Source: an uncultured Chlorobiaceae bacterium
GTDB taxonomy: Bacteria > Bacteroidota > Chlorobiia > Chlorobiales > Chlorobiaceae
Assembly: GCA_903940125.1 (NCBI GenBank)
Contig: CAJAJL010000107.1
Coordinates: forward strand, 1-64,000
DNA length: 64,000 bases
Reading direction: 5' to 3'
Shown here: piece by piece, positions 1 to 64,000 of the stretch
Layout: every line of letters begins with the position of its first letter
Position numbering within the stretch: the first letter of the stretch is position 1
Translations under genes and position numbers: made by a program
The notes under the pieces: generated by a model
Databases searched by the model: none
The model's input: only the letters and a program-made list of their open reading frames with translations
What the model was told of the DNA's origin: nothing

Positions 1-106
1 AGCCTATACAGACAAATCTACCATACCAAGGCTCTCGGAGAGCAGCTCTAAAAGCTTCAAAAGTTACAGAACCAAAACACTCTTTTACCTTAGAAAACTG
101 CACCAT
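1..106 (-). CDS. Partial unrecognised ORF running off the left edge
   Basis: A minus-strand reading frame opens at an ATG at 104-106, just after an in-frame TGA further upstream, and stays open to the window edge (about 35 codons, starting MVQFSKVKECFGSV). The composition looks protein-like and it could be the N-terminus of a transposase or another accessory protein, but I do not recognise a family. It lies divergent from the peptide-synthetase fragment. The product cannot be named from what is visible. Confidence 0.3.
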   Translation of the reverse strand, partial: MVQFSKVKECFGSVTFEAFRAALREPWYGRFVCIG

Positions 107-228
107 CCTATCGTATAATGAAGTATTAATGTTTCACTTCAAACCATTAAATTCCGCGAATACCCATTTTTATTGATAATTTTATAGAAAAGATGGTGAA
201 TGTGATATTGAAATAGAACCAGCCAATT

Positions 229-771
229 TTGGCAAAGTCAGATAATATGCCGCTCCCAGTTAACGATACTCTGGTCCATCAACTGTTTGAAGAGCAGGTG
301 TTTGAGTCACCGAATGCTACTGCGGTAGTCTTTGAGGATGAGATACTCACCTATGCTGAACTAAATGCTCGTGCTAATCAACTGGCTTACACGCTCATAA
401 CATTTGGTGTTACAGCCGATGAGCCGGTTGCCGTAGCTCTTGAGCGCTCGCCCTCTGCTGTTATAGCGTTACTCGCTATTTTCAAGGCTGGCGGGGTTTA
501 CGTTCCATTCGATCCTGATTATCCAGCTGATCGCCTTAGGTTCATGCTTGAGGATTCTGGAGCCCGGATACTGCTTACCACAGAAGCTTTGCGCGAACGC
601 TTACCGCTCAAAGCGGAGCATACCATCTGTCTCGATACCAATCAGGGGTCCATTGCGGCCAATCCTCATAGTAATCCAAATCTTTCCATAGCTCCAGATC
701 ACCTCGCCTACTATAGTGAAATCAAAGTGCTTATAGATAAAGTTAGCTTGTTTATACTTAAAAATAGTTAG
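229..771 (+). pseudogene. Truncated NRPS adenylation domain fragment
   Basis: Residues about 12-160 match the N-terminal part of an amino-acid-activating adenylation domain of non-ribosomal peptide synthetases. Core motif A1 (LTYAELNARANQLA, residues 40-53) and core motif A2 (FKAGGVYVPFDPDYP, 85-99) are clear. Similarity stops after APDHLAY (residue 161, about base 710), exactly where the A3 nucleotide-binding loop (YTSGSTGKPKG type) should follow. The last 20 codons are unrelated sequence ending in a stop. The ORF opens at a TTG. There is no condensation, carrier or thioesterase domain, so this cannot be a functional synthetase; it is the stump of a recombined or deleted gene. The family call is confident; expression is doubtful. 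Confidence 0.75.
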
Positions 772-892
772 ATTTTCTGACGTTATCAATAATACAGATG
801 AACTTTGCTTATTCATTGATATTGCCGCTGAATATGGTTATAGAAATCCTCTGCGCCTTCATAATTATGTTGATGAAATGCTTTTATTATGA
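737..892 (+). pseudogene. Short coding remnant of unknown origin
   Basis: In the +1 frame relative to the adenylation fragment, about 51 codons run from just after a TAG (734-736) to a TGA (890-892). The peptide includes DELCLFIDIAAEYGYRNP and looks like real coding sequence, but there is no start codon upstream of it in frame. It probably is the surviving C-terminal end of a gene that recombined with the synthetase stump. I do not recognise the family. Confidence 0.25.
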
Positions 893-909
893 GTTTAGAT
901 ATTTTATAA

Positions 910-2109
910 ATGGTAATTAATTCAAATCCACAAGTTATTTATTGCGGTGGTCCTGGTGATATTGTAGGCACTATGCGCAGCTGGATATCTGGTAAACATG
1001 ACGCATCAGAGGTCTCTGACACCTATTCGGGACAATTCTTTGACCAGATAAAGGCGCGAGGGCTCTCAGCATTAGTGATTTCTACGCATGCACGCAAAGA
1101 GTTATTAGTTGAAGGTCTCATCAAGGTAGAGCACCGGCCAAATAAGGCGGCAGGTAAAATAGGTCTTGCTTATAAACAAGCCTATATGTCTCATTGGTTG
1201 GGTGTTATTGGTACAATATTGCGTTTACGTCCGCGGGTAGTTGTGATTGCAGATTTGGAGCATTGGTGGTTATTGGCAATTCCTGCCATGGTTGGCATAA
1301 AAGTAATCACAGACTTGCAGTGCACCTTTTGGCCGCGCGGTTATCGATCTACTGCACCGTATGAACGTATTCTGCAGGGCTTAAATGGTTTGTTTTGGAG
1401 GAAAATCCCAGTTGCCACGATTTGTATTTCACCGGAGTGCGAACGGCAGGCACGTGAGTTGAGCCATGGTCAGGTCAGTGGCAGACTGCTGCAGGCTCGT
1501 AGTTCTTATCAACGCGCTGCCTTTGCAGGAATTGCCCGCCCTGCTTGGGATGCTTATTCATTCAGGTTAATGTTCGCAGGTCGTGTAGAACGCAACAAAG
1601 GAGTTTTTGATTTGCTTGATGTAATGGCAAGTTTAAGGGCTGAAAGTCAAAGCAAAATATCCCTTGATATTTGTGGCGGCGGGACAGCGCTCAGTGAGCT
1701 CAAGGCAGAAGTGGAACGGCATGGTTTGCAAAGTTGTATAAATGTCCTCGGTCAGTTGAACAGCTCTGCGATGCGTGCAGCCTATGAACGCTGTCACGTG
1801 GTTGTTGTCCCGACGACGGCTGATTTTCCAGAGGGTTTGAATCGTGTAGTGGTTGAAGGAGTGTTAGCAGGGCGTCCGGTAGTTGCAACAGACGTATGTC
1901 CAGCAATTGAAATTTTGCCATGTTCAGTAATTGCCGTTAAATGTGGCGATCAACATGCAATGTCTGCTGCTATTATGCGCCTTGCAAACGATAACAATTA
2001 TTATGAGTCGATTCGCGGAAGCTGTGCCGCTGAGGCGGAGCAGTTTTATGATTGTGAGCAGAGCTGGGGTGCAGCTCTTGGTCGTGCACTGGATTTAGCG
2101 TTGAAATAA
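910..2109 (+). CDS. Glycosyltransferase family 4 (GT-B)
   Basis: A 399-residue GT-B glycosyltransferase that would transfer a sugar from an activated nucleotide donor to a surface polysaccharide or lipid-linked intermediate in the cytoplasm. The C-terminal donor-binding half is typical of family GT4: LMFAGRVERNKGVFDLL around residues 219-235 (the usual GR...KG start of the second Rossmann fold) and an EX7E motif in FPEGLNRVVVEGVLAGRP near residue 303. The N-terminal half is divergent. The ATG at 910 has only a weak ribosome-binding site. It is the only plus-strand gene at this end and converges on the FkbM methyltransferase 14 bases away. The exact sugar and linkage cannot be told from sequence. 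Confidence 0.85.
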   Translation: MVINSNPQVIYCGGPGDIVGTMRSWISGKHDASEVSDTYSGQFFDQIKARGLSALVISTHARKELLVEGLIKVEHRPNKAAGKIGLAYKQAYMSHWLGVIGTILRLRPRVVVIADLEHWWLLAIPAMVGIKVITDLQCTFWPRGYRSTAPYERILQGLNGLFWRKIPVATICISPECERQARELSHGQVSGRLLQARSSYQRAAFAGIARPAWDAYSFRLMFAGRVERNKGVFDLLDVMASLRAESQSKISLDICGGGTALSELKAEVERHGLQSCINVLGQLNSSAMRAAYERCHVVVVPTTADFPEGLNRVVVEGVLAGRPVVATDVCPAIEILPCSVIAVKCGDQHAMSAAIMRLANDNNYYESIRGSCAAEAEQFYDCEQSWGAALGRALDLALK

Positions 2110-2123
2110 GCGATAAAGACTTT

Positions 2124-2966
2124 CTACCGATCATTGTTTTGTGATGAGAGCTCTGGGCGAATGGCATAGAGGAACATAGGGCGTGTCTTCACATAGAATC
2201 CCTGCTTCTTGAGAGTGTTAACCAGTAGCCCTTGAGAACGATTTCCCGCGTCTTCATGTGTTTCCATCACGATGCGATCAATCCTGTCCCAGACTTCCGG
2301 CGGGGTCGATTCGAAAATCGGAAACTCTGCACCTTCAATATCCATCTTCATGAGGTCACAACGCTCCATCTTTCCCGCTGCAAGTATTTCAGCAAGCGTC
2401 ATCCCTTGGACATTCTCTGTCAATGTTCTGGCGTCCGCAGGAGGCGGGGTCATCAGTACTTTTTGCTCGCCGGATGCCGTGAACCACGATGTTATCGCGA
2501 CGCTTTCTGTAGGTATTCCAACAGCCGCAGCATGTAATGCAATCCCATTCTCGATATGGTTGCGTACAAGGTTTTCCTTCAATTTTTCGTAGTATCCCCC
2601 TACTGGTTCAACGGCAATCAGGTGTACGTTGTTTGCTGCAGTGCCAACCTTGCAAGAATAGAAACCCATGTTGGCGCCTATATCCAGTATCCTCCACTTT
2701 GGCTGGATTATGAAATCAGCTGTCGGCTCATAGCAGTTCTCCACAAATATCTCTGGAAAGAGCAGGTAGAATCCCCCGTATCCGCCACGCACCATTGATA
2801 TCTCAAGGCCATTGCGAAACTTCAGCACAGGCGCTTCGGGGATGGGCTTTCCTCGAAATTCTCTGATTGTGCCGAGGATTAGCTCATCCCAGTTTTTCAG
2901 ATGCGGTATTGCTTGAACGGCAAGCTTCATTGAAAGCTGTAATAAAAAGAAAATACGATGTAACAT
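2124..2966 (-). CDS. FkbM family methyltransferase
   Basis: A 280-residue SAM-dependent methyltransferase of the FkbM type, which O-methylates sugars or related hydroxyls in polysaccharides and secondary metabolites. The SAM-binding motif I reads ILDIGANMGFYS (residues about 93-104), followed by an acidic post-motif in LIAVEPVGGYYEKL. Further FkbM features are CDLMKMDIEGAEFPIF and the DRIVMETH strand. It sits at the 3' end of the minus-strand polysaccharide locus, about 150 bases beyond the GT25 pair, so capping or decorating a sugar by methylation is a sensible role. Substrate unknown. Confidence 0.85.
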   Translation of the reverse strand: MLHRIFFLLQLSMKLAVQAIPHLKNWDELILGTIREFRGKPIPEAPVLKFRNGLEISMVRGGYGGFYLLFPEIFVENCYEPTADFIIQPKWRILDIGANMGFYSCKVGTAANNVHLIAVEPVGGYYEKLKENLVRNHIENGIALHAAAVGIPTESVAITSWFTASGEQKVLMTPPPADARTLTENVQGMTLAEILAAGKMERCDLMKMDIEGAEFPIFESTPPEVWDRIDRIVMETHEDAGNRSQGLLVNTLKKQGFYVKTRPMFLYAIRPELSSQNNDR

Positions 2967-3115
2967 GATTATACTTCACTTGGTGAAATGATAGGAATTT
3001 GCAAAATCTCTTTGCATGGAGAAAAATATAAATGATGTGTTTAGTATTTGAATATCTAAAACTAAGAGAAAGGTCAATAAAATTCTATGAATATGCATGG
3101 AGCTGGAATATCGAT

Positions 3116-3835
3116 TTATTTATTTGATCTGCTGATAGCATTTTTTAGACTGCGAAACAAGGAAGTTAAAGGACTCAATAATGTCAACTCGTCCAATATG
3201 AAGGTCGGATGTATGTCTGAGCGGGAACTTCGTTGATAGCCGATACTGGGAACAACAACAAAAGTTTTGGTATCACGATTTTGCATGCAGTATGTGGATA
3301 GGGCGCCATCATAGTACATTGGGCCGCCTTCAGGATGTCCCGGTGGGCGCTCAAGTACTTTTTCCAAAAAGTCAATATATCTGTCAAAAACCCTGCTATT
3401 AACCGCATAAAAATATTTGCCAGGTACTGGCTCAGTTATTCTTTCAAGTCTATTGACAGGTAAAATATTTGATGAGTGTTCATGGCCAAAATATAAAATA
3501 TCCCAGTTTGTCTGATCGAGTGCTTGTAACGCATCAGCAGCGATATTATCAATATCAGATATAAATGCTATATCGTCTTCCATAATCAAAACATTGGCAA
3601 GATTGTCCTGTTTTGCTTTTTTGATGACGTTCATATGGCTTAAAAAACAACCTCTCACGCCTGAACTGGGAAACCCAAGAGCTAATTCAGGCTGAAGAGC
3701 AGTAAAAAAATCTACTTTTAAGTTTTCAATAGGCCATCCTACTCGCTTGAATTCATTTCTAGTTTCAGCCCTTCTGTCAGCTCGTTCCGGAAGATTGATA
3801 ATCGCAGTTCTGTCAAAGTAATCAATGATAGTCAT
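3116..3835 (-). CDS. Glycosyltransferase family 25 (LPS biosynthesis type), copy 1
   Basis: A 239-residue GT25 family protein, a group that adds galactose or similar sugars to lipooligosaccharide. Visible family marks are the N-terminal IINLPERADRR (the conserved NL.R...R stretch), GCFLSHMNVIKKA, and the acidic VLIMEDDIAFISD that carries the presumed metal/donor-binding acidic residues. I chose the ATG at 3833-3835 (MTIIDYF) over an in-frame start 30 bases upstream because the neighbouring paralogue starts with the same MTIIDYFDRT. With that start both copies are exactly 720 bases. It lies 66 bases downstream of copy 2. The region is AT-rich relative to the window. Confidence 0.85.
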   Translation of the reverse strand: MTIIDYFDRTAIINLPERADRRAETRNEFKRVGWPIENLKVDFFTALQPELALGFPSSGVRGCFLSHMNVIKKAKQDNLANVLIMEDDIAFISDIDNIAADALQALDQTNWDILYFGHEHSSNILPVNRLERITEPVPGKYFYAVNSRVFDRYIDFLEKVLERPPGHPEGGPMYYDGALSTYCMQNRDTKTFVVVPSIGYQRSSRSDIHPTFILDELTLLSPLTSLFRSLKNAISRSNK

Positions 3836-3901
3836 GATATATGTGCTCTTGATGAATGTATCCAAAAGAATTCATATTCGGATAAACCTTGAAATATCGA
3901 T

Positions 3902-4621
3902 TTACACTCTCGATCTTTTTAATGCATTTTTTAGCTTGCGCATTTGATTGACCAAAGGACTCAGAAATGTCCATCTATCCCATAAGGAGGGTGGAAGTAA
4001 ATCCGTACGTGAACTTCTTTGATAGGCGAGACTTGGAACAATAAGAAAGGTATTGATATCGCGATTTTGCATGCGGAATGTTGATATTGCTCCATCATAG
4101 TGCATTGGGCCTCCATCAGGATGTCCTGGCGGTCTTATGAGTACTTGGTCTAAAAATCCAAGAAACCTGTCAAAAATAGTACCATTTATAGCATAAAAGT
4201 GTGTAAGAGGTAATGGTTCAGTTAATAATTCAAGCCGTCTTCCTGACGTTTTTTTTAAAGGGTATTCATGACCAAGATATAAAAATCCCCAATCAGTTCC
4301 TTCAAGTTCTTGTAATGCCTCAGCAGCAACGATATTGATATCAGATATAAATGCAATATCGTCTTCCATTATGAGGATATTAGCAAGGTTATCCTGCCTC
4401 GCTTTTTTAATAGCGCTCATATGACTTAATAAACAACCTTTTGCACCTAAGCTTGGAAATCCGTCAGGTGTATCAGGTCGGATCGCAGGAAAAAAATTGA
4501 CTTTTTCATTTTTTATAGGCCACCCTATTCGCTTGAATTCATCTATTGTTTCAGATCTTCTGTCTGATCGTTCTGGAAGATTGATAATAGAGGTTCTATC
4601 GAAATAATCTATGATAGTCAT
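3902..4621 (-). CDS. Glycosyltransferase family 25 (LPS biosynthesis type), copy 2
   Basis: A 239-residue paralogue of the next gene downstream, sharing start (MTIIDYFDRT), IINLPERSDRR, GCLLSHMSAIKKA and ILIMEDDIAFISD, and ending in the same kind of basic tail. The two copies match over their whole length, so this is a tandem duplication that has since diverged at amino-acid level, especially around residues 50-60 and 120-135. The products may add successive sugars or alternative sugars in the same oligosaccharide. It follows the acyltransferase gene by about 90 bases on the same strand. Confidence 0.85.
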   Translation of the reverse strand: MTIIDYFDRTSIINLPERSDRRSETIDEFKRIGWPIKNEKVNFFPAIRPDTPDGFPSLGAKGCLLSHMSAIKKARQDNLANILIMEDDIAFISDINIVAAEALQELEGTDWGFLYLGHEYPLKKTSGRRLELLTEPLPLTHFYAINGTIFDRFLGFLDQVLIRPPGHPDGGPMHYDGAISTFRMQNRDINTFLIVPSLAYQRSSRTDLLPPSLWDRWTFLSPLVNQMRKLKNALKRSRV

Positions 4622-4710
4622 AATCAGTCAGATAATTTAATTATAAAACAATAATATTTTAATTCTATTATTACATTCCCCTAAATAATAAGCTGATAGT
4701 TGTTAATAAG

Positions 4711-6690
4711 TTAATGTAAAAGAACCATTTTTTTAAATGCCTCATCAAATAAAGGAGCTACAAATAAAGTTCCGTAATGTGACAAATGATTATCATCCCT
4801 ATACAGAAGTATATTATTATTTGTTAATCTTGCTCTCTTATTTATATCGAAAAGCATTGATTCAGGAGATATAAGCGTAACATCAGGACGCTTTGCCAAT
4901 TCTTGAAACAAGTCGTATACGGTCTGATTATTTTTTTTGTATTTACTTATCGTTGGTAAAAGATCATTGTAACTTTCTCCAGTTAAACTATGTACGCAGT
5001 AGAGTCTTAATGCATCGCCTCCAATCAGAGGTACGTCATTGATGATTATAATTTTACGTCCTAATCCAAGCAGGATATTAACGGTTTTAATAATACCCTT
5101 TCTTAGCAAAACGGAATTTGACTCATTATCACTTTGTTTCGGTTTCCATGTTAAGGGGTCATCTTGCATATTATCTCTATTAGCATAAGCCGCCCACATA
5201 GATGAGAGTATAACGGTTTTAACTTCAGGATGAGACTTTATAAATGAGATGACGCCTTCATTGAATTGCGACCCATTAAAATGAGGCTTTTTTTGGTCTA
5301 AACTTAATATTGGTGGGGCACCGCTATTTGTGGCTAAAAATCCAGACAATCTATATTGTTTTGCTTTTTCATATACAACAGTACTTAAAACTCGTGCATG
5401 AGAATCGCCCCAGAGTATAAAGCTTGGCGTTGTATTTTTCGCTCCAATAATGGGAGGTGCTTTTCCTGCAGTTATAGCATTTGCAGCATTTTCTTCCATT
5501 TCAACATTTTTCTTCCATTCTTGCTCATTATCATATTTCATGATAGTTGCATTTGCCTCAGAACGATACGGCATACCATTCTGCAAATGAATCACCAAGC
5601 CGATCACTGATGCGATCAACATAATTAATGCCGATAGAGCAAATAGTTTATTTCTTTCTGGAATTATCGGTTGATGTCCTCGAAATGGTTTTTCAATATA
5701 TTGTAATGAAAGTACTGAAATAATAAATGTTATGAAAATTATTACTGAAACTTCAAGAGTACTTAATTCACGGAAAAGCAAGTATTTCGCAAACACAATA
5801 AGTGGCCAGTGCCAGAGATAGAGGGAATAGGATATGAGGCCAATAAATACTAATGGTTTTAAGCCCAGCAGTTTGCCTATACTTGATTGGCCTCCAATAC
5901 CACTATGAATGATACAAGCAGTACCGAGTACAGGAAAAATCGCGTTATGTCCTGGAAAAATTATAAATTTGGTATAAAATATTATACTATAAAAAATGAG
6001 AGCAACCCCGAAAATTGCAAGCAGACTCCGAAAGATATTTGATTGTGGCGGTGAAATAACTCTTAGAGCAATAATTGAACCGACCAATAATTCCCATGCT
6101 CGTGTAGGGACAAGATAAAAGGTGGGAGAAGGTTGATTATATACCCCATAAATGCTTGTAATCAAGGATAAAAATCCTATTAAGAGTGTCCACGGGAGAT
6201 ATCTCTTGTTAAGAAACTTGTTAATTCCAGCAAGAAACAAGGGGAAAAAAATATAGAACTGTTCTTCAACTGCAAGTGACCAGGTATGTAATAACGGCTT
6301 TTGTAAAGAGGGAGAATCAAAATAACCTGACTGCATCCAGAATAAAATATTAGAAGCAAAAAGTGTTGTGCTAGTTATACTTTGCCCTAATTGTTTGAAT
6401 GTCTTATAATCAAAAATAAAAATACCGACTATAAGTGTAAAGGCAATAACCGGAAAGAGTGCCGGAAATATTCTTCTAATTCTTCGTTCATAGAATTTGG
6501 CTATAGAGAATGTTCCGTCGTGAATTTCTTTCAAAATAATGGATGTAATAAGAAATCCGGAGATTACAAAAAAAACATCTACGCCAACGAATCCACCAGA
6601 AAACCCAGGGATATCAGCATGAAAAAATATTACAGCAATGACTGCAATGGCTCTCAATCCATCAATGTCCGCTCTATATTTCAGATTCAA
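4711..6690 (-). CDS. Membrane acyltransferase with SGNH domain (OafA-like)
   Basis: A 659-residue O-acetyltransferase of the acyltransferase-3/SGNH class that acetylates sugars of O-antigen or exopolysaccharide across the inner membrane. Residues 1-380 form the membrane domain, beginning with YRADIDGLRAIAV and containing SFLHTWSLAVEEQFYIFFP-type signature (here LLHTWSLAVEEQFYIFF) with about 10-11 hydrophobic helices. The periplasmic SGNH domain follows: block I ILWGDSHARV near residue 425 carries the nucleophilic serine, and DDNHLSHYG near residue 640 supplies the Asp and His. All key residues are present, so it should be active. It sits between the GT25 pair and a GT2 gene in the polysaccharide locus. 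Confidence 0.9.
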   Translation of the reverse strand: MNLKYRADIDGLRAIAVIAVIFFHADIPGFSGGFVGVDVFFVISGFLITSIILKEIHDGTFSIAKFYERRIRRIFPALFPVIAFTLIVGIFIFDYKTFKQLGQSITSTTLFASNILFWMQSGYFDSPSLQKPLLHTWSLAVEEQFYIFFPLFLAGINKFLNKRYLPWTLLIGFLSLITSIYGVYNQPSPTFYLVPTRAWELLVGSIIALRVISPPQSNIFRSLLAIFGVALIFYSIIFYTKFIIFPGHNAIFPVLGTACIIHSGIGGQSSIGKLLGLKPLVFIGLISYSLYLWHWPLIVFAKYLLFRELSTLEVSVIIFITFIISVLSLQYIEKPFRGHQPIIPERNKLFALSALIMLIASVIGLVIHLQNGMPYRSEANATIMKYDNEQEWKKNVEMEENAANAITAGKAPPIIGAKNTTPSFILWGDSHARVLSTVVYEKAKQYRLSGFLATNSGAPPILSLDQKKPHFNGSQFNEGVISFIKSHPEVKTVILSSMWAAYANRDNMQDDPLTWKPKQSDNESNSVLLRKGIIKTVNILLGLGRKIIIINDVPLIGGDALRLYCVHSLTGESYNDLLPTISKYKKNNQTVYDLFQELAKRPDVTLISPESMLFDINKRARLTNNNILLYRDDNHLSHYGTLFVAPLFDEAFKKMVLLH

Positions 6691-6725
6691 GTAATTCTCC
6701 TGTTTATATTATATAATCATCGTAT

Positions 6726-7931
6726 TCATTGCTGTTTTTCTGCTTCTCTTGTCGTTCTGACCCAGGCAGAGCTTTTTTTCTTCAACAACATTCCTGCGTA
6801 GAGTGGAATTTTCCATAAAATATAAAGTGGTGCGGATGCAAGGTAGAGATAGGTCGAAAGAGGTGCATGGCGTTGAATTTGCCCTGATATAACGTAGAAT
6901 ACAAGAATAAGCCAGAAAGATGTCGCAAGGATAAGCCATGCACCATTCAGGAGCAGTAGAGCTCCTGTCGAAGCAAAACTGAAAAGCATCACGAGCAGCG
7001 AGAGCGGGGGAGTCGCAAGTTCGGCAAGAGCATAGAGGTAGCGCGTATTACCTGTTTTAGCAAATAATTTGAGGAGTGGTAGTGTCATCCTTTTTACGAG
7101 CATAAAACGACCGCCTTCCCAGCGGTTTCTCTGACTTGAGGCGCTTTTCCCGGAGGTTACCATTTCGCTGCGGATAACCGCATCAGGATTATAATTCACA
7201 GAGATGCCATCTTCAAGAAGTCGAAGAGTGAACTCCATATCCTCAACCACTGAGTGGCAGGGCCAACCATAGCGCTTGAGGAGCGCGGTTTTGAAGGCCA
7301 TGCCGTTGCCTTTAAGTACTGCGGTTCCAGATAGCTTTATTGATCCGGCCATGCGCAAATGGCAGAATATGTTAAAGGCTGCATCGCTGAGTGCAGGTCG
7401 CCAGCCGGCATTTGGGTTACTGACGCTGTTAAATGCCTGAACAGCCTGAATATTAGGGTCGCTGAGGGATGCGCTGATTTCGCAAAGGTAGTTTTTGTCG
7501 GGGGAGACATCAGCGTCGATAATGGTGATGATATTGGTATGAGGATAGATTTCAAGATGGTTTTTCAGAAACCAGTCGAGTGCCTGCCCTTTGCCTCTGT
7601 TGACACTGTCAAAACGTTCAAAAACGAGAGCACCAGCCTGGCGGGCTTTTTCAGCGGTTTTATCTGTACAATTGTCGGCAATAACATAAATTTTATAGCG
7701 GTTGGCAGGATAGTCGCATGCAAGGACGCCCTCAATGGTATGGATAATCCCTTCTTCTTCATTATGAGCGGATATCAGTACTCCGATAGTGAGAAACTTG
7801 TTTTTAGTAGCAATTTCTTTTCGGAAAAGGTATGCTCCAATGGTACAGAGGAGAAGATATCCAGCCGGAAAGGCCAGCATGATGAGCAGGCATTTAACAA
7901 TGAGTTGAAAAATGATCATGATGTTTGGCAT
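6726..7931 (-). CDS. Processive-type glycosyltransferase family 2, membrane bound
   Basis: A 401-residue inner-membrane GT2 enzyme. After an N-terminal membrane helix (residues 8-35) the catalytic domain shows ISAHNEEEGI (50-62), the donor/metal-binding DAD (residues 139-141), the acceptor-site ED pair (230-231) and QRNRW (267-271), the QxxRW signature of processive glycosyltransferases such as cellulose and hyaluronan synthases. Two or three helices follow at about 305-360. It therefore may polymerise or add a sugar while staying in the membrane. It overlaps the preceding gene by 16 bases, which suggests translational coupling. Confidence 0.87.
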   Translation of the reverse strand: MPNIMIIFQLIVKCLLIMLAFPAGYLLLCTIGAYLFRKEIATKNKFLTIGVLISAHNEEEGIIHTIEGVLACDYPANRYKIYVIADNCTDKTAEKARQAGALVFERFDSVNRGKGQALDWFLKNHLEIYPHTNIITIIDADVSPDKNYLCEISASLSDPNIQAVQAFNSVSNPNAGWRPALSDAAFNIFCHLRMAGSIKLSGTAVLKGNGMAFKTALLKRYGWPCHSVVEDMEFTLRLLEDGISVNYNPDAVIRSEMVTSGKSASSQRNRWEGGRFMLVKRMTLPLLKLFAKTGNTRYLYALAELATPPLSLLVMLFSFASTGALLLLNGAWLILATSFWLILVFYVISGQIQRHAPLSTYLYLASAPLYILWKIPLYAGMLLKKKSSAWVRTTREAEKQQ

Positions 7932-9136
7932 TCCTCATTGAAAAGATTGACCATCTGCTGGTTATTGATGTGCTGATTGTAAAGCGAAATAACTTTTTCA
8001 CGTCCAGCCTGTCCGAATTTACGTCGCAATGCAGAGTCGACAAGCAGTGTTCGTATCTGCTTGGCAAGATCCTCAGCATCTCCGGGCGTAGCAAGAAGTC
8101 CGTCATTTTCGTGATCAATCAATTCAGGGATTCCTGTTATTCTTGTTGATATAACAGGAATCTCTTTGGCCATGGCTTCCATCAGCACAACAGGAACCCC
8201 TTCAGCAAAACTTGCCAATACAAAAATATCAGCTTTGTCATAATAGTCACGCACGGTATTCTGCCCGAGGACTCCGGTGAACGTAACGATATCGTTCAGG
8301 TTGTTAATTTTTGTGAACTGTTCAAGCGACTTACTGTCAGGCCCTTCACCAATGATGGTGACCTTAAATCGAAGACCCTCTTGTTTAAGAAACCGACAGG
8401 CTTCGAGCAGGATATGCTGCCCTTTTGCAGGGACCAGCCTGCCGACGCAAAGGATATTTGGTAAGGCATTGTGGGGTTCTTTTCTGACGGAGTAAAGGTC
8501 GGGATTGACCCCGCAACGGACAATGTGGAGTTTTTTCCAGGCCTCTGTTTCGCTGATACGCATGATCTGGCTCCGGCAGTAGTGGCTGATGCAGCGGACA
8601 AAGGCAGCTTCCCTGACTTTATCCTCAAGCATGGCGGAGTCTACACGGTAAAAGATATCAGGCCCGTGTACCGAGAGGCTGTAATTTATTCCGCCATAGA
8701 TTTTCATGAGCATAGCCACAATGGCAGTAGGGTTTGCAAAGTGCTCATGGATATGGGTAATTCCCAGCCGGTGCATCCATTGCAAGAGAATGCCAGCTTC
8801 TGCAAAATAGGCAAGTGCTTTTACCGGGCTTTTTGGTCCTTTTATAAGCAGCTTAAGCGCTCCCGTCGTCATGCGCAGGTAGCCTGTTGGGTTTTTAAAT
8901 ATACAGTGCCAATGTGCGCCTATAATCGATAGTATTGGTTGTGAGAGTACCATCAGGGTTGTTTCTGCCTCCAGCTGTTCTGCAGAGGTCATCACCGTGA
9001 GGTTAGAGGGCTTGTGAATTGATGCGGTATGGACATTCATTCCCGCTTTACGGAGTGACTCAATTTCCCTGTAGATAAAAGTATGGGAAATTGCAGGGTA
9101 CTCGCTGCAGAGATAAGCTATAGATTTTAATGTCAT
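7916..9136 (-). CDS. Glycosyltransferase family 4
   Basis: A 406-residue GT-B glycosyltransferase. The N-terminal acceptor domain starts IAYLCSEYPAISHTFIYREI, the form common in colanic-acid-type (WcaL/AmsK-like) enzymes. The C-terminal donor domain has ILCVGRLVPAKGQHILLEA near residue 230 and the EX7E motif in FAEGVPVVLMEAMA near residue 315, followed by the usual GIPELI. It overlaps both neighbours (4 bases with the upstream GT2, 16 with the downstream GT2), so the three genes are probably translated together. Confidence 0.88.
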   Translation of the reverse strand: MTLKSIAYLCSEYPAISHTFIYREIESLRKAGMNVHTASIHKPSNLTVMTSAEQLEAETTLMVLSQPILSIIGAHWHCIFKNPTGYLRMTTGALKLLIKGPKSPVKALAYFAEAGILLQWMHRLGITHIHEHFANPTAIVAMLMKIYGGINYSLSVHGPDIFYRVDSAMLEDKVREAAFVRCISHYCRSQIMRISETEAWKKLHIVRCGVNPDLYSVRKEPHNALPNILCVGRLVPAKGQHILLEACRFLKQEGLRFKVTIIGEGPDSKSLEQFTKINNLNDIVTFTGVLGQNTVRDYYDKADIFVLASFAEGVPVVLMEAMAKEIPVISTRITGIPELIDHENDGLLATPGDAEDLAKQIRTLLVDSALRRKFGQAGREKVISLYNQHINNQQMVNLFNEECQTS

Positions 9137-10221
9137 GAGCCGGGGGTTGAAAGTCCTGTTTTAAGAGTGCTTCGCTTGTTTCTTAGAGGTTTGTTGAAGA
9201 ATTGGCCGGTATAAAATCTGATAATTCCGGCAAGTTGAGGAATGACCACCAGTGAACAGTGCCATGCGTATTTTTTTGCATCAGTTCTGTTCAGGTTGTT
9301 TTCACGCATAAATTTTTCAATTTTAAAAAGTCGGGGTGTAAGGAGCATGGTGATGCCTGGGATCAGGAGAAGAAAAGCCATGATTTTCATGGTTTCGGAC
9401 TTCCCTGATAGAAAAAGTAGAATGGCAAAAATGGTGAAACAGAAAAAACAACCGGTTTTAATAACTATTTTCTGAAATTCATATTTCCAGAAAGAACTGT
9501 TTGCCTGGTTTTCAAGATTTCTTACTGCTGCAAAACCGTACCCTGAACGGTATGCTCGGCGGAGGTACTGGTTAAGTGTGCTCATGGCAAGGTCGTGCAT
9601 GGTCATGGGGGCATCAAGCCTGATAATGCGCCACCCTGCCCTGATAATCCGTCGGCTGAGTTCAGGGTCTTCGCCGCCGGTTAGTATCTCGTTATATCCG
9701 TCAGTTTTTTTAAGAGCTGAACGACGAATGAGGACATCTCCACCAAAACAATCGGATTCTCCAGCCGTTCCGTTCCATTCAATATTGCCTATCCAGTTAT
9801 AAATCGAGTGCTCTGGATAGAGTTCTTTGCGAAAACCAAGTACAGCTCCAATAGTTTGATCTTCCATCACAACCACTGCTTTTTTTAACCATTCAACATC
9901 AAGGATAGTATCGGAATCCAGAAATTGGATGAGTGATGATGTACTGTTTTTCCATCCATGGTTTCTTCCAAGTCCGGGTGTCGGGTATTCTGGAGTCAGA
10001 GCTATGATAGTTACAGTGCTGAACTGTTCAGCTGTCTCGATACTGTTATCAGTTGAACCGCCATCAACATAATAGAGATGTAACTTATTCACAGGATAGT
10101 TGCTCAAAAGGATAGAGTTAATACACCTGCTCAGTGTTTTACTGCAGTTGACGCCGATAAGGATACAATCGATATCGGGGAGGTAAGATTGCCTTTCAGC
10201 ATTGTGGCTGATGGTATTCAT
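9133..10221 (-). CDS. Glycosyltransferase family 2 with C-terminal membrane helices
   Basis: A 362-residue GT-A fold glycosyltransferase. It has CILIGVNCSKTLSRCINSIL at the start, the DGGSTDNS nucleotide-binding turn near residue 50, the metal-binding LDSDTILD near residue 96, and GGEDPELSRRI near residue 182. Two hydrophobic stretches (about 258-275 and 282-300) anchor it to the inner membrane. The start lies 9 bases after the radical SAM gene and the end overlaps the GT4 gene by 4 bases. The donor sugar is unknown. Confidence 0.87.
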   Translation of the reverse strand: MNTISHNAERQSYLPDIDCILIGVNCSKTLSRCINSILLSNYPVNKLHLYYVDGGSTDNSIETAEQFSTVTIIALTPEYPTPGLGRNHGWKNSTSSLIQFLDSDTILDVEWLKKAVVVMEDQTIGAVLGFRKELYPEHSIYNWIGNIEWNGTAGESDCFGGDVLIRRSALKKTDGYNEILTGGEDPELSRRIIRAGWRIIRLDAPMTMHDLAMSTLNQYLRRAYRSGYGFAAVRNLENQANSSFWKYEFQKIVIKTGCFFCFTIFAILLFLSGKSETMKIMAFLLLIPGITMLLTPRLFKIEKFMRENNLNRTDAKKYAWHCSLVVIPQLAGIIRFYTGQFFNKPLRNKRSTLKTGLSTPGS

Positions 10222-10230
10222 GGTACGGCT

Positions 10231-11331
10231 TCAGTGATGGTGATTATCTGTTTTTTTTTGACGGGACAGAATTGTCAACGCTTGATTAACTTTGTTAAGA
10301 AGTGACTTCTGCGACAGGCATGTCAGAAGGCATAGTTTATCGCATGCTATTGTGTTATCCCGGATTTTTTTTGCCTGTTCTCCCATCCATATCTCTTTTG
10401 CGGATTGTTTCGTGGTATTGCCGATAGATGGAAAATGAAAGCACAATTTAACATCACCTTCCGGACGGATAAAGAATTCCTCCAGACCTATTCGGCAAGG
10501 CATATTCTCGGGGGATGCTTTTTCTTCACGGAAGTTTGCTGTCATAAGACGAAGAATTTCCTCACTGTTCATAATCGGAAAACCTGATTGTTTCATGGCA
10601 ATTAATTGCTCCATGATCCGGTCAAGTTCAGGGCACTCTTTTTCTTCAATCCAGAGTTCATCGTAGGTCTCCCTGGTCCATCTGCCAAGTGGCTGAAAAT
10701 TTACTGCTGTAGCTCCTATCTCTTTGGCCCATCGGACAATATCCGGTAGAATCCTGAAGTTAAGAGACATGATAGTCGGCTTGATAATAATCGGAAAAGA
10801 AATGTTTTGTTTTGCCTGTTCCTCACGCAACAGGGTGATACCGCGAATAATTTTGTTGAAGAGTCCATTCATTCCTCTGATGTAATCATGAATTTCAGGG
10901 GTATTTGCATCACAGGAAATATTGATGTTGAATGGCTTTGATGCGACAATGGTAGCACAATTGTTTTCATTAAGCAGTGCACCATTGGTAGTAACCCCTG
11001 CAAGGATATGATGCTTCCTGCAAAAATAAAGCAAATCAATAAATCCTTTTTTTATAAAGGGTTCACCCCCACTAAAGTTAACAGAAAATGGTCCGGTAAA
11101 CTCTTTTATGCTCAATAATGTTGTCTGCCACTGTTCTATTGACATTTCAGGGGCGTACTCTGCCTGACGCCAGTATTCGCAGTGGCGGCATTTACAGTTG
11201 CATCGCTCATTGACAAGGGCGTGGAACGTGATTGGTTTCGTAAAATTAAGGCCTGTTTTAAGATACACCGCTTCAGCAACTGCATTGCGTGTATGACTTA
11301 TTCCCATGGTTACTAATTCTGATACCTTCAT
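10231..11331 (-). CDS. Radical SAM protein with SPASM-like C-terminus
   Basis: A 366-residue radical S-adenosylmethionine enzyme. Cys44, Cys48 and Cys51 form the CX3CX2C motif that holds the [4Fe-4S] cluster, within NERCNCKCRHCEYW. SGGEPF follows near residue 90 for SAM binding, and STNGALL/ISCDANTPE are typical later strands. The C-terminal third carries a further cysteine set (CRIGLEEFF, KLCFHFP, ACDKLCLLTC), as in SPASM/twitch proteins that bind auxiliary clusters. It is embedded between glycosyltransferases and a VanZ-like gene, so it may modify a sugar, lipid carrier or small peptide made by the locus. No precursor peptide gene was seen next to it. Confidence 0.87.
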   Translation of the reverse strand: MKVSELVTMGISHTRNAVAEAVYLKTGLNFTKPITFHALVNERCNCKCRHCEYWRQAEYAPEMSIEQWQTTLLSIKEFTGPFSVNFSGGEPFIKKGFIDLLYFCRKHHILAGVTTNGALLNENNCATIVASKPFNINISCDANTPEIHDYIRGMNGLFNKIIRGITLLREEQAKQNISFPIIIKPTIMSLNFRILPDIVRWAKEIGATAVNFQPLGRWTRETYDELWIEEKECPELDRIMEQLIAMKQSGFPIMNSEEILRLMTANFREEKASPENMPCRIGLEEFFIRPEGDVKLCFHFPSIGNTTKQSAKEIWMGEQAKKIRDNTIACDKLCLLTCLSQKSLLNKVNQALTILSRQKKTDNHHH

Positions 11332-11528
11332 CTGGTTTCACAGTTTTCGATTTTTCTCAGCACTTCTACTAATACTACTTAGATACTGTTTACATCAGGA
11401 AACCTTATAACACACTATTTTAATATACAGATAACAATAATATAAATGTATCTAAATGATATCGCGTATCTGAGTAGGACTAACTTATGCAAATTTGTGT
11501 ATAGGTTGCTTTAATCAGGGTTGCGTTT

Positions 11529-11975
11529 TCACTTTTTCATTTGGTGAATTGATTCTTGGGCAATATGAATTTGTTGATCTCTTGAATAATGATTTTTAAT
11601 TCGTACAATTAATCCTGTTGCAATTCCTGCAAGAACTCCAGTATTGTTGGCAAGGACGTTGATGGCGCTGAAATTTTCCTCGGTAACCAATATATGTAAG
11701 GTTTCAAGCAGATAGCCGATCGGAGTCATAGCTAAAGATAGCAGAAAAGCGTTTTTTCGGCTTTTGAATAGAATCATCGGAATAAATGAGAGTATGCTGT
11801 AAAGTATTAGATGTGCTAAAGTATCAATCAGCAGAAAATTATGAATAATTGCTGAAAGTGGCATGAAACTTCCTATAAAGAGCAGAAAAAGTACCATTAT
11901 CCAATAGCTCAGGAGTGAGCGGTTAGTATTCCATTCAGGGTTCAATAGATTGTTTTTTTGAAACATGTTTAGCAT
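11529..11975 (-). CDS. VanZ-like small membrane protein
   Basis: A 148-residue membrane protein with about four hydrophobic helices (residues roughly 20-38, 48-68, 75-92 and 108-125). LLIDTLAHLILYSILSFIP has the conserved KxxHxxxY-like spacing of VanZ family proteins, here with His in the second helix, and GYLLETLHI gives the conserved glutamate. VanZ-like genes are common in polysaccharide loci, where they are linked to surface polymer assembly, but no reaction is established. It lies 21 bases downstream of the polymerase gene. A 198-base gap with no recognisable gene separates it from the radical SAM gene. Confidence 0.72.
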   Translation of the reverse strand: MLNMFQKNNLLNPEWNTNRSLLSYWIMVLFLLFIGSFMPLSAIIHNFLLIDTLAHLILYSILSFIPMILFKSRKNAFLLSLAMTPIGYLLETLHILVTEENFSAINVLANNTGVLAGIATGLIVRIKNHYSRDQQIHIAQESIHQMKK

Positions 11976-11996
11976 GCAAGTAAAAGCTAATTTTTA

Positions 11997-13436
11997 TCAG
12001 ATAAATCTTGATGGTTTCATGCTTGGTGCTGGAATAAAACGGGTTTTATTTATAGCTTGTATTTGCTCTTTTTCAGGTTGAAGCCTTCCTGTTTCAGTAT
12101 TGATGGTAAGTATCTTCGAAGAGTTGAGAAGCATGCCGATCAGGGACCCATTGCAGAGCATATAAACGGGATTGATCATGGCATTCAGTAGATTATCGAT
12201 CATAAAAATACCAAGAAAGGCAGCCATAACAGCGGAGCTGCCCCAAATTTTTGTTTTCCACAGCTCTGGCTTAACGCGCGAAAAAAATAGGAAAAGAGGC
12301 CATTGAATCGCCATAACCATCACGATAAGTCCATATAGTCCGTTTGTGCCATAAGTGATGATCCACAATCCGTCCGTCGTGCTGACATCTTTGCCTTCGT
12401 TATCGTAAACTCTTGAACGGCCATAGCCGCCCCACCCGAAAAAGCTACCTTGCCTTGCTTTTTGGATAAGAATTGTTTCATTATCAAAGCGGAATTGCAG
12501 AGATTGAGAACGATTTGCGCTGAAATTGCCGGATACAGAGTCAGAGAGATTTCGACCATCCCAGTAACCGGTAGTTCTTGTAACAATATAAAGGTAGGGA
12601 ACCAGCATCAGGATTATTAACAGAAAAGCGGTTTTTGTTTTATTTGATATATAGAGAACCAGGAGGCCGATGATAAGCCATGAAACAGCAGCTACCGAGC
12701 GCAACATGATAGTGGTGAAGGTGAGGAGCAAAAGCAGGTAGAGTGATGGTATATGCATGATTTTTTTTGGCAGCACATTACTGACAAGCATCCATATTCC
12801 CAGGAATACGCCAAGAACCATCCACATTGCAGTCATGAGTCCGTGCTCCATATAAACCATCGGTCTGAATCCACCTCCATCTCTGAGTGTCTGAATGAAG
12901 TCACTTTGATGATAACCATAGGTAAGGCGGTGCAATTGCGGGCTCATGATCAATTCATACCAGCAGAACGGAACATAAACAATACTTCCAATGAAAATGG
13001 CAAGAGCGAGTATTTTTGTGGAATCGACATCGTTAAAATAAATTCTGCCAATGAAGTAAGGTATTCCCCATCTAACACTTTGGTACATCGCTTGTGAAAG
13101 TCCGTCATAAGGGCCATCGCCGTTTGCCATTGAGGAAAAAAAAGAAGCTGTACACCATAGAAGCATTGGTATGTCGGCGGCATTAAACTGGAATTTCGAC
13201 AATCGTTCTTTATCGAAGAGATATGCACATGCAAGAACACTAAGGCAAATTGCCGCTGTTTTAGTGTTGCGGAGTAAAAAAATATCGTAGTTGGCTACCG
13301 GTAGAAACATCCATCCCGCAACAAAGGCTATTGCAATTGCCTCATGAGAACCTCTCTTTTTAAAGAGGGTTATGACCCATGCAGGGAAAGCTAAGAGAGC
13401 AATCGGAACAAGGATATTTCCGGGAGCGCTACCCAT
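11997..13436 (-). CDS. O-antigen ligase/polymerase (Wzy-like) membrane protein
   Basis: A 479-residue integral membrane protein with roughly 10-11 hydrophobic segments. Toward the C-terminus it has the pattern seen in Wzy/WaaL proteins: FFGWGGYGRSRVY followed by a STTDGLWIITYGTNGLYG segment, preceding the last helices. Such proteins either polymerise lipid-linked repeat units in the periplasm or ligate polymer to lipid. Next to Wza, a Wzc-like protein and many glycosyltransferases, the polymerase role is the more likely one. The C-terminal 45 residues are hydrophilic and basic. Confidence 0.8.
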   Translation of the reverse strand: MGSAPGNILVPIALLAFPAWVITLFKKRGSHEAIAIAFVAGWMFLPVANYDIFLLRNTKTAAICLSVLACAYLFDKERLSKFQFNAADIPMLLWCTASFFSSMANGDGPYDGLSQAMYQSVRWGIPYFIGRIYFNDVDSTKILALAIFIGSIVYVPFCWYELIMSPQLHRLTYGYHQSDFIQTLRDGGGFRPMVYMEHGLMTAMWMVLGVFLGIWMLVSNVLPKKIMHIPSLYLLLLLTFTTIMLRSVAAVSWLIIGLLVLYISNKTKTAFLLIILMLVPYLYIVTRTTGYWDGRNLSDSVSGNFSANRSQSLQFRFDNETILIQKARQGSFFGWGGYGRSRVYDNEGKDVSTTDGLWIITYGTNGLYGLIVMVMAIQWPLFLFFSRVKPELWKTKIWGSSAVMAAFLGIFMIDNLLNAMINPVYMLCNGSLIGMLLNSSKILTINTETGRLQPEKEQIQAINKTRFIPAPSMKPSRFI

Positions 13437-13472
13437 GTTTTCCAGTCCTTTTTTTGTTTTTCGTCATTTTCA

Positions 13473-13961
13473 TTACCTCACGATTGCCGGTATGCCCACC
13501 GCTGTTGCATTGGAAGGGATATCATTTATGACGACAGCATTTGCTCCTATCCTTGCATGGGCTCCGATATGGATGCCTCCCAGTATTTTTGCTCCAGCAC
13601 CTATATCGACATGTCCTTCGATAATCGGATAGCCGGTTTTGGATCCTGCTCCGATAGTAACTTGCTGAAAAATAAGGCAGTTTGGGCCGATTACAGCATC
13701 AGGATGGATGACTATACCATTTGGATGTGGAATAAGGAGACCACCACCGATTTTCGAGTTCAGCGGAATGTCCGCACCGCTGATTGCACTCCAGAACCTG
13801 TAATGTAGTACGACAATTGGCCTGATCATTTTTGATATAAGACCGTTTTTTGTTGTCAGGCGCTGATAATGCCTGATTGTCTCAAGAAGTTTTTTTCCCG
13901 GTTCATAACGCCCTCGAATTGGGTTTTCTCTTTTCCAGTCTGCTTCCGTTGCTGATATCAT
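13473..13961 (-). CDS. Serine acetyltransferase-like hexapeptide-repeat transferase
   Basis: A 162-residue protein with left-handed beta-helix repeats: IPLNSKIGGGLLIPHPNGIVIHPDAVIG-type stretch, then CLIFQQVTIGAG and GHVDIGAGAKILGG-type hexapeptides, ending in the usual TAVGIPAIV cap. The HPNGIVIHPDA segment carries the catalytic-type histidines of serine acetyltransferases. In polysaccharide clusters such proteins (EpsC/WcaB-like) acetylate a sugar. I start it at the ATG at 13959-13961 (MISATEADW), two bases after the preceding GT4 stop; a longer frame would read back through that gene. A second such gene lies in the same locus. Confidence 0.82.
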   Translation of the reverse strand: MISATEADWKRENPIRGRYEPGKKLLETIRHYQRLTTKNGLISKMIRPIVVLHYRFWSAISGADIPLNSKIGGGLLIPHPNGIVIHPDAVIGPNCLIFQQVTIGAGSKTGYPIIEGHVDIGAGAKILGGIHIGAHARIGANAVVINDIPSNATAVGIPAIVR

Positions 13962-13963
13962 TG

Positions 13964-15118
13964 TTATTGTTGTACTGTTTTGTTCCAGATTGACGGATAG
14001 CGTTGTTCTAACAATGTTGCACGTTGTGCGGCAACTCGCCTCCATGTGAACTGCTGTGCTCTTTCTCTGGCACATTGTCCCAGTTCACTCCTTTTTATGT
14101 GGTTTTCCGCCATCAAAGTCATGGCTTGAGCCCAGGCATCAATGTTCATGTCAGGAAGGACAATGCCATTAAGTCCGTTTTGAACGATAGCGCCTCCGCC
14201 CATTGCAGTTACCAGTGGAGGAATTCCGTGTGCCATGGCTTCATAGGTTACCATTGGCCCACCTTCTTCAAGGCTTGGAAAAACAAAGATGTCGGCACTT
14301 CGGTAAAGTTGTCCGATATCTTTGGTGTAAGCAACATGGGTGATGTTTTTTCCTTTATGCAGAAGCGGGCAGTGATCTTGGATTTCAGGAGATATGCTTC
14401 CGCAAAGAACCAGCTCAGCATTGAGGTTTGCGCGATTCCATGCCTCGAGCAGGAGTGGTACTCCTTTTCGCAGACAAAGGGTTCCGGCAAAGAAAAACAC
14501 TGGTTTCGGTTTCACAGTAGCAGGAGAATTTGCATGAGGAAAACGTTCCGGTGCCCAACCATAGCTTGTAGACAAAAGTTTATTTTCAAATACGCCGTTG
14601 TCAGCCATTGAGTGCCGTACCATTGGGCTTGGACAGAACACACTGTCAGCCAATGCAAGTTTGCGTTCTTCTTCAGCGATTGCCTGTTCGGTTATTGTGT
14701 TTTCAACCTCGATATTCCATTGTTCCGATGCCCGCTGAAGAATGTTTCGAGATGTGCGACGATGGCAGTTGATACGTTCAATAATGATTTTAGAACCTCG
14801 CCGGTGAAAAGCTTCAAATATTTCCGGAGAAAGAGCCGCCCATAAATAAACATATGGGGCGTCGCCTTCGGTTTTTAAAAAGAACTGTTCAGTGATGTTT
14901 CGAGGTTGTTGGCTGCTTCCAAACCTGTAGACAAGTCTCTTTTTGATATTGCTCATGACAGGGATCAGCCAAGGATAGTTTATATAATACTCTGTGCTTG
15001 GAACTATAAGCTTTACCGCTTTTCCACTTTCATGCCAGTACTTGCAAAGTGAAAGCGGTACATGGCTGTTGCCAAGGTCTGATGCGGGATACCCGAACAG
15101 AACCGGAAGGTGACTCAT
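13964..15118 (-). CDS. Glycosyltransferase family 4
   Basis: A 384-residue GT-B glycosyltransferase. The donor-binding half contains FFFAGTLCLRKGVPLLLEAW near residue 210 and an EX7E motif in LEEGGPMVTYEAMAHG near residue 287, followed by TAMGGGAIV. The N-terminal half begins with a nucleotide-fold strand (PVLFGYPASD) and has an acceptor domain without clear family marks. The start codon overlaps the stop of the Wzc-like gene by 4 bases (ATGA), so the two are likely translationally coupled. Confidence 0.87.
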   Translation of the reverse strand: MSHLPVLFGYPASDLGNSHVPLSLCKYWHESGKAVKLIVPSTEYYINYPWLIPVMSNIKKRLVYRFGSSQQPRNITEQFFLKTEGDAPYVYLWAALSPEIFEAFHRRGSKIIIERINCHRRTSRNILQRASEQWNIEVENTITEQAIAEEERKLALADSVFCPSPMVRHSMADNGVFENKLLSTSYGWAPERFPHANSPATVKPKPVFFFAGTLCLRKGVPLLLEAWNRANLNAELVLCGSISPEIQDHCPLLHKGKNITHVAYTKDIGQLYRSADIFVFPSLEEGGPMVTYEAMAHGIPPLVTAMGGGAIVQNGLNGIVLPDMNIDAWAQAMTLMAENHIKRSELGQCARERAQQFTWRRVAAQRATLLEQRYPSIWNKTVQQ

Positions 15119-17394
15119 TTCTGCTTCTCCTGTTTCGATGTTTTTTGCTTGTTTTTCAGAGTATTATTGATAAATACCTGTATTTTACTCAATAGTTCCT
15201 TCGCAGCAGGAATATTCTGAATAATTTCTTCAATCTTTTTGGTGTTGATTTTATCAAGAATTTCTGGTTGTTTTTCAAGGAGTTTGTCAATGCTCATACT
15301 CCGTTTGAGACCACCCCAATTGAGGAGAGGTGCAATTGCCGGAACTCTGAGGTGAACGAGAAGCTCAGCCGCTCTCCTCAAATCCCTGAAGTGAGTACTT
15401 TCACCGACAGTTATCAGAACGATGATATCTGCATAGAGAGCAGCGTGTTCAGTCAGGTCGCTTTGCAGGATTGGTGCGCAGTCAATGCAAATGTAGTCAT
15501 ATTCATTTTTTGCAGAATTAAGTAACTCCTTAAGACGATGTTGAGAGATGCTGCCGACTATGCTGTTTCCTGCATACATAATACTGATATTGCACCCCGG
15601 GCTGTCAACTATATAGTTGTTCCATGGTTCTGCTGCGCAAAGAAAATCAGAGAAGCCTGATGGTTCTGTTGGTAAGCATGTAAGTTTGCTGAGAGCCGGG
15701 GTTGAAATATTGCATTCTATCAGAAGCACCTTTGGTGAAAGAGCTGCAAGTGCATGAGATGTGTTCAAGGCAATAGAGCTGCATCCTGAAGCTTTATCGA
15801 CACCAGTGAAAAGGATAATTGAGGCATTGGTTTCCGTTTTTTCACAATTAATTCTGACAGCAAAGCTTCGTATTGTTTTTGCTGTATCATTTTCTGCGGT
15901 TAACGAAATCAGCTGATGAAATGGAATGGTGTCTGTAGATTTAGTAATGATACATGCTGGAGGATAACCGAGGGCCTGTTGGATATCTTTGGCACGACGA
16001 ATACGGTTGTCGAAAAAGTCATAAGCAAAAAATACACCACCTGCCCCTAAAAAAGAGACACTAAAAAAAATAAGGAATAGTTTTTGAACGTTTGATCCTT
16101 CTGCATGATCGGGCATACGTGCAAAAGATTCGATGGATAGGTGTAGTGGGGCTTTGCCTTCAACTTCTAGCTCTTGAATTCTGGTATCAATATGGTCCAG
16201 CAGTTCTCTTTTATGTTTAAGTTCAGCTTCAAGCGATTCTCCTAAATGAATTCCAACTGAAGTTTTTATTGATTCGTCAGAGCTTTTTTTTAATTCTGTG
16301 CTGATTTCTTTTTCTGCGATTTTTGTTCGTTCATTGTCATTGTTTGCTGTTATTAAATCTTTGCTCAGTCCAAAATCACGTATTCCATACAAAATTTTAT
16401 GAGCAGTTTTATTGAGTTCATTCCGTTGTTTTTTTTCATAGTCACGCATTGCATTCATCCTCTCTTCGATATATATCCGGTCGGGATTGTTTTTTGTCAA
16501 TCCATCCGTGGAACTTCTCAACTGTTGCTGTTGCTGGTAAGTCCATGTACTGGTCATGTTAAGAGAGTTATCTTTCATGACCATTTCTTCAACCATCGGT
16601 TCAAGGGTAAGGCTTTTTATCTGGTTAGTTAATTTTACTTTTTCATCTAATTGAGTTTTAGCAGCTATTTGCTCGCCAAGTGCTTGGATGTAGAGTTTCT
16701 GCAGTCCTTCGGTTTTTTTCCCTGATAAGTTGAAGTTTTCCGAAAATGTTGCGGTATTAATATTTTTTGTAAGAATGATCAGTTTATTTTCAATGGTGCT
16801 CACTTCAGTTTTCAAGCTCTGCTTTTTATTTCTCAGGAACACCAGTCGCTCATTGTCGCGCATTTCTGAGTTTTTGCGAACTTTTTCAAGAAACACTTCC
16901 ATGAATTTGTTGACAAGTGGGGCAAGGCCTTCTTTTTTGAGACTTGATGCGGTGATTTCAATAAGGTGCGTTCCGATCAAGGGGTTGGTTTTTATGTTAA
17001 AAGAAAGCATGTTTGCGCATACGTCGGCAGGCATACCTTTTGGAAATAGTGATGCTTTTTCTTTAGGTGTAAGTTTTTCAACAGTTTTTTTCAGGACATC
17101 AAAAGACATCATTCGTTGAGCTTGTGTTCGAGCATAGTCCTGATAATAATTAATGATTTGTGGGTCATCGCTTGAGGTGATCAGCGAAGGCATAACAGGG
17201 TCTACGCGCATGATCGCTTTAACGGCATAATTGGGTTTGCTGATCAAAAGAACGATGGGTACCGTTATGGTGAAAAGAAAAGAGCCGATTACAACAATAA
17301 ACAGCCCATAACGTTTGGCAAAACCTATAAGATCAAGTGGTTTTGATGGTTTACCAAAAGGAAGAGGTTCCCTTATCACATGATCATTAATCAT
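15115..17394 (-). CDS. Wzc/Wzz-like polysaccharide co-polymerase with degenerate BY-kinase domain
   Basis: A 759-residue chain-length/export regulator. A Wzz-type domain is bounded by membrane helices at about 31-52 and 438-458, with a long coiled-coil periplasmic part (residues 180-415). The cytoplasmic part (about 465-720) has the fold of a bacterial tyrosine autokinase but its nucleotide motifs are altered: Walker A reads GVDKASGCSS (531-540) with Cys538 where lysine is required; Walker A' reads LIECNIS (558-564) instead of LIDxDxR; Walker B reads ICIDCAP (636-641). The tail is lysine-rich with no tyrosine cluster. It probably keeps the structural, chain-length role next to Wza but not normal kinase activity. 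Confidence 0.85.
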   Translation of the reverse strand: MINDHVIREPLPFGKPSKPLDLIGFAKRYGLFIVVIGSFLFTITVPIVLLISKPNYAVKAIMRVDPVMPSLITSSDDPQIINYYQDYARTQAQRMMSFDVLKKTVEKLTPKEKASLFPKGMPADVCANMLSFNIKTNPLIGTHLIEITASSLKKEGLAPLVNKFMEVFLEKVRKNSEMRDNERLVFLRNKKQSLKTEVSTIENKLIILTKNINTATFSENFNLSGKKTEGLQKLYIQALGEQIAAKTQLDEKVKLTNQIKSLTLEPMVEEMVMKDNSLNMTSTWTYQQQQQLRSSTDGLTKNNPDRIYIEERMNAMRDYEKKQRNELNKTAHKILYGIRDFGLSKDLITANNDNERTKIAEKEISTELKKSSDESIKTSVGIHLGESLEAELKHKRELLDHIDTRIQELEVEGKAPLHLSIESFARMPDHAEGSNVQKLFLIFFSVSFLGAGGVFFAYDFFDNRIRRAKDIQQALGYPPACIITKSTDTIPFHQLISLTAENDTAKTIRSFAVRINCEKTETNASIILFTGVDKASGCSSIALNTSHALAALSPKVLLIECNISTPALSKLTCLPTEPSGFSDFLCAAEPWNNYIVDSPGCNISIMYAGNSIVGSISQHRLKELLNSAKNEYDYICIDCAPILQSDLTEHAALYADIIVLITVGESTHFRDLRRAAELLVHLRVPAIAPLLNWGGLKRSMSIDKLLEKQPEILDKINTKKIEEIIQNIPAAKELLSKIQVFINNTLKNKQKTSKQEKQK

Positions 17395-17457
17395 AAACAG
17401 TTTCTTTTCTTAAAACGGGAACAATCGGTAATAAATAACGTAGGTGTTTATTAGATA

Positions 17458-18357
17458 CTATAGGTTAATAATTTTTTTGAGAATTTTTTTTACAGGTTTT
17501 GGAATTAAGCTTTTAAATAAATTTGATGGTCTCAATTCAGTAGGTAAAGAAAATCTATAAGGAGTCATTCTTAAATATTTCCAGTATAAATTTTTATATG
17601 GGTGTATATTTTTTAACTGCCAAGGTTTTGATCCTCCAGTGTAATGAATAATTATCGGTTTATTTTTAGCTTCTCTTAATTCTTCCTTAGTGAAGCAGGA
17701 AAATTTATTTTCATAATTATTGTCAAGAATCATTGTTAAGTTATACTTTAATGGCATTCTTTTCCAGTTTCCATAGATTAGTGCATTCAAGGCATCCTGA
17801 TCAGGAAAGTGTAAGATTTTAAAATTTTTCTCAACAAAATTGATAACTTTTTTATGAAGGTCAGTGTTTCTCCACTTCATTACATTTATAAGCATTACAC
17901 CAGAATTAAAATACCTGAATTTTTTTTCGATTTTTAACTCTTCATATCGATCAAAAAATGGATCTTCAACAGCACAAACGTAATAATCTTCAATATTTTG
18001 ATTATAAATTCCTTTTATCGATCCATTAATTATGATATCAGCATCTAAATAGAGTACTTTTTCTTCATTAATAAGTTCAGGAATTAAAAGGCGATAATAA
18101 ATTTCTTTAGAGTAATGATGCGTTAATACTAACTCTTTAAAATAATTATCTGATATAACTATATTTTCGAGTTGACAGTTATAGGGTTTAATAACAGTAA
18201 GTATATTGGCGTATATATTTTTCGATATCCCACTGTTAATAATATAAATCTTAAATGAAGAGTCTTTGTTGTTGTCTAACAACGATTTTATTGCGGCACA
18301 TAAATGCTGTATGTACTGTTGATTTGTTGCAAAAACAATATTAATAAAATTTTGCAT
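17458..18357 (-). CDS. Glycosyltransferase family 8
   Basis: A 299-residue GT8 enzyme of the LPS galactosyl/glucosyltransferase type. It starts INIVFATNQQYIQHLCAAIK, has the metal-binding DxD at residues 105-107 (LYLDADIII), the conserved RYFNSGVMLINV near residue 147, DQDALN near residue 183, and the C-terminal HYTGGSKPW, where His and Lys contact the nucleotide. All active-site elements are present. The gene is strongly AT-rich compared with the genes on either side, as is the next gene, which suggests both came together from another source. Confidence 0.88.
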   Translation of the reverse strand: MQNFINIVFATNQQYIQHLCAAIKSLLDNNKDSSFKIYIINSGISKNIYANILTVIKPYNCQLENIVISDNYFKELVLTHHYSKEIYYRLLIPELINEEKVLYLDADIIINGSIKGIYNQNIEDYYVCAVEDPFFDRYEELKIEKKFRYFNSGVMLINVMKWRNTDLHKKVINFVEKNFKILHFPDQDALNALIYGNWKRMPLKYNLTMILDNNYENKFSCFTKEELREAKNKPIIIHYTGGSKPWQLKNIHPYKNLYWKYLRMTPYRFSLPTELRPSNLFKSLIPKPVKKILKKIINL

Positions 18358-18384
18358 TTGACTTTATTATTTAAACTAATTCTT

Positions 18385-19428
18385 TTAAATAGAAAGTATT
18401 TTTTTGATTTTTTTTGAAAGCATAATGATGTCATTGTTTTCGCGTTCCTTGGAATATAAGTCAGCTAATGTTTTAATTGCTTTGAGATCAACAATAAATC
18501 CATTATTTGTGTCGAATTTTTTAACTTCTGACATTGCTTCCTTGACAAAACCTTTTATATCGCCCATCATTATTTCTGAAAAAATAGGGGCGCACCAATA
18601 TTCTTTTCCTCCTTCACCCGTATATCCGATTACTTTATTGCCTGTTAACCCGGCCTCTATTGGCGGGAGTCCCCATCCTTCAAGTTCACTGAATGATAAA
18701 AATATTTTTGATTTTTTGAGTATTCCAATAACTTCTTTCTCAGTCATATTATGTATGGGTATAATCTCCCAATGTTTAGGTAGGTGTTGTTCTAAAAAAA
18801 ATAAAACTAATTTAGAATGCCTTGGAAGTTTTCGAGGCATATAGGTGATTACATTGCTTTTGTTAATATCAGGTATAAACTTATTTGAGTCAACAAAAAA
18901 GTGCATGCGCATTATTTTCGATGATAACTCGGGAAATGCTAATGTACAACAATCAGTTGTATCATCAGATATAGTCATAATTATCTCTGCACCATGAAAT
19001 GCAGATAACGTAGATGCATTGTCATTATTTCCAAACAAATAACCATTTTGTAAAAAAATACCGTATTTTATATTGTTTTTTTTACATTGAGGAGCATATC
19101 GTTCAGCCCAAAAATCAGGAATTATTACAAACTCTTTCCTTTGATTAAAGTTTAGATTTCGTTTAAATTCAATTGAGTATTCAAACCAATTACAAAAAAA
19201 ATTTACTTTTTCAGGATGTAAAACTGATGACTTAAATTCAGGAGAAAGTAGTTGGTTGATTTGTTCTGAATGTTTATAAATAACTTTAACACCTCCACTT
19301 GCACCATCTCCTGTATGATCGGATATAGGACATAAATAAGTTATTTTTACTCCTTCAAATATGGAATAATCTATTCCAAATTCTGGTGGCGGATTAATCT
19401 TCTTTCTATTCTTTAAAAAATTTTTCAT
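18385..19428 (-). CDS. GT-B glycosyltransferase-like protein
   Basis: A 347-residue protein resembling the rhamnosyltransferase-type GT-B enzymes found in S-layer and rhamnan loci. The early DGASGGVKVIYKHSEQI is the acceptor-side GG.kVi motif of that group, and SKIFLSFSELEGWGLPPIEAGLTG (residues about 250-273) is the donor-side equivalent of the EX7E region. Central parts are divergent. It is very AT-rich, like the GT8 gene 27 bases downstream, and follows the ABC transporter by about 10 bases. Family level is fairly sure; donor is not. Confidence 0.72.
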   Translation of the reverse strand: MKNFLKNRKKINPPPEFGIDYSIFEGVKITYLCPISDHTGDGASGGVKVIYKHSEQINQLLSPEFKSSVLHPEKVNFFCNWFEYSIEFKRNLNFNQRKEFVIIPDFWAERYAPQCKKNNIKYGIFLQNGYLFGNNDNASTLSAFHGAEIIMTISDDTTDCCTLAFPELSSKIMRMHFFVDSNKFIPDINKSNVITYMPRKLPRHSKLVLFFLEQHLPKHWEIIPIHNMTEKEVIGILKKSKIFLSFSELEGWGLPPIEAGLTGNKVIGYTGEGGKEYWCAPIFSEIMMGDIKGFVKEAMSEVKKFDTNNGFIVDLKAIKTLADLYSKERENNDIIMLSKKIKKILSI

Positions 19429-19438
19429 AATAATTTTT

Positions 19439-21199
19439 TTAATGAAGAATTTTATCTGGGGTACCTTGTGACTTTATCTGGCCGCTTTCAAGTTGATAAA
19501 GTCGGTCACAGTGCTCAATAGTACTGAGCCGGTGAGCAACAATAATAATGGTTTTAGATCCCTGCAGTTCACGCACTGCTTCCATCACTCCTTTTTCTGT
19601 TGCTGTATCAAGTGCACTGGTAGCTTCATCAAGGACAAGAACAGTTGGATCGTGATAGAGCGCGCGTGCTATACCGATTCTTTGCCGTTGACCACCTGAT
19701 AGACGAACGCCCCTCTCTCCAACAACAGTATTAATGCCTTCAGGTAAACTTTGAATAAAATCATCAAGATGTGCTGCTCGAATTGCATTCAAGACAGATT
19801 CTTGGTTAATTTGTTCGCTGGAAAGTCCAAAGGCTATATTGCGAAGCAAAGTATCATCGGTTAGATAAATTGATTGAGGCACATAACCGATTTGATTCTG
19901 CCAAGCTCGAAGATTTTTCTGAATATCATCCCCGTCGACAGATACTACGCCATGATCTGGAGGTAACAGGCCAAGCAGTATATCAACTAATGTACTTTTT
20001 CCTGCGCCGCTTGTACCAATAAATCCTACTGATTCCCCACATTGTATGGTAAGAGAAATATCTTTAAGCGATGGTGAAGACACTCCTGGATATGTATAGG
20101 TAATATGCTGCAACTCAAGGGAATTATGGAAAGAAGATTGTTTAAATTCCTTTTCAATAAGATCAGGCGCATAAAGGATCAGATCTTTTTCAAGTATATC
20201 AATAACCGGCAAACAGTACTTGAGCGATTGCATAACATTCAATAATCGGCTTACTGAGGGCATTAATCGAAAGGTTACAACAGCAAAAAGCCCGAGTTTT
20301 GGAATGATGGTTTCGAGCGCCCCTCCCTGAGCAAGCATAACAAGTACAAGTGCCACAAGACCGCAAACAGCAAGCAACTCAAGCCAGATTCGGGGAAGTT
20401 GTTGAATAGTATTATTTAACCGTCCAACTTTTGTACTTTCTCTATTATGAATATTGTACTGTTTTAAAAATTCATTTTCACGGCCAAGCAATTTGACATC
20501 TTTAGCACCAGCAAGGCCTTGTTGTAAGTGTTGAATACGTAACCCCTCGTGATGTTGGCGGTCCTTCCCCCAGCGACTTATTCTTCCTTCAGTAAAATGA
20601 AAGAAACTCCAGCTTGTTATACCCAAAATACATACAATGGAAATTGTTCCAATTGGTTCAGCCAAAAGCAGCATAAGGCAAAGGCCTGCGACAATCAATG
20701 ATTCAGAAAAAAACTGCATGAGGGGAGTTAACACGCTGCCGGTGAAAATTCCTACTTCATTAGTAACATTCCGAATTAACTGTGCGGAGTTACGCTGTAA
20801 ATGGAAGACATAGGGCTGACGAAGGTAAATGGTAAATAATCGCAATGAGAGTCTTGCACCGATACCGTAAGTAAAGCGATTTTGCTTCCAGACAAGAAAT
20901 ACCAGAAAAATAGCTTTTACAACATAGACACTGAGCAGAAGGAGTAAACCTCCAACGACTAAGCTGTACTGGTCTGGATTACCAAAGAAATTGAGTATTG
21001 GCAGGAGTGCAGGATATTTTGCGGCAAAATTTTTTTGGGTAAAGAGAGAGAGTGCGGGTATCACAAGACCGACTCCAAGCGTTTCAAGACCGACGCCGAT
21101 AAGCATTAAAAAGAAAAGAATAATCGAATTATGACGTTCTCTAGGTAACAGAAGAGACCATATTTTACTAATGTTAGAAAGGGGTGGTATCTTTTTCAT
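19439..21199 (-). CDS. ABC transporter, fused permease and ATPase (MsbA/PglK type)
   Basis: A 586-residue half-transporter that would act as a homodimer to flip a lipid-linked oligosaccharide across the inner membrane. Residues 25-320 hold about six membrane helices. The ATPase domain (360-586) is complete: Walker A GTSGAGKST (395-403), signature LSGGQRQR (499-506), Walker B VLVLDEATSALD (519-530) and the H-loop VAHRLST near residue 563. In this locus, which has no Wzx flippase in the window, it is the best candidate for the flippase, as PglK is in Campylobacter. It lies about 50 bases after the Wza gene. Confidence 0.9.
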   Translation of the reverse strand: MKKIPPLSNISKIWSLLLPRERHNSIILFFLMLIGVGLETLGVGLVIPALSLFTQKNFAAKYPALLPILNFFGNPDQYSLVVGGLLLLLSVYVVKAIFLVFLVWKQNRFTYGIGARLSLRLFTIYLRQPYVFHLQRNSAQLIRNVTNEVGIFTGSVLTPLMQFFSESLIVAGLCLMLLLAEPIGTISIVCILGITSWSFFHFTEGRISRWGKDRQHHEGLRIQHLQQGLAGAKDVKLLGRENEFLKQYNIHNRESTKVGRLNNTIQQLPRIWLELLAVCGLVALVLVMLAQGGALETIIPKLGLFAVVTFRLMPSVSRLLNVMQSLKYCLPVIDILEKDLILYAPDLIEKEFKQSSFHNSLELQHITYTYPGVSSPSLKDISLTIQCGESVGFIGTSGAGKSTLVDILLGLLPPDHGVVSVDGDDIQKNLRAWQNQIGYVPQSIYLTDDTLLRNIAFGLSSEQINQESVLNAIRAAHLDDFIQSLPEGINTVVGERGVRLSGGQRQRIGIARALYHDPTVLVLDEATSALDTATEKGVMEAVRELQGSKTIIIVAHRLSTIEHCDRLYQLESGQIKSQGTPDKILH

Positions 21200-21247
21200 T
21201 GTCAGTGTAACGGTTTCAAATTGCTATTTCTTCTCAGTGTATCGTTA

Positions 21248-22468
21248 TTATTGACCGGATGTTCCTGCTGTTCTAGTGTTGCCTGTGGTGGTACTTGTTC
21301 CTGTTGTGATAGTTGATCCTGTGGTGGTAGTGGTATTTACAAATCCAGTTTGACCCCAGAGTTGGCTTCGTAACTTTGCCATTATACCAAATGTTTCCGC
21401 AGTGGTGGTGCCGAGGCTAAGTACATTGAGAGATGGGAGTAGCTTTTCAAGGGTGTAGTTGAATTTTGCCATACCACTTGGACTGATAAAGACAATATCG
21501 TTCGACATAAGCGTAAAGTTCTGGCTGAAATCACCCCGTTCAAGCAGGTTTCTCAGATCGACCTTGATAACATCGCCTTTGAGACTCTGTTGTCTGATAA
21601 CGAATATATTTTCCGGATTAGCCTGCTTGTTCAGTCCTCCTGCCATCATAATTGCTTTTAGGACATTCATCCCGCCTCTCCTCTGAATGGCACCGGGTGT
21701 AACAACTTCGCCCATGACATAAATTAGGTCATCAGTAGCTTCAGGAATGTAGATCACATCATTATTTCTGATGGGGGCGTTCAAAGCCATATTGCCGTTT
21801 TTAAGAAGATCCTGTAAGTCGATCCAGATGACGGTGTCATTACCCCGGATAATCGCACATTTGGTTAGAGAGGCCTCCTTTCCCTGATCAGGAAGGCCGC
21901 CAGCAAGAGCAAGTGCTTCCAGAAGCGTTCCTTTACCCGGAAAATTGATGACACCCGGTTTGCTGACACGGCCGAGAACAAAAGCCTTATTATTATGAAA
22001 TTCATGAACCTTGACTGTAACTTCAGGTTTTATATAGAGGGATTCCAGTTTTGAAGTTATAACTCTCTGTGCTTCTTCTGGAGTATGGTTCATAACGTTG
22101 AGACTTCCGATTCTCGGAATGGCAATAAATCCGTCAGGGGCAACGACAATGTTTTCCTGTGAAAGCTCCGGTCTGTGCCACACCTGAACACTTACAAAAT
22201 CTCCAGGTCCAAGTCGGTATTGGTAGTTGTCATGAGGGGATAAGGCATCAATTTTCTGGGGGGTTGCAAATTCCTGAGTTTTTATTGGGAGCTCGGCCTT
22301 AAAATCTTTTTCTGGGGTTGTGGGAATTCGTGAAGACTTTGGAGAAATGCCGCTGCAGGATGTCAACAAAACACAAATAAAGGTAATTAAAAACATAGCC
22401 GTGGTTTTAACCACGCGGTCATAGTGGGAAATCGGATTATAGGTGATGCATTCAGTAACTCGGTACAT
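21248..22468 (-). CDS. Wza-like polysaccharide export lipoprotein
   Basis: A 406-residue outer-membrane export protein. Starting at the ATG at 22466-22468 gives a signal peptide with hydrophobic core (AMFLITFICVLLTSC) and lipobox cysteine; a longer frame upstream overlaps the acyltransferase gene and is not needed. A polysaccharide-export domain begins at YRLGPGDFVSVQVWHRPEL, followed by two SLBB domains (around FVLGRVSKPGVINFPG and YVMGEVVTPGAIQRRGG). The last 30 residues are an unusual Thr/Gly-rich tail. With the Wzc-like gene it forms the transenvelope export channel of the Wzy-dependent type. Confidence 0.9.
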   Translation of the reverse strand: MYRVTECITYNPISHYDRVVKTTAMFLITFICVLLTSCSGISPKSSRIPTTPEKDFKAELPIKTQEFATPQKIDALSPHDNYQYRLGPGDFVSVQVWHRPELSQENIVVAPDGFIAIPRIGSLNVMNHTPEEAQRVITSKLESLYIKPEVTVKVHEFHNNKAFVLGRVSKPGVINFPGKGTLLEALALAGGLPDQGKEASLTKCAIIRGNDTVIWIDLQDLLKNGNMALNAPIRNNDVIYIPEATDDLIYVMGEVVTPGAIQRRGGMNVLKAIMMAGGLNKQANPENIFVIRQQSLKGDVIKVDLRNLLERGDFSQNFTLMSNDIVFISPSGMAKFNYTLEKLLPSLNVLSLGTTTAETFGIMAKLRSQLWGQTGFVNTTTTTGSTITTGTSTTTGNTRTAGTSGQ

Positions 22469-22481
22469 GTTATCAAATTCT

Positions 22482-23009
22482 TTAATCTGTTTTTTGAGTA
22501 CTTTTTTTTGCAATAATTTTAGCCGGAATGCCCACGGCAATGGAGTTGTCGGGTACTGGTGACAGGACAACAGCATTTGCCCCGATATCGACATTATTAC
22601 CGATAGTGATATTTCCAAGGATTTTTGCCCCAGCTCCGATGTTGACATTGTTCCCGAAACTTGGGGCGGCTTTTTCTGTAATATTTTTCAGTCCTATGGT
22701 AACGCCGTTGCGGATAATGCAGTTATCGCCGAAACTTGCATACCCGCTTATGATGATATCGCCGAAATGGTCGATACGGAAGTTTCTGCCAACTGGAACT
22801 TCACAGGGGAGTTCGATACCTGTGAGTATCTGGACAATCTTGTAAAGTAGTTTATAGAGCAGTGAAAAAGGTTTACGGATTATGCCGTTTCTGATAGTGT
22901 ACCGCCATCTTCCAAAACGGTAAACGATCATGACCCAGAATCCCTGGCTGTCCCATTTGCCTTCATAGGTTACAAGATCAGCTCGTATGTTTTGGAAGAA
23001 ATTCATCAT
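22482..23009 (-). CDS. Serine acetyltransferase-like hexapeptide transferase
   Basis: A 175-residue acyltransferase of the serine O-acetyltransferase group. It begins with an alpha-helical segment (residues 1-70), then VGRNFRIDHFGDIIISGYA, where the His-containing loop corresponds to the catalytic region, and regular hexapeptides (NVNIGAGAKILGNITIG) closing with the NSIAVGIPAKI cap. It probably acetylates a sugar in the polysaccharide rather than making cysteine, given the context. It starts 3 bases after the GT2 gene and ends 13 bases before the Wza start. Confidence 0.83.
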   Translation of the reverse strand: MMNFFQNIRADLVTYEGKWDSQGFWVMIVYRFGRWRYTIRNGIIRKPFSLLYKLLYKIVQILTGIELPCEVPVGRNFRIDHFGDIIISGYASFGDNCIIRNGVTIGLKNITEKAAPSFGNNVNIGAGAKILGNITIGNNVDIGANAVVLSPVPDNSIAVGIPAKIIAKKSTQKTD

Positions 23010-23012
23010 GCA

Positions 23013-23987
23013 TTACCAAGGGGTTGGAGGTGAAATGCTGCCGAATTTTGTATCCTGAAGTGACTTGACTAATTGTTTGATGACCGAAACTGCTGCCAGG
23101 CGTTTGTTTTTTGCTTCACCAAATGGCAGAAGCAGGTTTTTTATATATCGGGCTGCATACCAGAGCAGTTCAACGCCAGCACTTGAAAGAAGGAGAGCGA
23201 GTCCCTTGTTTTTACGGTAATAGAGCCATTCGCTTCTCATTCTAAAAATAAGTACTTGAGATGCTTTGTTGTCAAATGTTTTGTCTTTTCTTGTTTTGCT
23301 GCTGGCACCGCCAATGTGCATGACTTCGGCATCTGGAATGAAATAAATTTTCCAACCGGCTTTTTTGGCTCTCATGCAGAGATCGGTTTCTTCATAATAG
23401 ATATAAAACCTTTCATCGAATGTACCTATTTCATCAAGCATCTTTTTGCGAACAATGGTGAAGGTGCCCGGTACCCAGTCTACCTCCATTGGTTGATCAT
23501 GAGCAAAACCACCGAATTCATGGTAGTTGATTATCGGTGATTGAGGAAACTTACCCCGTAATCCCGACAAAGTGAGAAGTTTTGAAAGAGCTGAGGGGAA
23601 TCTTCTTGCAGAGGGTTCGAGACTACCTGCAGGAGAAATAATTTTTCCGCCACAGAAACCGCATTGAGGCATTCTATCCATAAATGCTATGCAGTGTTCT
23701 ATAGATAGCGGCTTTATATAGGCATCAGGGTTTAAAAGAAAAATATAGCTGCCTTGCGCGAGAACAAAGGCCTGGTTGTTTGCCGCGGCAAAACCAAGGT
23801 TTTGATGGTTTGCAATCAGGCGGACGGAAGGAAAGTCATTTTTTACCATATCTGCAGAACTGTCATAGGAATTGTTGTCTACGACAAAGACTTCGATAGT
23901 AATCCCTTTACTGTTCTCAAAGAGTGCCTGAAGACAGTTACGAAGAATTTCACGTGTGTTGTAGCTTACAATAACAACGGATACCAT
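23013..23987 (-). CDS. Rhamnosyltransferase-like glycosyltransferase family 2
   Basis: A 324-residue GT2 enzyme of the WbbL/rhamnosyltransferase type. It starts VSVVIVSYNTREILRNCL, has FVVDNNSYDSS near residue 34 and the metal-binding NPDAYIKP near residue 85, then the PG.F..VR.......GxFDExFYIYYEETDLC segment (VPGTFTIVRKKML; IGTFDERFYIYYEETDLC) near 160-190, which holds the catalytic base. A typical role is adding rhamnose to an undecaprenyl-linked GlcNAc early in repeat-unit assembly. It follows the RsbW-like gene by 24 bases in the same operon. Confidence 0.87.
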   Translation of the reverse strand: MVSVVIVSYNTREILRNCLQALFENSKGITIEVFVVDNNSYDSSADMVKNDFPSVRLIANHQNLGFAAANNQAFVLAQGSYIFLLNPDAYIKPLSIEHCIAFMDRMPQCGFCGGKIISPAGSLEPSARRFPSALSKLLTLSGLRGKFPQSPIINYHEFGGFAHDQPMEVDWVPGTFTIVRKKMLDEIGTFDERFYIYYEETDLCMRAKKAGWKIYFIPDAEVMHIGGASSKTRKDKTFDNKASQVLIFRMRSEWLYYRKNKGLALLLSSAGVELLWYAARYIKNLLLPFGEAKNKRLAAVSVIKQLVKSLQDTKFGSISPPTPW

Positions 23988-24011
23988 AATATTCCCTGGG
24001 GGTTTAAGAAT

Positions 24012-24449
24012 TTACGGGTTGTGGTTCTGAGTACAATCAGCTTGCTTTGTCATTGAAATTCGGTTGGTACCCTCTTCCCTCGTATAGGAGATGGAGTCCA
24101 TGAGTTGACGGATAAGTAAAAGACCATATCCATTTTCAGGATAAGTTGAAAAATCGGGTAAAGGGGTATCAGGGTTGAATGGGGAGTTGGTATCGCTGAC
24201 GCTGACTGTAAGCTTGTCATTGTCGGAGTCAAAGCTTATGGTGATTGTTTTGTCCTGTTCAGGGTGTTCCGCATAACGGACTGAGTTAGTAAAAGCTTCA
24301 CTGACGGAAAGCTCAAATGCATCACAGAATCCTGCGTCACTCTGCGAAGGATTGAGAGAGTCGATAAAAATCTCTGCCACCTTTAATGCTACGAGCGAAG
24401 CAAGCCTTACGAAACGAATCTCGGCAGGCAGTGTGATCATAGTGATCAT
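24012..24449 (-). CDS. RsbW-like serine/threonine kinase (anti-sigma/partner-switch ATPase)
   Basis: A 145-residue HATPase_c protein of the RsbW/SpoIIAB class, which phosphorylates a STAS antagonist and binds a second partner. The N-box EAFTNSVRYAEHPE (residues about 51-64) and the G2 box NGYGLLLIRQL (about 117-127) are present. The G1 box, normally DxGxGF, reads DTNSPFN, so its first glycines are missing; nucleotide binding may be altered. The start overlaps the stop of the STAS gene (ATGA), as expected for a kinase and its STAS substrate. No sigma factor is in the window, so the final target is unknown. Confidence 0.83.
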   Translation of the reverse strand: MITMITLPAEIRFVRLASLVALKVAEIFIDSLNPSQSDAGFCDAFELSVSEAFTNSVRYAEHPEQDKTITISFDSDNDKLTVSVSDTNSPFNPDTPLPDFSTYPENGYGLLLIRQLMDSISYTREEGTNRISMTKQADCTQNHNP

Positions 24450-24793
24450 AAGCTGGTATGTTTTTTTTCTGCATTTATTGTTGCAGCTTCAACATCGTCA
24501 TAAATATCAAACAGCTTGTATACTTGGGTAATTTCAAACACTTCCCTGACTTTGTTGTTCATGCAGGCTAATATTACATCTCCCCCCTGAGCTCTTTTTA
24601 CTCGGGCGATGCTGACTATTGCACCAAGACCGCTGCTGTCGAGAAAATCAACTTCCGAAAGATTTATAACAACAGAGGTTGTTGACGCTGCTGCCGATTT
24701 AAATTGCTTCAACTGCAGGGCATTCCTTGCATCAAGGGTGCCTTGAAGGGCGATGACCGTGATGTTGTTAAAGGTATTTTCGCTGATAATCAT
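24446..24793 (-). CDS. STAS domain anti-sigma factor antagonist
   Basis: A 115-residue single-domain STAS protein (SpoIIAA/RsbV-like). VVINLSEVDFLDSSGLGAIVS (split here as VVINLSEVDF and LDSSGLGAIVS, residues 46-66) contains the conserved phosphorylatable serine in DSSGLG. Such a protein cycles between phosphorylation by an RsbW-like kinase and dephosphorylation by a SpoIIE/PP2C phosphatase. Its gene overlaps the RsbW-like gene downstream by 4 bases and the fusion protein gene upstream by 4 bases, so all three are tightly coupled. SpoIIE-type phosphatases are encoded about 4-9 kb upstream. Confidence 0.9.
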   Translation of the reverse strand: MIISENTFNNITVIALQGTLDARNALQLKQFKSAAASTTSVVINLSEVDFLDSSGLGAIVSIARVKRAQGGDVILACMNNKVREVFEITQVYKLFDIYDDVEAATINAEKKHTSL

Positions 24794-26190
24794 GGGTGCG
24801 TATTTGTTTCATGAATTCTATTTAAGAGTGCTTTTATTGTCAGGGCGATATCCTTCATGGGATTGCCGTGAGCGGCATAATACCGTTCAATGATTGCGGT
24901 ATCGCCCGGGTTGACTGGCCACTCTTCGGTTTCAGCATAACTGAATACAGCGGCACGGTACCATGATTTCGTTTTACTGTATTCAGTTATGCTGGAAGGG
25001 GTTGCCACAACCGGCCAACTTCCGATAATGGCAAGCTGCCCGATGAGTACCCTGAAAAGCAGGGTGAAGCGGTCAAGAGAGAGTGCAGATGCAAGGGTGC
25101 TGAAAGGCCCTGTTCGTTCAATTGTTGTTGTTGTCAGTATCAGGTATTTTTCTGAGACTGCAGTGAAGTAGGAATTTGTGCTTTTCTTCCATTTTCCCTG
25201 GAGGATCAGGATTGGGGTGAGAAGCAGAAAAGGAATAAGTTGCAGGGTGATAAGGAGTATCGCGGCGAGTCTGTGTACAATTGATTGAAACAGTGACTTT
25301 GCCGATCCTGATTGATGTATACCCGTTAAGAGATGCGGGTCATCCATTGCAATTGAAATACCGCTTTCCGGCTCAATCAGAATATTTCCAGAGGCTATTT
25401 TGTTTTGAACTTCAAGGTGTTCCCCGATGTATGTATTTTCAAGGACAATACTGCCAATGACCGAGCTCTCCCTGTCGATAATGACATTGCTGCCAATAAC
25501 AGCTTTTGGCCCGATGATTGAGTCTGCAAGTATCTGGACATTATTGCCAATAATGACCGGTTTTCTTATTTCAGCACTTTTGCTTATGACCACGTTTCTG
25601 CCAATATGGCAGTAAGCTTCATTGCTGTAGCCAGGAAGAACGTATGGAGATGATATGTCGTTCAGAATTTCCATGCAGAGCCGATAATAAACATCAATCG
25701 AGTCAAATCCGAGAAGGGATAAAGGAATATTTCCCATATCATGTTGTGTTTCAGTCCGGCTTCCTCTTAATCTGAGAGATCCTCTGTTGGAACTGAGGAT
25801 TTCACCATCAGGTAACGATGCGAAAATTGTTTTGTAGTTATACTGTTTATCGTACTGGATAAAAACAAATCCACTGATGATCAGGATTCTATCCTCTGAA
25901 CAGAAGCGTTGGTTTTTGTCAATGACCGTTTGCAGATCATCAGTGTTCTTGATACTGGCATAGCTTATAGGAATACCCCACCGGTTGCCATTTTCACAGT
26001 AGCGTTCAACATCGCTGAGTGGTCCGTCCATGACAAGCCTGATAGCTTCACTGCCTGCGAGGATCGAAAAGTCAATAAGAAATTCAGCAAAGGGTTTGTT
26101 GCATATCGGGACAAGTAACGGGTGAATGCCTGGGAAAAAATGGTCTAACCATTCATAGTCCTGCTCTCTTATGATAATAAGTGTTTTCAT
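24790..26190 (-). CDS. Degenerate nucleotidyltransferase/left-handed beta-helix/sugar-transferase fusion
   Basis: A 466-residue protein of three parts. Residues 1-170 resemble a sugar-phosphate nucleotidyltransferase (PLLVPICNKPFAEFLIDF matches the PL.p..nKP.l.y motif) but the GxGTRL signature loop is absent. Residues 185-270 form hexapeptide repeats (CHIGRNVVISKSAEI, VIIGNNVQI). After a hydrophobic segment (310-335), residues 360-460 track the C-terminus of WbaP-type sugar transferases: SLDRFTLL where the active enzyme has SIDELPQL, and IIGSWPV where it has LVGPRPP. The catalytic Glu of the Asp-Glu dyad is Arg here. It is therefore likely a scaffold or regulator rather than an enzyme; it sits between two STAS genes. 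Confidence 0.7.
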   Translation of the reverse strand: MKTLIIIREQDYEWLDHFFPGIHPLLVPICNKPFAEFLIDFSILAGSEAIRLVMDGPLSDVERYCENGNRWGIPISYASIKNTDDLQTVIDKNQRFCSEDRILIISGFVFIQYDKQYNYKTIFASLPDGEILSSNRGSLRLRGSRTETQHDMGNIPLSLLGFDSIDVYYRLCMEILNDISSPYVLPGYSNEAYCHIGRNVVISKSAEIRKPVIIGNNVQILADSIIGPKAVIGSNVIIDRESSVIGSIVLENTYIGEHLEVQNKIASGNILIEPESGISIAMDDPHLLTGIHQSGSAKSLFQSIVHRLAAILLITLQLIPFLLLTPILILQGKWKKSTNSYFTAVSEKYLILTTTTIERTGPFSTLASALSLDRFTLLFRVLIGQLAIIGSWPVVATPSSITEYSKTKSWYRAAVFSYAETEEWPVNPGDTAIIERYYAAHGNPMKDIALTIKALLNRIHETNTHP

Positions 26191-26201
26191 GGAACCCTGC
26201 C

Positions 26202-26555
26202 TTATTCCGTACCGTTTGTTTCAAATGATTGTATTGCACTGCCGGTATCGGGAAACATTGAAAAGAGCTTTTTAGCTTTAGTAATTTCAAAAACCATAGA
26301 GACTTTGGGACTGAGATTAGCCAGTTTCAGATCACCGTTGTGTTCAATTGCATTTCGCAGGCAGGAGACGATGGCGCCAAGTCCGCTGCTGTCTATAAAG
26401 TCAAGCCTGGCGCAGTCAAATACAAATAAGCTGGTTTGCTGCTGCCAGAGAGCGAATGATGTTATCAGTTCACTGGAGTTCTTGGAATCAATCCTTCCAA
26501 TTAATGCGGCTATGCCAAGTTTTTTTCCTGTTGAAGTGTCAATGTGAAAAGTCAT
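26202..26555 (-). CDS. STAS domain protein (second copy)
   Basis: A 117-residue STAS protein, paralogous in fold to the other STAS gene in this operon. FVFDCARLDFIDSSGLGAIVS-like core (FIDSSGLGAIVS, residues 53-64) has the conserved serine. It is more divergent in the N-terminal strand (FHIDTSTGKKLGIAALIGRI). It lies between the initiating sugar transferase gene (12 bases upstream) and the fusion gene (11 bases downstream). Two STAS proteins with one RsbW-like kinase suggests either two substrates for one kinase or one acting directly on polysaccharide synthesis, as SypA does in Vibrio fischeri. Confidence 0.88.
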   Translation of the reverse strand: MTFHIDTSTGKKLGIAALIGRIDSKNSSELITSFALWQQQTSLFVFDCARLDFIDSSGLGAIVSCLRNAIEHNGDLKLANLSPKVSMVFEITKAKKLFSMFPDTGSAIQSFETNGTE

Positions 26556-26567
26556 ATTTGTTCTTGG

Positions 26568-27287
26568 TTAATAAGCTCCTCTTCCTGTCAGAACAGCGGG
26601 AATGGTTTTTAAAAGCAGAATAATATCATTCAGAAAACTTGCACTTTGAATATACTGCATGTCGAGTCTGACCTGGTCAGTAAATGGAATATCGCTTCTG
26701 CCACTAACCTGCCAAAGGCAGGTTATGCCGGGTATGACATGAAGCCTCTTGCGCTCTTCAAGAGTGTATTCTCCAACTTCAAGCGGTAAAGGAGGTCGCG
26801 GCCCTACAAGACTCATATCGCCTTTAAGTACATTGATAAGTTGAGGTAGTTCATCTATACTGAATTTGCGGATAATTCTTCCAACCTTCGTTATCCGAGG
26901 GTCCTTTTTCATTTTAAAAATTACGCCTGATGCAGATTCATTATAAGCAGCAAGTTCCTGTTTGATTTTTTCTGCATTGACAACCATGGAACGGAATTTA
27001 TAAAATTTGAAATGCCTCCCGTTCAGGCCTACCCGTATTTGCGTATAGAAAATTGGCCCTGGGTTTTCAACCCAGATGGCAATAGCTGTCAAAATAAGAA
27101 GAGGCAGCAGCATAATCAATGCGAGGCCGGACACGGCAGTATCTAGGAGCCTTTTTAACAGGTAGGAAAACATGATTGTCGTTTCCCATGCTGTGACTTT
27201 AAGGCGCCGTCGGTATCGAAACCGGGGATTGATCGAACTGCTTATTGAGCGAATAAGCTCTTTTCGCACCCTTGGATCAAGTTCCAT
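26568..27287 (-). CDS. Undecaprenyl-phosphate sugar phosphotransferase (WbaP/WcaJ C-terminal type)
   Basis: A 239-residue initiating phosphoglycosyltransferase that moves a sugar-1-phosphate onto undecaprenyl phosphate. It has the re-entrant membrane helix (about residues 39-70), KFYKFRSMVVNAE, the catalytic Asp-Glu in FSIDELPQLINVLKGDMSLVG-type segment (here IDELPQ), VGPRPP, and the C-terminal WQVSGRSDIPF and LDMQYI blocks. The start at the ATG at 27285-27287 is preferred because the longer frame runs back into the WecG gene, whose stop is 4 bases away. It lacks the N-terminal membrane half of full-length WbaP, like PglC-type minimal enzymes. Confidence 0.9.
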   Translation of the reverse strand: MELDPRVRKELIRSISSSINPRFRYRRRLKVTAWETTIMFSYLLKRLLDTAVSGLALIMLLPLLILTAIAIWVENPGPIFYTQIRVGLNGRHFKFYKFRSMVVNAEKIKQELAAYNESASGVIFKMKKDPRITKVGRIIRKFSIDELPQLINVLKGDMSLVGPRPPLPLEVGEYTLEERKRLHVIPGITCLWQVSGRSDIPFTDQVRLDMQYIQSASFLNDIILLLKTIPAVLTGRGAY

Positions 27288-27291
27288 GTGG

Positions 27292-28050
27292 TTACTTATT
27301 ATCCGCCTGATTGAAAATCTCTTTAAGTGCCAAAGGTATAAAACGACTATCTCGTAGTAAATAACGCTTCCAAAGCCGGCCTGGTTCGCTCGCCAATCTC
27401 CATACCCATTCAAATCCAATGTTTTGAATCCAGAGAGGCGCGCGTTTTATTGTCCCTGCGGCAAAATCAAAAGATGCACCGACGCAAAGAACGGGTCCTA
27501 CTTTAAGGCGATGAATGTGGGCGTCTGCCCATTTTTCTTGTTTTGGTGCACCAACACCGATAAAAAGAATATCAACATTTCGTGAATTTATGTCGTCAAT
27601 GATAAGTTCTGTTTCAGTTGGATTATGTTCAAATCCAAAAGGAGGACACCATGTTCCGACTATATTCAATCCATCGTATTGTTGACGCAGTTTATGAGCA
27701 GCCAAATCTGCAATGCCGGGGTTGCCACCCATAAAATACAGATTGAGACCGGTTCCTGCAGATTTTTTACAGAGCGCTATCAGCAAATCAGAGCCTGCAA
27801 CCCTTTCAGGAAGGGGGTTTGCATTCACGAATCGGCTGAGCCAGACAATAGGCATTCCATCAGCGAAACGAAAAAGAGCTTCCTGATATATTCTTCGCAT
27901 TTCAGCATCATCCTGAAGCATAACGATATGGTCAACATTGGGAGTGACAATAATTCCCTTTTGACCTTGTCTTGCAGCATCAAGGATCTGAGATACAGCT
28001 GAAGACATCGTTGCCTGCTCAAAAGAAACCCCTAAAAGTTGAGTTTTCAT
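27292..28050 (-). CDS. WecG/TagA/CpsF family glycosyltransferase
   Basis: A 252-residue GT26 enzyme that transfers N-acetylmannosamine or a related sugar to a lipid-linked acceptor. Family marks are TPNVDHIVMLQDD near residue 36, FADGMPIVWLSRF near 67, VAGSDLL near 84, YFMGGNPGIA near 103, and FIGVGAPKQEKWA near 163. The C-terminal APLWIQNIGFEWVWRLASEP is also conserved. It is the first gene of the main minus-strand operon, followed after 4 bases by the initiating transferase. The 145 bases upstream hold the likely promoter; an AGAGG ribosome-binding sequence lies about 12 bases before the ATG. Confidence 0.9.
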   Translation of the reverse strand: MKTQLLGVSFEQATMSSAVSQILDAARQGQKGIIVTPNVDHIVMLQDDAEMRRIYQEALFRFADGMPIVWLSRFVNANPLPERVAGSDLLIALCKKSAGTGLNLYFMGGNPGIADLAAHKLRQQYDGLNIVGTWCPPFGFEHNPTETELIIDDINSRNVDILFIGVGAPKQEKWADAHIHRLKVGPVLCVGASFDFAAGTIKRAPLWIQNIGFEWVWRLASEPGRLWKRYLLRDSRFIPLALKEIFNQADNK

Positions 28051-28195
28051 AACGTGTTATAACCTCTTCTGAGCGATTACAAATGAAAAAGCTATTCAAT
28101 ACCTAATAATACGGAAATATATACAGGTATGATTCAAAGTTATGACCTGATTCTATAAAAATGGGGTTATAAATTCCTTTCCTATGTTTAAAATA

Positions 28196-29845
28196 TTACT
28201 TCTGTTTTGTTTCGGCAGACCCGATACGGATAATTATACAGGAGAGATCATCATCGAAGATGTCCCTGCCGGAAAACAATGAAATGGCCTTTTTGATTTG
28301 TTCTATTATAGCATCTGGAGGTAACTCATGGTGTTTTTCAATGAGATTGACAAGTCGTTCATCACCGAACATTGTATTGTCAGGTGAACAGGACTCCGTT
28401 AGGCCGTCCGAAAAGAGGACGAGAATATCCTTGTCACAGATCGGATAGGAAACTGTTTGGTACTCTTGATGTTCAATCAGTCCGATGGGAAGGTTTTCGC
28501 CCTTGAGCATAGAGCAGGTTGCAGTATCGGCATGGAAGTGAATGATCGGGGGGTGACCGCAGTCAACTAATGAAAGCTGCCCTGACTCAAGGTCAAGACG
28601 CACAAAGAGCAGTGTTGCAAAGGTACCAAGCTCAATCAGTTCCTTGATGCAAAGTTCATGTACTCCTGCAACAATATCCTGCAGTGCAGGAAGTTCGGTA
28701 CAAGAGTATTTTTTTTGTGCAAGTACCTTCAGAAAGAGTGATTTAATGCCGGCTCCTATCAAGGCAGGGTGTAGTCCGTGCCCCATAACATCCCCGATAA
28801 GTATGTCTGCGTGACGGCTGTCAAAAATGATAAAATCGGTAAAATCACCATCAAGATGACCTGAAGGCACCATCATCCGTCCGATTGAAACTCCCTGCAA
28901 GGTTTCCGGGATGGGGCTCTGGAGCAGCTTTTTTTCAATCTCAGATTCAAACTCCTTCTGCAGGTTGTCGAATCGCAGTCTGCTTTGTTCTTCTTCTACT
29001 CGTGAAGTGATATTTCGCGCAATGATAACTGTGTGTGGCGTGTCATCAATCTGAACGCATCCCCTTGATATCTCGAGGGGAACAGAAGTGCCGTTTTTTC
29101 TTATTCCTTCAATTTGTTGTACCATGCGTTCATCAAAATCAGAGATATTTCCGGAAGGCATGTTGCACAAAAAATAAATATCAAACTTCGGAGAGTCAGG
29201 TGAAATCAGTTCCAGAAAATTCTGTTCATGGTATGTGTCGCGGCTGAATCCGAACAGGTTTTCTGCCGCTGTGTTTCGGTAGATGATGTTTCCCTCATTG
29301 TTGAGCATGAAGACGGCATCATGTGCAGCATCAGTCATTGAGCGGAATTCCTCCTCGCTCCGCTGCAATTTTTTTGCCATGACACTGAGGGTTTCATTTG
29401 CTGTGGTCAGCTCCTGATTTTTAACTGAAAGTTCCTTAAAAAGTTTTTCCCGTTCCGTTTTCAAGCAATAATAGTCAATTGCATCATTCAGTATTTTTTT
29501 AAAAGCGATTGGATCAACTGGTTTTGGAATAAATCGGAAAACCTCGCCACTATTGATGGACTCAATAATCGGGTCGATATCCTGAGAACCGCTGAGAATA
29601 AGTCTTACAATGTCCGGATTTCGCTTTTTAACTTCACCGATCAATTCAAGACCGCTCATTTCCGGCATTCGAAGGTCTGAAACAATTATGGAAACACTGT
29701 TTTTTTCAATAAGCTCGAGTGCGTTCAGGCCATTTTCGGCAAAGAGTCTGTTGTAGACCTCTTTGCGTAGAAATCTGTTTATTGAACTGAGAATGTCTGG
29801 TTCGTCATCCACAAAAAGGATGGTAATCTTGCTATCGGTTGTCAT
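28196..29845 (-). CDS. Response regulator with PAS and SpoIIE-type PP2C phosphatase domains (A)
   Basis: A 549-residue signalling protein. Residues 1-125 form a receiver domain with the acidic pocket in ILFVDDEPDI, the phospho-acceptor Asp in VSDLRMPEMSG and the lysine in FIPKPVDP. A short coiled coil (about 130-170) and a PAS domain (175-300) follow, then a PP2C/SpoIIE phosphatase (about 330-545) with GHLDGDFTDF, IGDVMGHGLHPAL and LVLFSDGLTE, which carry the metal-binding aspartates. The ATG at 29843-29845 overlaps the histidine kinase stop (ATGA) and gives a normal N-terminus. Phosphorylation would set its activity on a phosphorylated STAS protein. Confidence 0.9.
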   Translation of the reverse strand: MTTDSKITILFVDDEPDILSSINRFLRKEVYNRLFAENGLNALELIEKNSVSIIVSDLRMPEMSGLELIGEVKKRNPDIVRLILSGSQDIDPIIESINSGEVFRFIPKPVDPIAFKKILNDAIDYYCLKTEREKLFKELSVKNQELTTANETLSVMAKKLQRSEEEFRSMTDAAHDAVFMLNNEGNIIYRNTAAENLFGFSRDTYHEQNFLELISPDSPKFDIYFLCNMPSGNISDFDERMVQQIEGIRKNGTSVPLEISRGCVQIDDTPHTVIIARNITSRVEEEQSRLRFDNLQKEFESEIEKKLLQSPIPETLQGVSIGRMMVPSGHLDGDFTDFIIFDSRHADILIGDVMGHGLHPALIGAGIKSLFLKVLAQKKYSCTELPALQDIVAGVHELCIKELIELGTFATLLFVRLDLESGQLSLVDCGHPPIIHFHADTATCSMLKGENLPIGLIEHQEYQTVSYPICDKDILVLFSDGLTESCSPDNTMFGDERLVNLIEKHHELPPDAIIEQIKKAISLFSGRDIFDDDLSCIIIRIGSAETKQK

Positions 29846-31887
29846 GGTTGGTTTATTGCTTTGTTTTGCTTGATAGGAAGCATTATGGTAAAAACAGTAC
29901 CGCCCTCCTTCGGACAATGAACGCTGAGCCTTCCGTTATGCTTGTTGACAATGATGTCATAGGAGATGCTGAGTCCAAGTCCAGTTCCTTGTCCAGGACT
30001 TTTAGTGGTAAAAAAAGGTTCGAAAATGTGTTCCTGGATTTCAGGCGGAATACCTGGTCCATCATCAGCAATGGAACAAAAGACATAGCAGCTGTCTTTC
30101 CAGGTATTGATGACAATATTACCGTTCGAAGTTTTCATTTGCGAAACTATGGCATGTGCACTGTTGATAATCAGGTTCAGAATCACCTGATTAAGTTGCT
30201 CCGGATTGCATGGAACAAGCGGCAGCTCCTTAAGGTTGGTTTCAATATCAGCACAATAACGGTATTCATTTCGAGCAATGATCAGCGTGTCACGGATTCC
30301 TTTGTTAATATCGAAAAGAACCTTCTCCTCAAAAGCGTGCTTGTAAGCGAAGTTCCGCATGCTGTTGATAATTGTTGTGATTCGTTCGAACCCGCGTTGT
30401 GACTCGGTAAAAATTTTTGGAAGATCATCAAGCAAGGTATTGAGGTTAAGGTCGTGTTCTAGTTGTGTCAGCTTAAGCAGTTCTTTATGAAACAAAGTTT
30501 CGTTATCAATTTTTTTTATGAAGTTGCGGTACTCATGAAGGATAATCAGCAGATCTGAAATGTTTTCCTCCTGAGTTGCGAAATTGATCTTTATAAAATT
30601 AAGGGGATTATTAATTTCGTGTGCGATACCGGCAGCAAGTTGACCGATTGATGCAAGCTTTTCCTGTTGTATAATTTGCTGCTGGCTTATTGCAAGATCT
30701 TTTGTTCGTTCATCTACCCTTTGCTCCAGTGTCTTGTTAAGCTCCTGCAGTTTTGCTTCAGCCTCTTTGCGTTCGCTGATGTCGAGTACAATTCCCCGGA
30801 TGCCGATAAGCTTTCCGTTCTCGACAATCCGTGATGTGTAAACAAGTATAGGAAATGAAGTGCCATCTTTTTTCAGGCCGGTGTATTCGTGATTATCAAA
30901 CGGCAGGTTTTTTAAGCGTTGCTGCATGTTGAACTGCACCTTTTCGCGATCTTGAGGTGCAAAAAGCTGAATGCTGGAAACCCCTTTTTGTAAATTTTCT
31001 TTTGTGTACCCGAAAGTTTCAAAACCCATGCGGTTAGTGAAGGTAATCATGCCTTGCATATCCATTTCAAAAATGGTCTGCGGAAGAAGATCAGCCAGGT
31101 CATGAAACCTCATTTGGCTCGCAGCAAGTTCGGTCTGTTTCTTTTTATTCTCCGTTATATCCTGTTTGATGCCAATAAAATGAGAAATTTTGTTATTGAT
31201 ACCGGTGATCGGGCTGATAGTAGAGAGTTCCCAGAAAAGCTCTCCTTTTTTATTTTTATTTATTAATTCTCCCTTCCAAATATGGCCCGATCGTATGGTT
31301 TTCCAGAGGTTTTTATAAAAAGCTGGTGAATGTTTTCCAGATTTCAGAACACTCGGGGTTTTGCCGATGACTTCTTTTTCAGTATATCCTGAAATAGAGG
31401 TGAATGCCGGGTTGATATATTTTACAATTCCATTGATGTCAGTTATAACAATAGATAATGGATTTTGAGAGATAGCAGAGGAAAAAAGTTTGAAGTTTTT
31501 CCGGAGTTCCGATTCCGCTAACACATTCTTTATCGTAACGGCCAGCTTATCAGGATTTACAGGTTTTATTAAAAAGTCGTAAGCACCCATTTTAAGAGAT
31601 TCGACTGCCTGCTCAATATCATTGGAACCGGAAATCATGATGACTGGAATACTGAAATGATGATCACGAAGATAGGAAAGAACTTCCATGCCATTTTTTC
31701 CACTCATATTGATATCGAGAAGCAGAAGATCGATCCGATGAGCGTTTATGATCTCTATGCAGGCATTTCCATCAGAGGCCATCATGAAATTTTGCCCCAG
31801 CTTTTTGACAATACTTGATAAAAGGGTACGTATTATCTTGCTGTCATCAACGACAAGGATAGTAGCTTTCTCTTCAGGGTCATGCAT
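29842..31887 (-). CDS. Hybrid sensor histidine kinase: receiver, PAS domains, HisKA, HATPase
   Basis: A 681-residue kinase. A receiver domain comes first ([12 protein letters not shown]; acceptor Asp in [20 protein letters not shown]), then PAS/PAC units at about 130-255 and 265-385, the second with an [13 protein letters not shown] linker into a coiled coil. The phospho-acceptor His lies in [17 protein letters not shown] near residue 430; the ATPase domain has the N-box [28 protein letters not shown] and GTGLGLSIS. An N-terminal receiver on a kinase suggests it is itself controlled by another kinase. It is translationally coupled to the phosphatase regulator downstream and probably phosphorylates it and its paralogue. 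Confidence 0.92.
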
Positions 31888-31947
31888 GTTTCAGTAAAGA
31901 TTAAGACCATTTTTTTCTTGCAAATTCTCTATAACAAGCACTACACT

Positions 31948-33657
31948 CTAAAGCTGTAACTCAACTGCACTCTCACAGAGAATGTTTCTGTTGAGGTCTT
32001 GATTTCCGATACGAATGACGATACAGGTCAGATCGTCGTCGAAGGTATTTCGACCGGTAAAGGCGCAGGCTGCTTCATGAATTTTTTCAACTATTTCAGA
32101 TGGTTCAAGTTCATGATACGTCAGCATCAATTCAGAAACCCGTTCTATACCAAAAAACCTGTTATCTGGTGATCGACTTTCAGTCAGGCCGTCAGAAAAA
32201 AGAATGATAAGATCGTTCTTGTCTATAGGGAACGAAACGGCACAATAGTCACTCTGTTCAATCAAGCCAATAGGCAGGTTATGGCCTTTGATAAGCGTTC
32301 TTTTTTTTGTCTTTGCATTGAAATGAATTGTTGGATTATGACCGCAATCAACAGTAATGATCTGTCCGGCATCAAGATCTATCCGAAGAAAAGTGGCTGT
32401 AGCATAGGTCTCAAGCTCAATCAGTTCAGTAATGATCTCATCATGGACACCGGCAACGATGTCCTGCAGTAATGCCAGCTTATTGAATTGAAAATTTTTT
32501 TGTGCCGATATTTTCATGATAAGGGATTTCAAGCCTGCCCCGATCAGTGCTGACATAACCCCATGACCCATAACATCACCGATAACCAAATCAATAAGTT
32601 CTTCAGAATAGGTAATCATTGCGGTAAAATCACCGTCAAGATGACCAGAGGGAATCATAAGTCGGCTGATTGAAACCTTTTCCAGCATATTTGAAAGTCG
32701 GCCCTGAAGCAACTTTTTTTCGATTTGAGCTTCAAGTTCCTGCTGCATTCTTTCATACTCCATTCTGCTTTTTTCTTCTCTGAGCCGGGAAGTAATGTCT
32801 CTGGCAATGATAACAATTTTGCAGATGCCATCGATAATGACCGAACCCATGGTTGCTTCCATAGGTATATGGCTCGCATCTTTTTTAAGTGCAGTGAATC
32901 GCTTGACCAGATGTTTTTTATTTGTCTCGGGATTATTTGGAAGAAAATCACAGATGAAATCTATAAAAGGGGTTCCATCGCTTTCCGGAGCGATCAGCTC
33001 TTTAAACTTGATCGAATGCAGCTCATCGTCCGTGAAGTCAAAAAGGTCTTTGGCGGCACTATTGGTATAACTGATGAATCCATCCTGATCGACCATGAAA
33101 ATCGGGTCAAGAGCTGCGTCGTTCATCGAACGAAACTCTATCTCGCGCTCTCGCAGTTCATCAGTCATAACTGCCAGAGCTTCATTCGACCAGGAAAGCT
33201 GCTTGTTGTTCATTTCAAGTTGAGCTTGAAGATGTCTTCGTTCAGTTTTCAAAAAATAATAATCGATGCAGTCGTTTATTATTCGTTTAAGAAGATCCGG
33301 CTCAACTGGCTTTGAAATAAATCGAAAAACTTCACCGCTATTGATGGCATCAATAATCATCGCGATATCTTCAGTTCCACTGAGAATCACGCGTATAATA
33401 TCAGGATGTTTGGCTTTCAGTTGTTGTATCAGTTCCAGTCCACTTATTTCTGGCATTCTAAGGTCTGTGATGACAACCTCACAGGTAATCAATTCAAGTA
33501 ATTCAAGTGCTTGATGCCCACTGGAAGCCACATGCAGCTTATATGGCTCCTTGCGAAGGAGGCGCTTTAACGCTGAGAGGGCATAACTTTCGTCATCGAC
33601 AATGAGGATGCTGATATCAGCAATATTTTGTACAAGTTGGCCGTCGCAATGGTACAT
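31948..33657 (-). CDS. Response regulator with PAS and SpoIIE-type PP2C phosphatase domains (B)
   Basis: A 569-residue paralogue of the regulator on the other side of the kinase gene, with the same order: receiver (ILIVDDESYALSAL, ITDLRMPEISG, FISKPVEP), coiled-coil linker, PAS (FRSMNDAALDPIFMVDQDG), then SpoIIE phosphatase with GHLDGDFTAM, IGDVMGHGVMSAL and LFSDGLTESRSPDN. All metal-binding aspartates are present. I chose the ATG at 33655-33657 (MYHCDGQLVQ); an upstream in-frame start would add 30 residues of unlikely sequence. Having two near-parallel phosphatases around one kinase suggests they split its signal between two targets, for instance the two STAS proteins. Confidence 0.9.
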   Translation of the reverse strand: MYHCDGQLVQNIADISILIVDDESYALSALKRLLRKEPYKLHVASSGHQALELLELITCEVVITDLRMPEISGLELIQQLKAKHPDIIRVILSGTEDIAMIIDAINSGEVFRFISKPVEPDLLKRIINDCIDYYFLKTERRHLQAQLEMNNKQLSWSNEALAVMTDELREREIEFRSMNDAALDPIFMVDQDGFISYTNSAAKDLFDFTDDELHSIKFKELIAPESDGTPFIDFICDFLPNNPETNKKHLVKRFTALKKDASHIPMEATMGSVIIDGICKIVIIARDITSRLREEKSRMEYERMQQELEAQIEKKLLQGRLSNMLEKVSISRLMIPSGHLDGDFTAMITYSEELIDLVIGDVMGHGVMSALIGAGLKSLIMKISAQKNFQFNKLALLQDIVAGVHDEIITELIELETYATATFLRIDLDAGQIITVDCGHNPTIHFNAKTKKRTLIKGHNLPIGLIEQSDYCAVSFPIDKNDLIILFSDGLTESRSPDNRFFGIERVSELMLTYHELEPSEIVEKIHEAACAFTGRNTFDDDLTCIVIRIGNQDLNRNILCESAVELQL

Positions 33658-33915
33658 AAAGGGGGCTATATGATTAAAATTGCTTATGTTGCGCCAGGAA
33701 AAAACCACAAGGATATAATTTTCAGAGAGATCCCCTGCAGTTTTCAATCTGATTTCATCTCATAATCAGGCTTTCACTCCTTTTGTCATTCAGAATTACG
33801 AAGCATACCATAACGGAAAATAAGTCATATTTAACTTTATAACAGTTTTTTTTATAGGCTTTTGACCCAAGTTTGCTGATGGGGTGGTTTTAGTTGGCAC
33901 TCTCAGGGGAATAAA

Positions 33916-33941
33916 AAAAGGAGCCTTGCGACTCCTTTTTC
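33916..33941 (-). terminator. Rho-independent terminator of the porin gene
   Basis: Nine-base stem AAAAAGGAG/CTCCTTTTT with an 8-base loop, flanked by a further A run that becomes a T run on the minus strand. It lies about 50 bases past the porin stop. It is the only structured element I see in the 332-base stretch between the porin and phosphatase B (33658-33989); the rest should hold the promoter of the signalling genes, but no clear -35/-10 pair stands out. Confidence 0.75.
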
Positions 33942-33989
33942 ATATTGTAACCTAACGGGAAGAAAGAACAGGGGAAGAAAGATTATGCA

Positions 33990-34670
33990 TCAAAACGATG
34001 CCATAAGGGCAAAGTTAGCAAGTTTTGTATCAGGGTTGTAGGTGTATGAACCGGTGTATCTGTCTTTAGACACGGAAAATCCGACATTGACAACTTTAAA
34101 GCCTGTTCCGAATCCGGGTGCATATTCCACTTCGTCACCTGCTCCTACGACAACTTTTCCTGTATAGCCGTCCTTATCGTATACCTTATATCCCGCTTCA
34201 ACATACTTGGCATGATCAAGGTGATTACCTGCAAAGTTGATGGCTGCAAGAAGGCTGAGATTGTCCTGTGCATAGGCCAGGCTGACTTCAGCATTGTTTG
34301 GTCCATCATTTTTGAAGCTGAACGCGTCACTGCCAGAGAAGCTTGCAGATGGGATATAATAATCAGTGACGGTCAAACTGAACGGACCGGCTGGGAGTGT
34401 AACATAAAAGTCGGTTTCCTGATAACGGGAAACACCCGAATTGCTGGTTACAGCATAAGATCCCCATGCACCGATTACTAAGCCGCTGTCTTTGAATGTA
34501 TAGCTCAGTGCTGGCTGGATAGCAGGGGAGTCACCGATAGCACTGCCTCTCCATACATAGCTGCTGACGAGATCTGTGCCGATTTTAAAACCGTCCGCTG
34601 CTTGAGCAGTACCGCTTAAACCTGCAAACAATGCGACGGCAAGGCTTAAAAATTTTGTTGTTTTTTTCAT
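33990..34670 (-). CDS. TorF family putative outer-membrane porin
   Basis: A 226-residue outer-membrane beta-barrel. A Sec signal peptide (residues 1-24, KKTTKFLSLAVALFAGLSG then AQA cleavage site) precedes a mature part of alternating strands rich in Gly, Tyr and Ser, starting DGFKIGTDLVSSYVWRGSAI, the typical opening of the TorF/Gcw_chp family, and ending with a hydrophobic/aromatic last strand finishing in F. A strong ribosome-binding sequence (AGGAG, 9 bases upstream of the ATG on the minus strand) and a terminator at its 3' end indicate a well-expressed single-gene unit. Transported solute unknown. Confidence 0.82.
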   Translation of the reverse strand: MKKTTKFLSLAVALFAGLSGTAQAADGFKIGTDLVSSYVWRGSAIGDSPAIQPALSYTFKDSGLVIGAWGSYAVTSNSGVSRYQETDFYVTLPAGPFSLTVTDYYIPSASFSGSDAFSFKNDGPNNAEVSLAYAQDNLSLLAAINFAGNHLDHAKYVEAGYKVYDKDGYTGKVVVGAGDEVEYAPGFGTGFKVVNVGFSVSKDRYTGSYTYNPDTKLANFALMASF

Positions 34671-34936
34671 TGCTTTACTCCTGGTTCTGTTTTTTCAGTT
34701 GTGTGTGTTCAGTCGTTGTATTGTAACTTGATCCATAAAAAACTTTCACATTCCTTAAGAGATCGTCCTGATAAAATATAAATATATTATAAAAAAATAC
34801 AAATAAGTAATAAAATATTAGGTCTATTCGTTTGGTATGTTAAAAAATGAAGGTGATGGTCACGGTTTTGTGTTTGCTGGTTCAGCAGTATCGTCGTAAC
34901 TTCATTCTTTATTCCATCAATATCGAAACGGAATCC

Positions 34937-35350
34937 ATGAATATGAAACGTTTTGAAATTGAGCTGTCCGGCAGATATTCGCAGTATAACGTGCTGTATG
35001 ATTGTATTATGTCGATTGCCGAGAAAGAGGGATACACTCATGCGTTTATTGAAGGGCTGCAGCTATCCATGAAGGAGGCTTTTGTAAACGCCGTCAAACA
35101 TGGCAACAGAGAGAGAGACGATCTTACTGTATCCTGTACGTTTACCGTTACAGCACACTCGCTTCAAGCCTCCATCAGGGATTGCGGTCAAGGATTTAAT
35201 CCCTTTTCCCTTCCGAACCCCACCGATTCAGGATATCTTTTACGCTCATCAGGAAGGGGCGTACATATTATCCGGAATATCGCCGAAATAATTTCTCTTG
35301 AATGTGATTCCGATGGTAGTACCCTGCGGTTGCATTATATTCCCTATTGA
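34937..35350 (+). CDS. RsbW-like HATPase (second partner-switch kinase)
   Basis: A 137-residue serine kinase-type ATPase of the RsbW/SpoIIAB group. It has the N-box LSMKEAFVNAVKHGNRERDD near residue 60, an intact G1 box DCGQGFNPF near residue 103 and a G2 box GRGVHIIRNIAE near residue 122. Unlike the one inside the polysaccharide operon its G1 glycines are present. The ATG at 34937 (MNMKRFEIELSG) is preferred over an in-frame start 90 bases upstream, since the family starts about there. It is divergent from the porin and lies 40 bases before glucose-6-phosphate isomerase. No STAS gene is adjacent, so it may act on those about 10 kb away. Confidence 0.82.
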   Translation: MNMKRFEIELSGRYSQYNVLYDCIMSIAEKEGYTHAFIEGLQLSMKEAFVNAVKHGNRERDDLTVSCTFTVTAHSLQASIRDCGQGFNPFSLPNPTDSGYLLRSSGRGVHIIRNIAEIISLECDSDGSTLRLHYIPY

Positions 35351-35389
35351 GAATTCAGTTATCCTCGCTATCCCGCTTAATATTTAATA

Positions 35390-37090
35390 ATGAACAACAT
35401 TATGGACCTATCACGAAGCGCAGCATGGAGTGCCCTTGTGTCCCACAAACATGAAATTGATAAACTGCATATCAGGGAGCTCTTCATTGAGGACGATGCT
35501 CGCTTTGACCGGTTTTCAATCTCCTGGGAGGATTTGATGCTGGACTATTCAAAAAACAGGATTACTTCCCATACTCTCGAACTGCTTCTCGATCTTGCGC
35601 GTCATGCTGGACTTGAAAATATGCGTAGAGAGATGTTTGATGGCAAAACAATAAATTTTACTGAACATCGTTCGGTACTGCATACTGCTCTTCGAAGACC
35701 TCCCGGGTTTTCGCTTCAGATAGACGGCCTTGATATTTCAGTTGAAATCGCTGATGTACTCAGCCAGATGAAGAGCTGCTGTGAACGGGTAATATCGGGT
35801 AAGTGGAAGGGATACACAGGGCGAGCAATGACTGATATAGTCAATATCGGTATCGGCGGTTCTGACCTTGGTCCATGTATGGTTACTGAAGCGCTGCGCC
35901 CTTTTGCACATGGACGACTGAAAGTGCATTTTGTATCCAATATTGATGGAACACATATCAGCGAGACACTGAAAAAGCTTAATCCGGAAACGACTCTGTT
36001 CATCATTGCCTCCAAAACCTTTACCACTCAAGAGACTCTGACCAATGCGATAACTGCCCGTAATTGGTTTTTGACTCATGCGCGTGTTGAGTCACATATA
36101 GCCAAGCATTTTGTTGCAGTTTCCACCAATCTGGAAAAAGTCGTTGAGTTCGGCATTGACGAAGCAAACATGTTTCGTTTTTGGGATTGGGTTGGCGGAC
36201 GTTACTCCCTGTGGTCTTCTATCGGGCTGTCCATAGCGCTTTACCTTGGTTTTGACCGTTTTCAGGAACTGCTCAACGGAGCATATGCAATGGACGAACA
36301 TTTTCTGCATGAGCCTCTTGAGAAGAATATTCCTGTTCTTCTTGCTGTCCTCGGCATCTGGTACAACAATTTTTTTGAAGTGTCATCCCATGCAGTCATT
36401 CCCTACGATCAGTATTTGCACCGTTTTCCCGCCTATCTGCAGCAGCTTGACATGGAAAGCAACGGTAAAAGAGTTAACCGTCAAGGCATTACCGTGGAGT
36501 ACGCGACTGGCCCGGTAATATGGGGCGAACCTGGAACCAACTCCCAGCATGCATTTTTTCAGCTTCTGCATCAGGGCACGAATTTTATTCCAGCCGATTT
36601 TATTGTGCCGCTTAAGACCCAGAACCCGGTCGGGGAGCATCACGATATTCTTCTGGCCAACTGTTTTGCTCAGACCGAAGCTCTTATGAAAGGCAAAAAT
36701 GAGCAGGAAGTCCGTCATGAACTTGAGGCCGCAGGCTGTGATCCTTCAGAAATCACTGCACTTCTTCCGCACAAAGTGTTTCCCGGCAACAGACCGACAA
36801 ATACCATTCTTATCAATGAACTCAATCCTTATACTCTCGGAAGTCTCATTGCCATGTATGAACATAAAGTGTTTGTTCAGGGGATTATCTGGGAAGTCAA
36901 CTCCTTCGATCAGTGGGGTGTCGAGCTCGGCAAACAGCTTGCTAAAGCCATTTTTCCTGAAATTCAGGGGAAACAAACGGTTGCCACTCACGACAGTTCC
37001 ACCAATGCTCTGATCAATGCCTATCGAGAGTACCGTTTAAAGGGTAAAACCTCAGCAAGTCCTCAGCTTTCATTTTTTGATGAACCATAA
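35390..37090 (+). CDS. pgi: Glucose-6-phosphate isomerase
   Basis: A 566-residue phosphoglucose isomerase, interconverting glucose-6-phosphate and fructose-6-phosphate in the cytoplasm for glycolysis, gluconeogenesis and sugar-nucleotide supply. The sequence is full length. Conserved blocks include [15 protein letters not shown] (phosphate binding), [40 protein letters not shown] (PGI signature 1) and [18 protein letters not shown] (signature region with the catalytic His). A bidirectional terminator follows 36 bases after the stop. Its product feeds the polysaccharide pathway, but position near the locus may be chance. Confidence 0.97.
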
Positions 37091-37126
37091 AAGAATGAAA
37101 GTTGAGTTTTCCCCAAAGACTGCAAT

Positions 37127-37159
37127 AAAAAAGCCGCCTCAGTAACTGGCGGCTTTTTT
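37127..37159. terminator. Bidirectional rho-independent terminator between pgi and the PII gene
   Basis: Perfect 12-base stem AAAAAAGCCGCC/GGCGGCTTTTTT with a 9-base loop. The A and T runs at the two ends make it work in both directions, serving the convergent isomerase (plus strand) and amt-PII (minus strand) transcripts. Confidence 0.9.
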
Positions 37160-37193
37160 ATGTTTAGAAGACCTGATTCAGTATCGAAATCAA

Positions 37194-37541
37194 TTAATCC
37201 TTGTTATACATGGAATCGTCACCACTCTCTCCTGTACGGATACGATAGGACTCTTCAATAGTCCATACAAAAATCTTACCGTCTCCAACTTCACCGGTAT
37301 ACGCTGATTTAAGAAGACATGCTACTGTCTTTTGAAGATTGATGTCGCGTACAACAATCGATAGCGTTAAGCGGGAGATATAATCAGTATCATTAGAGCC
37401 ACGAAAAACATCCTTCTTTCTCCGTTCATTTCCAACACCGTATGATTCGGTATAGGAAAAGAAGTCAATGTCAATGGCGTGTAATGCCGCTTTAACCTCT
37501 TCAAACTTGGAGCGCCTTATAATAGCTTCGATTTTTTTCAT
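37194..37541 (-). CDS. PII-like nitrogen regulatory protein without the T-loop tyrosine
   Basis: A 115-residue PII family protein that would sense ATP/ADP and 2-oxoglutarate and gate the ammonium transporter next to it. It starts KKIEAIIRRSKFEEVKAAL, has the B-loop TGEVGDGKIFVW and the C-loop YRIRTGE. The T-loop is unusual: where GlnB/GlnK read RGAEYVVDFLPK, this one reads RGSNDTDYISRL, so the position of uridylylated Tyr51 is Asp, with a tyrosine three residues later. It follows amt by about 75 bases on the same strand, the standard amt-glnK arrangement. Control is therefore probably by ligand binding, not uridylylation at the usual site. Confidence 0.88.
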   Translation of the reverse strand: MKKIEAIIRRSKFEEVKAALHAIDIDFFSYTESYGVGNERRKKDVFRGSNDTDYISRLTLSIVVRDINLQKTVACLLKSAYTGEVGDGKIFVWTIEESYRIRTGESGDDSMYNKD

Positions 37542-37616
37542 AATTAATGTAGTTTTAATAAGTTAAATGATTGAAAACAGGGCGTTTAATGTACCCCTGT
37601 TTTCAGTCAGGTGTAT

Positions 37617-39104
37617 TTAATGTATGGTATATGCTTCAGCACCGTGTTCAAATACATCCAATCCTCCAACTCCGGTCTCACCTTCAGGCTCAACACGTAA
37701 TTTGAATGGATATGGTAATTTATTGATTACCCACATTAAAATGATCGCAACAGTAAAGGTTGTTATTGTAATGATCCCATTTCCTATAAACTGAGCCAGG
37801 AATACATTCCAGCCACCACCATAAAACAGTCCTATGACAGGAGCACTGTTGTCAGGGCCGAAAGGAGTGGCAGCTCCGAATTCGCCACTTGCAAAAAGAC
37901 CTATAGCCCAGGTTCCGAAAATGCCGTTCAGTCCATGAACAGGTACTGCACCTACTGGATCATCAATTCTTAGATATTCAAGCATGTAGATTCCGCCAAA
38001 AACAATTGCACCGGCAATAAGGCCGATTATGATTGATCCAAACGGTGAGACCCAGTAGCATGGTGCGGTTATGGCAACCAATCCGCCTAAAAGCCCGTTT
38101 ACGGTAAATCCAACATCAAACTTTCCTTTGAATGAACCTAAATAGAATGCTAAAAACATTGCGCTTAAAGCACCTGCACAAGCTGCAAGTGTTGTATTTG
38201 CTGCTACGCGTCCAATACCAACGGCATCCATCGCGGAAAGAGTGCTGCCAGGGTTAAAGCCATACCATCCGAACCAGAGTAGGAAAGCTCCTGTTACAGC
38301 AACGGGAAGGTTGTGTGCAGCTGGGAGTCCGCCTCTTTCCTTGTCATCCCTGAGGAAAACGCGCCCGATACGAGGCCCTAAAACAATAGCTCCAGCTAAT
38401 GAAACAACACCGCCGATCGTATGTACAACTGATGATCCTGCAAAGTCGCGGAATGGCTGGCCTAATTCAGGTAAAAAATTTCCTTTACTGCCCATAGTTG
38501 CCAGGAATCCATCAGGTCCCCATGCCCAGTGTCCGATGATAGGATAAATAAACGCAGTTACGCCGATACTGTAAAGGATGTCACCACGGAAACTGGTGCG
38601 GCCGATCATTGCGCCTGATGTAATTGTTGAGGCTGTGTCAGCAAATGCAAACTGGAATACCCAATGTGCCAGTAATGCTATGCCGGTTGTTCCATACAGG
38701 TTAGGGGCACCCTGCAGGAAGAACCAGTGCTGTCCGATAAAGCCATTGCCTTCGCTGAACATGAAGGCATAGCCGATTGCCCAGAATGAGATGCCGCAGA
38801 TAGCTGTATCCAGAACACACTCTATCAGTACGTTAACGGTTTCTGTTTTTCTGGCGAAACCTGCTTCCAGCATAACAAAACCAGCCTGCATTCCAAAGAC
38901 GAGAGCTGCGGCAACGAGTGTCCAGACTGTGTTAATTGAATTCACAAGATTCGTTTCAATAGGGGTGTAGGTAGGTGCCGCAGCTATAGCCGGGATTCCT
39001 ACAATGCCGGTTAACGTTGACATAGCTAACAGTACCAGGAACAGTCCGATCATCTTTCCTGCAAAAAAGGTTACCCCAAGTTTCCAGTTTTTTTGTTTTG
39101 ACAT
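37617..39104 (-). CDS. amt: Ammonium transporter
   Basis: A 495-residue Amt-type channel/transporter for ammonium in the inner membrane. Starting at the ATG at 39102-39104 (MSKQKNWKLG), preceded by a GGGAGA ribosome-binding sequence, gives an N-terminal signal-like helix ending near AIAA and then 11 membrane helices. Family marks include LVFGMQAGFVMLEAGFARKT-type start (GFVMLEAGFARK), FAFADTASTITSGAM, DFAGSSVVHTIGG, FLLWFGWYGFNPGS with the pore region, and VPVHGLNGIFGTWAIG with the second pore histidine. It pairs with the PII gene downstream. The 331 bases upstream hold the purB terminator and should hold the promoter; no sigma-54 site is evident. Confidence 0.95.
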   Translation of the reverse strand: MSKQKNWKLGVTFFAGKMIGLFLVLLAMSTLTGIVGIPAIAAAPTYTPIETNLVNSINTVWTLVAAALVFGMQAGFVMLEAGFARKTETVNVLIECVLDTAICGISFWAIGYAFMFSEGNGFIGQHWFFLQGAPNLYGTTGIALLAHWVFQFAFADTASTITSGAMIGRTSFRGDILYSIGVTAFIYPIIGHWAWGPDGFLATMGSKGNFLPELGQPFRDFAGSSVVHTIGGVVSLAGAIVLGPRIGRVFLRDDKERGGLPAAHNLPVAVTGAFLLWFGWYGFNPGSTLSAMDAVGIGRVAANTTLAACAGALSAMFLAFYLGSFKGKFDVGFTVNGLLGGLVAITAPCYWVSPFGSIIIGLIAGAIVFGGIYMLEYLRIDDPVGAVPVHGLNGIFGTWAIGLFASGEFGAATPFGPDNSAPVIGLFYGGGWNVFLAQFIGNGIITITTFTVAIILMWVINKLPYPFKLRVEPEGETGVGGLDVFEHGAEAYTIH

Positions 39105-39375
39105 GTTCTCCCTGATTCGGGCGAAATACTCCCCCCTCCCGGGTCTTATTGTTGCTGCTTTCATAATTAATGAATGGTTAAAAATTTAAGGGACGGTTAA
39201 AAAGTAAGAGATTTTTTTAATAAAAAAAATACATTTAAGTAATATTCTTATGTTTTTCATCTTTTTTTCAATAAAAAATATGCCATTTATGTTGAAAGCC
39301 CGAAAAAAATGAAGTTATGTCTGGAGGTGCTTGATTTTGATGCTGTCAACTCATCAGAAGTGATACTAACAAAAA

Positions 39376-39406
39376 AAGCTCCGCAAAAATTGTTTTTGCG
39401 GAGCTT
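39376..39406 (-). terminator. Rho-independent terminator of purB
   Basis: Perfect 14-base stem AAGCTCCGCAAAAA/TTTTTGCGGAGCTT with a 3-base loop, preceded on the plus strand by an A run that is a T run for minus-strand transcripts. It lies about 30 bases past the adenylosuccinate lyase stop, within the 330-base gap before amt. Confidence 0.9.
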
Positions 39407-39434
39407 GAAGGTGCTTGGGGTTACAGTTCTTTTT

Positions 39435-40739
39435 TCAAAGTCCGTTGCGCTGGAAAATGATGTCCACGCTGGTTTTAAGCTTTTTAAGAATGTTATCAAA
39501 GCTGAAAAGGTCGGCGACCTCTTCAGGGGTGAAGTGTTTCTGAAGCTCTTCATCATTCAGCACCAGTTCACGAAGGTGGACTTTTGTAGACCAGCTCTCC
39601 ATGGCGTTGCGTTGTACAAGCCGGTAGGCCTCTTCACGTGTCAGACCTTTGGCGGTTAGAGCGAGAAGAAGGGTTTGCGAGGTTGTCAGTCCGTAGGACG
39701 AGTTGAAGTTTTCCTCCATTCGTTCAGGATAGACAAGCAGGGTATCAAGAGCTTCGCTGAAGGTGCGCAGCATGTAGCAGAGAGCAATGGTAGAATCGGG
39801 CATGATAATGCGCTCAACCGATGAGTGGGAAATATCCCTTTCATGCCAGAGTGCGACGTTTTCCATAGCCGCTATGGAGTTTGAACGGACAATCCGGGCC
39901 AGTCCGGTAAGACGTTCGAAGGTAATCGGGTTGCGCTTGTGGGGCATCGCGGAACTGCCTTTTTGTCCCTTGCTGAAAAACTCTTCAGCTTCACGGACTT
40001 CCGTACGCTGCAGATGGCGCAGTTCAACGGAAAACTTTTCGATGGATGAAGCGATGATGGCAAGGGTGGTTGCGAATTCAGCATGCCTATCCCGCTGGAG
40101 AATCTGGGTCGATATTGTTGAAGGCTCAAGACTGAGTTTTCGGCAGACTGCTGCCTCTATATCGGGAGAAAGATGCTGATAGGTTCCCACTGCGCCGGAA
40201 ATTTTTCCGACAGAGATGTTTCGGACGGCTTTTTTCATGCGTTCGAGGTTGCGAAGCATCTCCTGATGCCACAACAGCAGTTTCAGACCGAAGGTGGTTG
40301 CTTCAGCATGAATGCCGTGAGTTCTGCCCATTTCAAGGGTGTATTTAAACTCAACGGCTCTTTTTGCAAGTACAGCTATAAGCTGCTCGATATCCGCAAC
40401 AAGGATTATTCCGGCATCACGCATCTGCATGGCAAGGCAGGTATCAACAACATCCGATGAGGTAAGTCCTTCATGGATGTAACGGGAATCAGGGCCGACA
40501 TAGCCAGCAACATTGGTTAGAAAGGCGATGACATCGTGTTTTGTTTCTTTTTCTATCTCAAGTATTTCGGCCACCTTGAAGCTGGCGTTCTGCTTGATGG
40601 TGGAAAGCGCTGCTGCAGGCACAAGGCCGGCTTCCATACGTGCTTCAACAGCTGCAATTTCAAGCTGCAGCCATCGTTGAAATTTGGCATCTTCTGTCCA
40701 GATCGCTGAAATGTCCTTGGGTGAATAACGTGGTATCAC
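39435..40739 (-). CDS. purB: Adenylosuccinate lyase
   Basis: A 434-residue member of the fumarase/aspartase superfamily that cleaves SAICAR and adenylosuccinate in purine synthesis. Residues show the three conserved regions: [14 protein letters not shown] near residue 88, [14 protein letters not shown] with the catalytic His near 138-146, and the superfamily signature [11 protein letters not shown] near residue 261, whose serine is the catalytic base. Length is normal for the family. A strong terminator follows. The start ATG ([16 protein letters not shown]) agrees with typical family N-termini. Confidence 0.96.
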
Positions 40740-40825
40740 GGGTAGGATTGGTTTAGTGTGTGTTTATGAATTTGTTCAATATAGTGACCATACTCTTTTA
40801 AACCCATAGTCACGGAAAAGAGTCG

Positions 40826-42265
40826 CTATGGTTCTCGGGATTGTTGTGTGTCGTGTGACTGTTCCTTGTATAGTTGTTTGATATAATCAAGTGCAGCACA
40901 CCTGTCATAAGGGATAAGGCCATCAATGACAGCGTTCTCCATATTTTTCTTTATCATTCCTACAACTTTGCCTTCACTGAGCCCGAGAGTATCCATGATA
41001 TCCTGGCCACTGATAGGTGGCCGCCATCTGGCCAGGAAATCTTTTTCACCGACTTCACTGATCTTCTTTTCAACATGATTGAAGTTGCTCATTATCTGGA
41101 GCACTTTTCTCGGATTTTTGCTGGTGACATCTGCTCTGCAGAGGTTCATGAGATCCTGGAGATCTTCACCTGCATCAAACATCAGCCGCCGTATGGCTGA
41201 ATCGGAAATTTCCTTTTTTGAAAGCGGTATGGGGCGGTGATGAAGTCTAACCATTTTCTGTACATAGGCCAAAGGATCGATTGGCCAGCGCATGTACTTG
41301 AAAACTCTATCCACAATCCTTAACCCAACGGCATCGTGACCGTGAAAAGTCCATCCGGCACTTTTTGTGAAGCGTTTTGTCGCAGGTTTGCCAATATCGT
41401 GCAGCAGTGCGGCAATTCTAAGCCAGAGGTTTTCCGATTTCGCCGCAACATTGTCTATAACCTGGAAGGTATGGAAAAGAGTGTCTTTGTGCCCGAGTCC
41501 ATCAAACTGCTCAATCCCGGCCATTGCTGCAACCTCCGGCATGATCTCCTTCAGTACCTCGGTTTCATAGAGTGTGATCAGTCCGGTCGAAGGGCGGGCA
41601 GAGAGCATGATTTTAAAAAACTCCTTGCTGATTCGCTCCATAGAAACAATTCTGATTCGTTCACGCATGGTTTTCATGGCTTCAACCACTTCAGGAACAA
41701 GCCGGAATTCAAGTTGGGCAGCAAACCGAGCGGCCCTCATCATGCGTAAAGGGTCATCCGAGAATGTTTGTTCAGGATCAAGCGGTGTTCTGAGAATGCG
41801 GGAATTAATATCTTCAAGCCCGTGAAAGTGGTCGATGATCTGGTTCCGGCCATCGCTGTTAAGCACAAGGGCTAACGCATTGATAGTAAAATCCCGGCGT
41901 GAAAGATCGTCATCGAGTGTTCCAATAAGGGTTACAGGCTTTCTGGAATCGGAGTTGTACGACTCTTTCCGTGCGCCGACAAGTTCCACTTTAAAAGCTC
42001 CCTGTTTCGGGTCGGTAAGTTCAAGTTGAGCTGTACGGAAACGTTCAAAAAGAACAAAGTTTTTTCCATGCAGTCGGTCTCGTACAGTTTTTGCAAAAGG
42101 GACCGGGTCACCGATAACCATAATATCGATATCGGTACAGGGCCTTTGCATAATCATGTCGCGGACATAGCCGCCTACCAGGTAACAGTCTGTACCGTGT
42201 TCATCAGCCAGGTCACCGATACGGTTGAGTATTTCAGGTAGAGATGCTTGTGAGAGTGTTGTCAT
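40826..42265 (-). CDS. CCA tRNA nucleotidyltransferase / poly(A) polymerase family protein
   Basis: A 479-residue class II nucleotidyltransferase, likely adding or repairing the 3' CCA of tRNA. The head has CYLVGGYVRDMIM and the metal-binding DIDI near residue 50, then RRDFTINALAL and DPLRMMRAARFAAQLEF, the nucleotide-recognition segment. An HD hydrolase domain follows (FHTFQVIDNVA; RIAALLHDIGKPATK). I start at the ATG at 42263-42265 (MTTLSQ), with an AGAGAAG ribosome-binding sequence; the longer frame begins with TTG. It starts 27 bases after the oxidoreductase gene and is probably co-transcribed with it. Confidence 0.9.
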   Translation of the reverse strand: MTTLSQASLPEILNRIGDLADEHGTDCYLVGGYVRDMIMQRPCTDIDIMVIGDPVPFAKTVRDRLHGKNFVLFERFRTAQLELTDPKQGAFKVELVGARKESYNSDSRKPVTLIGTLDDDLSRRDFTINALALVLNSDGRNQIIDHFHGLEDINSRILRTPLDPEQTFSDDPLRMMRAARFAAQLEFRLVPEVVEAMKTMRERIRIVSMERISKEFFKIMLSARPSTGLITLYETEVLKEIMPEVAAMAGIEQFDGLGHKDTLFHTFQVIDNVAAKSENLWLRIAALLHDIGKPATKRFTKSAGWTFHGHDAVGLRIVDRVFKYMRWPIDPLAYVQKMVRLHHRPIPLSKKEISDSAIRRLMFDAGEDLQDLMNLCRADVTSKNPRKVLQIMSNFNHVEKKISEVGEKDFLARWRPPISGQDIMDTLGLSEGKVVGMIKKNMENAVIDGLIPYDRCAALDYIKQLYKEQSHDTQQSREP

Positions 42266-42291
42266 GGGGTCTTCTCTAAACAAATGGTCAG

Positions 42292-43326
42292 TCAGTAAGA
42301 TGACGCTGCATTCGCTTCAATTTCTTCGGTGATTTTTTCTGCCACCATAATTGCCCTGCGTCCGTCCACCGAACTGACGGCAACCGGTGTGTTGTTTCTG
42401 AGTGTGTTGATGAATTGCTCAAGTTCCTCGCGTAGAGCATTTATTTTTGGAACTTCCGGGTGGATATAATCAAGCACCATTCCCTGCATTGCCTCCTGAA
42501 TTTCACCGAACTGTTCAAGAATTTTTCGCGCAGCAAAGGACTTGAGTGGATTTTTAGAAGAAGCCTCCTCTTTTTTCACAAGTCTGAACACTTCCGATTT
42601 ACCGGATGTCAGATCAAGCGAAGCATAGCTTTTCGGATCAGTGCCGAAAAAACGGAATTTGCGGTGGCAGCTTCGGCTGAGGCGGCTTGCAGTAACGTTA
42701 GCAGTTGCCCCGTTTACAAAGTCGATTCTTGCTGTTGCCATGTCAAGTTCATTGGAAAACACCCTGACTCCTGAGGCGGAAATATGCTTGATGTCGTATG
42801 GTATGAGCGAGAGAACCAGATCAATGTCATGGATCATAAGGTCAAGAACGACGGAGACATCGGTAACCCGTCTGGAAAACTTACTCAATCGCTCCGCCTG
42901 AATATACATTGGCCTGCCGATATAAGGCTCTATTGCTCGAATAGCCGGGTTAAAACGTTCAATATGTCCGACTTGTATGCGTACCTGATTTTCCGCTTCA
43001 AGCCGTATAAGCTCATCCGCCTCTTCTACTGTTATAGTTATCGGCTTTTCTATAAAGAGGTGAAGGCCCTGTGCAACCAGTGTCCGGGCAATGTTGAAAT
43101 GGGAGCTTGTCGTTGTTGCAATAATCGCAGCATCGCATTGCTGTGCCAGAAGCTCAAGTGAGTGGAAAGAGGGTACAGAATATTTTTTCGACATTTCATC
43201 AACCCGATCAAAGTCGAGGTCATATATTCCTGCGCAGTGAATATCCGTCCAATCCCGGGCGATTTCTGTGAGAAGCTTTGTATGAAACTCACCGAGTTTC
43301 CCAACTCCGATAATCCCAATATTCAT
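42292..43326 (-). CDS. Gfo/Idh/MocA family NAD(P)-dependent oxidoreductase
   Basis: A 344-residue dehydrogenase. The Rossmann fold opens with NIGIIGVGKLGEFH (GxGxxG), and the family EKP motif is LFIEKPI near residue 93, followed by HIERFNPAIR and the catalytic-region histidine in DLMIHDIDLV near residue 175. Members act on sugars, cyclitols or UDP-sugars, so a role in surface sugar synthesis is possible but not shown. The ATG at 43324-43326 is preferred over a GTG 9 bases upstream because it has a better-placed GAG-type ribosome-binding site. Confidence 0.85.
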   Translation of the reverse strand: MNIGIIGVGKLGEFHTKLLTEIARDWTDIHCAGIYDLDFDRVDEMSKKYSVPSFHSLELLAQQCDAAIIATTTSSHFNIARTLVAQGLHLFIEKPITITVEEADELIRLEAENQVRIQVGHIERFNPAIRAIEPYIGRPMYIQAERLSKFSRRVTDVSVVLDLMIHDIDLVLSLIPYDIKHISASGVRVFSNELDMATARIDFVNGATANVTASRLSRSCHRKFRFFGTDPKSYASLDLTSGKSEVFRLVKKEEASSKNPLKSFAARKILEQFGEIQEAMQGMVLDYIHPEVPKINALREELEQFINTLRNNTPVAVSSVDGRRAIMVAEKITEEIEANAASSY

Positions 43327-43375
43327 ATGGCTCACTCTTTTATCGATAACGTTTTCCTATCACCTTTATCATACG

Positions 43376-44641
43376 TTATGCGGCTTTATGGGAATGGTCA
43401 AGAGCTTCAATTTTATACTTGAACAGACTGAACGCAATGAGCGCCCCAATAAGTGTCAGAATACCGGCAACAATATAGGGTGCGTGAAAATTCATGCCGT
43501 AGAGTATACTTCCGCTGAATGGTCCCATAATGCGGGCAAAAGAGTTTACAGATTGTGACAGACCGAGAATCTGCCCCTGTTTCTCTTTATAACTGTAGAG
43601 CGAAATCATGGAAAGGTTTATAGGCGCAACAAGGCTGGTGCCTATGGCAAAAAAGAATAGGATGACAAGACCAATTGAAAAGAGTGACGTTTGCGGGGCA
43701 AATGGAACAAAAAAGACACCGATAAAGGTGAAAAGATGACCCCAGAGGAAAAGCTTATGCTCTCCCAGTTTTTTTATAAGCTTACTGATAAGGCCACCCT
43801 GCACGACGACCGACCAGATGCCCACATAGGCAAAGATATAACCGATCTGCTGGTCGGAAGCTGAGAAATACTCTTTCCATAGCAGGATGGAGGCCACCTG
43901 CATATTCACAATGGCAAAGGTATAGATATAGTTAGCAATCATCAGCAGTGCAAGGGGACGGGAGCTGAACACCAGCTTCAGTCCTTCACCGTACTCCTTG
44001 AGCTTTTCACCTAAAAAAATGGAGGTGGAACGACGTGGTTCGCTATCAGCGGTTCTTTTTTTCAGAAAGCCGAACTGCATTTTTTTCGCACTTGTGTTGG
44101 ACTCCGGCAGTAAAAAAATGGCAAGAATAAAATCGATGCTGATCAACGCTGCCGAGACATATCCGACCATCTGAATACCATAATTGTGCTTGAGCAATCC
44201 TCCGATAAGCGGGCCTATGATAAAGCCTATGCCAAATGCAGCGCCCATCATTCCCATGGCTCCGGAGCGGTTTTTACTGTCGGTTACATCGGTAATATAG
44301 GCCTGGGCTGCAGCTATGTTTGCTGAACCGATACCGGATAGTCCCCGTGCAAAAATAAGCAGAGGGATAGTGCTTGCCTGTGAAAAAACCAGATAGGATA
44401 CTGCTGTAATAAAAATACTGATCAGCATAACCGGCCGCCGGCCGATTTTATCGCTCAGCTTTCCCCAGAGAGGGGAAAAGATAAACTGCATGATGGAAAA
44501 AATCGCTGCAATCAGTCCGATCATGAAGGGATTAGCCCCTAGATCTTTGGCATAGGTCGGCAGAAGTGGAAGCACAATGCCGAACCCGATCAAATCCAGT
44601 AAAACCGTCAGAAGTAAAATGACCAGTGGAGAGCGCTTCAT
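43376..44641 (-). CDS. MFS transporter (TetA/drug-efflux type)
   Basis: A 421-residue major facilitator with 12 predicted membrane helices. The loop after helix 2 reads [17 protein letters not shown] motif A, and helix 4-5 include [19 protein letters not shown] and the motif-C-like [16 protein letters not shown], which point to the proton-driven drug-efflux (DHA1, tetracycline-exporter-like) group. The central loop (residues about 185-215) is charged. It ends 50 bases before the oxidoreductase gene. The substrate cannot be assigned. Confidence 0.88.
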
Positions 44642-44720
44642 GCATGCATATCGTTTTGTTCCTCTAAAGGCACAAAGATAAAAAAATTAACGCCGATTCT
44701 GACAGTGAGTGCCTAAAAAA

Positions 44721-45614
44721 TCAGGGGACTTGCTGTTCATGTGCATGAATAGTTCTGTATAGCAGGTCAATTCCTTCGAGCACCCTGGGACCGGGACGAA
44801 GAAATAGGCTGTTGTCGAATTTGTCGTAAACCCTGTGGCGTTTAACTGCAGCTATATTCTGCCAGCCGGGACGGTTCATCACGTCATCGGAAGCTGACGT
44901 TTTTTTTGCCATATACATGCAGGCTATCACGTCCGGATTTCTCTTGATTACCCACTCCTGTGATATTTCGAAATACTCCTTTGTAACGACGTCACCAATA
45001 TTCAGCCCTCCGGCATAAGCAATAAGCGCCGAGGTGTAACTTCCTTGACCTCCTGTCCAGAAAGGGTCGTTCCAGATTTCAAGATAGACCGTGTTTTTGT
45101 TGCTCTCAGCAGCAGCCTTCTTTTTGAAGGTCTGAAGACCATTCGATATCCTTATGGCAAGGCTGTCAGCCTCTCTGGTGTGTCCTGTCAGTAACCCGAG
45201 TTTTCTAAGTACCACAGGGATATCGTCCGGAGTTTTACAGGAAAAAGTTTCTCTGCGCATGCCAAGAGCTGATATTTTTTTCCCGGTCTCTTTATCAGCC
45301 AGGTCAACATCAATAACCAGGTCAGGGTGGATGGAGGCAAGCAGTTCAAGTGATGGACGTCCGAACGCTCCAATGACAGGTATTTTTTCAGCCGCTGCCG
45401 GCCAGTCGCACGCGTTTGTTCTCCCTACAAGCTGATCGCCTGCCCCAATGGCAAATAGCATCTCAGTAAGGCTTGGTGCAAGGCTTATAATGCGCAGTTT
45501 GCCGGTAGGATGATCGTTAGTATTGTTCTGTTGACGGCTGCATCCGGATTCAAGGAGGAACAGAAGAATGAAGAAAAAAAGCATGAAAGGATTACTGCGG
45601 AAGTTGCTGCGCAT
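44721..45614 (-). CDS. Cobalamin/iron-siderophore-type ABC transporter substrate-binding lipoprotein
   Basis: A 297-residue periplasmic binding protein of the BtuF/FhuD type. From the ATG at 45612-45614 it has a lipoprotein signal (FMLFFFILLFLLESGCS, lipobox cysteine). The mature part begins RIISLAPSLTEMLFAIGAGDQLVGRT, has the conserved ACDWPAAAEKIPVIGAFGRPS and LELLASIHPDLVI, and a C-terminal half with VYLEIWNDPFWTGGQGS, all resembling B12-binding BtuF. No permease or ATPase genes are in the window. The start overlaps the NUDIX gene's end by 23 bases. Confidence 0.85.
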   Translation of the reverse strand: MRSNFRSNPFMLFFFILLFLLESGCSRQQNNTNDHPTGKLRIISLAPSLTEMLFAIGAGDQLVGRTNACDWPAAAEKIPVIGAFGRPSLELLASIHPDLVIDVDLADKETGKKISALGMRRETFSCKTPDDIPVVLRKLGLLTGHTREADSLAIRISNGLQTFKKKAAAESNKNTVYLEIWNDPFWTGGQGSYTSALIAYAGGLNIGDVVTKEYFEISQEWVIKRNPDVIACMYMAKKTSASDDVMNRPGWQNIAAVKRHRVYDKFDNSLFLRPGPRVLEGIDLLYRTIHAHEQQVP

Positions 45615-46017
45615 AGTACTGAAGTATCTGTAAGTGATTGAAGGCAAGAGGCTGTTTGAGGGCCTCATCAAGCGGAAACCACGATATCTGTTCAACCTCG
45701 TCAGGCATCAACGTTAAAGTCCCTTGCCCGGTACCGTAAAAGCAAAGTGCTACAGCATGAAAGCCGTATTCAGGAAAGATTTCGTCACTGTAAGTTAGAA
45801 ACTGCGGTTCGATGAACTCAAGGCCGGTTTCTTCGGCTACTTCCCGGACAACAGCAGCAAGCGCAGTTTCAGCTGCATCAATATGCCCTCCAGGCAGGCA
45901 CCAGAAGCCCTTAAAAGGCGAGACACTCCTGCGGGTCAGCAGTACCGTTGAACGAGTTGACTTATCCGGAGTGATAATAGCCGCAACAGTCGCCTTTGTA
46001 ATTCCACTTCTAACCAT
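45592..46017 (-). CDS. NUDIX hydrolase
   Basis: A 141-residue pyrophosphohydrolase acting on nucleoside diphosphate derivatives. The NUDIX box is complete: GGHIDAAETALAAVVREVAEETGL is the GX5EX7REUXEEXGU pattern (G, E, RE, EE, G all present), preceded by FKGFWCLP. The ATG at 46015-46017 (MVRSGITKATVAA) gives the normal family start; the frame extends further upstream but that part is AT-rich and not conserved-looking. It is the last minus-strand housekeeping gene before the accessory patch and diverges from the toxin gene. Confidence 0.88.
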   Translation of the reverse strand: MVRSGITKATVAAIITPDKSTRSTVLLTRRSVSPFKGFWCLPGGHIDAAETALAAVVREVAEETGLEFIEPQFLTYSDEIFPEYGFHAVALCFYGTGQGTLTLMPDEVEQISWFPLDEALKQPLAFNHLQILQYYAQQLPQ

Positions 46018-46183
46018 CAGGGAAAATGGCAAAAAAAGATGATTTCTAAAGGATGTTAAACATAAAAATACAAGACGTCTTCTTGTATTGGTTTGAACTT
46101 GTTTATTATATAATGATAATATTTGCGTAATTATTGTTTTGCTTGTTCTATTCTGAAGAAAATACAATCAATTATGATTAAAA

Positions 46184-46198
46184 ATGCATATTATGCAT
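46184..46198. promoter_or_regulatory. Possible operator overlapping the toxin start
   Basis: ATGCATATTATGCAT, a palindrome with 7-base arms around a single central base, covers the first five codons of the toxin gene, including two candidate ATGs. Antitoxins with XRE domains often bind such palindromes near the operon start. The position inside coding sequence makes this only a suggestion. Confidence 0.25.
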
Positions 46199-46549
46199 GA
46201 AATATGGTCTATAGATGTATCTTTAGCATCGAAATCAGCATTTAGTCGGTTTCAAAAGAACCATCATAAAGAGTATGTGTCGTGTTTCAGCAACCTTGAA
46301 AAAATCAAAAGACTACTCAATCAGGGGAAGAAGCTTGCCGAGATAGAGCATCATCCGTCATTTTTTCGGCATGAAACAAATGAAATATTTCGAATAGGAC
46401 AGAGTGGATTAACTGGTGCAAAAGAGTCAAGATTATACGTTTACCCCTGTTTTCGAGAAAATGTGATCTATATCCTCGGAATAGGAACCAAGGAGACTCA
46501 ACAGTCCGACTTGATTGGCGCGAAAAGAGCTATCAAAGGCATCTGTTGA
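46184..46549 (+). CDS. HigB/RelE-like toxin (Gp49-like)
   Basis: A 121-residue small basic protein resembling phage Gp49/HigB-type mRNA-cleaving toxins. The central HETNEIFRIGQSG...KESRLYVYPCFRENVIYILGIGTKETQQ corresponds to the beta-sheet with the RelE-superfamily pattern R..y.....i.lLh.f.KK.qk, and the C-terminal helix IGAKRAIKGI matches the usual eI..A..r. An XRE-type regulator follows 62 bases later, the toxin-first order of higBA. The match is weaker than for classic members, for example GTKE in place of f.KK. Confidence 0.7.
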   Translation: MHIMHEIWSIDVSLASKSAFSRFQKNHHKEYVSCFSNLEKIKRLLNQGKKLAEIEHHPSFFRHETNEIFRIGQSGLTGAKESRLYVYPCFRENVIYILGIGTKETQQSDLIGAKRAIKGIC

Positions 46550-46611
46550 GAAAGGGAAGTTTAAAACAGGGTTAATGCCAAATAACTGATTTATATAAAA
46601 GGAGATAGGCT

Positions 46612-47202
46612 GTGGAAGATCTTAGGTTTACATCGGTAAGTGATGCGGCCGCATTCCTCGCTGGAGATAAAAATGTTAAGCAGCAGGTGGATGAAGAAAT
46701 TTGTTTCAGTCAGCTTGTCAATCACCTTCTCCAGCTCAGAATAGAAAAGGGTATTTCTCAAAAAGAGCTGGCAAACCGTATAGGTTGCGATCCGAGCAAA
46801 ATCTCCAGACTAGAGGCTGGTAACGATTTGCAGTTGAAAATGGGTGATGTGATGCAGTACCTGTCTGTTCTTAATGTAACAATGAATATGGTTTTTGAAG
46901 ATACTTCACTTCCTGTTGCCGAGCAGATCAAACAGCATGTTTTTCTGATTCATGAAAAGCTGGAACAACTTGTGAAACTGGCAAAACAGGTTGATGGAGA
47001 TGAGATTATCATCAATAAGATTCACGTTTTTTGTAGTGAAGTCTTATTTAATTTCCTTTCGCGGTTTGGTGATAGCTATAAGAAGCTATGTGTTGTTTCC
47101 GGGTCTGGCAATACGGCCTTGCCGGGCTCAATGCAAATACCTTCTGATTCTGATTCAGGTTATCGTGGAGGTTGTAAAGGTCTGGATGCGGCACTCCTGT
47201 GA
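46612..47202 (+). CDS. XRE family antitoxin-type regulator (HigA-like)
   Basis: A 196-residue protein with a helix-turn-helix XRE domain at about residues 42-100: QLVNHLLQLRIEKGISQKEL then ANRIGCDPSKISRLEAGNDL, with the recognition helix IGCDPSKISRLE. The C-terminal part is predicted mostly helical with a Ser/Gly-rich end and no known domain. The start is a GTG with an AGGAGA ribosome-binding site 9 bases before. Pairing with the upstream toxin suggests it neutralises it and represses the operon. It is longer than typical HigA (about 100 residues). Confidence 0.78.
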   Translation: MEDLRFTSVSDAAAFLAGDKNVKQQVDEEICFSQLVNHLLQLRIEKGISQKELANRIGCDPSKISRLEAGNDLQLKMGDVMQYLSVLNVTMNMVFEDTSLPVAEQIKQHVFLIHEKLEQLVKLAKQVDGDEIIINKIHVFCSEVLFNFLSRFGDSYKKLCVVSGSGNTALPGSMQIPSDSDSGYRGGCKGLDAALL

Positions 47203-47241
47203 ATACATGGATGATCAACCGGAATGTTTATTCTTTTTTTT

Positions 47242-47955
47242 CTACCGATCCTCAAACAGCTCCCCGATCTCATTGCTTTCGACGAAAGGATCAATGCAGT
47301 CGTGCTGGCTGTTCTTTGGGTTGTTGACTTTCGTTGAAATCGGATAGACCGTAAGTGCACCGTCTTTTGATGGCTTTAGCAGCTTCCCTGCTTCTGGCAT
47401 GCTGGCATTGAGCCACTCTTTCCAGTGTTCCGGCTCAAGGATAACCGGCATGCGATCGTGAACACATTTCATTTCGCTGTTGGCATCGGTGGTGATGATC
47501 GTACATGACACAACAGGAGCTGCACTGGCATCTGCCTTCCAGGTGTCCCACAATCCTGCGAAAGCCATGGGTTTGCCGTCAGCCCTGTGGATGTAGTAAG
47601 GCTGCTTTTTGCTCTGTGCCGTTTGCTTCCATTCATAGAAGCCGCTGGCAGGGATGATGCAGTGCGACCGGTGCAGCATGTGGCGAAAGTATGGCTTTAT
47701 GGCGAGGGTTTCAGAGCGCGCATTGATTGGCCGGACTTTCGGCAGTGCCTTTGCCCAGTGCGGAATAACGCCCCAGTGTGCAAGCGTGAGCGTGTTTTTG
47801 CTCTGGTCTCCCAGGAGAACAACAATATCGGTATCGGGGGCAATGTTGTAGTTTGCTGAAAAGTCTATCTCTTGCTCCTCAACAAATGGGAGTTCGTACT
47901 GGTGGAGCTGCCTGATGAAATCTTTCAGTTCAAAGAAGACGAATCGACCGCACAT
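47242..47955 (-). CDS. yedK: SOS-response-associated peptidase (SRAP/YedK)
   Basis: A 237-residue HMCES/YedK-type protein that forms a thiazolidine crosslink with abasic sites in single-stranded DNA and protects them. The N-terminal MCGRFVFF provides the catalytic Cys2; NARSETLAIKPYFR gives the conserved Asn; CIIPASGFYEWK provides the Glu; and MKCVHDRMPVIL the His. All four active residues are present. It sits in the accessory patch with UmuDC 4 kb away, another DNA-damage function. Convergent with the antitoxin gene. Confidence 0.93.
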   Translation of the reverse strand: MCGRFVFFELKDFIRQLHQYELPFVEEQEIDFSANYNIAPDTDIVVLLGDQSKNTLTLAHWGVIPHWAKALPKVRPINARSETLAIKPYFRHMLHRSHCIIPASGFYEWKQTAQSKKQPYYIHRADGKPMAFAGLWDTWKADASAAPVVSCTIITTDANSEMKCVHDRMPVILEPEHWKEWLNASMPEAGKLLKPSKDGALTVYPISTKVNNPKNSQHDCIDPFVESNEIGELFEDR

Positions 47956-48038
47956 GAGGTGAAATGGTTTGCCGTTACGAGGTAAACTTTCGTAAATAAA
48001 TAGTACAAAAAATATAACAGCAACCCACCTGGGACATT

Positions 48039-48524
48039 ATGGGAACCATTGCGGATTATACTGGAGGCCTTATACTCGAAAGCATACGCAAAGCGCTGCA
48101 CTATTTTGATTCCAGTGAGGGAGTACTAACTCATGATGAAAAAGGTCAGCGCCTGCACAAAAACATCAACGAATTTGAACCTCTCGTTCTGTCATTCGAC
48201 CAGGCAGGAGAATACATTAGGGAAGCAAAATCTTTAGCAATAGGCGAACGTGTTTGCAGAGTTCTTCATCCGGAAGCTGGTTCTACAGAATCAGTTTTTC
48301 TCAATGAACTGGCCGTTGCAATGGTTGCGAACGGGCATGCAAAGATAGCGTCAATAGAAGAGGCTGAGGAATGCCTGCGAAAGAGTACGGGACATCCTCT
48401 CATCAGCTCAAAAGTGTCAGGTGAGTATCTGGAAATATGCCGATCATATCCTCCTGATTGTGTTTATTGGAGAGCTGAAAAACGAGGTCTTCATTGTCTG
48501 CAGCGAAAAGACCACGCACTATAA
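48039..48524 (+). CDS. Hypothetical protein
   Basis: A 161-residue soluble protein I do not recognise. The first 120 residues look mainly alpha-helical (GGLILESIRKALHYFDSSEG; FDQAGEYIREAKSLAIGERV). The C-terminal part holds three cysteines in a basic stretch (ICRSYPPDC, HCLQRKD) that could bind a metal or simply be part of a core. Codon use and length argue for a real gene. It is divergent from the SRAP gene, 83 bases away, and is followed by a 327-base stretch with a gene remnant. Confidence 0.6.
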   Translation: MGTIADYTGGLILESIRKALHYFDSSEGVLTHDEKGQRLHKNINEFEPLVLSFDQAGEYIREAKSLAIGERVCRVLHPEAGSTESVFLNELAVAMVANGHAKIASIEEAEECLRKSTGHPLISSKVSGEYLEICRSYPPDCVYWRAEKRGLHCLQRKDHAL

Positions 48525-48567
48525 AGCTGGGCAAACATATACGCAATGATAGAATAACTGAAAGATT

Positions 48568-48774
48568 GTGCAGGTGTTTGAGGTTGACTATCTTAAGCGA
48601 ATGTCCGGTTACCTGACTGGTAAAACATGCTGTATGCACATTATCCATTCCATAAACGACTTCATCCTGATAACGCCTCAACTTGGCATTTTGGACTTCC
48701 GGGCTTTTCTCAATCTGGCCATGTTCATCACCGAAAGTGAACGCAAAAGCAAAGGAGCAGAGCGACATGTATAG
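48568..48774 (+). pseudogene. Remnant of a DNA-binding (RhuM/antitoxin-like) protein gene
   Basis: An open frame of 68 codons without a proper start encodes YLKRMSGYLTGKTC and later NDFILITPQLGILDFRAFLN and LAMFITESER, which from memory resembles a family of DNA-binding proteins found next to Fic/Doc-type toxin genes. After SER the frame ends in nine unrelated residues, and the natural continuation seems to switch frame, so this is a truncated, frameshifted leftover. It fills most of the 327-base gap before the Fic gene; a minus-strand ORF over the same bases looks like its shadow. Confidence 0.35.
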
Positions 48775-48850
48775 AAAAAGGTCGATTTCTATACACGTTA
48801 ATGCAATCATGTATAAAAAACTCCCGTTTTCTTTACAAATATAACCAGCC

Positions 48851-49936
48851 ATGTCCTATAACATACCCTCTTTACCACTTGCGATTGAACTGGAAACGGT
48901 TCCTGTGCTTAAAAAAGCCGCATCGGCACACCGTTATTTAGCAGAATTGAAAGGGATGTCACGCAGTATTCCCAATCAGTCAATTTTAGTGAATACCCTT
49001 TCGCTTCAAGAAGCCAAAGACAGCTCCGCAATTGAAAATATTATCACCACACATGATGAACTTTTTCGTGAAGAACTTTTTCCGGAGTTTGCCTCAAATG
49101 CCTCTGCCAAAGAGGTGAAAAACTACGTTACGGCCTTGAAGAGAGGTTTTGATCTCGTACAACAATCCTCTCTGCTTACCAATAATCACATTCTTACCAT
49201 TCAGGAGGCTTTGGAAAACAACAAGGCGGTTTTCCGCAAGCTGCCGGGGACAGAGTTGAAAAATGATCTCACTGGAGAAATTGTTTATACACCTCCTCAG
49301 TCACACGATGAAATTCTTCGCCTGATGAGTAATCTTGAGCGTTTTATCAATGACGATGCCATGAGCACTCTTGACCCCTTGATAAAAATGGCCATTATTC
49401 ATCATCAGTTTGAAAGCATACACCCGTTTTATGATGGAAACGGAAGAACGGGAAGAATTATCAACGTGCTCTATTTGGTAGCCAAAGGATTACTCGATAT
49501 TCCTGTGCTCTACCTGAGCCGATATATCGTTTGCAATAAAGCGGATTATTACCAAAAACTTCAAAAAGTGAGAGAAAACGGGGAGTGGGAGCCATGGGTA
49601 CTCTATATGCTTGATAGTGTAGAAACTACATCACGCCAAACCATTACGATTGTCCAGGAGATTGGTGACGCTATAACCCATTACAGAAGTGGCATCCGCG
49701 AAAGCTGTAAATTCTATAGTCAAGATCTCATCAATAATTTGTTCTATCACCCGTATACCAAAATTGAATTCTTGACGAAGGCATTAAACATAACGCGTCT
49801 TACGGCTACCAAATATCTCGACGCACTCTGCGCTGAAGGGTATTTGCATAAAGAAAAAATAGGTCGTTCAAATTATTACATCAACAAGGCACTCTTTGGT
49901 ATCCTGACAAAGCCGTTATCGGATAGCGAAAAATGA
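48851..49936 (+). CDS. Fic family protein (AMPylase) with C-terminal winged helix
   Basis: A 361-residue Fic/DOC enzyme that would transfer AMP from ATP to a hydroxyl of a target protein. The active motif is complete: HPFYDGNGRTGR at residues 191-202. An inhibitory-helix motif SSAIEN (58-63, pattern [S/T]xxxE[G/N]) precedes it, marking a class II, self-inhibited Fic. Residues 290-350 form a winged helix (FLTKALNITRLTATKYLDAL). Its stop overlaps the ATG of a type III restriction remnant, suggesting it was once coupled to that system. Complete and probably functional. Confidence 0.92.
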   Translation: MSYNIPSLPLAIELETVPVLKKAASAHRYLAELKGMSRSIPNQSILVNTLSLQEAKDSSAIENIITTHDELFREELFPEFASNASAKEVKNYVTALKRGFDLVQQSSLLTNNHILTIQEALENNKAVFRKLPGTELKNDLTGEIVYTPPQSHDEILRLMSNLERFINDDAMSTLDPLIKMAIIHHQFESIHPFYDGNGRTGRIINVLYLVAKGLLDIPVLYLSRYIVCNKADYYQKLQKVRENGEWEPWVLYMLDSVETTSRQTITIVQEIGDAITHYRSGIRESCKFYSQDLINNLFYHPYTKIEFLTKALNITRLTATKYLDALCAEGYLHKEKIGRSNYYINKALFGILTKPLSDSEK

Positions 49937-50004
49937 AACTGAAATTCGATTCAACCCTCAACTACCAGCTCGAAGCTATAAAAAGCGATACCGAGTGCAA
50001 ATAG
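49933..50004 (+). pseudogene. 5' stub of a type III restriction Res subunit
   Basis: A 23-codon ORF starting with an ATG that overlaps the Fic stop codon (ATGA). The peptide MKLKFDSTLNYQLEAIKS is the characteristic N-terminus of type III restriction endonuclease R subunits, where it runs into the Q-motif of the DEAD-box helicase. After IKS it diverges and hits a TAG. The rest of the gene is gone. The remaining 200 bases before the methyltransferase gene include one copy of the tail repeat. Confidence 0.5.
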
Positions 50005-50118
50005 GATTGCTTTGTACTGACGGGATCAGCCCAGATGCAGACGGCTACCCCTGTGCCGCTCATAGCAGGCAAAAGCTTCACTGGACTGGCTATCAGGTGC
50101 TGGCCTACTACTAATTAT

Positions 50119-50223
50119 GTGAGCTGGGCAAAGGCGTTCCCTGAGTACCTGGAGCAGCTGCAGCTGCCTTTTGGGAAGGAGTATGAATTTGCGCTGGAGA
50201 TGGTGGGAATGGGGGGAGATTGA
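50119..50223 (+). repeat. Degenerate 105-bp coding repeat, copy 1
   Basis: Reads VSWAKAFPEYLEQLQLPF then GKEYEFALEMVGMGGD and a stop. A closely related copy lies at 51082-51186. It looks like the last 34 codons of some gene; I do not recognise the parent. The two copies bracket the methyltransferase gene. Confidence 0.7.
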
Positions 50224-50253
50224 TCTGTTGTGATATAAAGAACAGGCGATTAT

Positions 50254-51012
50254 ATGAAGACAAAACCAACAAATTCCAGGAATTGGTTTGACCAAGGCGG
50301 TCAAGCCTATGCCGCTTTTAGACCACAATACCCCTCAGAAATTGCCTCATATCTAACGTCATTAGTTCCTGAGACAAGGCTTGCTGTAGATGTAGGGTGT
50401 GGGACAGGTCAACTGACACAACTTCTTGCCCCATACTTTGACACGGTTATAGGACTTGATCCAAGTTCCGATCAAATCGCAAACGCGATTCAATCCAAAA
50501 ACGTTAGCTATCAATGCTCATCCGCTGAACATCTCCCGTTAAACAATGGTAGCGTAAACTTGATAACAGCAGCACAATCAGCTCATTGGTTTGATCTACC
50601 GAGGTTTTATAACGAGGTGCGTAGGGTTGCCAGCACAAACAGCATTCTCGCTTTGATTAGCTACGGCGTTCTAAAACTTGAACCAAGCATCAATGATAGG
50701 GTTCAACATTTTTACTGGAATGAAATTGGACCCTATTGGTCACCAGAGCGCAAAATGGTTGATAGTGGTTACGCCACTATTGACTTCCCATTTACAGAAC
50801 TTGCTCCACCATCAATGGAAATCCGTCTTGATTGGGATTTGAATGAGTTTATGGGTTATATCTCAACTTGGTCGGCGATACGAAACGCTATAGAAATTGG
50901 ACGAGAAGACTTGCTTCAGAGCTTTTCGAATGACATAACAAAGGTCTGGGTCGATGCCAACACTAAGCATCCGATCACTTGGTCTATCAATATGCGGATT
51001 GGAATACTATGA
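50254..51012 (+). CDS. Class I SAM-dependent methyltransferase
   Basis: A 252-residue methyltransferase of the Methyltransf_11 type. Motif I is LAVDVGCGTGQLTQLLAPYF (residues about 46-65), the acidic post-I residue is in VIGLDPSSDQI, and motif II/III lie in SAEHLPLNNGSVNLITAAQSAHWF. N-terminal NWFDQGGQAYAAFRPQYP is common to this group, which acts on small molecules (trans-aconitate, ubiquinone-like). No target can be named. It sits alone between two copies of a broken 105-bp sequence and so probably arrived as a cassette. Confidence 0.85.
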   Translation: MKTKPTNSRNWFDQGGQAYAAFRPQYPSEIASYLTSLVPETRLAVDVGCGTGQLTQLLAPYFDTVIGLDPSSDQIANAIQSKNVSYQCSSAEHLPLNNGSVNLITAAQSAHWFDLPRFYNEVRRVASTNSILALISYGVLKLEPSINDRVQHFYWNEIGPYWSPERKMVDSGYATIDFPFTELAPPSMEIRLDWDLNEFMGYISTWSAIRNAIEIGREDLLQSFSNDITKVWVDANTKHPITWSINMRIGIL

Positions 51013-51081
51013 TTACTCGGTAAACCTACACCCCACTCAATTGCTTGGGAGCTGTCCATTCAATGCGATATCCATCAAAAC

Positions 51082-51186
51082 ATGAACTGGGCAAAGGCAT
51101 TTCCTGAGTATCTTGAGCGGCTGCAGCTGCCACTTGGGAAGGAGTATGAGTTTGCGAAAGAGATGGTGGGGATGGGCGGGGATTAA
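51082..51186 (+). repeat. Degenerate 105-bp coding repeat, copy 2
   Basis: Reads MNWAKAFPEYLERLQLPL then GKEYEFAKEMVGMGGD and a stop, 34 codons, the same length as copy 1 at 50119-50223 with scattered third-position and a few amino-acid changes. Between it and the UmuC gene there are only about 25 bases. Confidence 0.7.
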
Positions 51187-51211
51187 GATCTTCAACCGCA
51201 GCACTTTGAGT

Positions 51212-52486
51212 TCACCCCTTCACCTCAATAATATCATCCCACCGCGTGGTATAGCTGGGCGAAAGACGCTCCTGATTAGGTTTCCAGGCTTCGGAGTTTT
51301 CAGAGGCAAGATGTACAGCACCACTACCATAGCGCTGGTTGATTGAATCCATAACCAGCATAAGCCGGGCATCGCGCTCATAGGCAGAGGGCTCTTCTTC
51401 AGGGAAAAGCGAAAGCGTCGTACTGCATGACTTTCTTGGTACAAACCCACTCACAATAACGCCCGCTTTTTTATAGACCATTCCATCGCGAAATATCCCC
51501 TCAAGAATCTTATCAGCAGCGTTGAGGATCGCTCTGGAATCATTTGTAGGATGCTTGAGTGCCGCAGTGCGTGTTCCCCAGTACCGGGCACCCGACTCAT
51601 CGAACGGGCTGGTAGCGATGAAGACCGTCAGCATTGAGGCAAGCGAATCCTCTTTGCGCAGCTTGACTGCGCATTTGCCGGCGAAAGTTGCAACAGCCTG
51701 CTGCAGCTCTGCAAGCGTGCTCACGCTGCGGCCAAAAGAGCGCGAGGTGCAGATGCTTTGCTTTGCAGGCCGCACCAGCTCCATCGGCAGGCATGATGTG
51801 CCCTGCAGCTCTGCCTGAATTCTTGCGCCGACGATGTGCAGATGCTTGCGCACCCAAGCAGCTGATGCAGCGGCCAAGTCAGCGGCGCTCTCTATGCGCT
51901 TTGCCTGCAGCAGCTTGCTCCACTGCCGCCCGATGCCCCAGATATCCTCGACCTTGGTGCACTCAAGGGCATCGTGAATTTCTGCATGACTTTTGAGCAC
52001 ACAGACGCCCTGATAGTGCGGATTCTTTTTTGCCAGGCGGTTGGCAATCTTGGCAAGCGTTTTCGTCGGCGCAATGCCGACGCAGACAGGGATGCCAGTA
52101 TGCAGCCGAACGGTCTTTCGCATGTGCTGGCCGTAATCAGCCAGATCGAAGCGTGTGAAGCTCGACATATCCAGGAATGCCTCATCGATGGAATAGACTT
52201 CGATTTCAGGAGCAAGTTTGCCCAGAAGCCGCATCACCCGTGACGACATATCGCCGTAAAGGGCATAGTTCGAGGAGAAGACTGAAACATTATGCTTCTT
52301 AAGCAGTTCGCGGCACTTGAATTCCGGCGTGCCCATCTGGATGCCGAGCGCTTTGGCTTCTTCGGAGCGGGCGATGATGCAGCCGTCATTGTTCGAGAGA
52401 ACAACAACCGGTCGCAGGCGCAGCTCTGGCCTGAAGGTGCGCTCGCATGAAGCGTAGAAATTATTGCAGTCGACAAGGGCAAACAT
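51212..52486 (-). CDS. umuC: DNA polymerase V catalytic subunit
   Basis: A 424-residue Y-family translesion polymerase. It starts FALVDCNNFYASCERTFRPEL with the first metal-binding Asp, then VVVLSNNDGCIIARSEEAKALG, SIDEAFLDMSSF carrying the catalytic D-E pair, and VGIAPTKTLAKIANRLAKK. The helix-hairpin-helix and little-finger domains follow (VEDIWGIGRQWSKLL). A C-terminal UmuC-type extension is present. It lies 20 bases after umuD and would be induced with it by DNA damage. Complete and likely functional. Confidence 0.95.
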   Translation of the reverse strand: MFALVDCNNFYASCERTFRPELRLRPVVVLSNNDGCIIARSEEAKALGIQMGTPEFKCRELLKKHNVSVFSSNYALYGDMSSRVMRLLGKLAPEIEVYSIDEAFLDMSSFTRFDLADYGQHMRKTVRLHTGIPVCVGIAPTKTLAKIANRLAKKNPHYQGVCVLKSHAEIHDALECTKVEDIWGIGRQWSKLLQAKRIESAADLAAASAAWVRKHLHIVGARIQAELQGTSCLPMELVRPAKQSICTSRSFGRSVSTLAELQQAVATFAGKCAVKLRKEDSLASMLTVFIATSPFDESGARYWGTRTAALKHPTNDSRAILNAADKILEGIFRDGMVYKKAGVIVSGFVPRKSCSTTLSLFPEEEPSAYERDARLMLVMDSINQRYGSGAVHLASENSEAWKPNQERLSPSYTTRWDDIIEVKG

Positions 52487-52506
52487 GAAAAAGTCTCCAG
52501 CCGTTG

Positions 52507-52971
52507 TTATCTCGGCTTATGGATAACATAGGATAAAATCCCCCAGATCAGAAAGTCATTATCCTCAATGATTTTGATGGGCTTGTATTCAGCATTGGCA
52601 GGCATGAGGTAGATGCCGTCTTCCTTCAAAGCCAACCGCTTCAAAGTAAATTCACCGTCAATAAAGCAGACAGCTATATCCCCATCCTTCTGCTCAAGCG
52701 CCTTGTCGATAACCAGAAGGTCGCCATCTGCTATACCGGCGTCAATCATGGAGTGCCCTTTCACTCTTGCGTAGAAGGTGGCTTCAGGGTGCTTGATAAG
52801 CTCTTTATTCAGGTCAAGAGCCATCTCGATATAGTCTTCAGCAGGCGATGGAAAGCCCGCAGAGACTGGCGAACCGGCAAGCGGCAGCTTAAGCTCGGTT
52901 GTGAAGTCGGGGGTGAAGAAGTCCAGCACGGGGCCGGAATGAATTCTGGAAAGTCTCATGGATATCGCCAT
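52507..52971 (-). CDS. umuD: UmuD translesion polymerase subunit (S24 peptidase)
   Basis: A 154-residue LexA-like autoprotease. RecA-stimulated self-cleavage would occur at Ala38-Gly39 in SAGFPSPAEDY. The nucleophile is Ser74 (VKGHSMIDAG) and the general base Lys111 (FTLKRLALK). The processed form joins UmuC as polymerase V. The start could also be Met5 (MRLSRIHSG); the family N-terminus is variable. I could not identify a LexA operator in the stretch upstream by eye. Confidence 0.94.
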   Translation of the reverse strand: MAISMRLSRIHSGPVLDFFTPDFTTELKLPLAGSPVSAGFPSPAEDYIEMALDLNKELIKHPEATFYARVKGHSMIDAGIADGDLLVIDKALEQKDGDIAVCFIDGEFTLKRLALKEDGIYLMPANAEYKPIKIIEDNDFLIWGILSYVIHKPR

Positions 52972-53080
52972 TGTAATCAGTTAACGCCATCCACAAATAT
53001 AGCGGAAGAAGCTGATTTTCCTTATATGGACCATCATGATACCAGAAAGCTGACAGATGTAAGGGGTATCAAGCACCCAG

Positions 53081-53598
53081 CTAAGAGTGCTGTTTGAAAA
53101 CTGTTTTTGCGATAGCATGCCGTGCCATATCCTTGGTTGTAAAGGCTGAATGAATGAGGAGAACACGCTCTGCAATGCCCTTTTGGCCTTTTTGCCTGGC
53201 ACAGATTGCACGCAACTCGGGAGCAAACCCTACGCCAATGAGGCGCATGCCTTCGATTATACCGGTGGTTGCTTCCACAAGAAAAATTGCAATGGCATTT
53301 GTTTCTGACGCCAACCAGACTCTGCGGGTTTCATCATCAAATTTTGAGATATCAAAAGAGATATCAATACTGAAATTCTCTCCGAAATCCACGACCAGAA
53401 AAGGAATATCACGCTGTTCAAAGAGTGACGCGGTGATTGTACCTCTTGTAAACAGCTTTCTTTCTCTACGCGACGCGAAATCTTTTTGAGTGCCATCAGG
53501 ATATGGAAAAAACCTTCTGTCGGGATCGCAACATTCATTTCCCGGCCAGTACAGTACTCTTCATGGGGAAAGAGTTTCCCAACTTGATATGCATCCAT
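53081..53598 (-). pseudogene. Frameshifted gene of unknown function
   Basis: From an ATG at 53598 the first codons read MDAYQVGKLFPHEE; shortly after, convincing protein sequence continues in another frame: YWPGNECCDPDRRFFPYPDG, then FASRRERKLFTRGTITASLF, EQRDIPFLVVDFGEN, and on to the stop at 53081. That second frame has no ATG, GTG or TTG before the GTG at 53392, and a TGA lies just upstream of the YWPGNE stretch, so one base appears to be missing near 53553-53560. The joined product would be about 170 residues. I do not recognise the family. It sits between umuD and the BREX operon, facing away from the latter. Confidence 0.55.
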
Positions 53599-53712
53599 AA
53601 CTTTGAAGGTAGACTCCTGTTACTACCGGACTGATTAGCTGTAAGGTAAAAAAAGGTTTTAAAAATATTCGATACTCTTCACCGCTACTTTGACTCGCTC
53701 TTAAGCAGCAAA

Positions 53713-53750
53713 ATGCTGTCTCATTAAACGAAGATTTTTTGAGACAGCAT
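53713..53750. repeat. 11-bp perfect inverted repeat upstream of the BREX operon
   Basis: ATGCTGTCTCA and its complement TGAGACAGCAT are separated by 16 bases that end in a T run. It lies in the 363-base stretch without an intact gene between the frameshifted gene and brxA, in a divergent arrangement. It could be an operator, a hairpin, or the relic of an insertion end. The T run is in the loop, so it does not look like a terminator. Confidence 0.55.
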
Positions 53751-53961
53751 AATCGTGCGACTGTTAGAAAATGGGAAATAAGAGCACCTTGCCACGGACA
53801 GCTTTTGTCCGACCACTATTGGTATATTTAATGATATGACCTTAATAACCACCAAAATAACGGTATAAACCTTGATTTCATAACGGCTTATATTAGGTGA
53901 AATCGTTTATAAGGGCGAAATAGATTTGTATATTTTATGATATTTAGTTTCTGCTGCATCT

Positions 53962-54804
53962 TTGGAGCAGTTGATTATTTCCACCGCTCCTCATGAGTTT
54001 GACATTTACGAGATCCCCTATTACATAATGCAAGAGTATAATTCAGACATCAACATCATCGGTAGTATTCCGGATTTCAGCTTGCTTGAGGTTGCATTGA
54101 CACAATTTGCCAAAGGAAAGGGTTGTCTTGATCTCAAGGAATTGCTGGTGACCAACAACGCCTTCGACTTTCGGACGGAGAGCACCCGGAAGCGCTTTCT
54201 TGCAGCGGTAGAGCGCAGCATTCTGGTTTTTGCCAGTGAGCAGCACCGGCAGTTGATGGTGGCACTTTTTAATGCCCCTGGTCTGGAAACTCTGAAACGG
54301 TTGGCAATTTTTTTGCAGTTGTTTGCCGGGAACGATCTCTTCCGGATTCTTACCAAAGAGGTTTATCTGAAGGTCTACTTCTCCGGTCGGACAACGATTG
54401 CCGGGGATGAGGTTTTTGCATACTTGAAGGACCGCCAATGCCACTCCCTGCCGTTGAAAAAATTCTCGGATTCGACCTTGGAAAAAATTGCTTCAAAGTA
54501 TCTCACGATTCTCAAGAAGCTTGGTATGGTTGAGGGTACAGTAAAAAAACGGTTGCTCAATATCAGACTTTCTGAGGCTGAACTTCTTTTCTTTGTGTAT
54601 GTTATCCTCAGTGTGGATGATTCTACAACTGATATTTTAAAGTCACCATATCGAGAGTTCTTGTTTCTTGAACGAGAGGAGTTGATCCGGTCGCTAAAAA
54701 ACATCAGCTTCATGCCATTTATCAATATCGCCTCTACCGGGGAGGCTCTGACTGTGCAGTTAAAATTGTCACCACAGGAGCTTGTTGATGCCATTTCTCA
54801 CTGA
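53962..54804 (+). CDS. brxA: BREX protein BrxA (DUF1819-like)
   Basis: A 280-residue protein in the first position of the BREX operon. The C-terminal half (LKKFSDSTLEKIASKYLTIL, KKLGMVEGTVKKRLLNIRLS) resembles DUF1819, a DNA-binding fold. It is longer than the roughly 200 residues typical of type 1 BrxA. No ATG exists upstream in frame before a stop (TGA at 53938-53940), so a TTG at 53962 is the best start, unless an N-terminal part has been lost. Its role in BREX is structural or regulatory; it is non-enzymatic. It overlaps brxB by 17 bases. Confidence 0.75.
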   Translation: MEQLIISTAPHEFDIYEIPYYIMQEYNSDINIIGSIPDFSLLEVALTQFAKGKGCLDLKELLVTNNAFDFRTESTRKRFLAAVERSILVFASEQHRQLMVALFNAPGLETLKRLAIFLQLFAGNDLFRILTKEVYLKVYFSGRTTIAGDEVFAYLKDRQCHSLPLKKFSDSTLEKIASKYLTILKKLGMVEGTVKKRLLNIRLSEAELLFFVYVILSVDDSTTDILKSPYREFLFLEREELIRSLKNISFMPFINIASTGEALTVQLKLSPQELVDAISH

Positions 54805-55372
54805 ACAAAAGCAGAAATTCGATGATCTTCGTGTGGTTTTACACGAAGACAACCGGACGCAACTGAAGCGAACAGCAAACGGAGGAAATACCGTCCTGTT
54901 TGTCTATCCCCCGGCAGATGAGGAGGAGTATATCGCCCATGCCAGAGAGCTTTATCCCGAAGGCCATTTCATTGATGTCGCCGAGTTGTTTGTCAAAAGC
55001 ATCGACCTGCTTGGTGATGAGTACAACGGCTTCTCAAAAGAGCATCAGCCTCTGGAGGGGTTCAAGGCGTTTTATAATGATTACATCAGCACCTCATTCA
55101 AAGCCTTCACGAACGACTACCCAAACTGCCTCTTCTCCCTGATTGTCACGGAGATCTGCCAGGCAAGCCGGGAGGGAAAAACAGCCTTTCTCGTGCACAC
55201 CGGCGCTCTTGAAGGCACCGGCATTGAGAATGTCAACATTATGGAACACAAAACCGTGATGTCGCAGGGTATACCGCTTGTCATCTTCTATCCTGCCGAC
55301 TACCGGAACAACGAACTGCTCTTTCTCAACCATAAAACGGCATCAAACTACCGATGCCATCTTGTCAAATAG
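54788..55372 (+). CDS. brxB: BREX protein BrxB (DUF1788)
   Basis: A 194-residue DUF1788 protein. Family-like segments are NTVLFVYPPADEEEYIAHAR, GHFIDVAELFVKSIDLLG and the C-terminal QGIPLVIFYPADYRNNELLF, matching the P.v.fyPG pattern. BrxB is required for type 1 BREX defence and methylation in other bacteria and is thought to be a small scaffold for the complex. The ATG at 54788 (MPFLTEQKQKF) lies inside the brxA end, so translation is coupled; two TTG codons just upstream are less likely starts. Confidence 0.85.
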   Translation: MPFLTEQKQKFDDLRVVLHEDNRTQLKRTANGGNTVLFVYPPADEEEYIAHARELYPEGHFIDVAELFVKSIDLLGDEYNGFSKEHQPLEGFKAFYNDYISTSFKAFTNDYPNCLFSLIVTEICQASREGKTAFLVHTGALEGTGIENVNIMEHKTVMSQGIPLVIFYPADYRNNELLFLNHKTASNYRCHLVK

Positions 55373-55383
55373 TGGAGTGCCCT

Positions 55384-58300
55384 ATGCCCAAAATCAAAGA
55401 GCTGTTGAGTCTCAACCTCGATATTGATATCAAGAATGTCATTGACCTTGAAGAGCAGGTCGAAGAGGAGATCCGTTACGAGATCGATAACTACATCGTC
55501 ACCGAAAATATTGGCCGTCACCTCTCCACCTTTGCCTCAAAGTATAACTCCAGCATCAAAGAGACCGGAGTCTGGCTCTCAGGCTTTTACGGCTCCGGCA
55601 AATCCTATTTTGGCAAGATGCTCGGCTACCTGCTCGGCAACAACATGATCATGGGAACTCCGGCCATTGAGCGCATCATCCCGAGGCTCTCCGGGCTCAA
55701 TGATGCGGCCCTCATCGAAAACTATCTGCGCAAATTCGCCAGCAGCAACAACCGGGTTATCTCGCTCGATATCGCCAAACAGAACACCGACAAGGGGCTG
55801 GCCTTTACCCTCTTCCGCAATTTCCTGAAAAGCCTCGGTTTTCTTGACTCTGTCTACGGCTATATGGAGTATCAGCTCTTCCTCGACGGCCACTATCCAG
55901 CTTTTAAAGAGAGAGTGAAGCAGCTCGCCGGTGAAGAGTGGCAGAGCATCCGGGCAAGCTCCATGCGCGTCCCCTCAACCATTCGCAAAGTCTTGACCGC
56001 ATGGAAATATACCGAACAGGAGTACGACGAAACCGTCATCCATCTCAACTCCATCATTGACAGCTTCAGCGCATCGAAGCTCAAGGATGAACTGAGCCGC
56101 TACCTCGAAAAGCAGCAAGGCGAAACAATCGTCTTTATTTTCGACGAAGCGAGCGAAGCCATCAGCCAGAAAAAGTTTACTCTGCTTGACCTTGAAGGAC
56201 TGAGCGAATCACTCTCCGCCATCGCCTCCAGAGTCTGGACCATCGCCATTGCCCAGGAGAAGCTTGACGATGTCATCAACAACAACAGTATCAGCAAGAG
56301 TCAGCTCACCAAAGTGACCGACCGGTTCAAAACCAAGATTCACCTTGAATCAACCGAAGTCGATGTCATCATCCGCAGTCGCCTGCTGCAAAAGAGCGAT
56401 GAAGGGCAACGGTTGCTCGAAGCCTTTTTCGACAAGAACGCAGGAAAAATTGCCGACATAACCAACCTCAAAGCCTCTATCCCGACAAAGTCAGAGAGCA
56501 AAGCGTTATTCTCGATCTACTACCCCTTTCACCACTACCAGTTCAGGCTGCTGCAGAACTTTCTCTTTGCCTCCAATGCCCTGACTGCCTCGCAAGTTGC
56601 CGCTCGTGGGATGATTATCACCACCTTCGATGTATTGCGCAACAAACTCGGCAAGCTCGACGCATACAATTTTGCCACTGCCTTTGATATTTGTGACGAA
56701 GCGCAGACGGCCCCACCCGCTGCACTGGTCAACAAGTACGACCTTGCCCGCCAGATGCTGAAAGAGTTTCCCATTGATGGCATCAGGCTGCTGAAGGCAA
56801 TCCACTTTCTCTCGGTATCAGAACTCGTTGCAACCACGGCAGAGAATATCACCAAAGCCTACATCTCCACGGTTGACGACTACTATAGCGAGAAACCCCT
56901 GATTGAAGAGGCGCTCACGACCTTGACCACGGCAAAAGTCCTTCTTGAAACCAATAACAATTTCAAGATCACCTCCGATCTGGAGACAAAGCTCCTCGAC
57001 GAGATGAAGGATTTTACGGTTGAGCACTTCATCCGCAAAAAAGAGCTGGTCGCCCGATTGCAGAAAAACAGTTACATCCGCTCAATCGCCGCAATCAGCG
57101 ACAACAGCGTCACCTACAATTTTCACCTCACCACTGACCTTGGCGATGAACTTGTCAGCTCCTCCAACAAGGATCTCCAGATCGAGGTGTGCAGCCTCTA
57201 CAGCGTTACCGAAAAGCGTACCGACTTCATCGACACCATCAAGCAACAGACCCAGAACATAAAGCACAAGATTACGCTTGTCCCCGACAACGCACAGTTC
57301 AGCACCATCAGCCGCCTGATTGATGAAATCCTGCGATTCTCCTACATGGACGACAAGTACAAAAACGACAGCGATCCTCTTGTCCGGCAAATCATCCGCG
57401 ACTTCGCGACCATGAGGGATGAACGGGAAAAGGATCTTCTCAATCTCATTACCACAGCCTATACCAAAAGCACGGCAGTCTACCTCTTCAACGCCATCCA
57501 ACTGGGCGAAACCAATTTCAAGGCAGAAGTAAACACCCTTCAAAAAAAGGTGCTCGATAATGTTTTCTACAAACGCCCCTCCAAACAGCTCTCCGAAGCG
57601 CTGGCGACCTCGATTATCAAGGAGCGGCAGAACGACAAGCTTACAAAGTTCAACGATGGCAACGACTTTGCCTTTTTCGACTCCAACGGCAACTTCGTGG
57701 GCGACGCTCTTGAGTGCATGGAGGCGGTAACCGCCAAAATCAAAAGCCAGTACCTCAGCGGCAAAGATCTTGAACTGGAGTTAAAGAGCGCCCCCACAGG
57801 CTACGAATATGGCACCGTGGCCACCCTTGTGGCCGTGCTTTTCCGCGCCGGTCGCCTTACCGCCAGGTTCAACGCCAAAGATATTTTCTCATACCGTGAC
57901 GATGTTGTTGAAAGCATCTTCAGCTCCAGCCGGAACTTCCAGAAAGCCTCCTTCAAGTCACTCTCCAAATCGCTGACGACGGCACAAAAAACCGATATGG
58001 TCACCCTGCTTCGGGCCCTCAAAATTGAAGAGGTGACCAAAGAGCGGGTTGACTGGAACAGCAACGACTTTGCGCTCATCGAGGCCATCCGGGCCCTCTC
58101 GGAGTACTACATCAACGCCGTCAAAACGATGAAAAAGACCGTGACGGATTTTGAGCCGCTCTTTGGCACCGAAGCCACCCTGATTGGCAAACTGCACGAG
58201 TTTTCCGGCAAGGTGACCGAGGCCAACTTTCTTGACACGGCTGACAACTTCCTGCTCAATCAGGCAGAGTTTGAGGCAACAGTTAAAAAAATCGAGAAGA

Positions 58301-59010
58301 TTGAGAAATTCATCAAGTCAAACCTGCAAAAAGCGCGATTCATCAAACGCTTTGTGGATGAACTGAAGATTGAGCTTGAAAAGGCCGACGTCACCAGCAG
58401 TGATATACAGAAAACCATCGCTCTCTTTGACGAAATCTACTCCCGCTCAGTGGTTGAAGGGTACAGGGAGATTCTTGCTGAAGGGCAAAAGCTCAAGGAC
58501 TTTTACCACAACCTGATGGTTGAGGCCAATAAAAAGGCCAGCGAAGCAAACCGGGAGCTGCTTGCCGCCGCAACTGCACTCATTACAGAGATCAAAAGCT
58601 ATCCCGAAACACTGAACCCTGACCTTCTGCGGCAGGTTCAGTCTATCAAAGAGTATGCCGAAAAGCGCATCAATGACGAGGTCAAGCTCGACTACACCAT
58701 CAAATGCGCCAGTTGCCACTTCTCACTCTCGGAGATGATTACCTGCACTGCACTTGCCCCACAGAAGCTCGCCGAGTTGCAGGTTGCCGCAATGAGTATT
58801 GTGAAGGAGGCTCCTCCGGCCCCCGTACCGATGGAAGAGAGCAAGAGCGGAGCAATAAGCAGCTTCATACCGACACCGAAAGCGCCAAAACGGCTCTCGC
58901 TTAAAATTGCCCGCACCACAACGGTCGGTGCGTTCAAGCAGATGCTGCAACTCCAGTTACAACAGGTTGCCGGTATGCAGGACAGTGACCAAATTGAAAT
59001 AGACCTCTAA
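55384..59010 (+). CDS. brxC: BREX ATPase BrxC
   Basis: A 1208-residue AAA-type ATPase of BREX systems (PglY/BrxC family). Walker A GFYGSGKS lies at residues 67-74 from the ATG at 55384, Walker B is in IVFIFDEASEAI near residue 246, and a sensor-like region follows. The middle and C-terminal parts are long helical segments, ending with a cysteine-containing CASCHFSLSEMI and a Pro-rich linker before the last 60 residues. The ATG at 55384 (MPKIKELLSLNLD) is preceded by GGAG; an earlier in-frame ATG lies inside brxB. It is central to both host methylation and phage exclusion. Confidence 0.93.
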   Translation: MPKIKELLSLNLDIDIKNVIDLEEQVEEEIRYEIDNYIVTENIGRHLSTFASKYNSSIKETGVWLSGFYGSGKSYFGKMLGYLLGNNMIMGTPAIERIIPRLSGLNDAALIENYLRKFASSNNRVISLDIAKQNTDKGLAFTLFRNFLKSLGFLDSVYGYMEYQLFLDGHYPAFKERVKQLAGEEWQSIRASSMRVPSTIRKVLTAWKYTEQEYDETVIHLNSIIDSFSASKLKDELSRYLEKQQGETIVFIFDEASEAISQKKFTLLDLEGLSESLSAIASRVWTIAIAQEKLDDVINNNSISKSQLTKVTDRFKTKIHLESTEVDVIIRSRLLQKSDEGQRLLEAFFDKNAGKIADITNLKASIPTKSESKALFSIYYPFHHYQFRLLQNFLFASNALTASQVAARGMIITTFDVLRNKLGKLDAYNFATAFDICDEAQTAPPAALVNKYDLARQMLKEFPIDGIRLLKAIHFLSVSELVATTAENITKAYISTVDDYYSEKPLIEEALTTLTTAKVLLETNNNFKITSDLETKLLDEMKDFTVEHFIRKKELVARLQKNSYIRSIAAISDNSVTYNFHLTTDLGDELVSSSNKDLQIEVCSLYSVTEKRTDFIDTIKQQTQNIKHKITLVPDNAQFSTISRLIDEILRFSYMDDKYKNDSDPLVRQIIRDFATMRDEREKDLLNLITTAYTKSTAVYLFNAIQLGETNFKAEVNTLQKKVLDNVFYKRPSKQLSEALATSIIKERQNDKLTKFNDGNDFAFFDSNGNFVGDALECMEAVTAKIKSQYLSGKDLELELKSAPTGYEYGTVATLVAVLFRAGRLTARFNAKDIFSYRDDVVESIFSSSRNFQKASFKSLSKSLTTAQKTDMVTLLRALKIEEVTKERVDWNSNDFALIEAIRALSEYYINAVKTMKKTVTDFEPLFGTEATLIGKLHEFSGKVTEANFLDTADNFLLNQAEFEATVKKIEKIEKFIKSNLQKARFIKRFVDELKIELEKADVTSSDIQKTIALFDEIYSRSVVEGYREILAEGQKLKDFYHNLMVEANKKASEANRELLAAATALITEIKSYPETLNPDLLRQVQSIKEYAEKRINDEVKLDYTIKCASCHFSLSEMITCTALAPQKLAELQVAAMSIVKEAPPAPVPMEESKSGAISSFIPTPKAPKRLSLKIARTTTVGAFKQMLQLQLQQVAGMQDSDQIEIDL

Positions 59011-59030
59011 AAAGGCAAAGGCCCCGAACA

Positions 59031-62000
59031 ATGAAACTTTCCGACCACGTCAAGAGTATCCGTGAGCTGATTTCCTCAGCTTTTGCGAACCAGTTTGCCC
59101 GGCTTGGCATCACCGCAGAGCGCCAGAGCGAGCCAGCCACCCTCGACCAGCCACAGCAAGAGCTTCGGGCCACGCTTGACGCCATCCTTGAAAGCCACAA
59201 CAAAGAGACCGGCACACAGGCCGCCGCCTACCAGAAAGCGCTCGACGACTACACCTTCACCCTCTTCAACCGCCTTGCCGCTCTGAAGGTGATGGAGGCG
59301 CACCGGATGTTCCCCGAAGTGCTCACCAAACGGGCTGAAAATGGCGGACGCTCCTTTGGCCACCGTGCATGGCTGGAGCAGAACCCGCTCATGTCTTCCG
59401 AAGAGCTTGAAGGGTTGCTCCCCTATATTCGCTTTGCCTTCGACACCCTCAGCCACAACATCCACCTCTACTCCCGCGAGAGCAGCTACGACATGCTCCC
59501 CTACGTGCTCGACCTGAACGCCATCATCGGCGCTGTCAATGCCGTTGAGGAGGACAGTGATGTTGGCTCTGAAATCTGGCTCTCCGACGACATCATGGGA
59601 TGGCTCTACGAGAGCTACAACCTCTCCAAAAAACAGGCATTCAAGGAGTCCGGCGACAAGATCGAGTTCGACAAGGTTGCCCTCTCCTCCCAGGTCTATA
59701 CGCCGCGCTGGGTTGTTGAGTTTCTGGTCAACAACTCCCTTGGCAAACTCTATCTGGAGATGTACCCGGATTCAGAGATTGGGCGAAAGAAAATTGCCAA
59801 CATCCCCGCCACAAGGGTGCGCGAACCGAAACCCCTGACCGAGATTCGGCTGATTGATCCGGCAACAGGCTCAGCCAACTTTCTGCTCTACGCTTTCGAC
59901 CTCTTCTACGACCTCTACCTCGACCAGATTGAGAACTATGGCGCAGAGTATGATGAAGAGGAGATTGGAAAGCTCATTATCGAGCACAATCTCTATGGCG
60001 TTGACCTCGACGACCGAGCAATCCAGATTGCGCAGTTGGGGCTCTACATCAAGGCGCTGCGACGGAACAGCCGCATCCATATCGAGCGCTTCAATGTGGT
60101 CTCCTCCGACTTTTACCTGCCCGACTTTGATGTTGTGGCCAGCTCCTTTTCCGGCAGTTTGGCCACCGACTCCCAGCAGAAGGAGCTGATCAAGGCGATC
60201 TGGGCCGACCTGCAGCGGGCCTACCAGTTTGGCTCACTTATCAGGATAGAGGAGCGCTTTAATGCCAATTTCGCATCACTCTTTGAAAAGGCGAAGGCCG
60301 ACCAGCAGGATCTTTTTGCCGCTGCCGAATATACAAGCCAGGAGAAGTTCAAAGAAGAGCTGTTCAGGGATTTGCACAACGCAGTTTCAGCCTATAGCCA
60401 GAGAAGCGGCAACAGCTTTTTGCGAAGCAAGAGTAATGATGCCATCACCTTTCTGGAAATTATGACCCGGAAGTACGATGTGGCGGTAGCTAATCCGCCC
60501 TATACCGATTCAAGTGATTTTGGTAAGGAGTTGAAAGCATTTATTGAGGCAAATTACAAGAAGCCTTACGGGTTTCACTCAAACCTTTACGCGACGTTCA
60601 TAAAGCGATGTGCGGAGATTATCACTGATACCGGCAAAATCGCGATGATTCACCCACTCACCTTTATGTTCATCAAGTCTTTTGAAGGTGTTAGAGAGTA
60701 TATTTTAAGTAATTTGCATATCAGCTTGTTTGTTCATTACAGTGCTGACAGTACCAATCTATTTGATGGAGCATTTGCATCTGCTCCCGCTTTTTATGTT
60801 CTGGAACAAGGGATAACAACCAATGACAAGTCACTGTTTGTTTCTCTGGATCAGTATACACGTACCCCGCAGGAGAAATTCAAGAAAGAGTATGCTCTCG
60901 CAGCTCTTGAAAATTTTATTTCTGAAAGAGAAGACAAGCATAATATTACCATCGACCAAGCAAAGCTGAAGCTCATCAAGTCATGGCCTTTTATTTACTG
61001 GATTAGTGATGGATTTCGGGAGAAGTTCAAGGATAAGGATTTAAATGAGAGAGTATATATTCGGCAGGGAATTGCGACAGGAAATAATGAAGAGTTTCTA
61101 CGATTTTGGTGGGAGGTAGAGGAAAATGATATTTTTACTGGAACAAACAATAAAAAATATGTGAGATATTCAAAAGGTGGACCATATCGAAAATGGTATG
61201 GAAATATTTGGCTCACAATCAAATTTGATGATGCGTCCTATAATAAATTGAATAGTCAAGGAAATCATCTTCCGAGCAAACAGTTATATTTTTTAGAGGG
61301 CATTACCTATTCGTCAACGTCCTCAAAAGGCCATGCATTTAGGCATTTTGAACAAAATCAACTTTTTGACGGAAAAGGTTCTTGTGTCTTTTTAAGTAAA
61401 GATTCAAATGCATCTTTTTTTTATTATATGGGCTTGCTTAATAGCCAGATATGCACTTATATAATTGATTGCCTAAGTTCAACTCTTGAAACAACGCAAG
61501 GTGATCTCAAAAGAATACCCACACCAATTCCTAATAAAGAAATTGAAAAATCTGTCTCAAAAAATGTTTATACATGTTGTGAAGTCAGAAAAAAACTTGC
61601 TGAATTTGATTTGATCGACCACAGGTTTAAAAAATCGCCTTTATCAGATTCCAATTCCATAAAAAAAGGTTTTAAAAGCGCAATCAAATCTTTTTTCTCC
61701 TACGAAAACCATCTCCTAACCCAAGTCCTGCTCAACGAAGCAATCATCAACGAAAAAATCTTTGAGGTCTACGAACTAACCCCTGAAGACAAGGCAATGG
61801 TGCTTGCCAAAGAGGGCGAATCCGTCGGTGGCCTCCCTGTACTTCCCGAAGCCCGCGCAGCATATCTGAGCGAAACAGAGGCCACGGCCGAGTTCCCGCT
61901 TGATAAAATCTTTGATTTCATCGAATCCCGGCCAACCATGACCATGAGCGGGCAGGAGATAGCCGACCTCACCGCAAAGTTCGAGACGCTCTACCAGAGC

Positions 62001-62747
62001 AACAACGACCTCGAAGAGTTCTGCATCAAGAACAAGATCAACCCGATTAACGTCTGGTACCTCTTCAAGAAAAGCGGAGTTTTGCCGCCGCAGCGGACTA
62101 AAACCATTGCGATGGAGTTCCTCGCTGACCTGATCCGTGAAATTCTCAACGAGGACGACGACGGCATTGTCCCCCTGGTGCGCAACACGGGAGAAGAGAT
62201 TCTGATTGACCGCATTGAAAAGAAGTTTGAAGAGAAGGGGCTCACTTCAGCGCAGTTTGCCGCTTTCCCGACCATTCTTGGCAAGGAGATCAACGACTAC
62301 ATCAACAACAACTTTTTTGCTGATCTCTCCGATCACCTGAACCTCTTCATGTACCTGCCCAAGACCCCTTTTATCTGGCACATCACCTCCGGGCCGCGTC
62401 AGGGATTCGATGCCTTCATTATCATCTACAAGTGGAGTCGCGACAAGCTCTTTACCCTGAAGTCAGTCTATATTGAGAAGCGTGAGACGGCGCTGCGCAA
62501 TCGCCAATCAGACCTGCTCGGCGAAAAAAGCGCACAGGCTGAAGAGGAGAAGGATACCATCTTCCATCAGCTCAAGGAGATCGAGAGCCTCCGGCAAAAG
62601 ATTGACGAACTGCTCTCCGAAGGCTACGACCCAAAGCTTGATGACGGAGTCGGCAAAAACATTGCCCCTTTGCAGAAGAGGGGAATTATCGCTTATGAGG
62701 TGTTGAATCCGGGACAACTCAAAAAGTATCTGAACGCAGACTGGTAA
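59031..62747 (+). CDS. pglX: BREX adenine-specific DNA methyltransferase PglX
   Basis: A 1238-residue N6-adenine methyltransferase that marks host DNA at a non-palindromic BREX site and provides target specificity. SAM-binding motif I is LIDPATGSANFLL (residues 275-286), post-I acidic residues lie in LYGVDLDDRAIQIA, and the catalytic NPPY is at 488-491 (VAVANPPYTDSS). A specificity region spans about residues 500-890. That part of the gene (about 60500-61720) is markedly AT-rich, unlike the flanks, as if exchanged. Start 20 bases after brxC; all motifs intact, so it should be active. Confidence 0.95.
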   Translation: MKLSDHVKSIRELISSAFANQFARLGITAERQSEPATLDQPQQELRATLDAILESHNKETGTQAAAYQKALDDYTFTLFNRLAALKVMEAHRMFPEVLTKRAENGGRSFGHRAWLEQNPLMSSEELEGLLPYIRFAFDTLSHNIHLYSRESSYDMLPYVLDLNAIIGAVNAVEEDSDVGSEIWLSDDIMGWLYESYNLSKKQAFKESGDKIEFDKVALSSQVYTPRWVVEFLVNNSLGKLYLEMYPDSEIGRKKIANIPATRVREPKPLTEIRLIDPATGSANFLLYAFDLFYDLYLDQIENYGAEYDEEEIGKLIIEHNLYGVDLDDRAIQIAQLGLYIKALRRNSRIHIERFNVVSSDFYLPDFDVVASSFSGSLATDSQQKELIKAIWADLQRAYQFGSLIRIEERFNANFASLFEKAKADQQDLFAAAEYTSQEKFKEELFRDLHNAVSAYSQRSGNSFLRSKSNDAITFLEIMTRKYDVAVANPPYTDSSDFGKELKAFIEANYKKPYGFHSNLYATFIKRCAEIITDTGKIAMIHPLTFMFIKSFEGVREYILSNLHISLFVHYSADSTNLFDGAFASAPAFYVLEQGITTNDKSLFVSLDQYTRTPQEKFKKEYALAALENFISEREDKHNITIDQAKLKLIKSWPFIYWISDGFREKFKDKDLNERVYIRQGIATGNNEEFLRFWWEVEENDIFTGTNNKKYVRYSKGGPYRKWYGNIWLTIKFDDASYNKLNSQGNHLPSKQLYFLEGITYSSTSSKGHAFRHFEQNQLFDGKGSCVFLSKDSNASFFYYMGLLNSQICTYIIDCLSSTLETTQGDLKRIPTPIPNKEIEKSVSKNVYTCCEVRKKLAEFDLIDHRFKKSPLSDSNSIKKGFKSAIKSFFSYENHLLTQVLLNEAIINEKIFEVYELTPEDKAMVLAKEGESVGGLPVLPEARAAYLSETEATAEFPLDKIFDFIESRPTMTMSGQEIADLTAKFETLYQSNNDLEEFCIKNKINPINVWYLFKKSGVLPPQRTKTIAMEFLADLIREILNEDDDGIVPLVRNTGEEILIDRIEKKFEEKGLTSAQFAAFPTILGKEINDYINNNFFADLSDHLNLFMYLPKTPFIWHITSGPRQGFDAFIIIYKWSRDKLFTLKSVYIEKRETALRNRQSDLLGEKSAQAEEEKDTIFHQLKEIESLRQKIDELLSEGYDPKLDDGVGKNIAPLQKRGIIAYEVLNPGQLKKYLNADW

Positions 62748-62759
62748 CCCAAGAACCCT

Positions 62760-62807
62760 ATGAACTATCAACAGTTACTTGCCCTCTTCAAAGAGACTCA
62801 CTAGGAG
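62760..62807 (+). pseudogene. 5' end of the DUF1016 gene cut off by an in-frame amber codon
   Basis: ATG at 62760 opens a frame reading MNYQQLLALFKETH, then TAG at 62802-62804, then ELQQRAARSVDTSLV continuing in the same frame as the nuclease gene. The peptides on both sides are continuous in character, so the stop looks like a point mutation at codon 15. The ATG lies 12 bases after the pglX stop. Confidence 0.7.
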
Positions 62808-63962
62808 TTGCAGCAAAGAGCTGCCCGCTCCGTCGACACCTCTCTTGTAATCCGGAACTGGCTCTTCGGGTGGTACATTGTGGAGTTTGAGCAGGGCGGC
62901 TCAGACAGAGCGGAGTATGGCGCCAATTTGCTAAAAAAAATCGCGGCTCAGTTGACGATCAAAGGCTGTTCAGAACGAAGCCTCGCGCTCTGCTGTAAGT
63001 TCTATATCACCTATTCTGGAATTTTGCAGGCACTGCCTGCAAAATCTGAAAGCAGGCAGAATGAGTTCCAAAAGATTGGGCAGACACTGCCTGACCAATC
63101 TTTTCGTGAGCAAAGTGAACTACCGGAGATTCAACAGGCACTGCCTGTTATATCTTTTGATACCATTGCCATTGCTCCCAAAATGCTTCAGGAACTCTCC
63201 GCCAAACTGGCAGGTTACTTTTCTCTCGGCTGGACGCATTACGTTGCTTTGCTGACCATATCGAACACTGATGAGCGCCGATTCTACGAAATTGAAGCCC
63301 GCGAAAACAGTTGGGGTGCCAGAGAGCTTGAGCGGCAGATAGCAGCCTCGCTGTATGAACGGCTGGCTCTCAGTCGTGACAAGGAGGGAATCAGGCAACT
63401 CTCAGAGAAGGGGCTTATTATTGAAAAACCGGCGGATGTGATCAAAAGTCCTTTCGTACTTGAGTTTCTTGATCTGGAAGAGAAGAGCACTTATTCGGAA
63501 CATGCACTTGAAACGGCCATTATCGACCACCTCGAACACTTTCTGCTTGAACTCGGCAAGGGGTTTCTTTTTGAGGCTCGCCAAAAACGCTTCACCTTCG
63601 ATAACGACCACTTCTATGTTGATCTGGTCTTTTACAATCGTCTGTTGCGCTGCTATGTTCTCATTGACCTCAAGCGCGACAAGCTGACGCATCAGGATCT
63701 TGGGCAGATGCAGATGTATGTCAACTATTTTGACCGCTACGTCAAAACGGAGGATGAGCTTCCGACAATCGGCATTCTGTTGTGCCATCGCAAGCATGAT
63801 GCGCTGGTTGAACTGACGCTCCCCAAGGATTCAAATATCTTCGCCTCAAAGTATCAGCTCTATCTGCCATCAAAAGAGGAGCTGAAAAGGCAACTGGAAG
63901 AGGCTGCAGGCATTGGGCACTGCGAAAATCCCAATCAGGAGGAGATGAACGATGTTCGATAA
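62808..63962 (+). CDS. DUF1016/YhcG-type PDDEXK nuclease, restart after a stop codon
   Basis: A 384-residue protein (from TTG) of the DUF1016 group, which has an N-terminal helical domain and a C-terminal PDDEXK nuclease. The nuclease core is in FTFDNDHFYVDLVFYNRLL and YVLIDLKRDKL (Asp...Asp-x-Lys), near residues 265-295, followed by DLGQMQMYVNYFDR. Between the two domains three QxLP repeats (QALPAKS, QTLPDQS, QALPVIS) match three DNA palindromes. The true start ATG at 62760 is separated from it by a TAG, so expression needs reinitiation at the TTG. It lies between pglX and the probable pglZ and overlaps the latter by 11 bases; such genes occur as accessory parts of BREX and restriction loci. 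Confidence 0.85.
   Translation: MQQRAARSVDTSLVIRNWLFGWYIVEFEQGGSDRAEYGANLLKKIAAQLTIKGCSERSLALCCKFYITYSGILQALPAKSESRQNEFQKIGQTLPDQSFREQSELPEIQQALPVISFDTIAIAPKMLQELSAKLAGYFSLGWTHYVALLTISNTDERRFYEIEARENSWGARELERQIAASLYERLALSRDKEGIRQLSEKGLIIEKPADVIKSPFVLEFLDLEEKSTYSEHALETAIIDHLEHFLLELGKGFLFEARQKRFTFDNDHFYVDLVFYNRLLRCYVLIDLKRDKLTHQDLGQMQMYVNYFDRYVKTEDELPTIGILLCHRKHDALVELTLPKDSNIFASKYQLYLPSKEELKRQLEEAAGIGHCENPNQEEMNDVR
63021..63045. repeat. Perfect 25-bp palindrome (copy 1 of 3)
   Basis: ATTTTGCAGGCA, a central C, and TGCCTGCAAAAT form a perfect palindrome within the DUF1016 gene, translating as the ILQALPAKS segment. The core CAGGCA-C-TGCCTG recurs at 63135-63147 and, with changes, near 63081. 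Confidence 0.85.
63070..63104. repeat. Imperfect 35-bp palindrome (copy 2 of 3)
   Basis: Arms AAAAGATTGG and CCAATCTTTT surround a core CAGACACTGCCTG, close to the core of the other copies. The arms differ from those of copies 1 and 3 but are self-complementary, as if base pairing was kept. Confidence 0.75.
63133..63149. repeat. Perfect 17-bp palindrome (copy 3 of 3)
   Basis: AACAGGCA, central C, TGCCTGTT. Same core as copy 1. The three copies are spaced about 54 bases apart, all in the same phase of the reading frame (QALP/QTLP/QALP). Confidence 0.8.
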
Positions 63963-64000
63963 ATGGCTCAATCAGGATATCAGAAATGTGCTTTCCAATC
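63952..64000 (+). CDS. pglZ: Start of probable BREX phosphatase gene pglZ (cut by window edge)
   Basis: The ATG at 63952 opens MFDKWLNQDIRNVLSN and runs to the window edge. The N-terminus resembles PglZ proteins, which start with a similar FDKWL...DI segment, and pglZ is the expected gene after pglX in a type 1 BREX operon. It overlaps the nuclease gene by 11 bases, with GGAG 8 bases before the ATG. Only 16 residues are visible. Confidence 0.6.
   Translation, partial: MFDKWLNQDIRNVLSN

Follow-up and report, generated by a model that had tools for sequence, protein, structure and literature searches.

A predicted PCP-2 co-polymerase with a fused BY-kinase-like domain that has probably become a pseudokinase in green sulfur bacteria

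Results and discussion

A polysaccharide cluster with an unusual co-polymerase

The window (the whole stretch of 64,000 nucleotides that was analysed) comes from an uncultured Chlorobiaceae bacterium and carries a polysaccharide cluster of the Wzx/Wzy type, in which the gene of the co-polymerase described here is located. The following genes of the cluster are of importance:

11997..13436 (-), multi-pass membrane protein, probable Wzy polymerase (from position and hydrophobicity; no Pfam match)
15115..17394 (-), predicted PCP-2-type co-polymerase with a fused BY-pseudokinase domain, 759 aa (ORF, homology, AlphaFold2 model)
21248..22648 (-), OPX outer-membrane export protein (Pfam Poly_export and SLBB; TIGR03027 at 167 bits, just under the cut-off)
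24012..24449 (-), RsbW-like serine kinase with intact N-box EAFTN (PF13581, 8.4e-23)
24446..24793 (-), STAS protein 2 with DSSG site (PF01740, 4.7e-20)
24790..26190 (-), protein with degenerate nucleotidyltransferase, hexapeptide and degenerate sugar-transferase parts, encoded between STAS genes 1 and 2
26202..26555 (-), STAS protein 1 with DSSG site (PF01740, 9e-15)
26568..27419 (-), phosphoglycosyl transferase starting repeat-unit synthesis, DE dyad intact (PF02397, 2.5e-66)
28196..29917 (-), response regulator with PAS and SpoIIE-type (PP2C) phosphatase domains (PF07228, 4.3e-40)
31948..33747 (-), second response regulator with PAS and SpoIIE-type phosphatase domains (PF07228, 4e-38)

A second apparent pseudoenzyme of this cluster is the degenerate sugar transferase, whose gene is flanked by those of the two STAS proteins.

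The reading frame, strand and length of the co-polymerase gene agree with the preliminary description. In the AlphaFold2 model two transmembrane helices flank a large helical periplasmic domain and the C-terminal domain is cytoplasmic; pLDDT is mostly 80-94 in the kinase-like domain, while the full-length pTM is only 0.48. The PCP-type linker FFDNRIRRAKDI follows the second transmembrane helix. Within the protein the following features can be distinguished:

17242..17331 (-), first transmembrane helix, residues 22-51 (AlphaFold2 model)
16126..17235 (-), periplasmic domain, residues 54-423, with long helices 180-212, 223-261 and 304-414 (AlphaFold2 model)
16012..16089 (-), second transmembrane helix, residues 436-461 (AlphaFold2 model)
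15304..15909 (-), BY-kinase-like domain, residues 496-697 (domain models, profile search, AlphaFold2 model)
15859..15879 (-), lost EX2RX2R ring-interface site, residues 506-512, K-T-I-R-S-F-A (family alignment)
15778..15804 (-), Walker A, residues 531-539 (the region reads TGVDKASGCSS)
15709..15729 (-), Walker A', residues 556-562, VLLIECN
15481..15495 (-), Walker B, residues 634-638, YICID
15121..15204 (-), Lys-rich C-terminal helix, residues 731-758, which replaces the Tyr tail (AlphaFold2 model, low pLDDT of about 47-59)

The three anomalies from which a pseudo-tyrosine-kinase had originally been proposed are all present: residue 538 is a cysteine where the Walker A lysine is expected (codon TGC at 15783-15781), Walker A' reads E560-C561-N562 (15717-15709) and the last 63 residues, after the kinase-like domain, contain no tyrosine at all. 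Walker B, which was not mentioned at that time, retains its aspartate (Asp638).

The cytoplasmic domain is homologous to BY-kinases

The homology of the cytoplasmic domain to BY-kinases is firm, as judged from sequence comparison. A profile of 10 orthologues searched against the PDB finds CapB (7e-18) and Wzc (3e-16), together with VpsO, BceF and Etk, all ahead of MinD/ParA, and the NCBIfam model TIGR01007 matches 38 of 38 family members, in agreement with the earlier statement that the BY-kinase fold is kept. Membership of the MinD/ParA ATPases was rejected, as BY-kinase models and structures score better and neither lysine of KGGxGK[ST] is conserved. PCP models match part of the family (TIGR03007 and TIGR01006 16/38 each, TIGR03017 8/38). 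The Pfam model Wzz (PF02706) gives no match at E 1 in the 759-aa protein, nor at 0.01 among the 38 members.

For the motif counts we used a sample of 39 non-redundant members (from Chlorobium, Chlorobaculum and a few other MAGs; among them are the isolates Chlorobaculum thiosulfatiphilum DSM 249 and Chlorobium sp. N1) and compared these to 21 canonical BY-kinases. In the tree the co-polymerase family forms one clade with a support of 100/100.

Catalytic motifs are lost throughout the family

The Walker A lysine is found in none of the 39 family members, against 21/21 canonical BY-kinases. A relative with the canonical GKSS, which would have pointed to a strain-specific loss, is thus absent from the sample, and a strain-specific mutation or assembly error was dismissed since none of these distinct relatives, isolates included, has the lysine. 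As to conservation of the GCSS variant in relatives, which had been proposed as a check, absence of the lysine is family-wide, but the GCSS form is limited to a sub-group. The cysteine as such is not conserved, because the site is occupied by S (12), C (10), A (8), T (6), N (2) or V (1); as it varies freely among small residues, a cysteine-based function of a conserved GCSS was discarded as well.

Similar losses are observed at the other sites. The EX2RX2R glutamate is present in 0/39 members (21/21 canonical) and the second arginine in 0/39 (20/21 canonical), while the tail contains 0-2 tyrosines in the family against 2-15 in canonical BY-kinases. Walker A' is only partly lost: the first aspartate remains in 16/39 and the second in 18/39 members, so that about 40-46% keep one or the other. 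The loss of EX2RX2R suggests that this family does without the canonical ring interface, so that a ring is here an assumption. Together with the purifying selection described below, the family-wide loss of the lysine, EX2RX2R and the tyrosine tail and the partial loss of the DxD motif uphold the designation as pseudo-tyrosine-kinase.

Not everything has disappeared, however. The P-loop glycine, the P-loop Ser/Thr and the Walker B aspartate are each conserved in 39/39 members, and it might be argued that the domain still has kinase or NTPase activity at an atypical active site, either with a relocated lysine or lysine-free. The lysine-less CapA1B2(K55M) still binds ADP-Mg (PMC3795738), and for this reason loss of the lysine alone would, by analogy, be no proof of lost nucleotide binding. 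Nonetheless we consider such an enzyme very improbable. No Lys or Arg reaches at least 90% conservation within residues 496-697 and no conserved lysine is found in the loop before the P-loop glycine across the family; a relocated (WNK-like) catalytic lysine is therefore not apparent in the sampled family. In addition the tyrosine tail is missing, the Walker A' aspartate pair is lost in most members, and in Wzc the mutation K540M, at the same residue, abolishes phosphorylation and gives stable octamers (PMC8285477).

The kinase-like domain is under purifying selection

The kinase-like domain is under purifying selection: each of the 45 pairs compared gives a dN/dS well below 1 (median about 0.21, against 0.115 for the periplasmic part), with values as low as 0.06-0.09 in one lineage. 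The ratio is higher for the kinase-like domain than for the periplasmic one and reaches 0.42 in the Chlorobaculum group, which would fit a decaying relic, that is, a kinase domain carried as non-functional baggage on a working co-polymerase. This explanation is very improbable, given not only the low ratios but also the intact domain of all full-length members, which span 38-80% identity, and the conservation of family-specific residues (Cys636 and Asn692, both 38/39).

A probable scaffold without tyrosine phosphorylation

According to current models, PCP-2 machines need cycles of tyrosine phosphorylation for polymerisation and export of polysaccharides. Since the catalytic lysine is lost in every relative found, the protein studied here is probably a scaffold and not an enzyme. 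We regard it as quite probable that it is a PCP-2 co-polymerase with a fused BY-pseudokinase acting as a phosphorylation-free scaffold, and that the change to a pseudokinase preceded the divergence of the family. In this scheme a co-polymerase of the Wzx/Wzy type would work without tyrosine phosphorylation, and the pseudokinase domain would keep the assembled co-polymerase together or in order on the cytoplasmic side of the membrane; protein contacts would probably serve for this, and perhaps bound nucleotide-Mg as well. The cycle of assembly and disassembly, which in Wzc is driven by tyrosine phosphorylation, would then be driven in some other way. As a counter-point to a scaffold, the invariant Walker B aspartate and P-loop Ser/Thr and the partly kept Walker A' aspartates would be surprising in a protein for which nucleotide is of no importance at all.

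Canonical BY-kinases in the same genomes

A catalytic partner in trans might also be considered, in which the cell's own canonical BY-kinases phosphorylate or activate the pseudokinase as part of a hetero-oligomer. A canonical BY-kinase is indeed present in 18 of the 27 genomes with the pseudokinase co-polymerase (the source genome included), but the association is not significant (p = 0.13) and in the remaining nine genomes, seven of them at least 92% complete, none is found above the TIGR01007 cut-off. Consequently, a partner in trans seems not to be needed. With the tyrosine tail missing as a substrate and the EX2RX2R interface lost, activation in trans is highly improbable. No gene for an LMW tyrosine phosphatase is present on the co-polymerase contig, though such genes occur in nearly all genomes surveyed; the survey is weak evidence, because this family also takes in arsenate reductases.

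A partner-switching module as candidate for substitute control

The preliminary description had proposed that the polymer-length switch works otherwise, perhaps through the partner-switching proteins of the same operon. Co-occurrence is in line with this idea: an RsbW orthologue is found in 27/27 genomes with the pseudokinase co-polymerase against 1/38 without, and the degenerate sugar transferase in 27/27 against 0/38. In the one genome with a split cluster (G024) the whole STAS/RsbW module is kept on another contig, whereas STAS/RsbW genes are absent from the neighbourhood of all 15 canonical BY-kinase loci inspected in the genus. The DSSG sites and the RsbW N-boxes are intact, and in Vibrio the SypA/SypE system acts on polysaccharide below the level of transcription (PMC10120452). 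The strict co-occurrence makes the module a concrete candidate for substitute control.

As an extension of the scaffold reading, and not opposed to it, a serine partner-switching module may thus replace the tyrosine switch: the RsbW-like kinase and the SpoIIE-type phosphatases would set the phosphorylation of the two STAS proteins, one of which would bind the pseudokinase domain (or a neighbour) and so gate assembly. We put this forward tentatively, as a possibility that is rather doubtful. For the greater part the co-occurrence goes back to a single gene cluster that is inherited as a unit, and hence to few independent events, and in one genome (G021) the PP2C-STAS-RsbW set occurs although the co-polymerase is missing. 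From the order of the genes (STAS1, degenerate sugar transferase, STAS2, RsbW) the degenerate sugar transferase is indicated as target at least as strongly as the co-polymerase, and it would be an equally good or better one. The support for a link of STAS/RsbW to the co-polymerase is circumstantial, and contact between them is hypothetical. Still less likely is the full version, in which the serine partner switch wholly replaces tyrosine phosphorylation and the STAS proteins and RsbW-like kinase, fed by the response-regulator phosphatases, gate both the pseudokinase co-polymerase and the pseudo-glycosyltransferase, with two dead enzymes as receivers.

Comparison to known systems

BY pseudokinases have been described from other bacteria, whereas the green sulfur bacterial family seems to be undescribed. 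With its catalytic lysine, tyrosine tail and canonical ring motif gone, it would provide natural evidence that a PCP-2 machine can run without tyrosine phosphorylation, the more so as this protein is sometimes the sole BY-kinase-like co-polymerase detected in a genome.

Overall architecture and kinase-domain homology are shared with the active BY-kinases Wzc (Escherichia coli, PCP-2a) and CapAB (Staphylococcus aureus, PCP-2b), which differ in having the catalytic lysine, DxD, EX2RX2R and tyrosine tail that the Chlorobiaceae protein has lost. In EcpK/EpsV (Myxococcus xanthus) and HfsB/HfsA (Caulobacter crescentus) a stand-alone BY pseudokinase is combined with a kinase-less PCP-2, and EcpK has been proposed as a scaffold (PMC12004946). 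Both pseudokinases resemble the domain described here in a BY-kinase fold without catalytic residues or tyrosine tail and in an exopolysaccharide context of the Wzx/Wzy type, and the Lys-rich C-terminal helix is shared with EcpK. Unlike in these bipartite arrangements, co-polymerase and pseudokinase form a single chain of 759 aa in the Chlorobiaceae protein. In addition EcpK is devoid of Walker motifs, of which the Chlorobiaceae protein keeps the P-loop Gly/Ser and the Walker B Asp. The phosphorylation-independent PCP-2 class proposed for EcpK/HfsB would thereby widen to green sulfur bacteria.

The fused PCP-2 pseudokinases that are given from the list of Cuthbertson et al. in PMC12004946 (SMc01795, BCETI_6000729, Mlr8439 and VV1_2305) are, by their description, similar in combining a transmembrane/periplasmic part and a BY pseudokinase in one polypeptide, but belong to other phyla. 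We also sought fused lysine-less relatives on plasmids; the five proteins inspected (Vibrio, Mesorhizobium, Rhizobium etli, Azospirillum and Isosphaeraceae) all have GEGK[ST]. For the neighbouring module only, SypA/SypE of Vibrio fischeri offers a parallel, with a STAS protein, an RsbW-like kinase and a PP2C phosphatase at a polysaccharide locus; SypE is one three-domain protein, whereas kinase and phosphatases are separate in the Chlorobiaceae cluster (PMC10120452). Finally, models of the M. xanthus Eps proteins are among the best NCBIfam matches of several enzymes of the cluster, at scores below the cut-offs.

Layout and homology of the co-polymerase

According to an AF2 model (mean pLDDT 81, pTM 0.48; blocks of the kinase-like domain mostly 80-94), the window protein is predicted to have the layout of a PCP-2 co-polymerase:

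15115-17394, minus strand: co-polymerase ORF, 759 residues
residues 22-51, minus strand: transmembrane helix
residues 54-423, minus strand: periplasmic domain, including a helix of more than 100 residues
residues 436-461, minus strand: transmembrane helix, followed by the typical linker FFDNRIRRAKDIQQALGYPP
residues ~496-697, minus strand: Rossmann-like domain
residues 731-758, minus strand: C-terminal helix

Pfam yields a marginal AAA_31 match and nothing else (no Wzz domain), and the BY-kinase models of NCBIfam match below cut-off. With a ten-orthologue profile CapB (7e-18), VpsO, Wzc, BceF and Etk rank ahead of MinD and ParA, and the PCP chain-length models TIGR03007, TIGR01006 and TIGR03017 match part of the family; the homology to BY-kinases and PCP proteins is therefore sound.

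Searches at genus level, at phylum level and among named genome contigs found full-length members in 27 of the 65 genomes of the genus. Within the family a second genus has them in 11 genomes (Chlorobaculum is among the named records), and four MAGs, with the labels Desulfobacterales, Rhodospirillaceae, Desulfopila and Rikenella, carry them as well. The loci of these MAGs (L116, L123, L129 and L130) form one sub-clade, and two keep much of the cluster gene order; they may reflect either horizontal transfer or wrong labels or binning.

Lost and kept motifs

The comparison set 39 deduplicated kinase-like domains of the family against 21 canonical BY-kinases, of which 15 belong to the same order and 6 to other members of the phylum.

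Motif residues in the family and in canonical BY-kinases.
Walker A Lys: 0/39 vs 21/21 (15 of the 21 chosen for GxGK[ST], their Lys by construction)
P-loop Gly: 39/39, 21/21
P-loop Ser/Thr: 39/39, 21/21
Walker A' first Asp: 16/39 (other 23 Glu) vs 21/21
Walker A' second Asp: 18/39 vs 21/21
Walker B Asp: 39/39, 21/21
EX2RX2R Glu: 0/39 vs 21/21
EX2RX2R second Arg: 0/39 vs 20/21
Tail Tyr number: 0-2 vs 2-15

The six canonical kinases taken without the GxGK[ST] filter all carry the Walker A lysine, and it is also present in another five PCP-2a proteins, encoded on plasmids. A preliminary description had proposed a pseudo-tyrosine-kinase with a lysine-less Walker A. Codon 538 is indeed TGC (15783-15781), and the lysine is missing throughout the relatives, hence not as a strain-specific loss. 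The GCSS variant itself proved not to be conserved: the lysine site, Cys in the window, is occupied in other members by Cys, Ser, Ala, Thr, Asn or Val. Given this complete absence, and given that the family forms a single clade (support 100/100) on a long stem, the loss of the lysine is, on sequence grounds, old and fixed. The decay of Walker A' is lineage-specific. One genome (G073) has two pseudokinase co-polymerase copies, L095 (contig C108) and L083 (contig C171); Walker A' of the former is shortened by a three-residue deletion, and its locus (L101) has two Wzy-like genes in tandem.

Over 45 close pairs the median dN/dS is 0.115 for the periplasmic domain and 0.21 for the kinase-like domain, the latter spanning ~0.06 to 0.42 over these non-independent pairs. 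The kinase-like domain is constrained everywhere, most tightly in one Chlorobium lineage and more loosely in Chlorobaculum. Cys636 and Asn692 are family-specific and near-fixed (38/39 each); Cys636 lies in the Walker B strand (codon 15487-15489, minus strand) and is absent from the canonical kinases compared. Across residues 496-697 no Lys or Arg is conserved at 90% or more in the family, so that no substitute lysine is visible. Since the Mg-ligand Ser/Thr and the Walker B Asp are conserved, and CapA1B2(K55M) keeps ADP-Mg (PMC3795738), a nucleotide may by analogy be bound by the pseudokinase domain but left unused.

A probably phosphorylation-independent co-polymerase

Wzc alternates between an octamer and a phosphorylated monomer, and its K540M variant forms an octamer without phosphorylation (PMC8285477). 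Compared with K540M, the family has naturally lost the same lysine, plus the tail and the ring motif; EX2RX2R and the Y-cluster each supply half of the CapB octamer interface (PMC3795738). The evidence best supports a reading in which the window protein is a phosphorylation-independent PCP-2 whose pseudokinase domain would serve as a scaffold, with no tyrosine phosphorylation cycle. Such a role has likewise been proposed for EcpK and HfsB, and BY pseudokinases are already described (PMC12004946), as are fused PCP-2 pseudokinases according to the passage there that cites Cuthbertson et al. The family is of this kind and seems itself to be new; in the open-access literature we found no paper on it in green sulfur bacteria. 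A canonical BY-kinase above model cut-off is absent from 9 of the 27 genomes with the co-polymerase (7 of them at least 92% complete). This supports that the co-polymerase works without a catalytic partner.

Polysaccharide cluster and STAS/RsbW module

The cluster has an OPX protein, a phosphoglycosyl transferase, a WecG/TagA transferase, glycosyl and acetyl transferases, an MsbA/PglK-like ABC transporter and a multi-pass protein at the Wzy position, in a gene order common to Chlorobium through the Desulfobacterales MAG. At 26568-28050 and 22482-23987 (minus strand) EpsZ, EpsA, EpsC and EpsD are among the best NCBIfam matches, below cut-off; the M. xanthus EPS pathway, source of these models, is the one where the EcpK pseudokinase works. 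Upstream of the co-polymerase lie an RsbW-like kinase, two SpoIIE-phosphatase response regulators, a hybrid histidine kinase and the following:

24446-24793, minus strand: STAS protein with DSSG site
24790-26190, minus strand: degenerate sugar transferase, flanked by the STAS genes
26202-26555, minus strand: STAS protein with FIDSSGL, encoded upstream of that transferase and conserved in the family

The active residues of STAS and RsbW are intact, and both proteins are present at 29 of the 30 loci having enough upstream DNA (two scored only after further upstream reading). At the exception, in genome G024, an RsbW remnant stands alone and the complete module is on another contig. Among the 65 genomes, the RsbW orthologue is found in 27/27 of those that have the co-polymerase, against 1/38 of those lacking it; for the degenerate sugar transferase the counts are 27/27 and 0/38 (Fisher p 2e-17 and 7e-19, both ignoring shared descent). 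At canonical BY-kinase loci of the genus, STAS or RsbW was found at 0/15 in the stretch read, a few contigs being short.

The degenerate sugar transferase combines a nucleotidyltransferase-like N-terminus, without the GxGTRL motif, with hexapeptide repeats and, at its C-terminus, a degenerate sugar-transferase part. The DE dyad, catalytic in phosphoglycosyl transferases, is missing from 35/35 aligned rows (mostly DR instead) and kept in 29/29 rows of the true transferase of the same operon (26568-27419). Given this loss and its place between the STAS genes, the protein may be the direct target of STAS/RsbW. Partner-switching control in place of the tyrosine switch had been suggested beforehand; the co-occurrence of the module lends this circumstantial support, and the module is the obvious candidate for that role. 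SypA/SypE, where STAS controls a polysaccharide below transcription (PMC10120452), is a precedent. A similar set of PP2C response regulator, STAS and RsbW is seen at locus L170 (genome G021, contig C23, 9.2-11.8 kb), with neither co-polymerase nor degenerate sugar transferase.

Follow-up and report, generated by a model that had tools for sequence, protein, structure and literature searches.

A partner switch in a green sulfur bacterial polysaccharide operon is linked to a phosphoglycosyl transferase and a probable double pseudoenzyme

Partner-switching genes embedded in a polysaccharide operon that encodes no sigma factor raise the question of what such a switch controls. The window, the whole stretch of 64,000 nucleotides analysed here, is part of contig C107 within a 2.98 Mb genome whose nearest matches are Chlorobiaceae. 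It contains an operon on the minus strand that runs in the order SpoIIE_A, histidine kinase, SpoIIE_B, WecG, PHPT, STAS2, the fusion protein FUS, STAS1 and RsbW, and continues downstream of RsbW with genes for polymer assembly and export:

31948..33657, minus strand: SpoIIE_A, a REC-PAS-SpoIIE (PP2C-type) phosphatase (Pfam Response_reg 5e-24, SpoIIE 4e-38); start checked, likely ATG at 33657
29842..31887, minus strand: REC-PAS-PAS-HisKA-HATPase histidine kinase (Pfam), the proposed input
28196..29845, minus strand: SpoIIE_B, a REC-PAS-SpoIIE phosphatase (Pfam SpoIIE 4.3e-40)
27292..28050, minus strand: WecG/TagA/CpsF glycosyltransferase (Pfam 3.9e-60)
26568..27287, minus strand: PHPT, a small monotopic phosphoglycosyl transferase with a DE dyad (SIDELPQ; Pfam Bac_transf 2.5e-66); start checked, likely ATG at 27287; the enzyme proposed to be under control
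26202..26555, minus strand: STAS2, with DSSGLG (Pfam STAS 9e-15)
24790..26190, minus strand: FUS, a degenerate nucleotidyltransferase domain, left-handed beta-helix, membrane helix and degenerate PHPT domain; proposed to serve STAS as receptor or adaptor
24446..24793, minus strand: STAS1, with DSSGLG (Pfam STAS 4.7e-20)
24012..24449, minus strand: RsbW-like serine kinase (HATPase_c_2; Pfam 8.4e-23)
23013..23987, minus strand: GT2 glycosyltransferase, kept downstream of RsbW
22482..23009, minus strand: hexapeptide acyltransferase, same operon
21248..22648, minus strand: Wza-like polysaccharide export protein, given as the open reading frame (true start probably internal)
15115..21199, minus strand: ABC transporter, glycosyltransferases and Wzc-like protein, same operon

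Intergenic gaps in the operon are small, with 145 bases between SpoIIE_B and WecG, and four-base ATGA overlaps join RsbW to STAS1, STAS1 to FUS and the histidine kinase to SpoIIE_B. The sequence-only reading had described this set as a partner-switching circuit encoded together with polysaccharide assembly genes, several of them overlapping, and most of that description was borne out. Pfam recovered both STAS proteins, each with an intact DSSGLG motif, the RsbW-like kinase (HATPase_c_2), whose E/N and G boxes are conserved in alignment, and REC, PAS and SpoIIE domains in both phosphatases. The histidine kinase had been called a hybrid; the kinase stood, but its receiver is N-terminal and none is present at the C terminus, making it a REC-sensor kinase. 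The only two SpoIIE domains in the genome, and two of its three STAS_2 matches, lie at this locus, and the gene order is kept in 20 loci of the family; the grouping of regulatory and polysaccharide genes is therefore not by chance. A second RsbW-like ATPase is encoded nearby on the plus strand (34847-35350, HATPase_c_2 1.8e-18), upstream of phosphoglucose isomerase and with no STAS gene adjoining; it could also act as a kinase on the STAS proteins, or it could be a regulator with no connection to them. No Rfam elements were found in 20000-36000, and a promoter scan, which gave 31 sites against 23 in shuffles (sd 4.7), a slight excess, was left unused.

The locus has the components of an RsbU/V/W-type partner switch: STAS proteins with a phosphorylatable serine (D-S-[ST]-G), a GHKL serine kinase and SpoIIE/RsbU PP2C phosphatases. 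It lacks what would make it a SigB/SigF-type sigma-factor switch. A sigma-70 region 2 search of the genome returned one RpoD-like and three ECF-like factors, all on other contigs, and no SigB/SigF-type factor in the operon or the genome, in agreement with the earlier observation that the window holds no sigma factor.

The central protein is FUS, which has 466 residues and in which Pfam flagged the hexapeptide helix only. In alignment, its degenerate nucleotidyltransferase domain is followed by a beta-helix, then by a hydrophobic helix near residues 297-330 and a C-terminal PHPT-like domain. The last matched Bac_transf in 15 of 15 Chlorobi members scanned (best 1.5e-7), and relatives from Chloroflexota matched both NTP_transferase (3e-25) and Bac_transf (2e-20) strongly; both results rule out reading FUS as a plain nucleotidyltransferase gene annotated by its beta-helix. 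Searched against the PDB, a profile of 40 members hit UTP-glucose-1-phosphate uridylyltransferase over residues 1-282 (2e-32), and its C-terminal part hit PglC (5e-15) and WbaP (4e-13). Predicting the structure from 15 Chlorobi sequences gave a poor model (pLDDT 55), which was replaced by one from the 40-sequence alignment (pLDDT 77), in which the beta-helix part reaches only 50-60. Foldseek with this better model placed nucleotidyltransferases at the top and PglC at rank 42.

Both enzyme domains of FUS have lost residues needed for membership of their classes. The Asp-Glu pair that forms the catalytic dyad of phosphoglycosyl transferases (PMC10942596) is intact in none of 40 FUS homologues, all of which carry Arg, Lys or His at the Glu position, and FUS accordingly falls outside the monotopic phosphoglycosyl transferases. 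It also falls outside the NDP-sugar nucleotidyltransferases: the GxGTRL-type signature is gone in the members displayed, including those from Chlorobi and Chloroflexota, and the metal-binding Asp is absent in 36 of 40 and kept in 4. The neighbouring PHPT and 71 PHPT-family open reading frames examined all retain DE, and with its Bac_transf domain and dyad the window PHPT classes as a monotopic phosphoglycosyl transferase. Because dyad, signature and, in 36 of 40, metal-binding Asp are lost, both domains are probably dead, and FUS is most likely a double pseudoenzyme, catalytically inactive at both ends. This probable double pseudoenzyme and the extension of the module to other phyla are additions to the sequence-only reading.

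Within Chlorobiaceae, PHPT-STAS2-FUS-STAS1-RsbW are consecutive in the 20 loci compared, down to about 43% FUS identity, and GT2 follows RsbW directly or one gene beyond in all but one of them. SpoIIE is present in 29 of 29 family genomes with full-length FUS compared to 14 of 44 without (Fisher p = 5e-10, a significance that kinship inflates). The DSSGLG motif of STAS2 is found in 21 of 21 aligned sequences and that of STAS1 in nearly all, the exceptions being DSTGLG in L054 and DSSGLR in L052, both of which retain the serine. In Chlorobaculum-type loci, extra STAS genes or STAS-RsbW pairs stand behind the block (L080:12094 (=L056), L081:12268-13137, L094:11064-11621); in the extra STAS of L056, DEEGLE replaces DSSGLG and resembles a permanently phosphorylated form.

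The sequence-only reading had also suggested searching other genomes for the same gene set, and the PHPT-STAS-FUS core recurs well beyond these Chlorobiaceae loci. A scan of our genome collection found full-length FUS in Desulfobacterota (about a dozen of 395 genomes sampled), Chloroflexota (18 of 400), Cloacimonadota, Armatimonadota and Lentisphaerota, and there too it adjoins PHPT, usually with STAS. Counted by hand, with "near" defined as within a gene or two, STAS lies near 44 of 50 non-Chlorobi FUS loci compared to 0 of 13 PMM-type nucleotidyltransferases, partial matches to FUS that served as controls (p = 3e-9). Six loci had no STAS; L143 and L162 are at contig ends, an explanation that does not apply to L111, L182, L185 and L186. 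Across 17 genomes, STAS adjoins all five PHPT genes that have FUS and none of the 24 that do not (p = 8e-6), which rules out STAS adjacency as a general trait of initiating transferases. The D-S context of the phosphorylated serine is retained in stand-alone STAS proteins across phyla, with L169 as the exception. The Cloacimonadota and Armatimonadota loci showed no RsbW or SpoIIE beside STAS-FUS, so a kinase would have to act there from elsewhere.

Through gene fusions, STAS and dead PHPT domains are physically joined to polymer-assembly enzymes. WecG carries two C-terminal STAS domains in Chloroflexota and one in a Desulfobacterota locus (L136), and in many Chlorobiaceae its N terminus bears a degenerate PHPT domain that lacks the Asp-Glu dyad, adding another dead PHPT to the locus:

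L113:2740-4302, L116:7708-9183, L136:2967-4457: WecG with C-terminal STAS, one or two copies
L073:7457-8893, L082:7153-8883, L079:6991-8895, L053:5883-7652: WecG fused to a degenerate PHPT domain

Where Chloroflexota WecG carries a pair of STAS domains, the second no longer has an Asp before the Ser (ASAG or SSAG).

Since the switch is locked beside a polymer-starting enzyme and a probably dead fusion protein in green sulfur bacteria and in unrelated groups, the conserved linkage suggests that it controls polymer synthesis directly and not via transcription. We consider it somewhat better than an even bet, with a probability of roughly 0.55, that a non-sigma partner switch sets the activity of a polymer-initiating complex, and we infer that it does so post-translationally, as the sequence-only reading had proposed. 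Judged by the protein families, the REC-PAS-PAS histidine kinase would sense a signal and phosphorylate the receivers of both SpoIIE phosphatases; the RsbW-like kinase would phosphorylate the serine of DSSGLG in STAS1 and STAS2, and the phosphatases would remove the phosphate from both. Free STAS would then leave RsbW and dock on FUS, which, as a putative membrane-bound double pseudoenzyme, may pair with the live PHPT (and WecG). Either STAS-bound FUS would permit, or phosphorylated STAS would block, the initial transfer of a sugar phosphate to undecaprenyl phosphate, and polymer output would thus be set without transcription. The directions of phosphorylation, contact between STAS and FUS and the sign that control would take are what we infer here; if the system worked as SypA does, unphosphorylated STAS would promote polymer (PMC10120452).

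On the comparative evidence, with STAS beside PHPT and FUS across phyla and STAS-WecG fusions, the STAS output probably falls on FUS and, via FUS, on PHPT and WecG, lending support to the earlier suggestion that the targets might be the fusion protein and the initiating transferase. More tentatively, and at a little under even odds, FUS may be a dedicated STAS receptor. As a double pseudoenzyme, it would pass the state of a Ser-phosphorylation partner switch on allosterically to the first committed step in making a surface polymer. At least six phyla would use this arrangement, and the fusions of WecG to STAS or to a dead PHPT would be variant forms of one complex. Neighbours in an operon can be co-transcribed without contact, and sugar nucleotides could be what FUS binds, in place of STAS or alongside it.

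The classical parts, STAS, HATPase_c_2 kinase and SpoIIE, would also suit an ordinary partner switch in which RsbW is an anti-sigma factor and STAS frees a distantly encoded sigma factor for the polysaccharide operon or other genes. Partner switches with distantly encoded sigma factors occur in other bacteria, and STAS could act here on an ECF or RpoD factor. We consider this unlikely, given a genome with RpoD-like and ECF-like factors only and none of the SigB/SigF group, and it leaves unexplained both the tracking of STAS with FUS across phyla and the fusion of STAS to WecG.

That fusion, in Chloroflexota and L136, together with the degenerate PHPT domain on WecG in many Chlorobiaceae, would also fit a switch acting straight on WecG or PHPT, with FUS as an independent structural subunit to which STAS does not bind; stand-alone STAS genes kept beside FUS at L103 and L107, where a nearby WecG was not detected, speak against it, and we regard it as quite unlikely. 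It is highly improbable that the regulatory genes share the operon for co-expression only and have their output elsewhere, for example in flagella, stress or second messengers, since order and adjacency persist across phyla despite differing flanking genes. A partner switch can nonetheless serve a different output: a genome of the Chlorobium group (G021) encodes a REC-PAS-SpoIIE, STAS and RsbW set (L192:8200-10751) away from polysaccharide genes, with no FUS or PHPT within 20 kb.

If control of the initiating complex by the switch is correct, bacteria could start or stop making a capsule or matrix by phosphorylating proteins at the enzyme that initiates it, with no sigma factor. Several single-domain STAS proteins, SypA included, have no known target, and FUS and PHPT would be testable candidates. 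The candidate target class is a polymer-initiating phosphoglycosyl transferase with a pseudoenzyme partner, for which the loci above give a conserved minimal gene set. We found no paper on the PHPT-STAS-FUS module in the open-access literature, a scope in which absence is no proof.

Among enzymes, the window PHPT is a normal small monotopic member of the PglC/WbaP group, whereas the C-terminal domain of FUS is homologous to it and lacks the Asp-Glu dyad. GMPPA carries a beta-helix. It is a non-catalytic regulator of GMPPB, a dead nucleotidyltransferase acting on a live enzyme (PMC11228364). The parallel with FUS is by analogy only, since a PHPT domain and control by STAS are both absent from GMPPA.

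Among regulatory systems, Bacillus RsbV/RsbW/RsbU and SpoIIAA/SpoIIAB/SpoIIE share the STAS, serine kinase and PP2C families and the phosphoserine motif, but the window genome has no cognate SigB/SigF-type sigma factor and its switch is tied to PHPT and FUS. HmpU/HmpW/HmpV of Nostoc punctiforme resembles the window locus as a partner switch linked to polysaccharide, and a STAS-glycosyltransferase fusion, all4160, is on record in Anabaena (PMC8256260). No FUS is described for either, and the STAS domain of all4160 is N-terminal while that of the WecG fusions found here is C-terminal.

The closest likeness, already drawn by the sequence-only reading, is to SypE/SypA of Vibrio fischeri, which has a STAS output in the syp polysaccharide locus and no sigma factor (PMC10120452, PMC4517449); a 2024 review gives the target and level of action of SypA as still unknown (PMC11112999). 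Both systems combine a conserved-Ser STAS, an RsbW-like kinase, a receiver-bearing PP2C phosphatase and a histidine-kinase input within a polysaccharide locus. The contrast with separate proteins was also upheld by the Pfam domain layout: SypE is one tripartite protein, whereas the window locus encodes its kinase apart from its phosphatases, has two of the latter and two STAS proteins, and adds FUS as a new element. Judged by sequence, the PHPT-FUS-linked switch belongs to the partner-switching families and resembles SypE/SypA, yet is a distinct system. In a Desulfotignum bin, a single Hpt-REC-SpoIIE-HATPase_c_2 protein stands beside PHPT-STAS-FUS (L110:5601-7649), an arrangement nearer to the SypE plan than that of the window locus.
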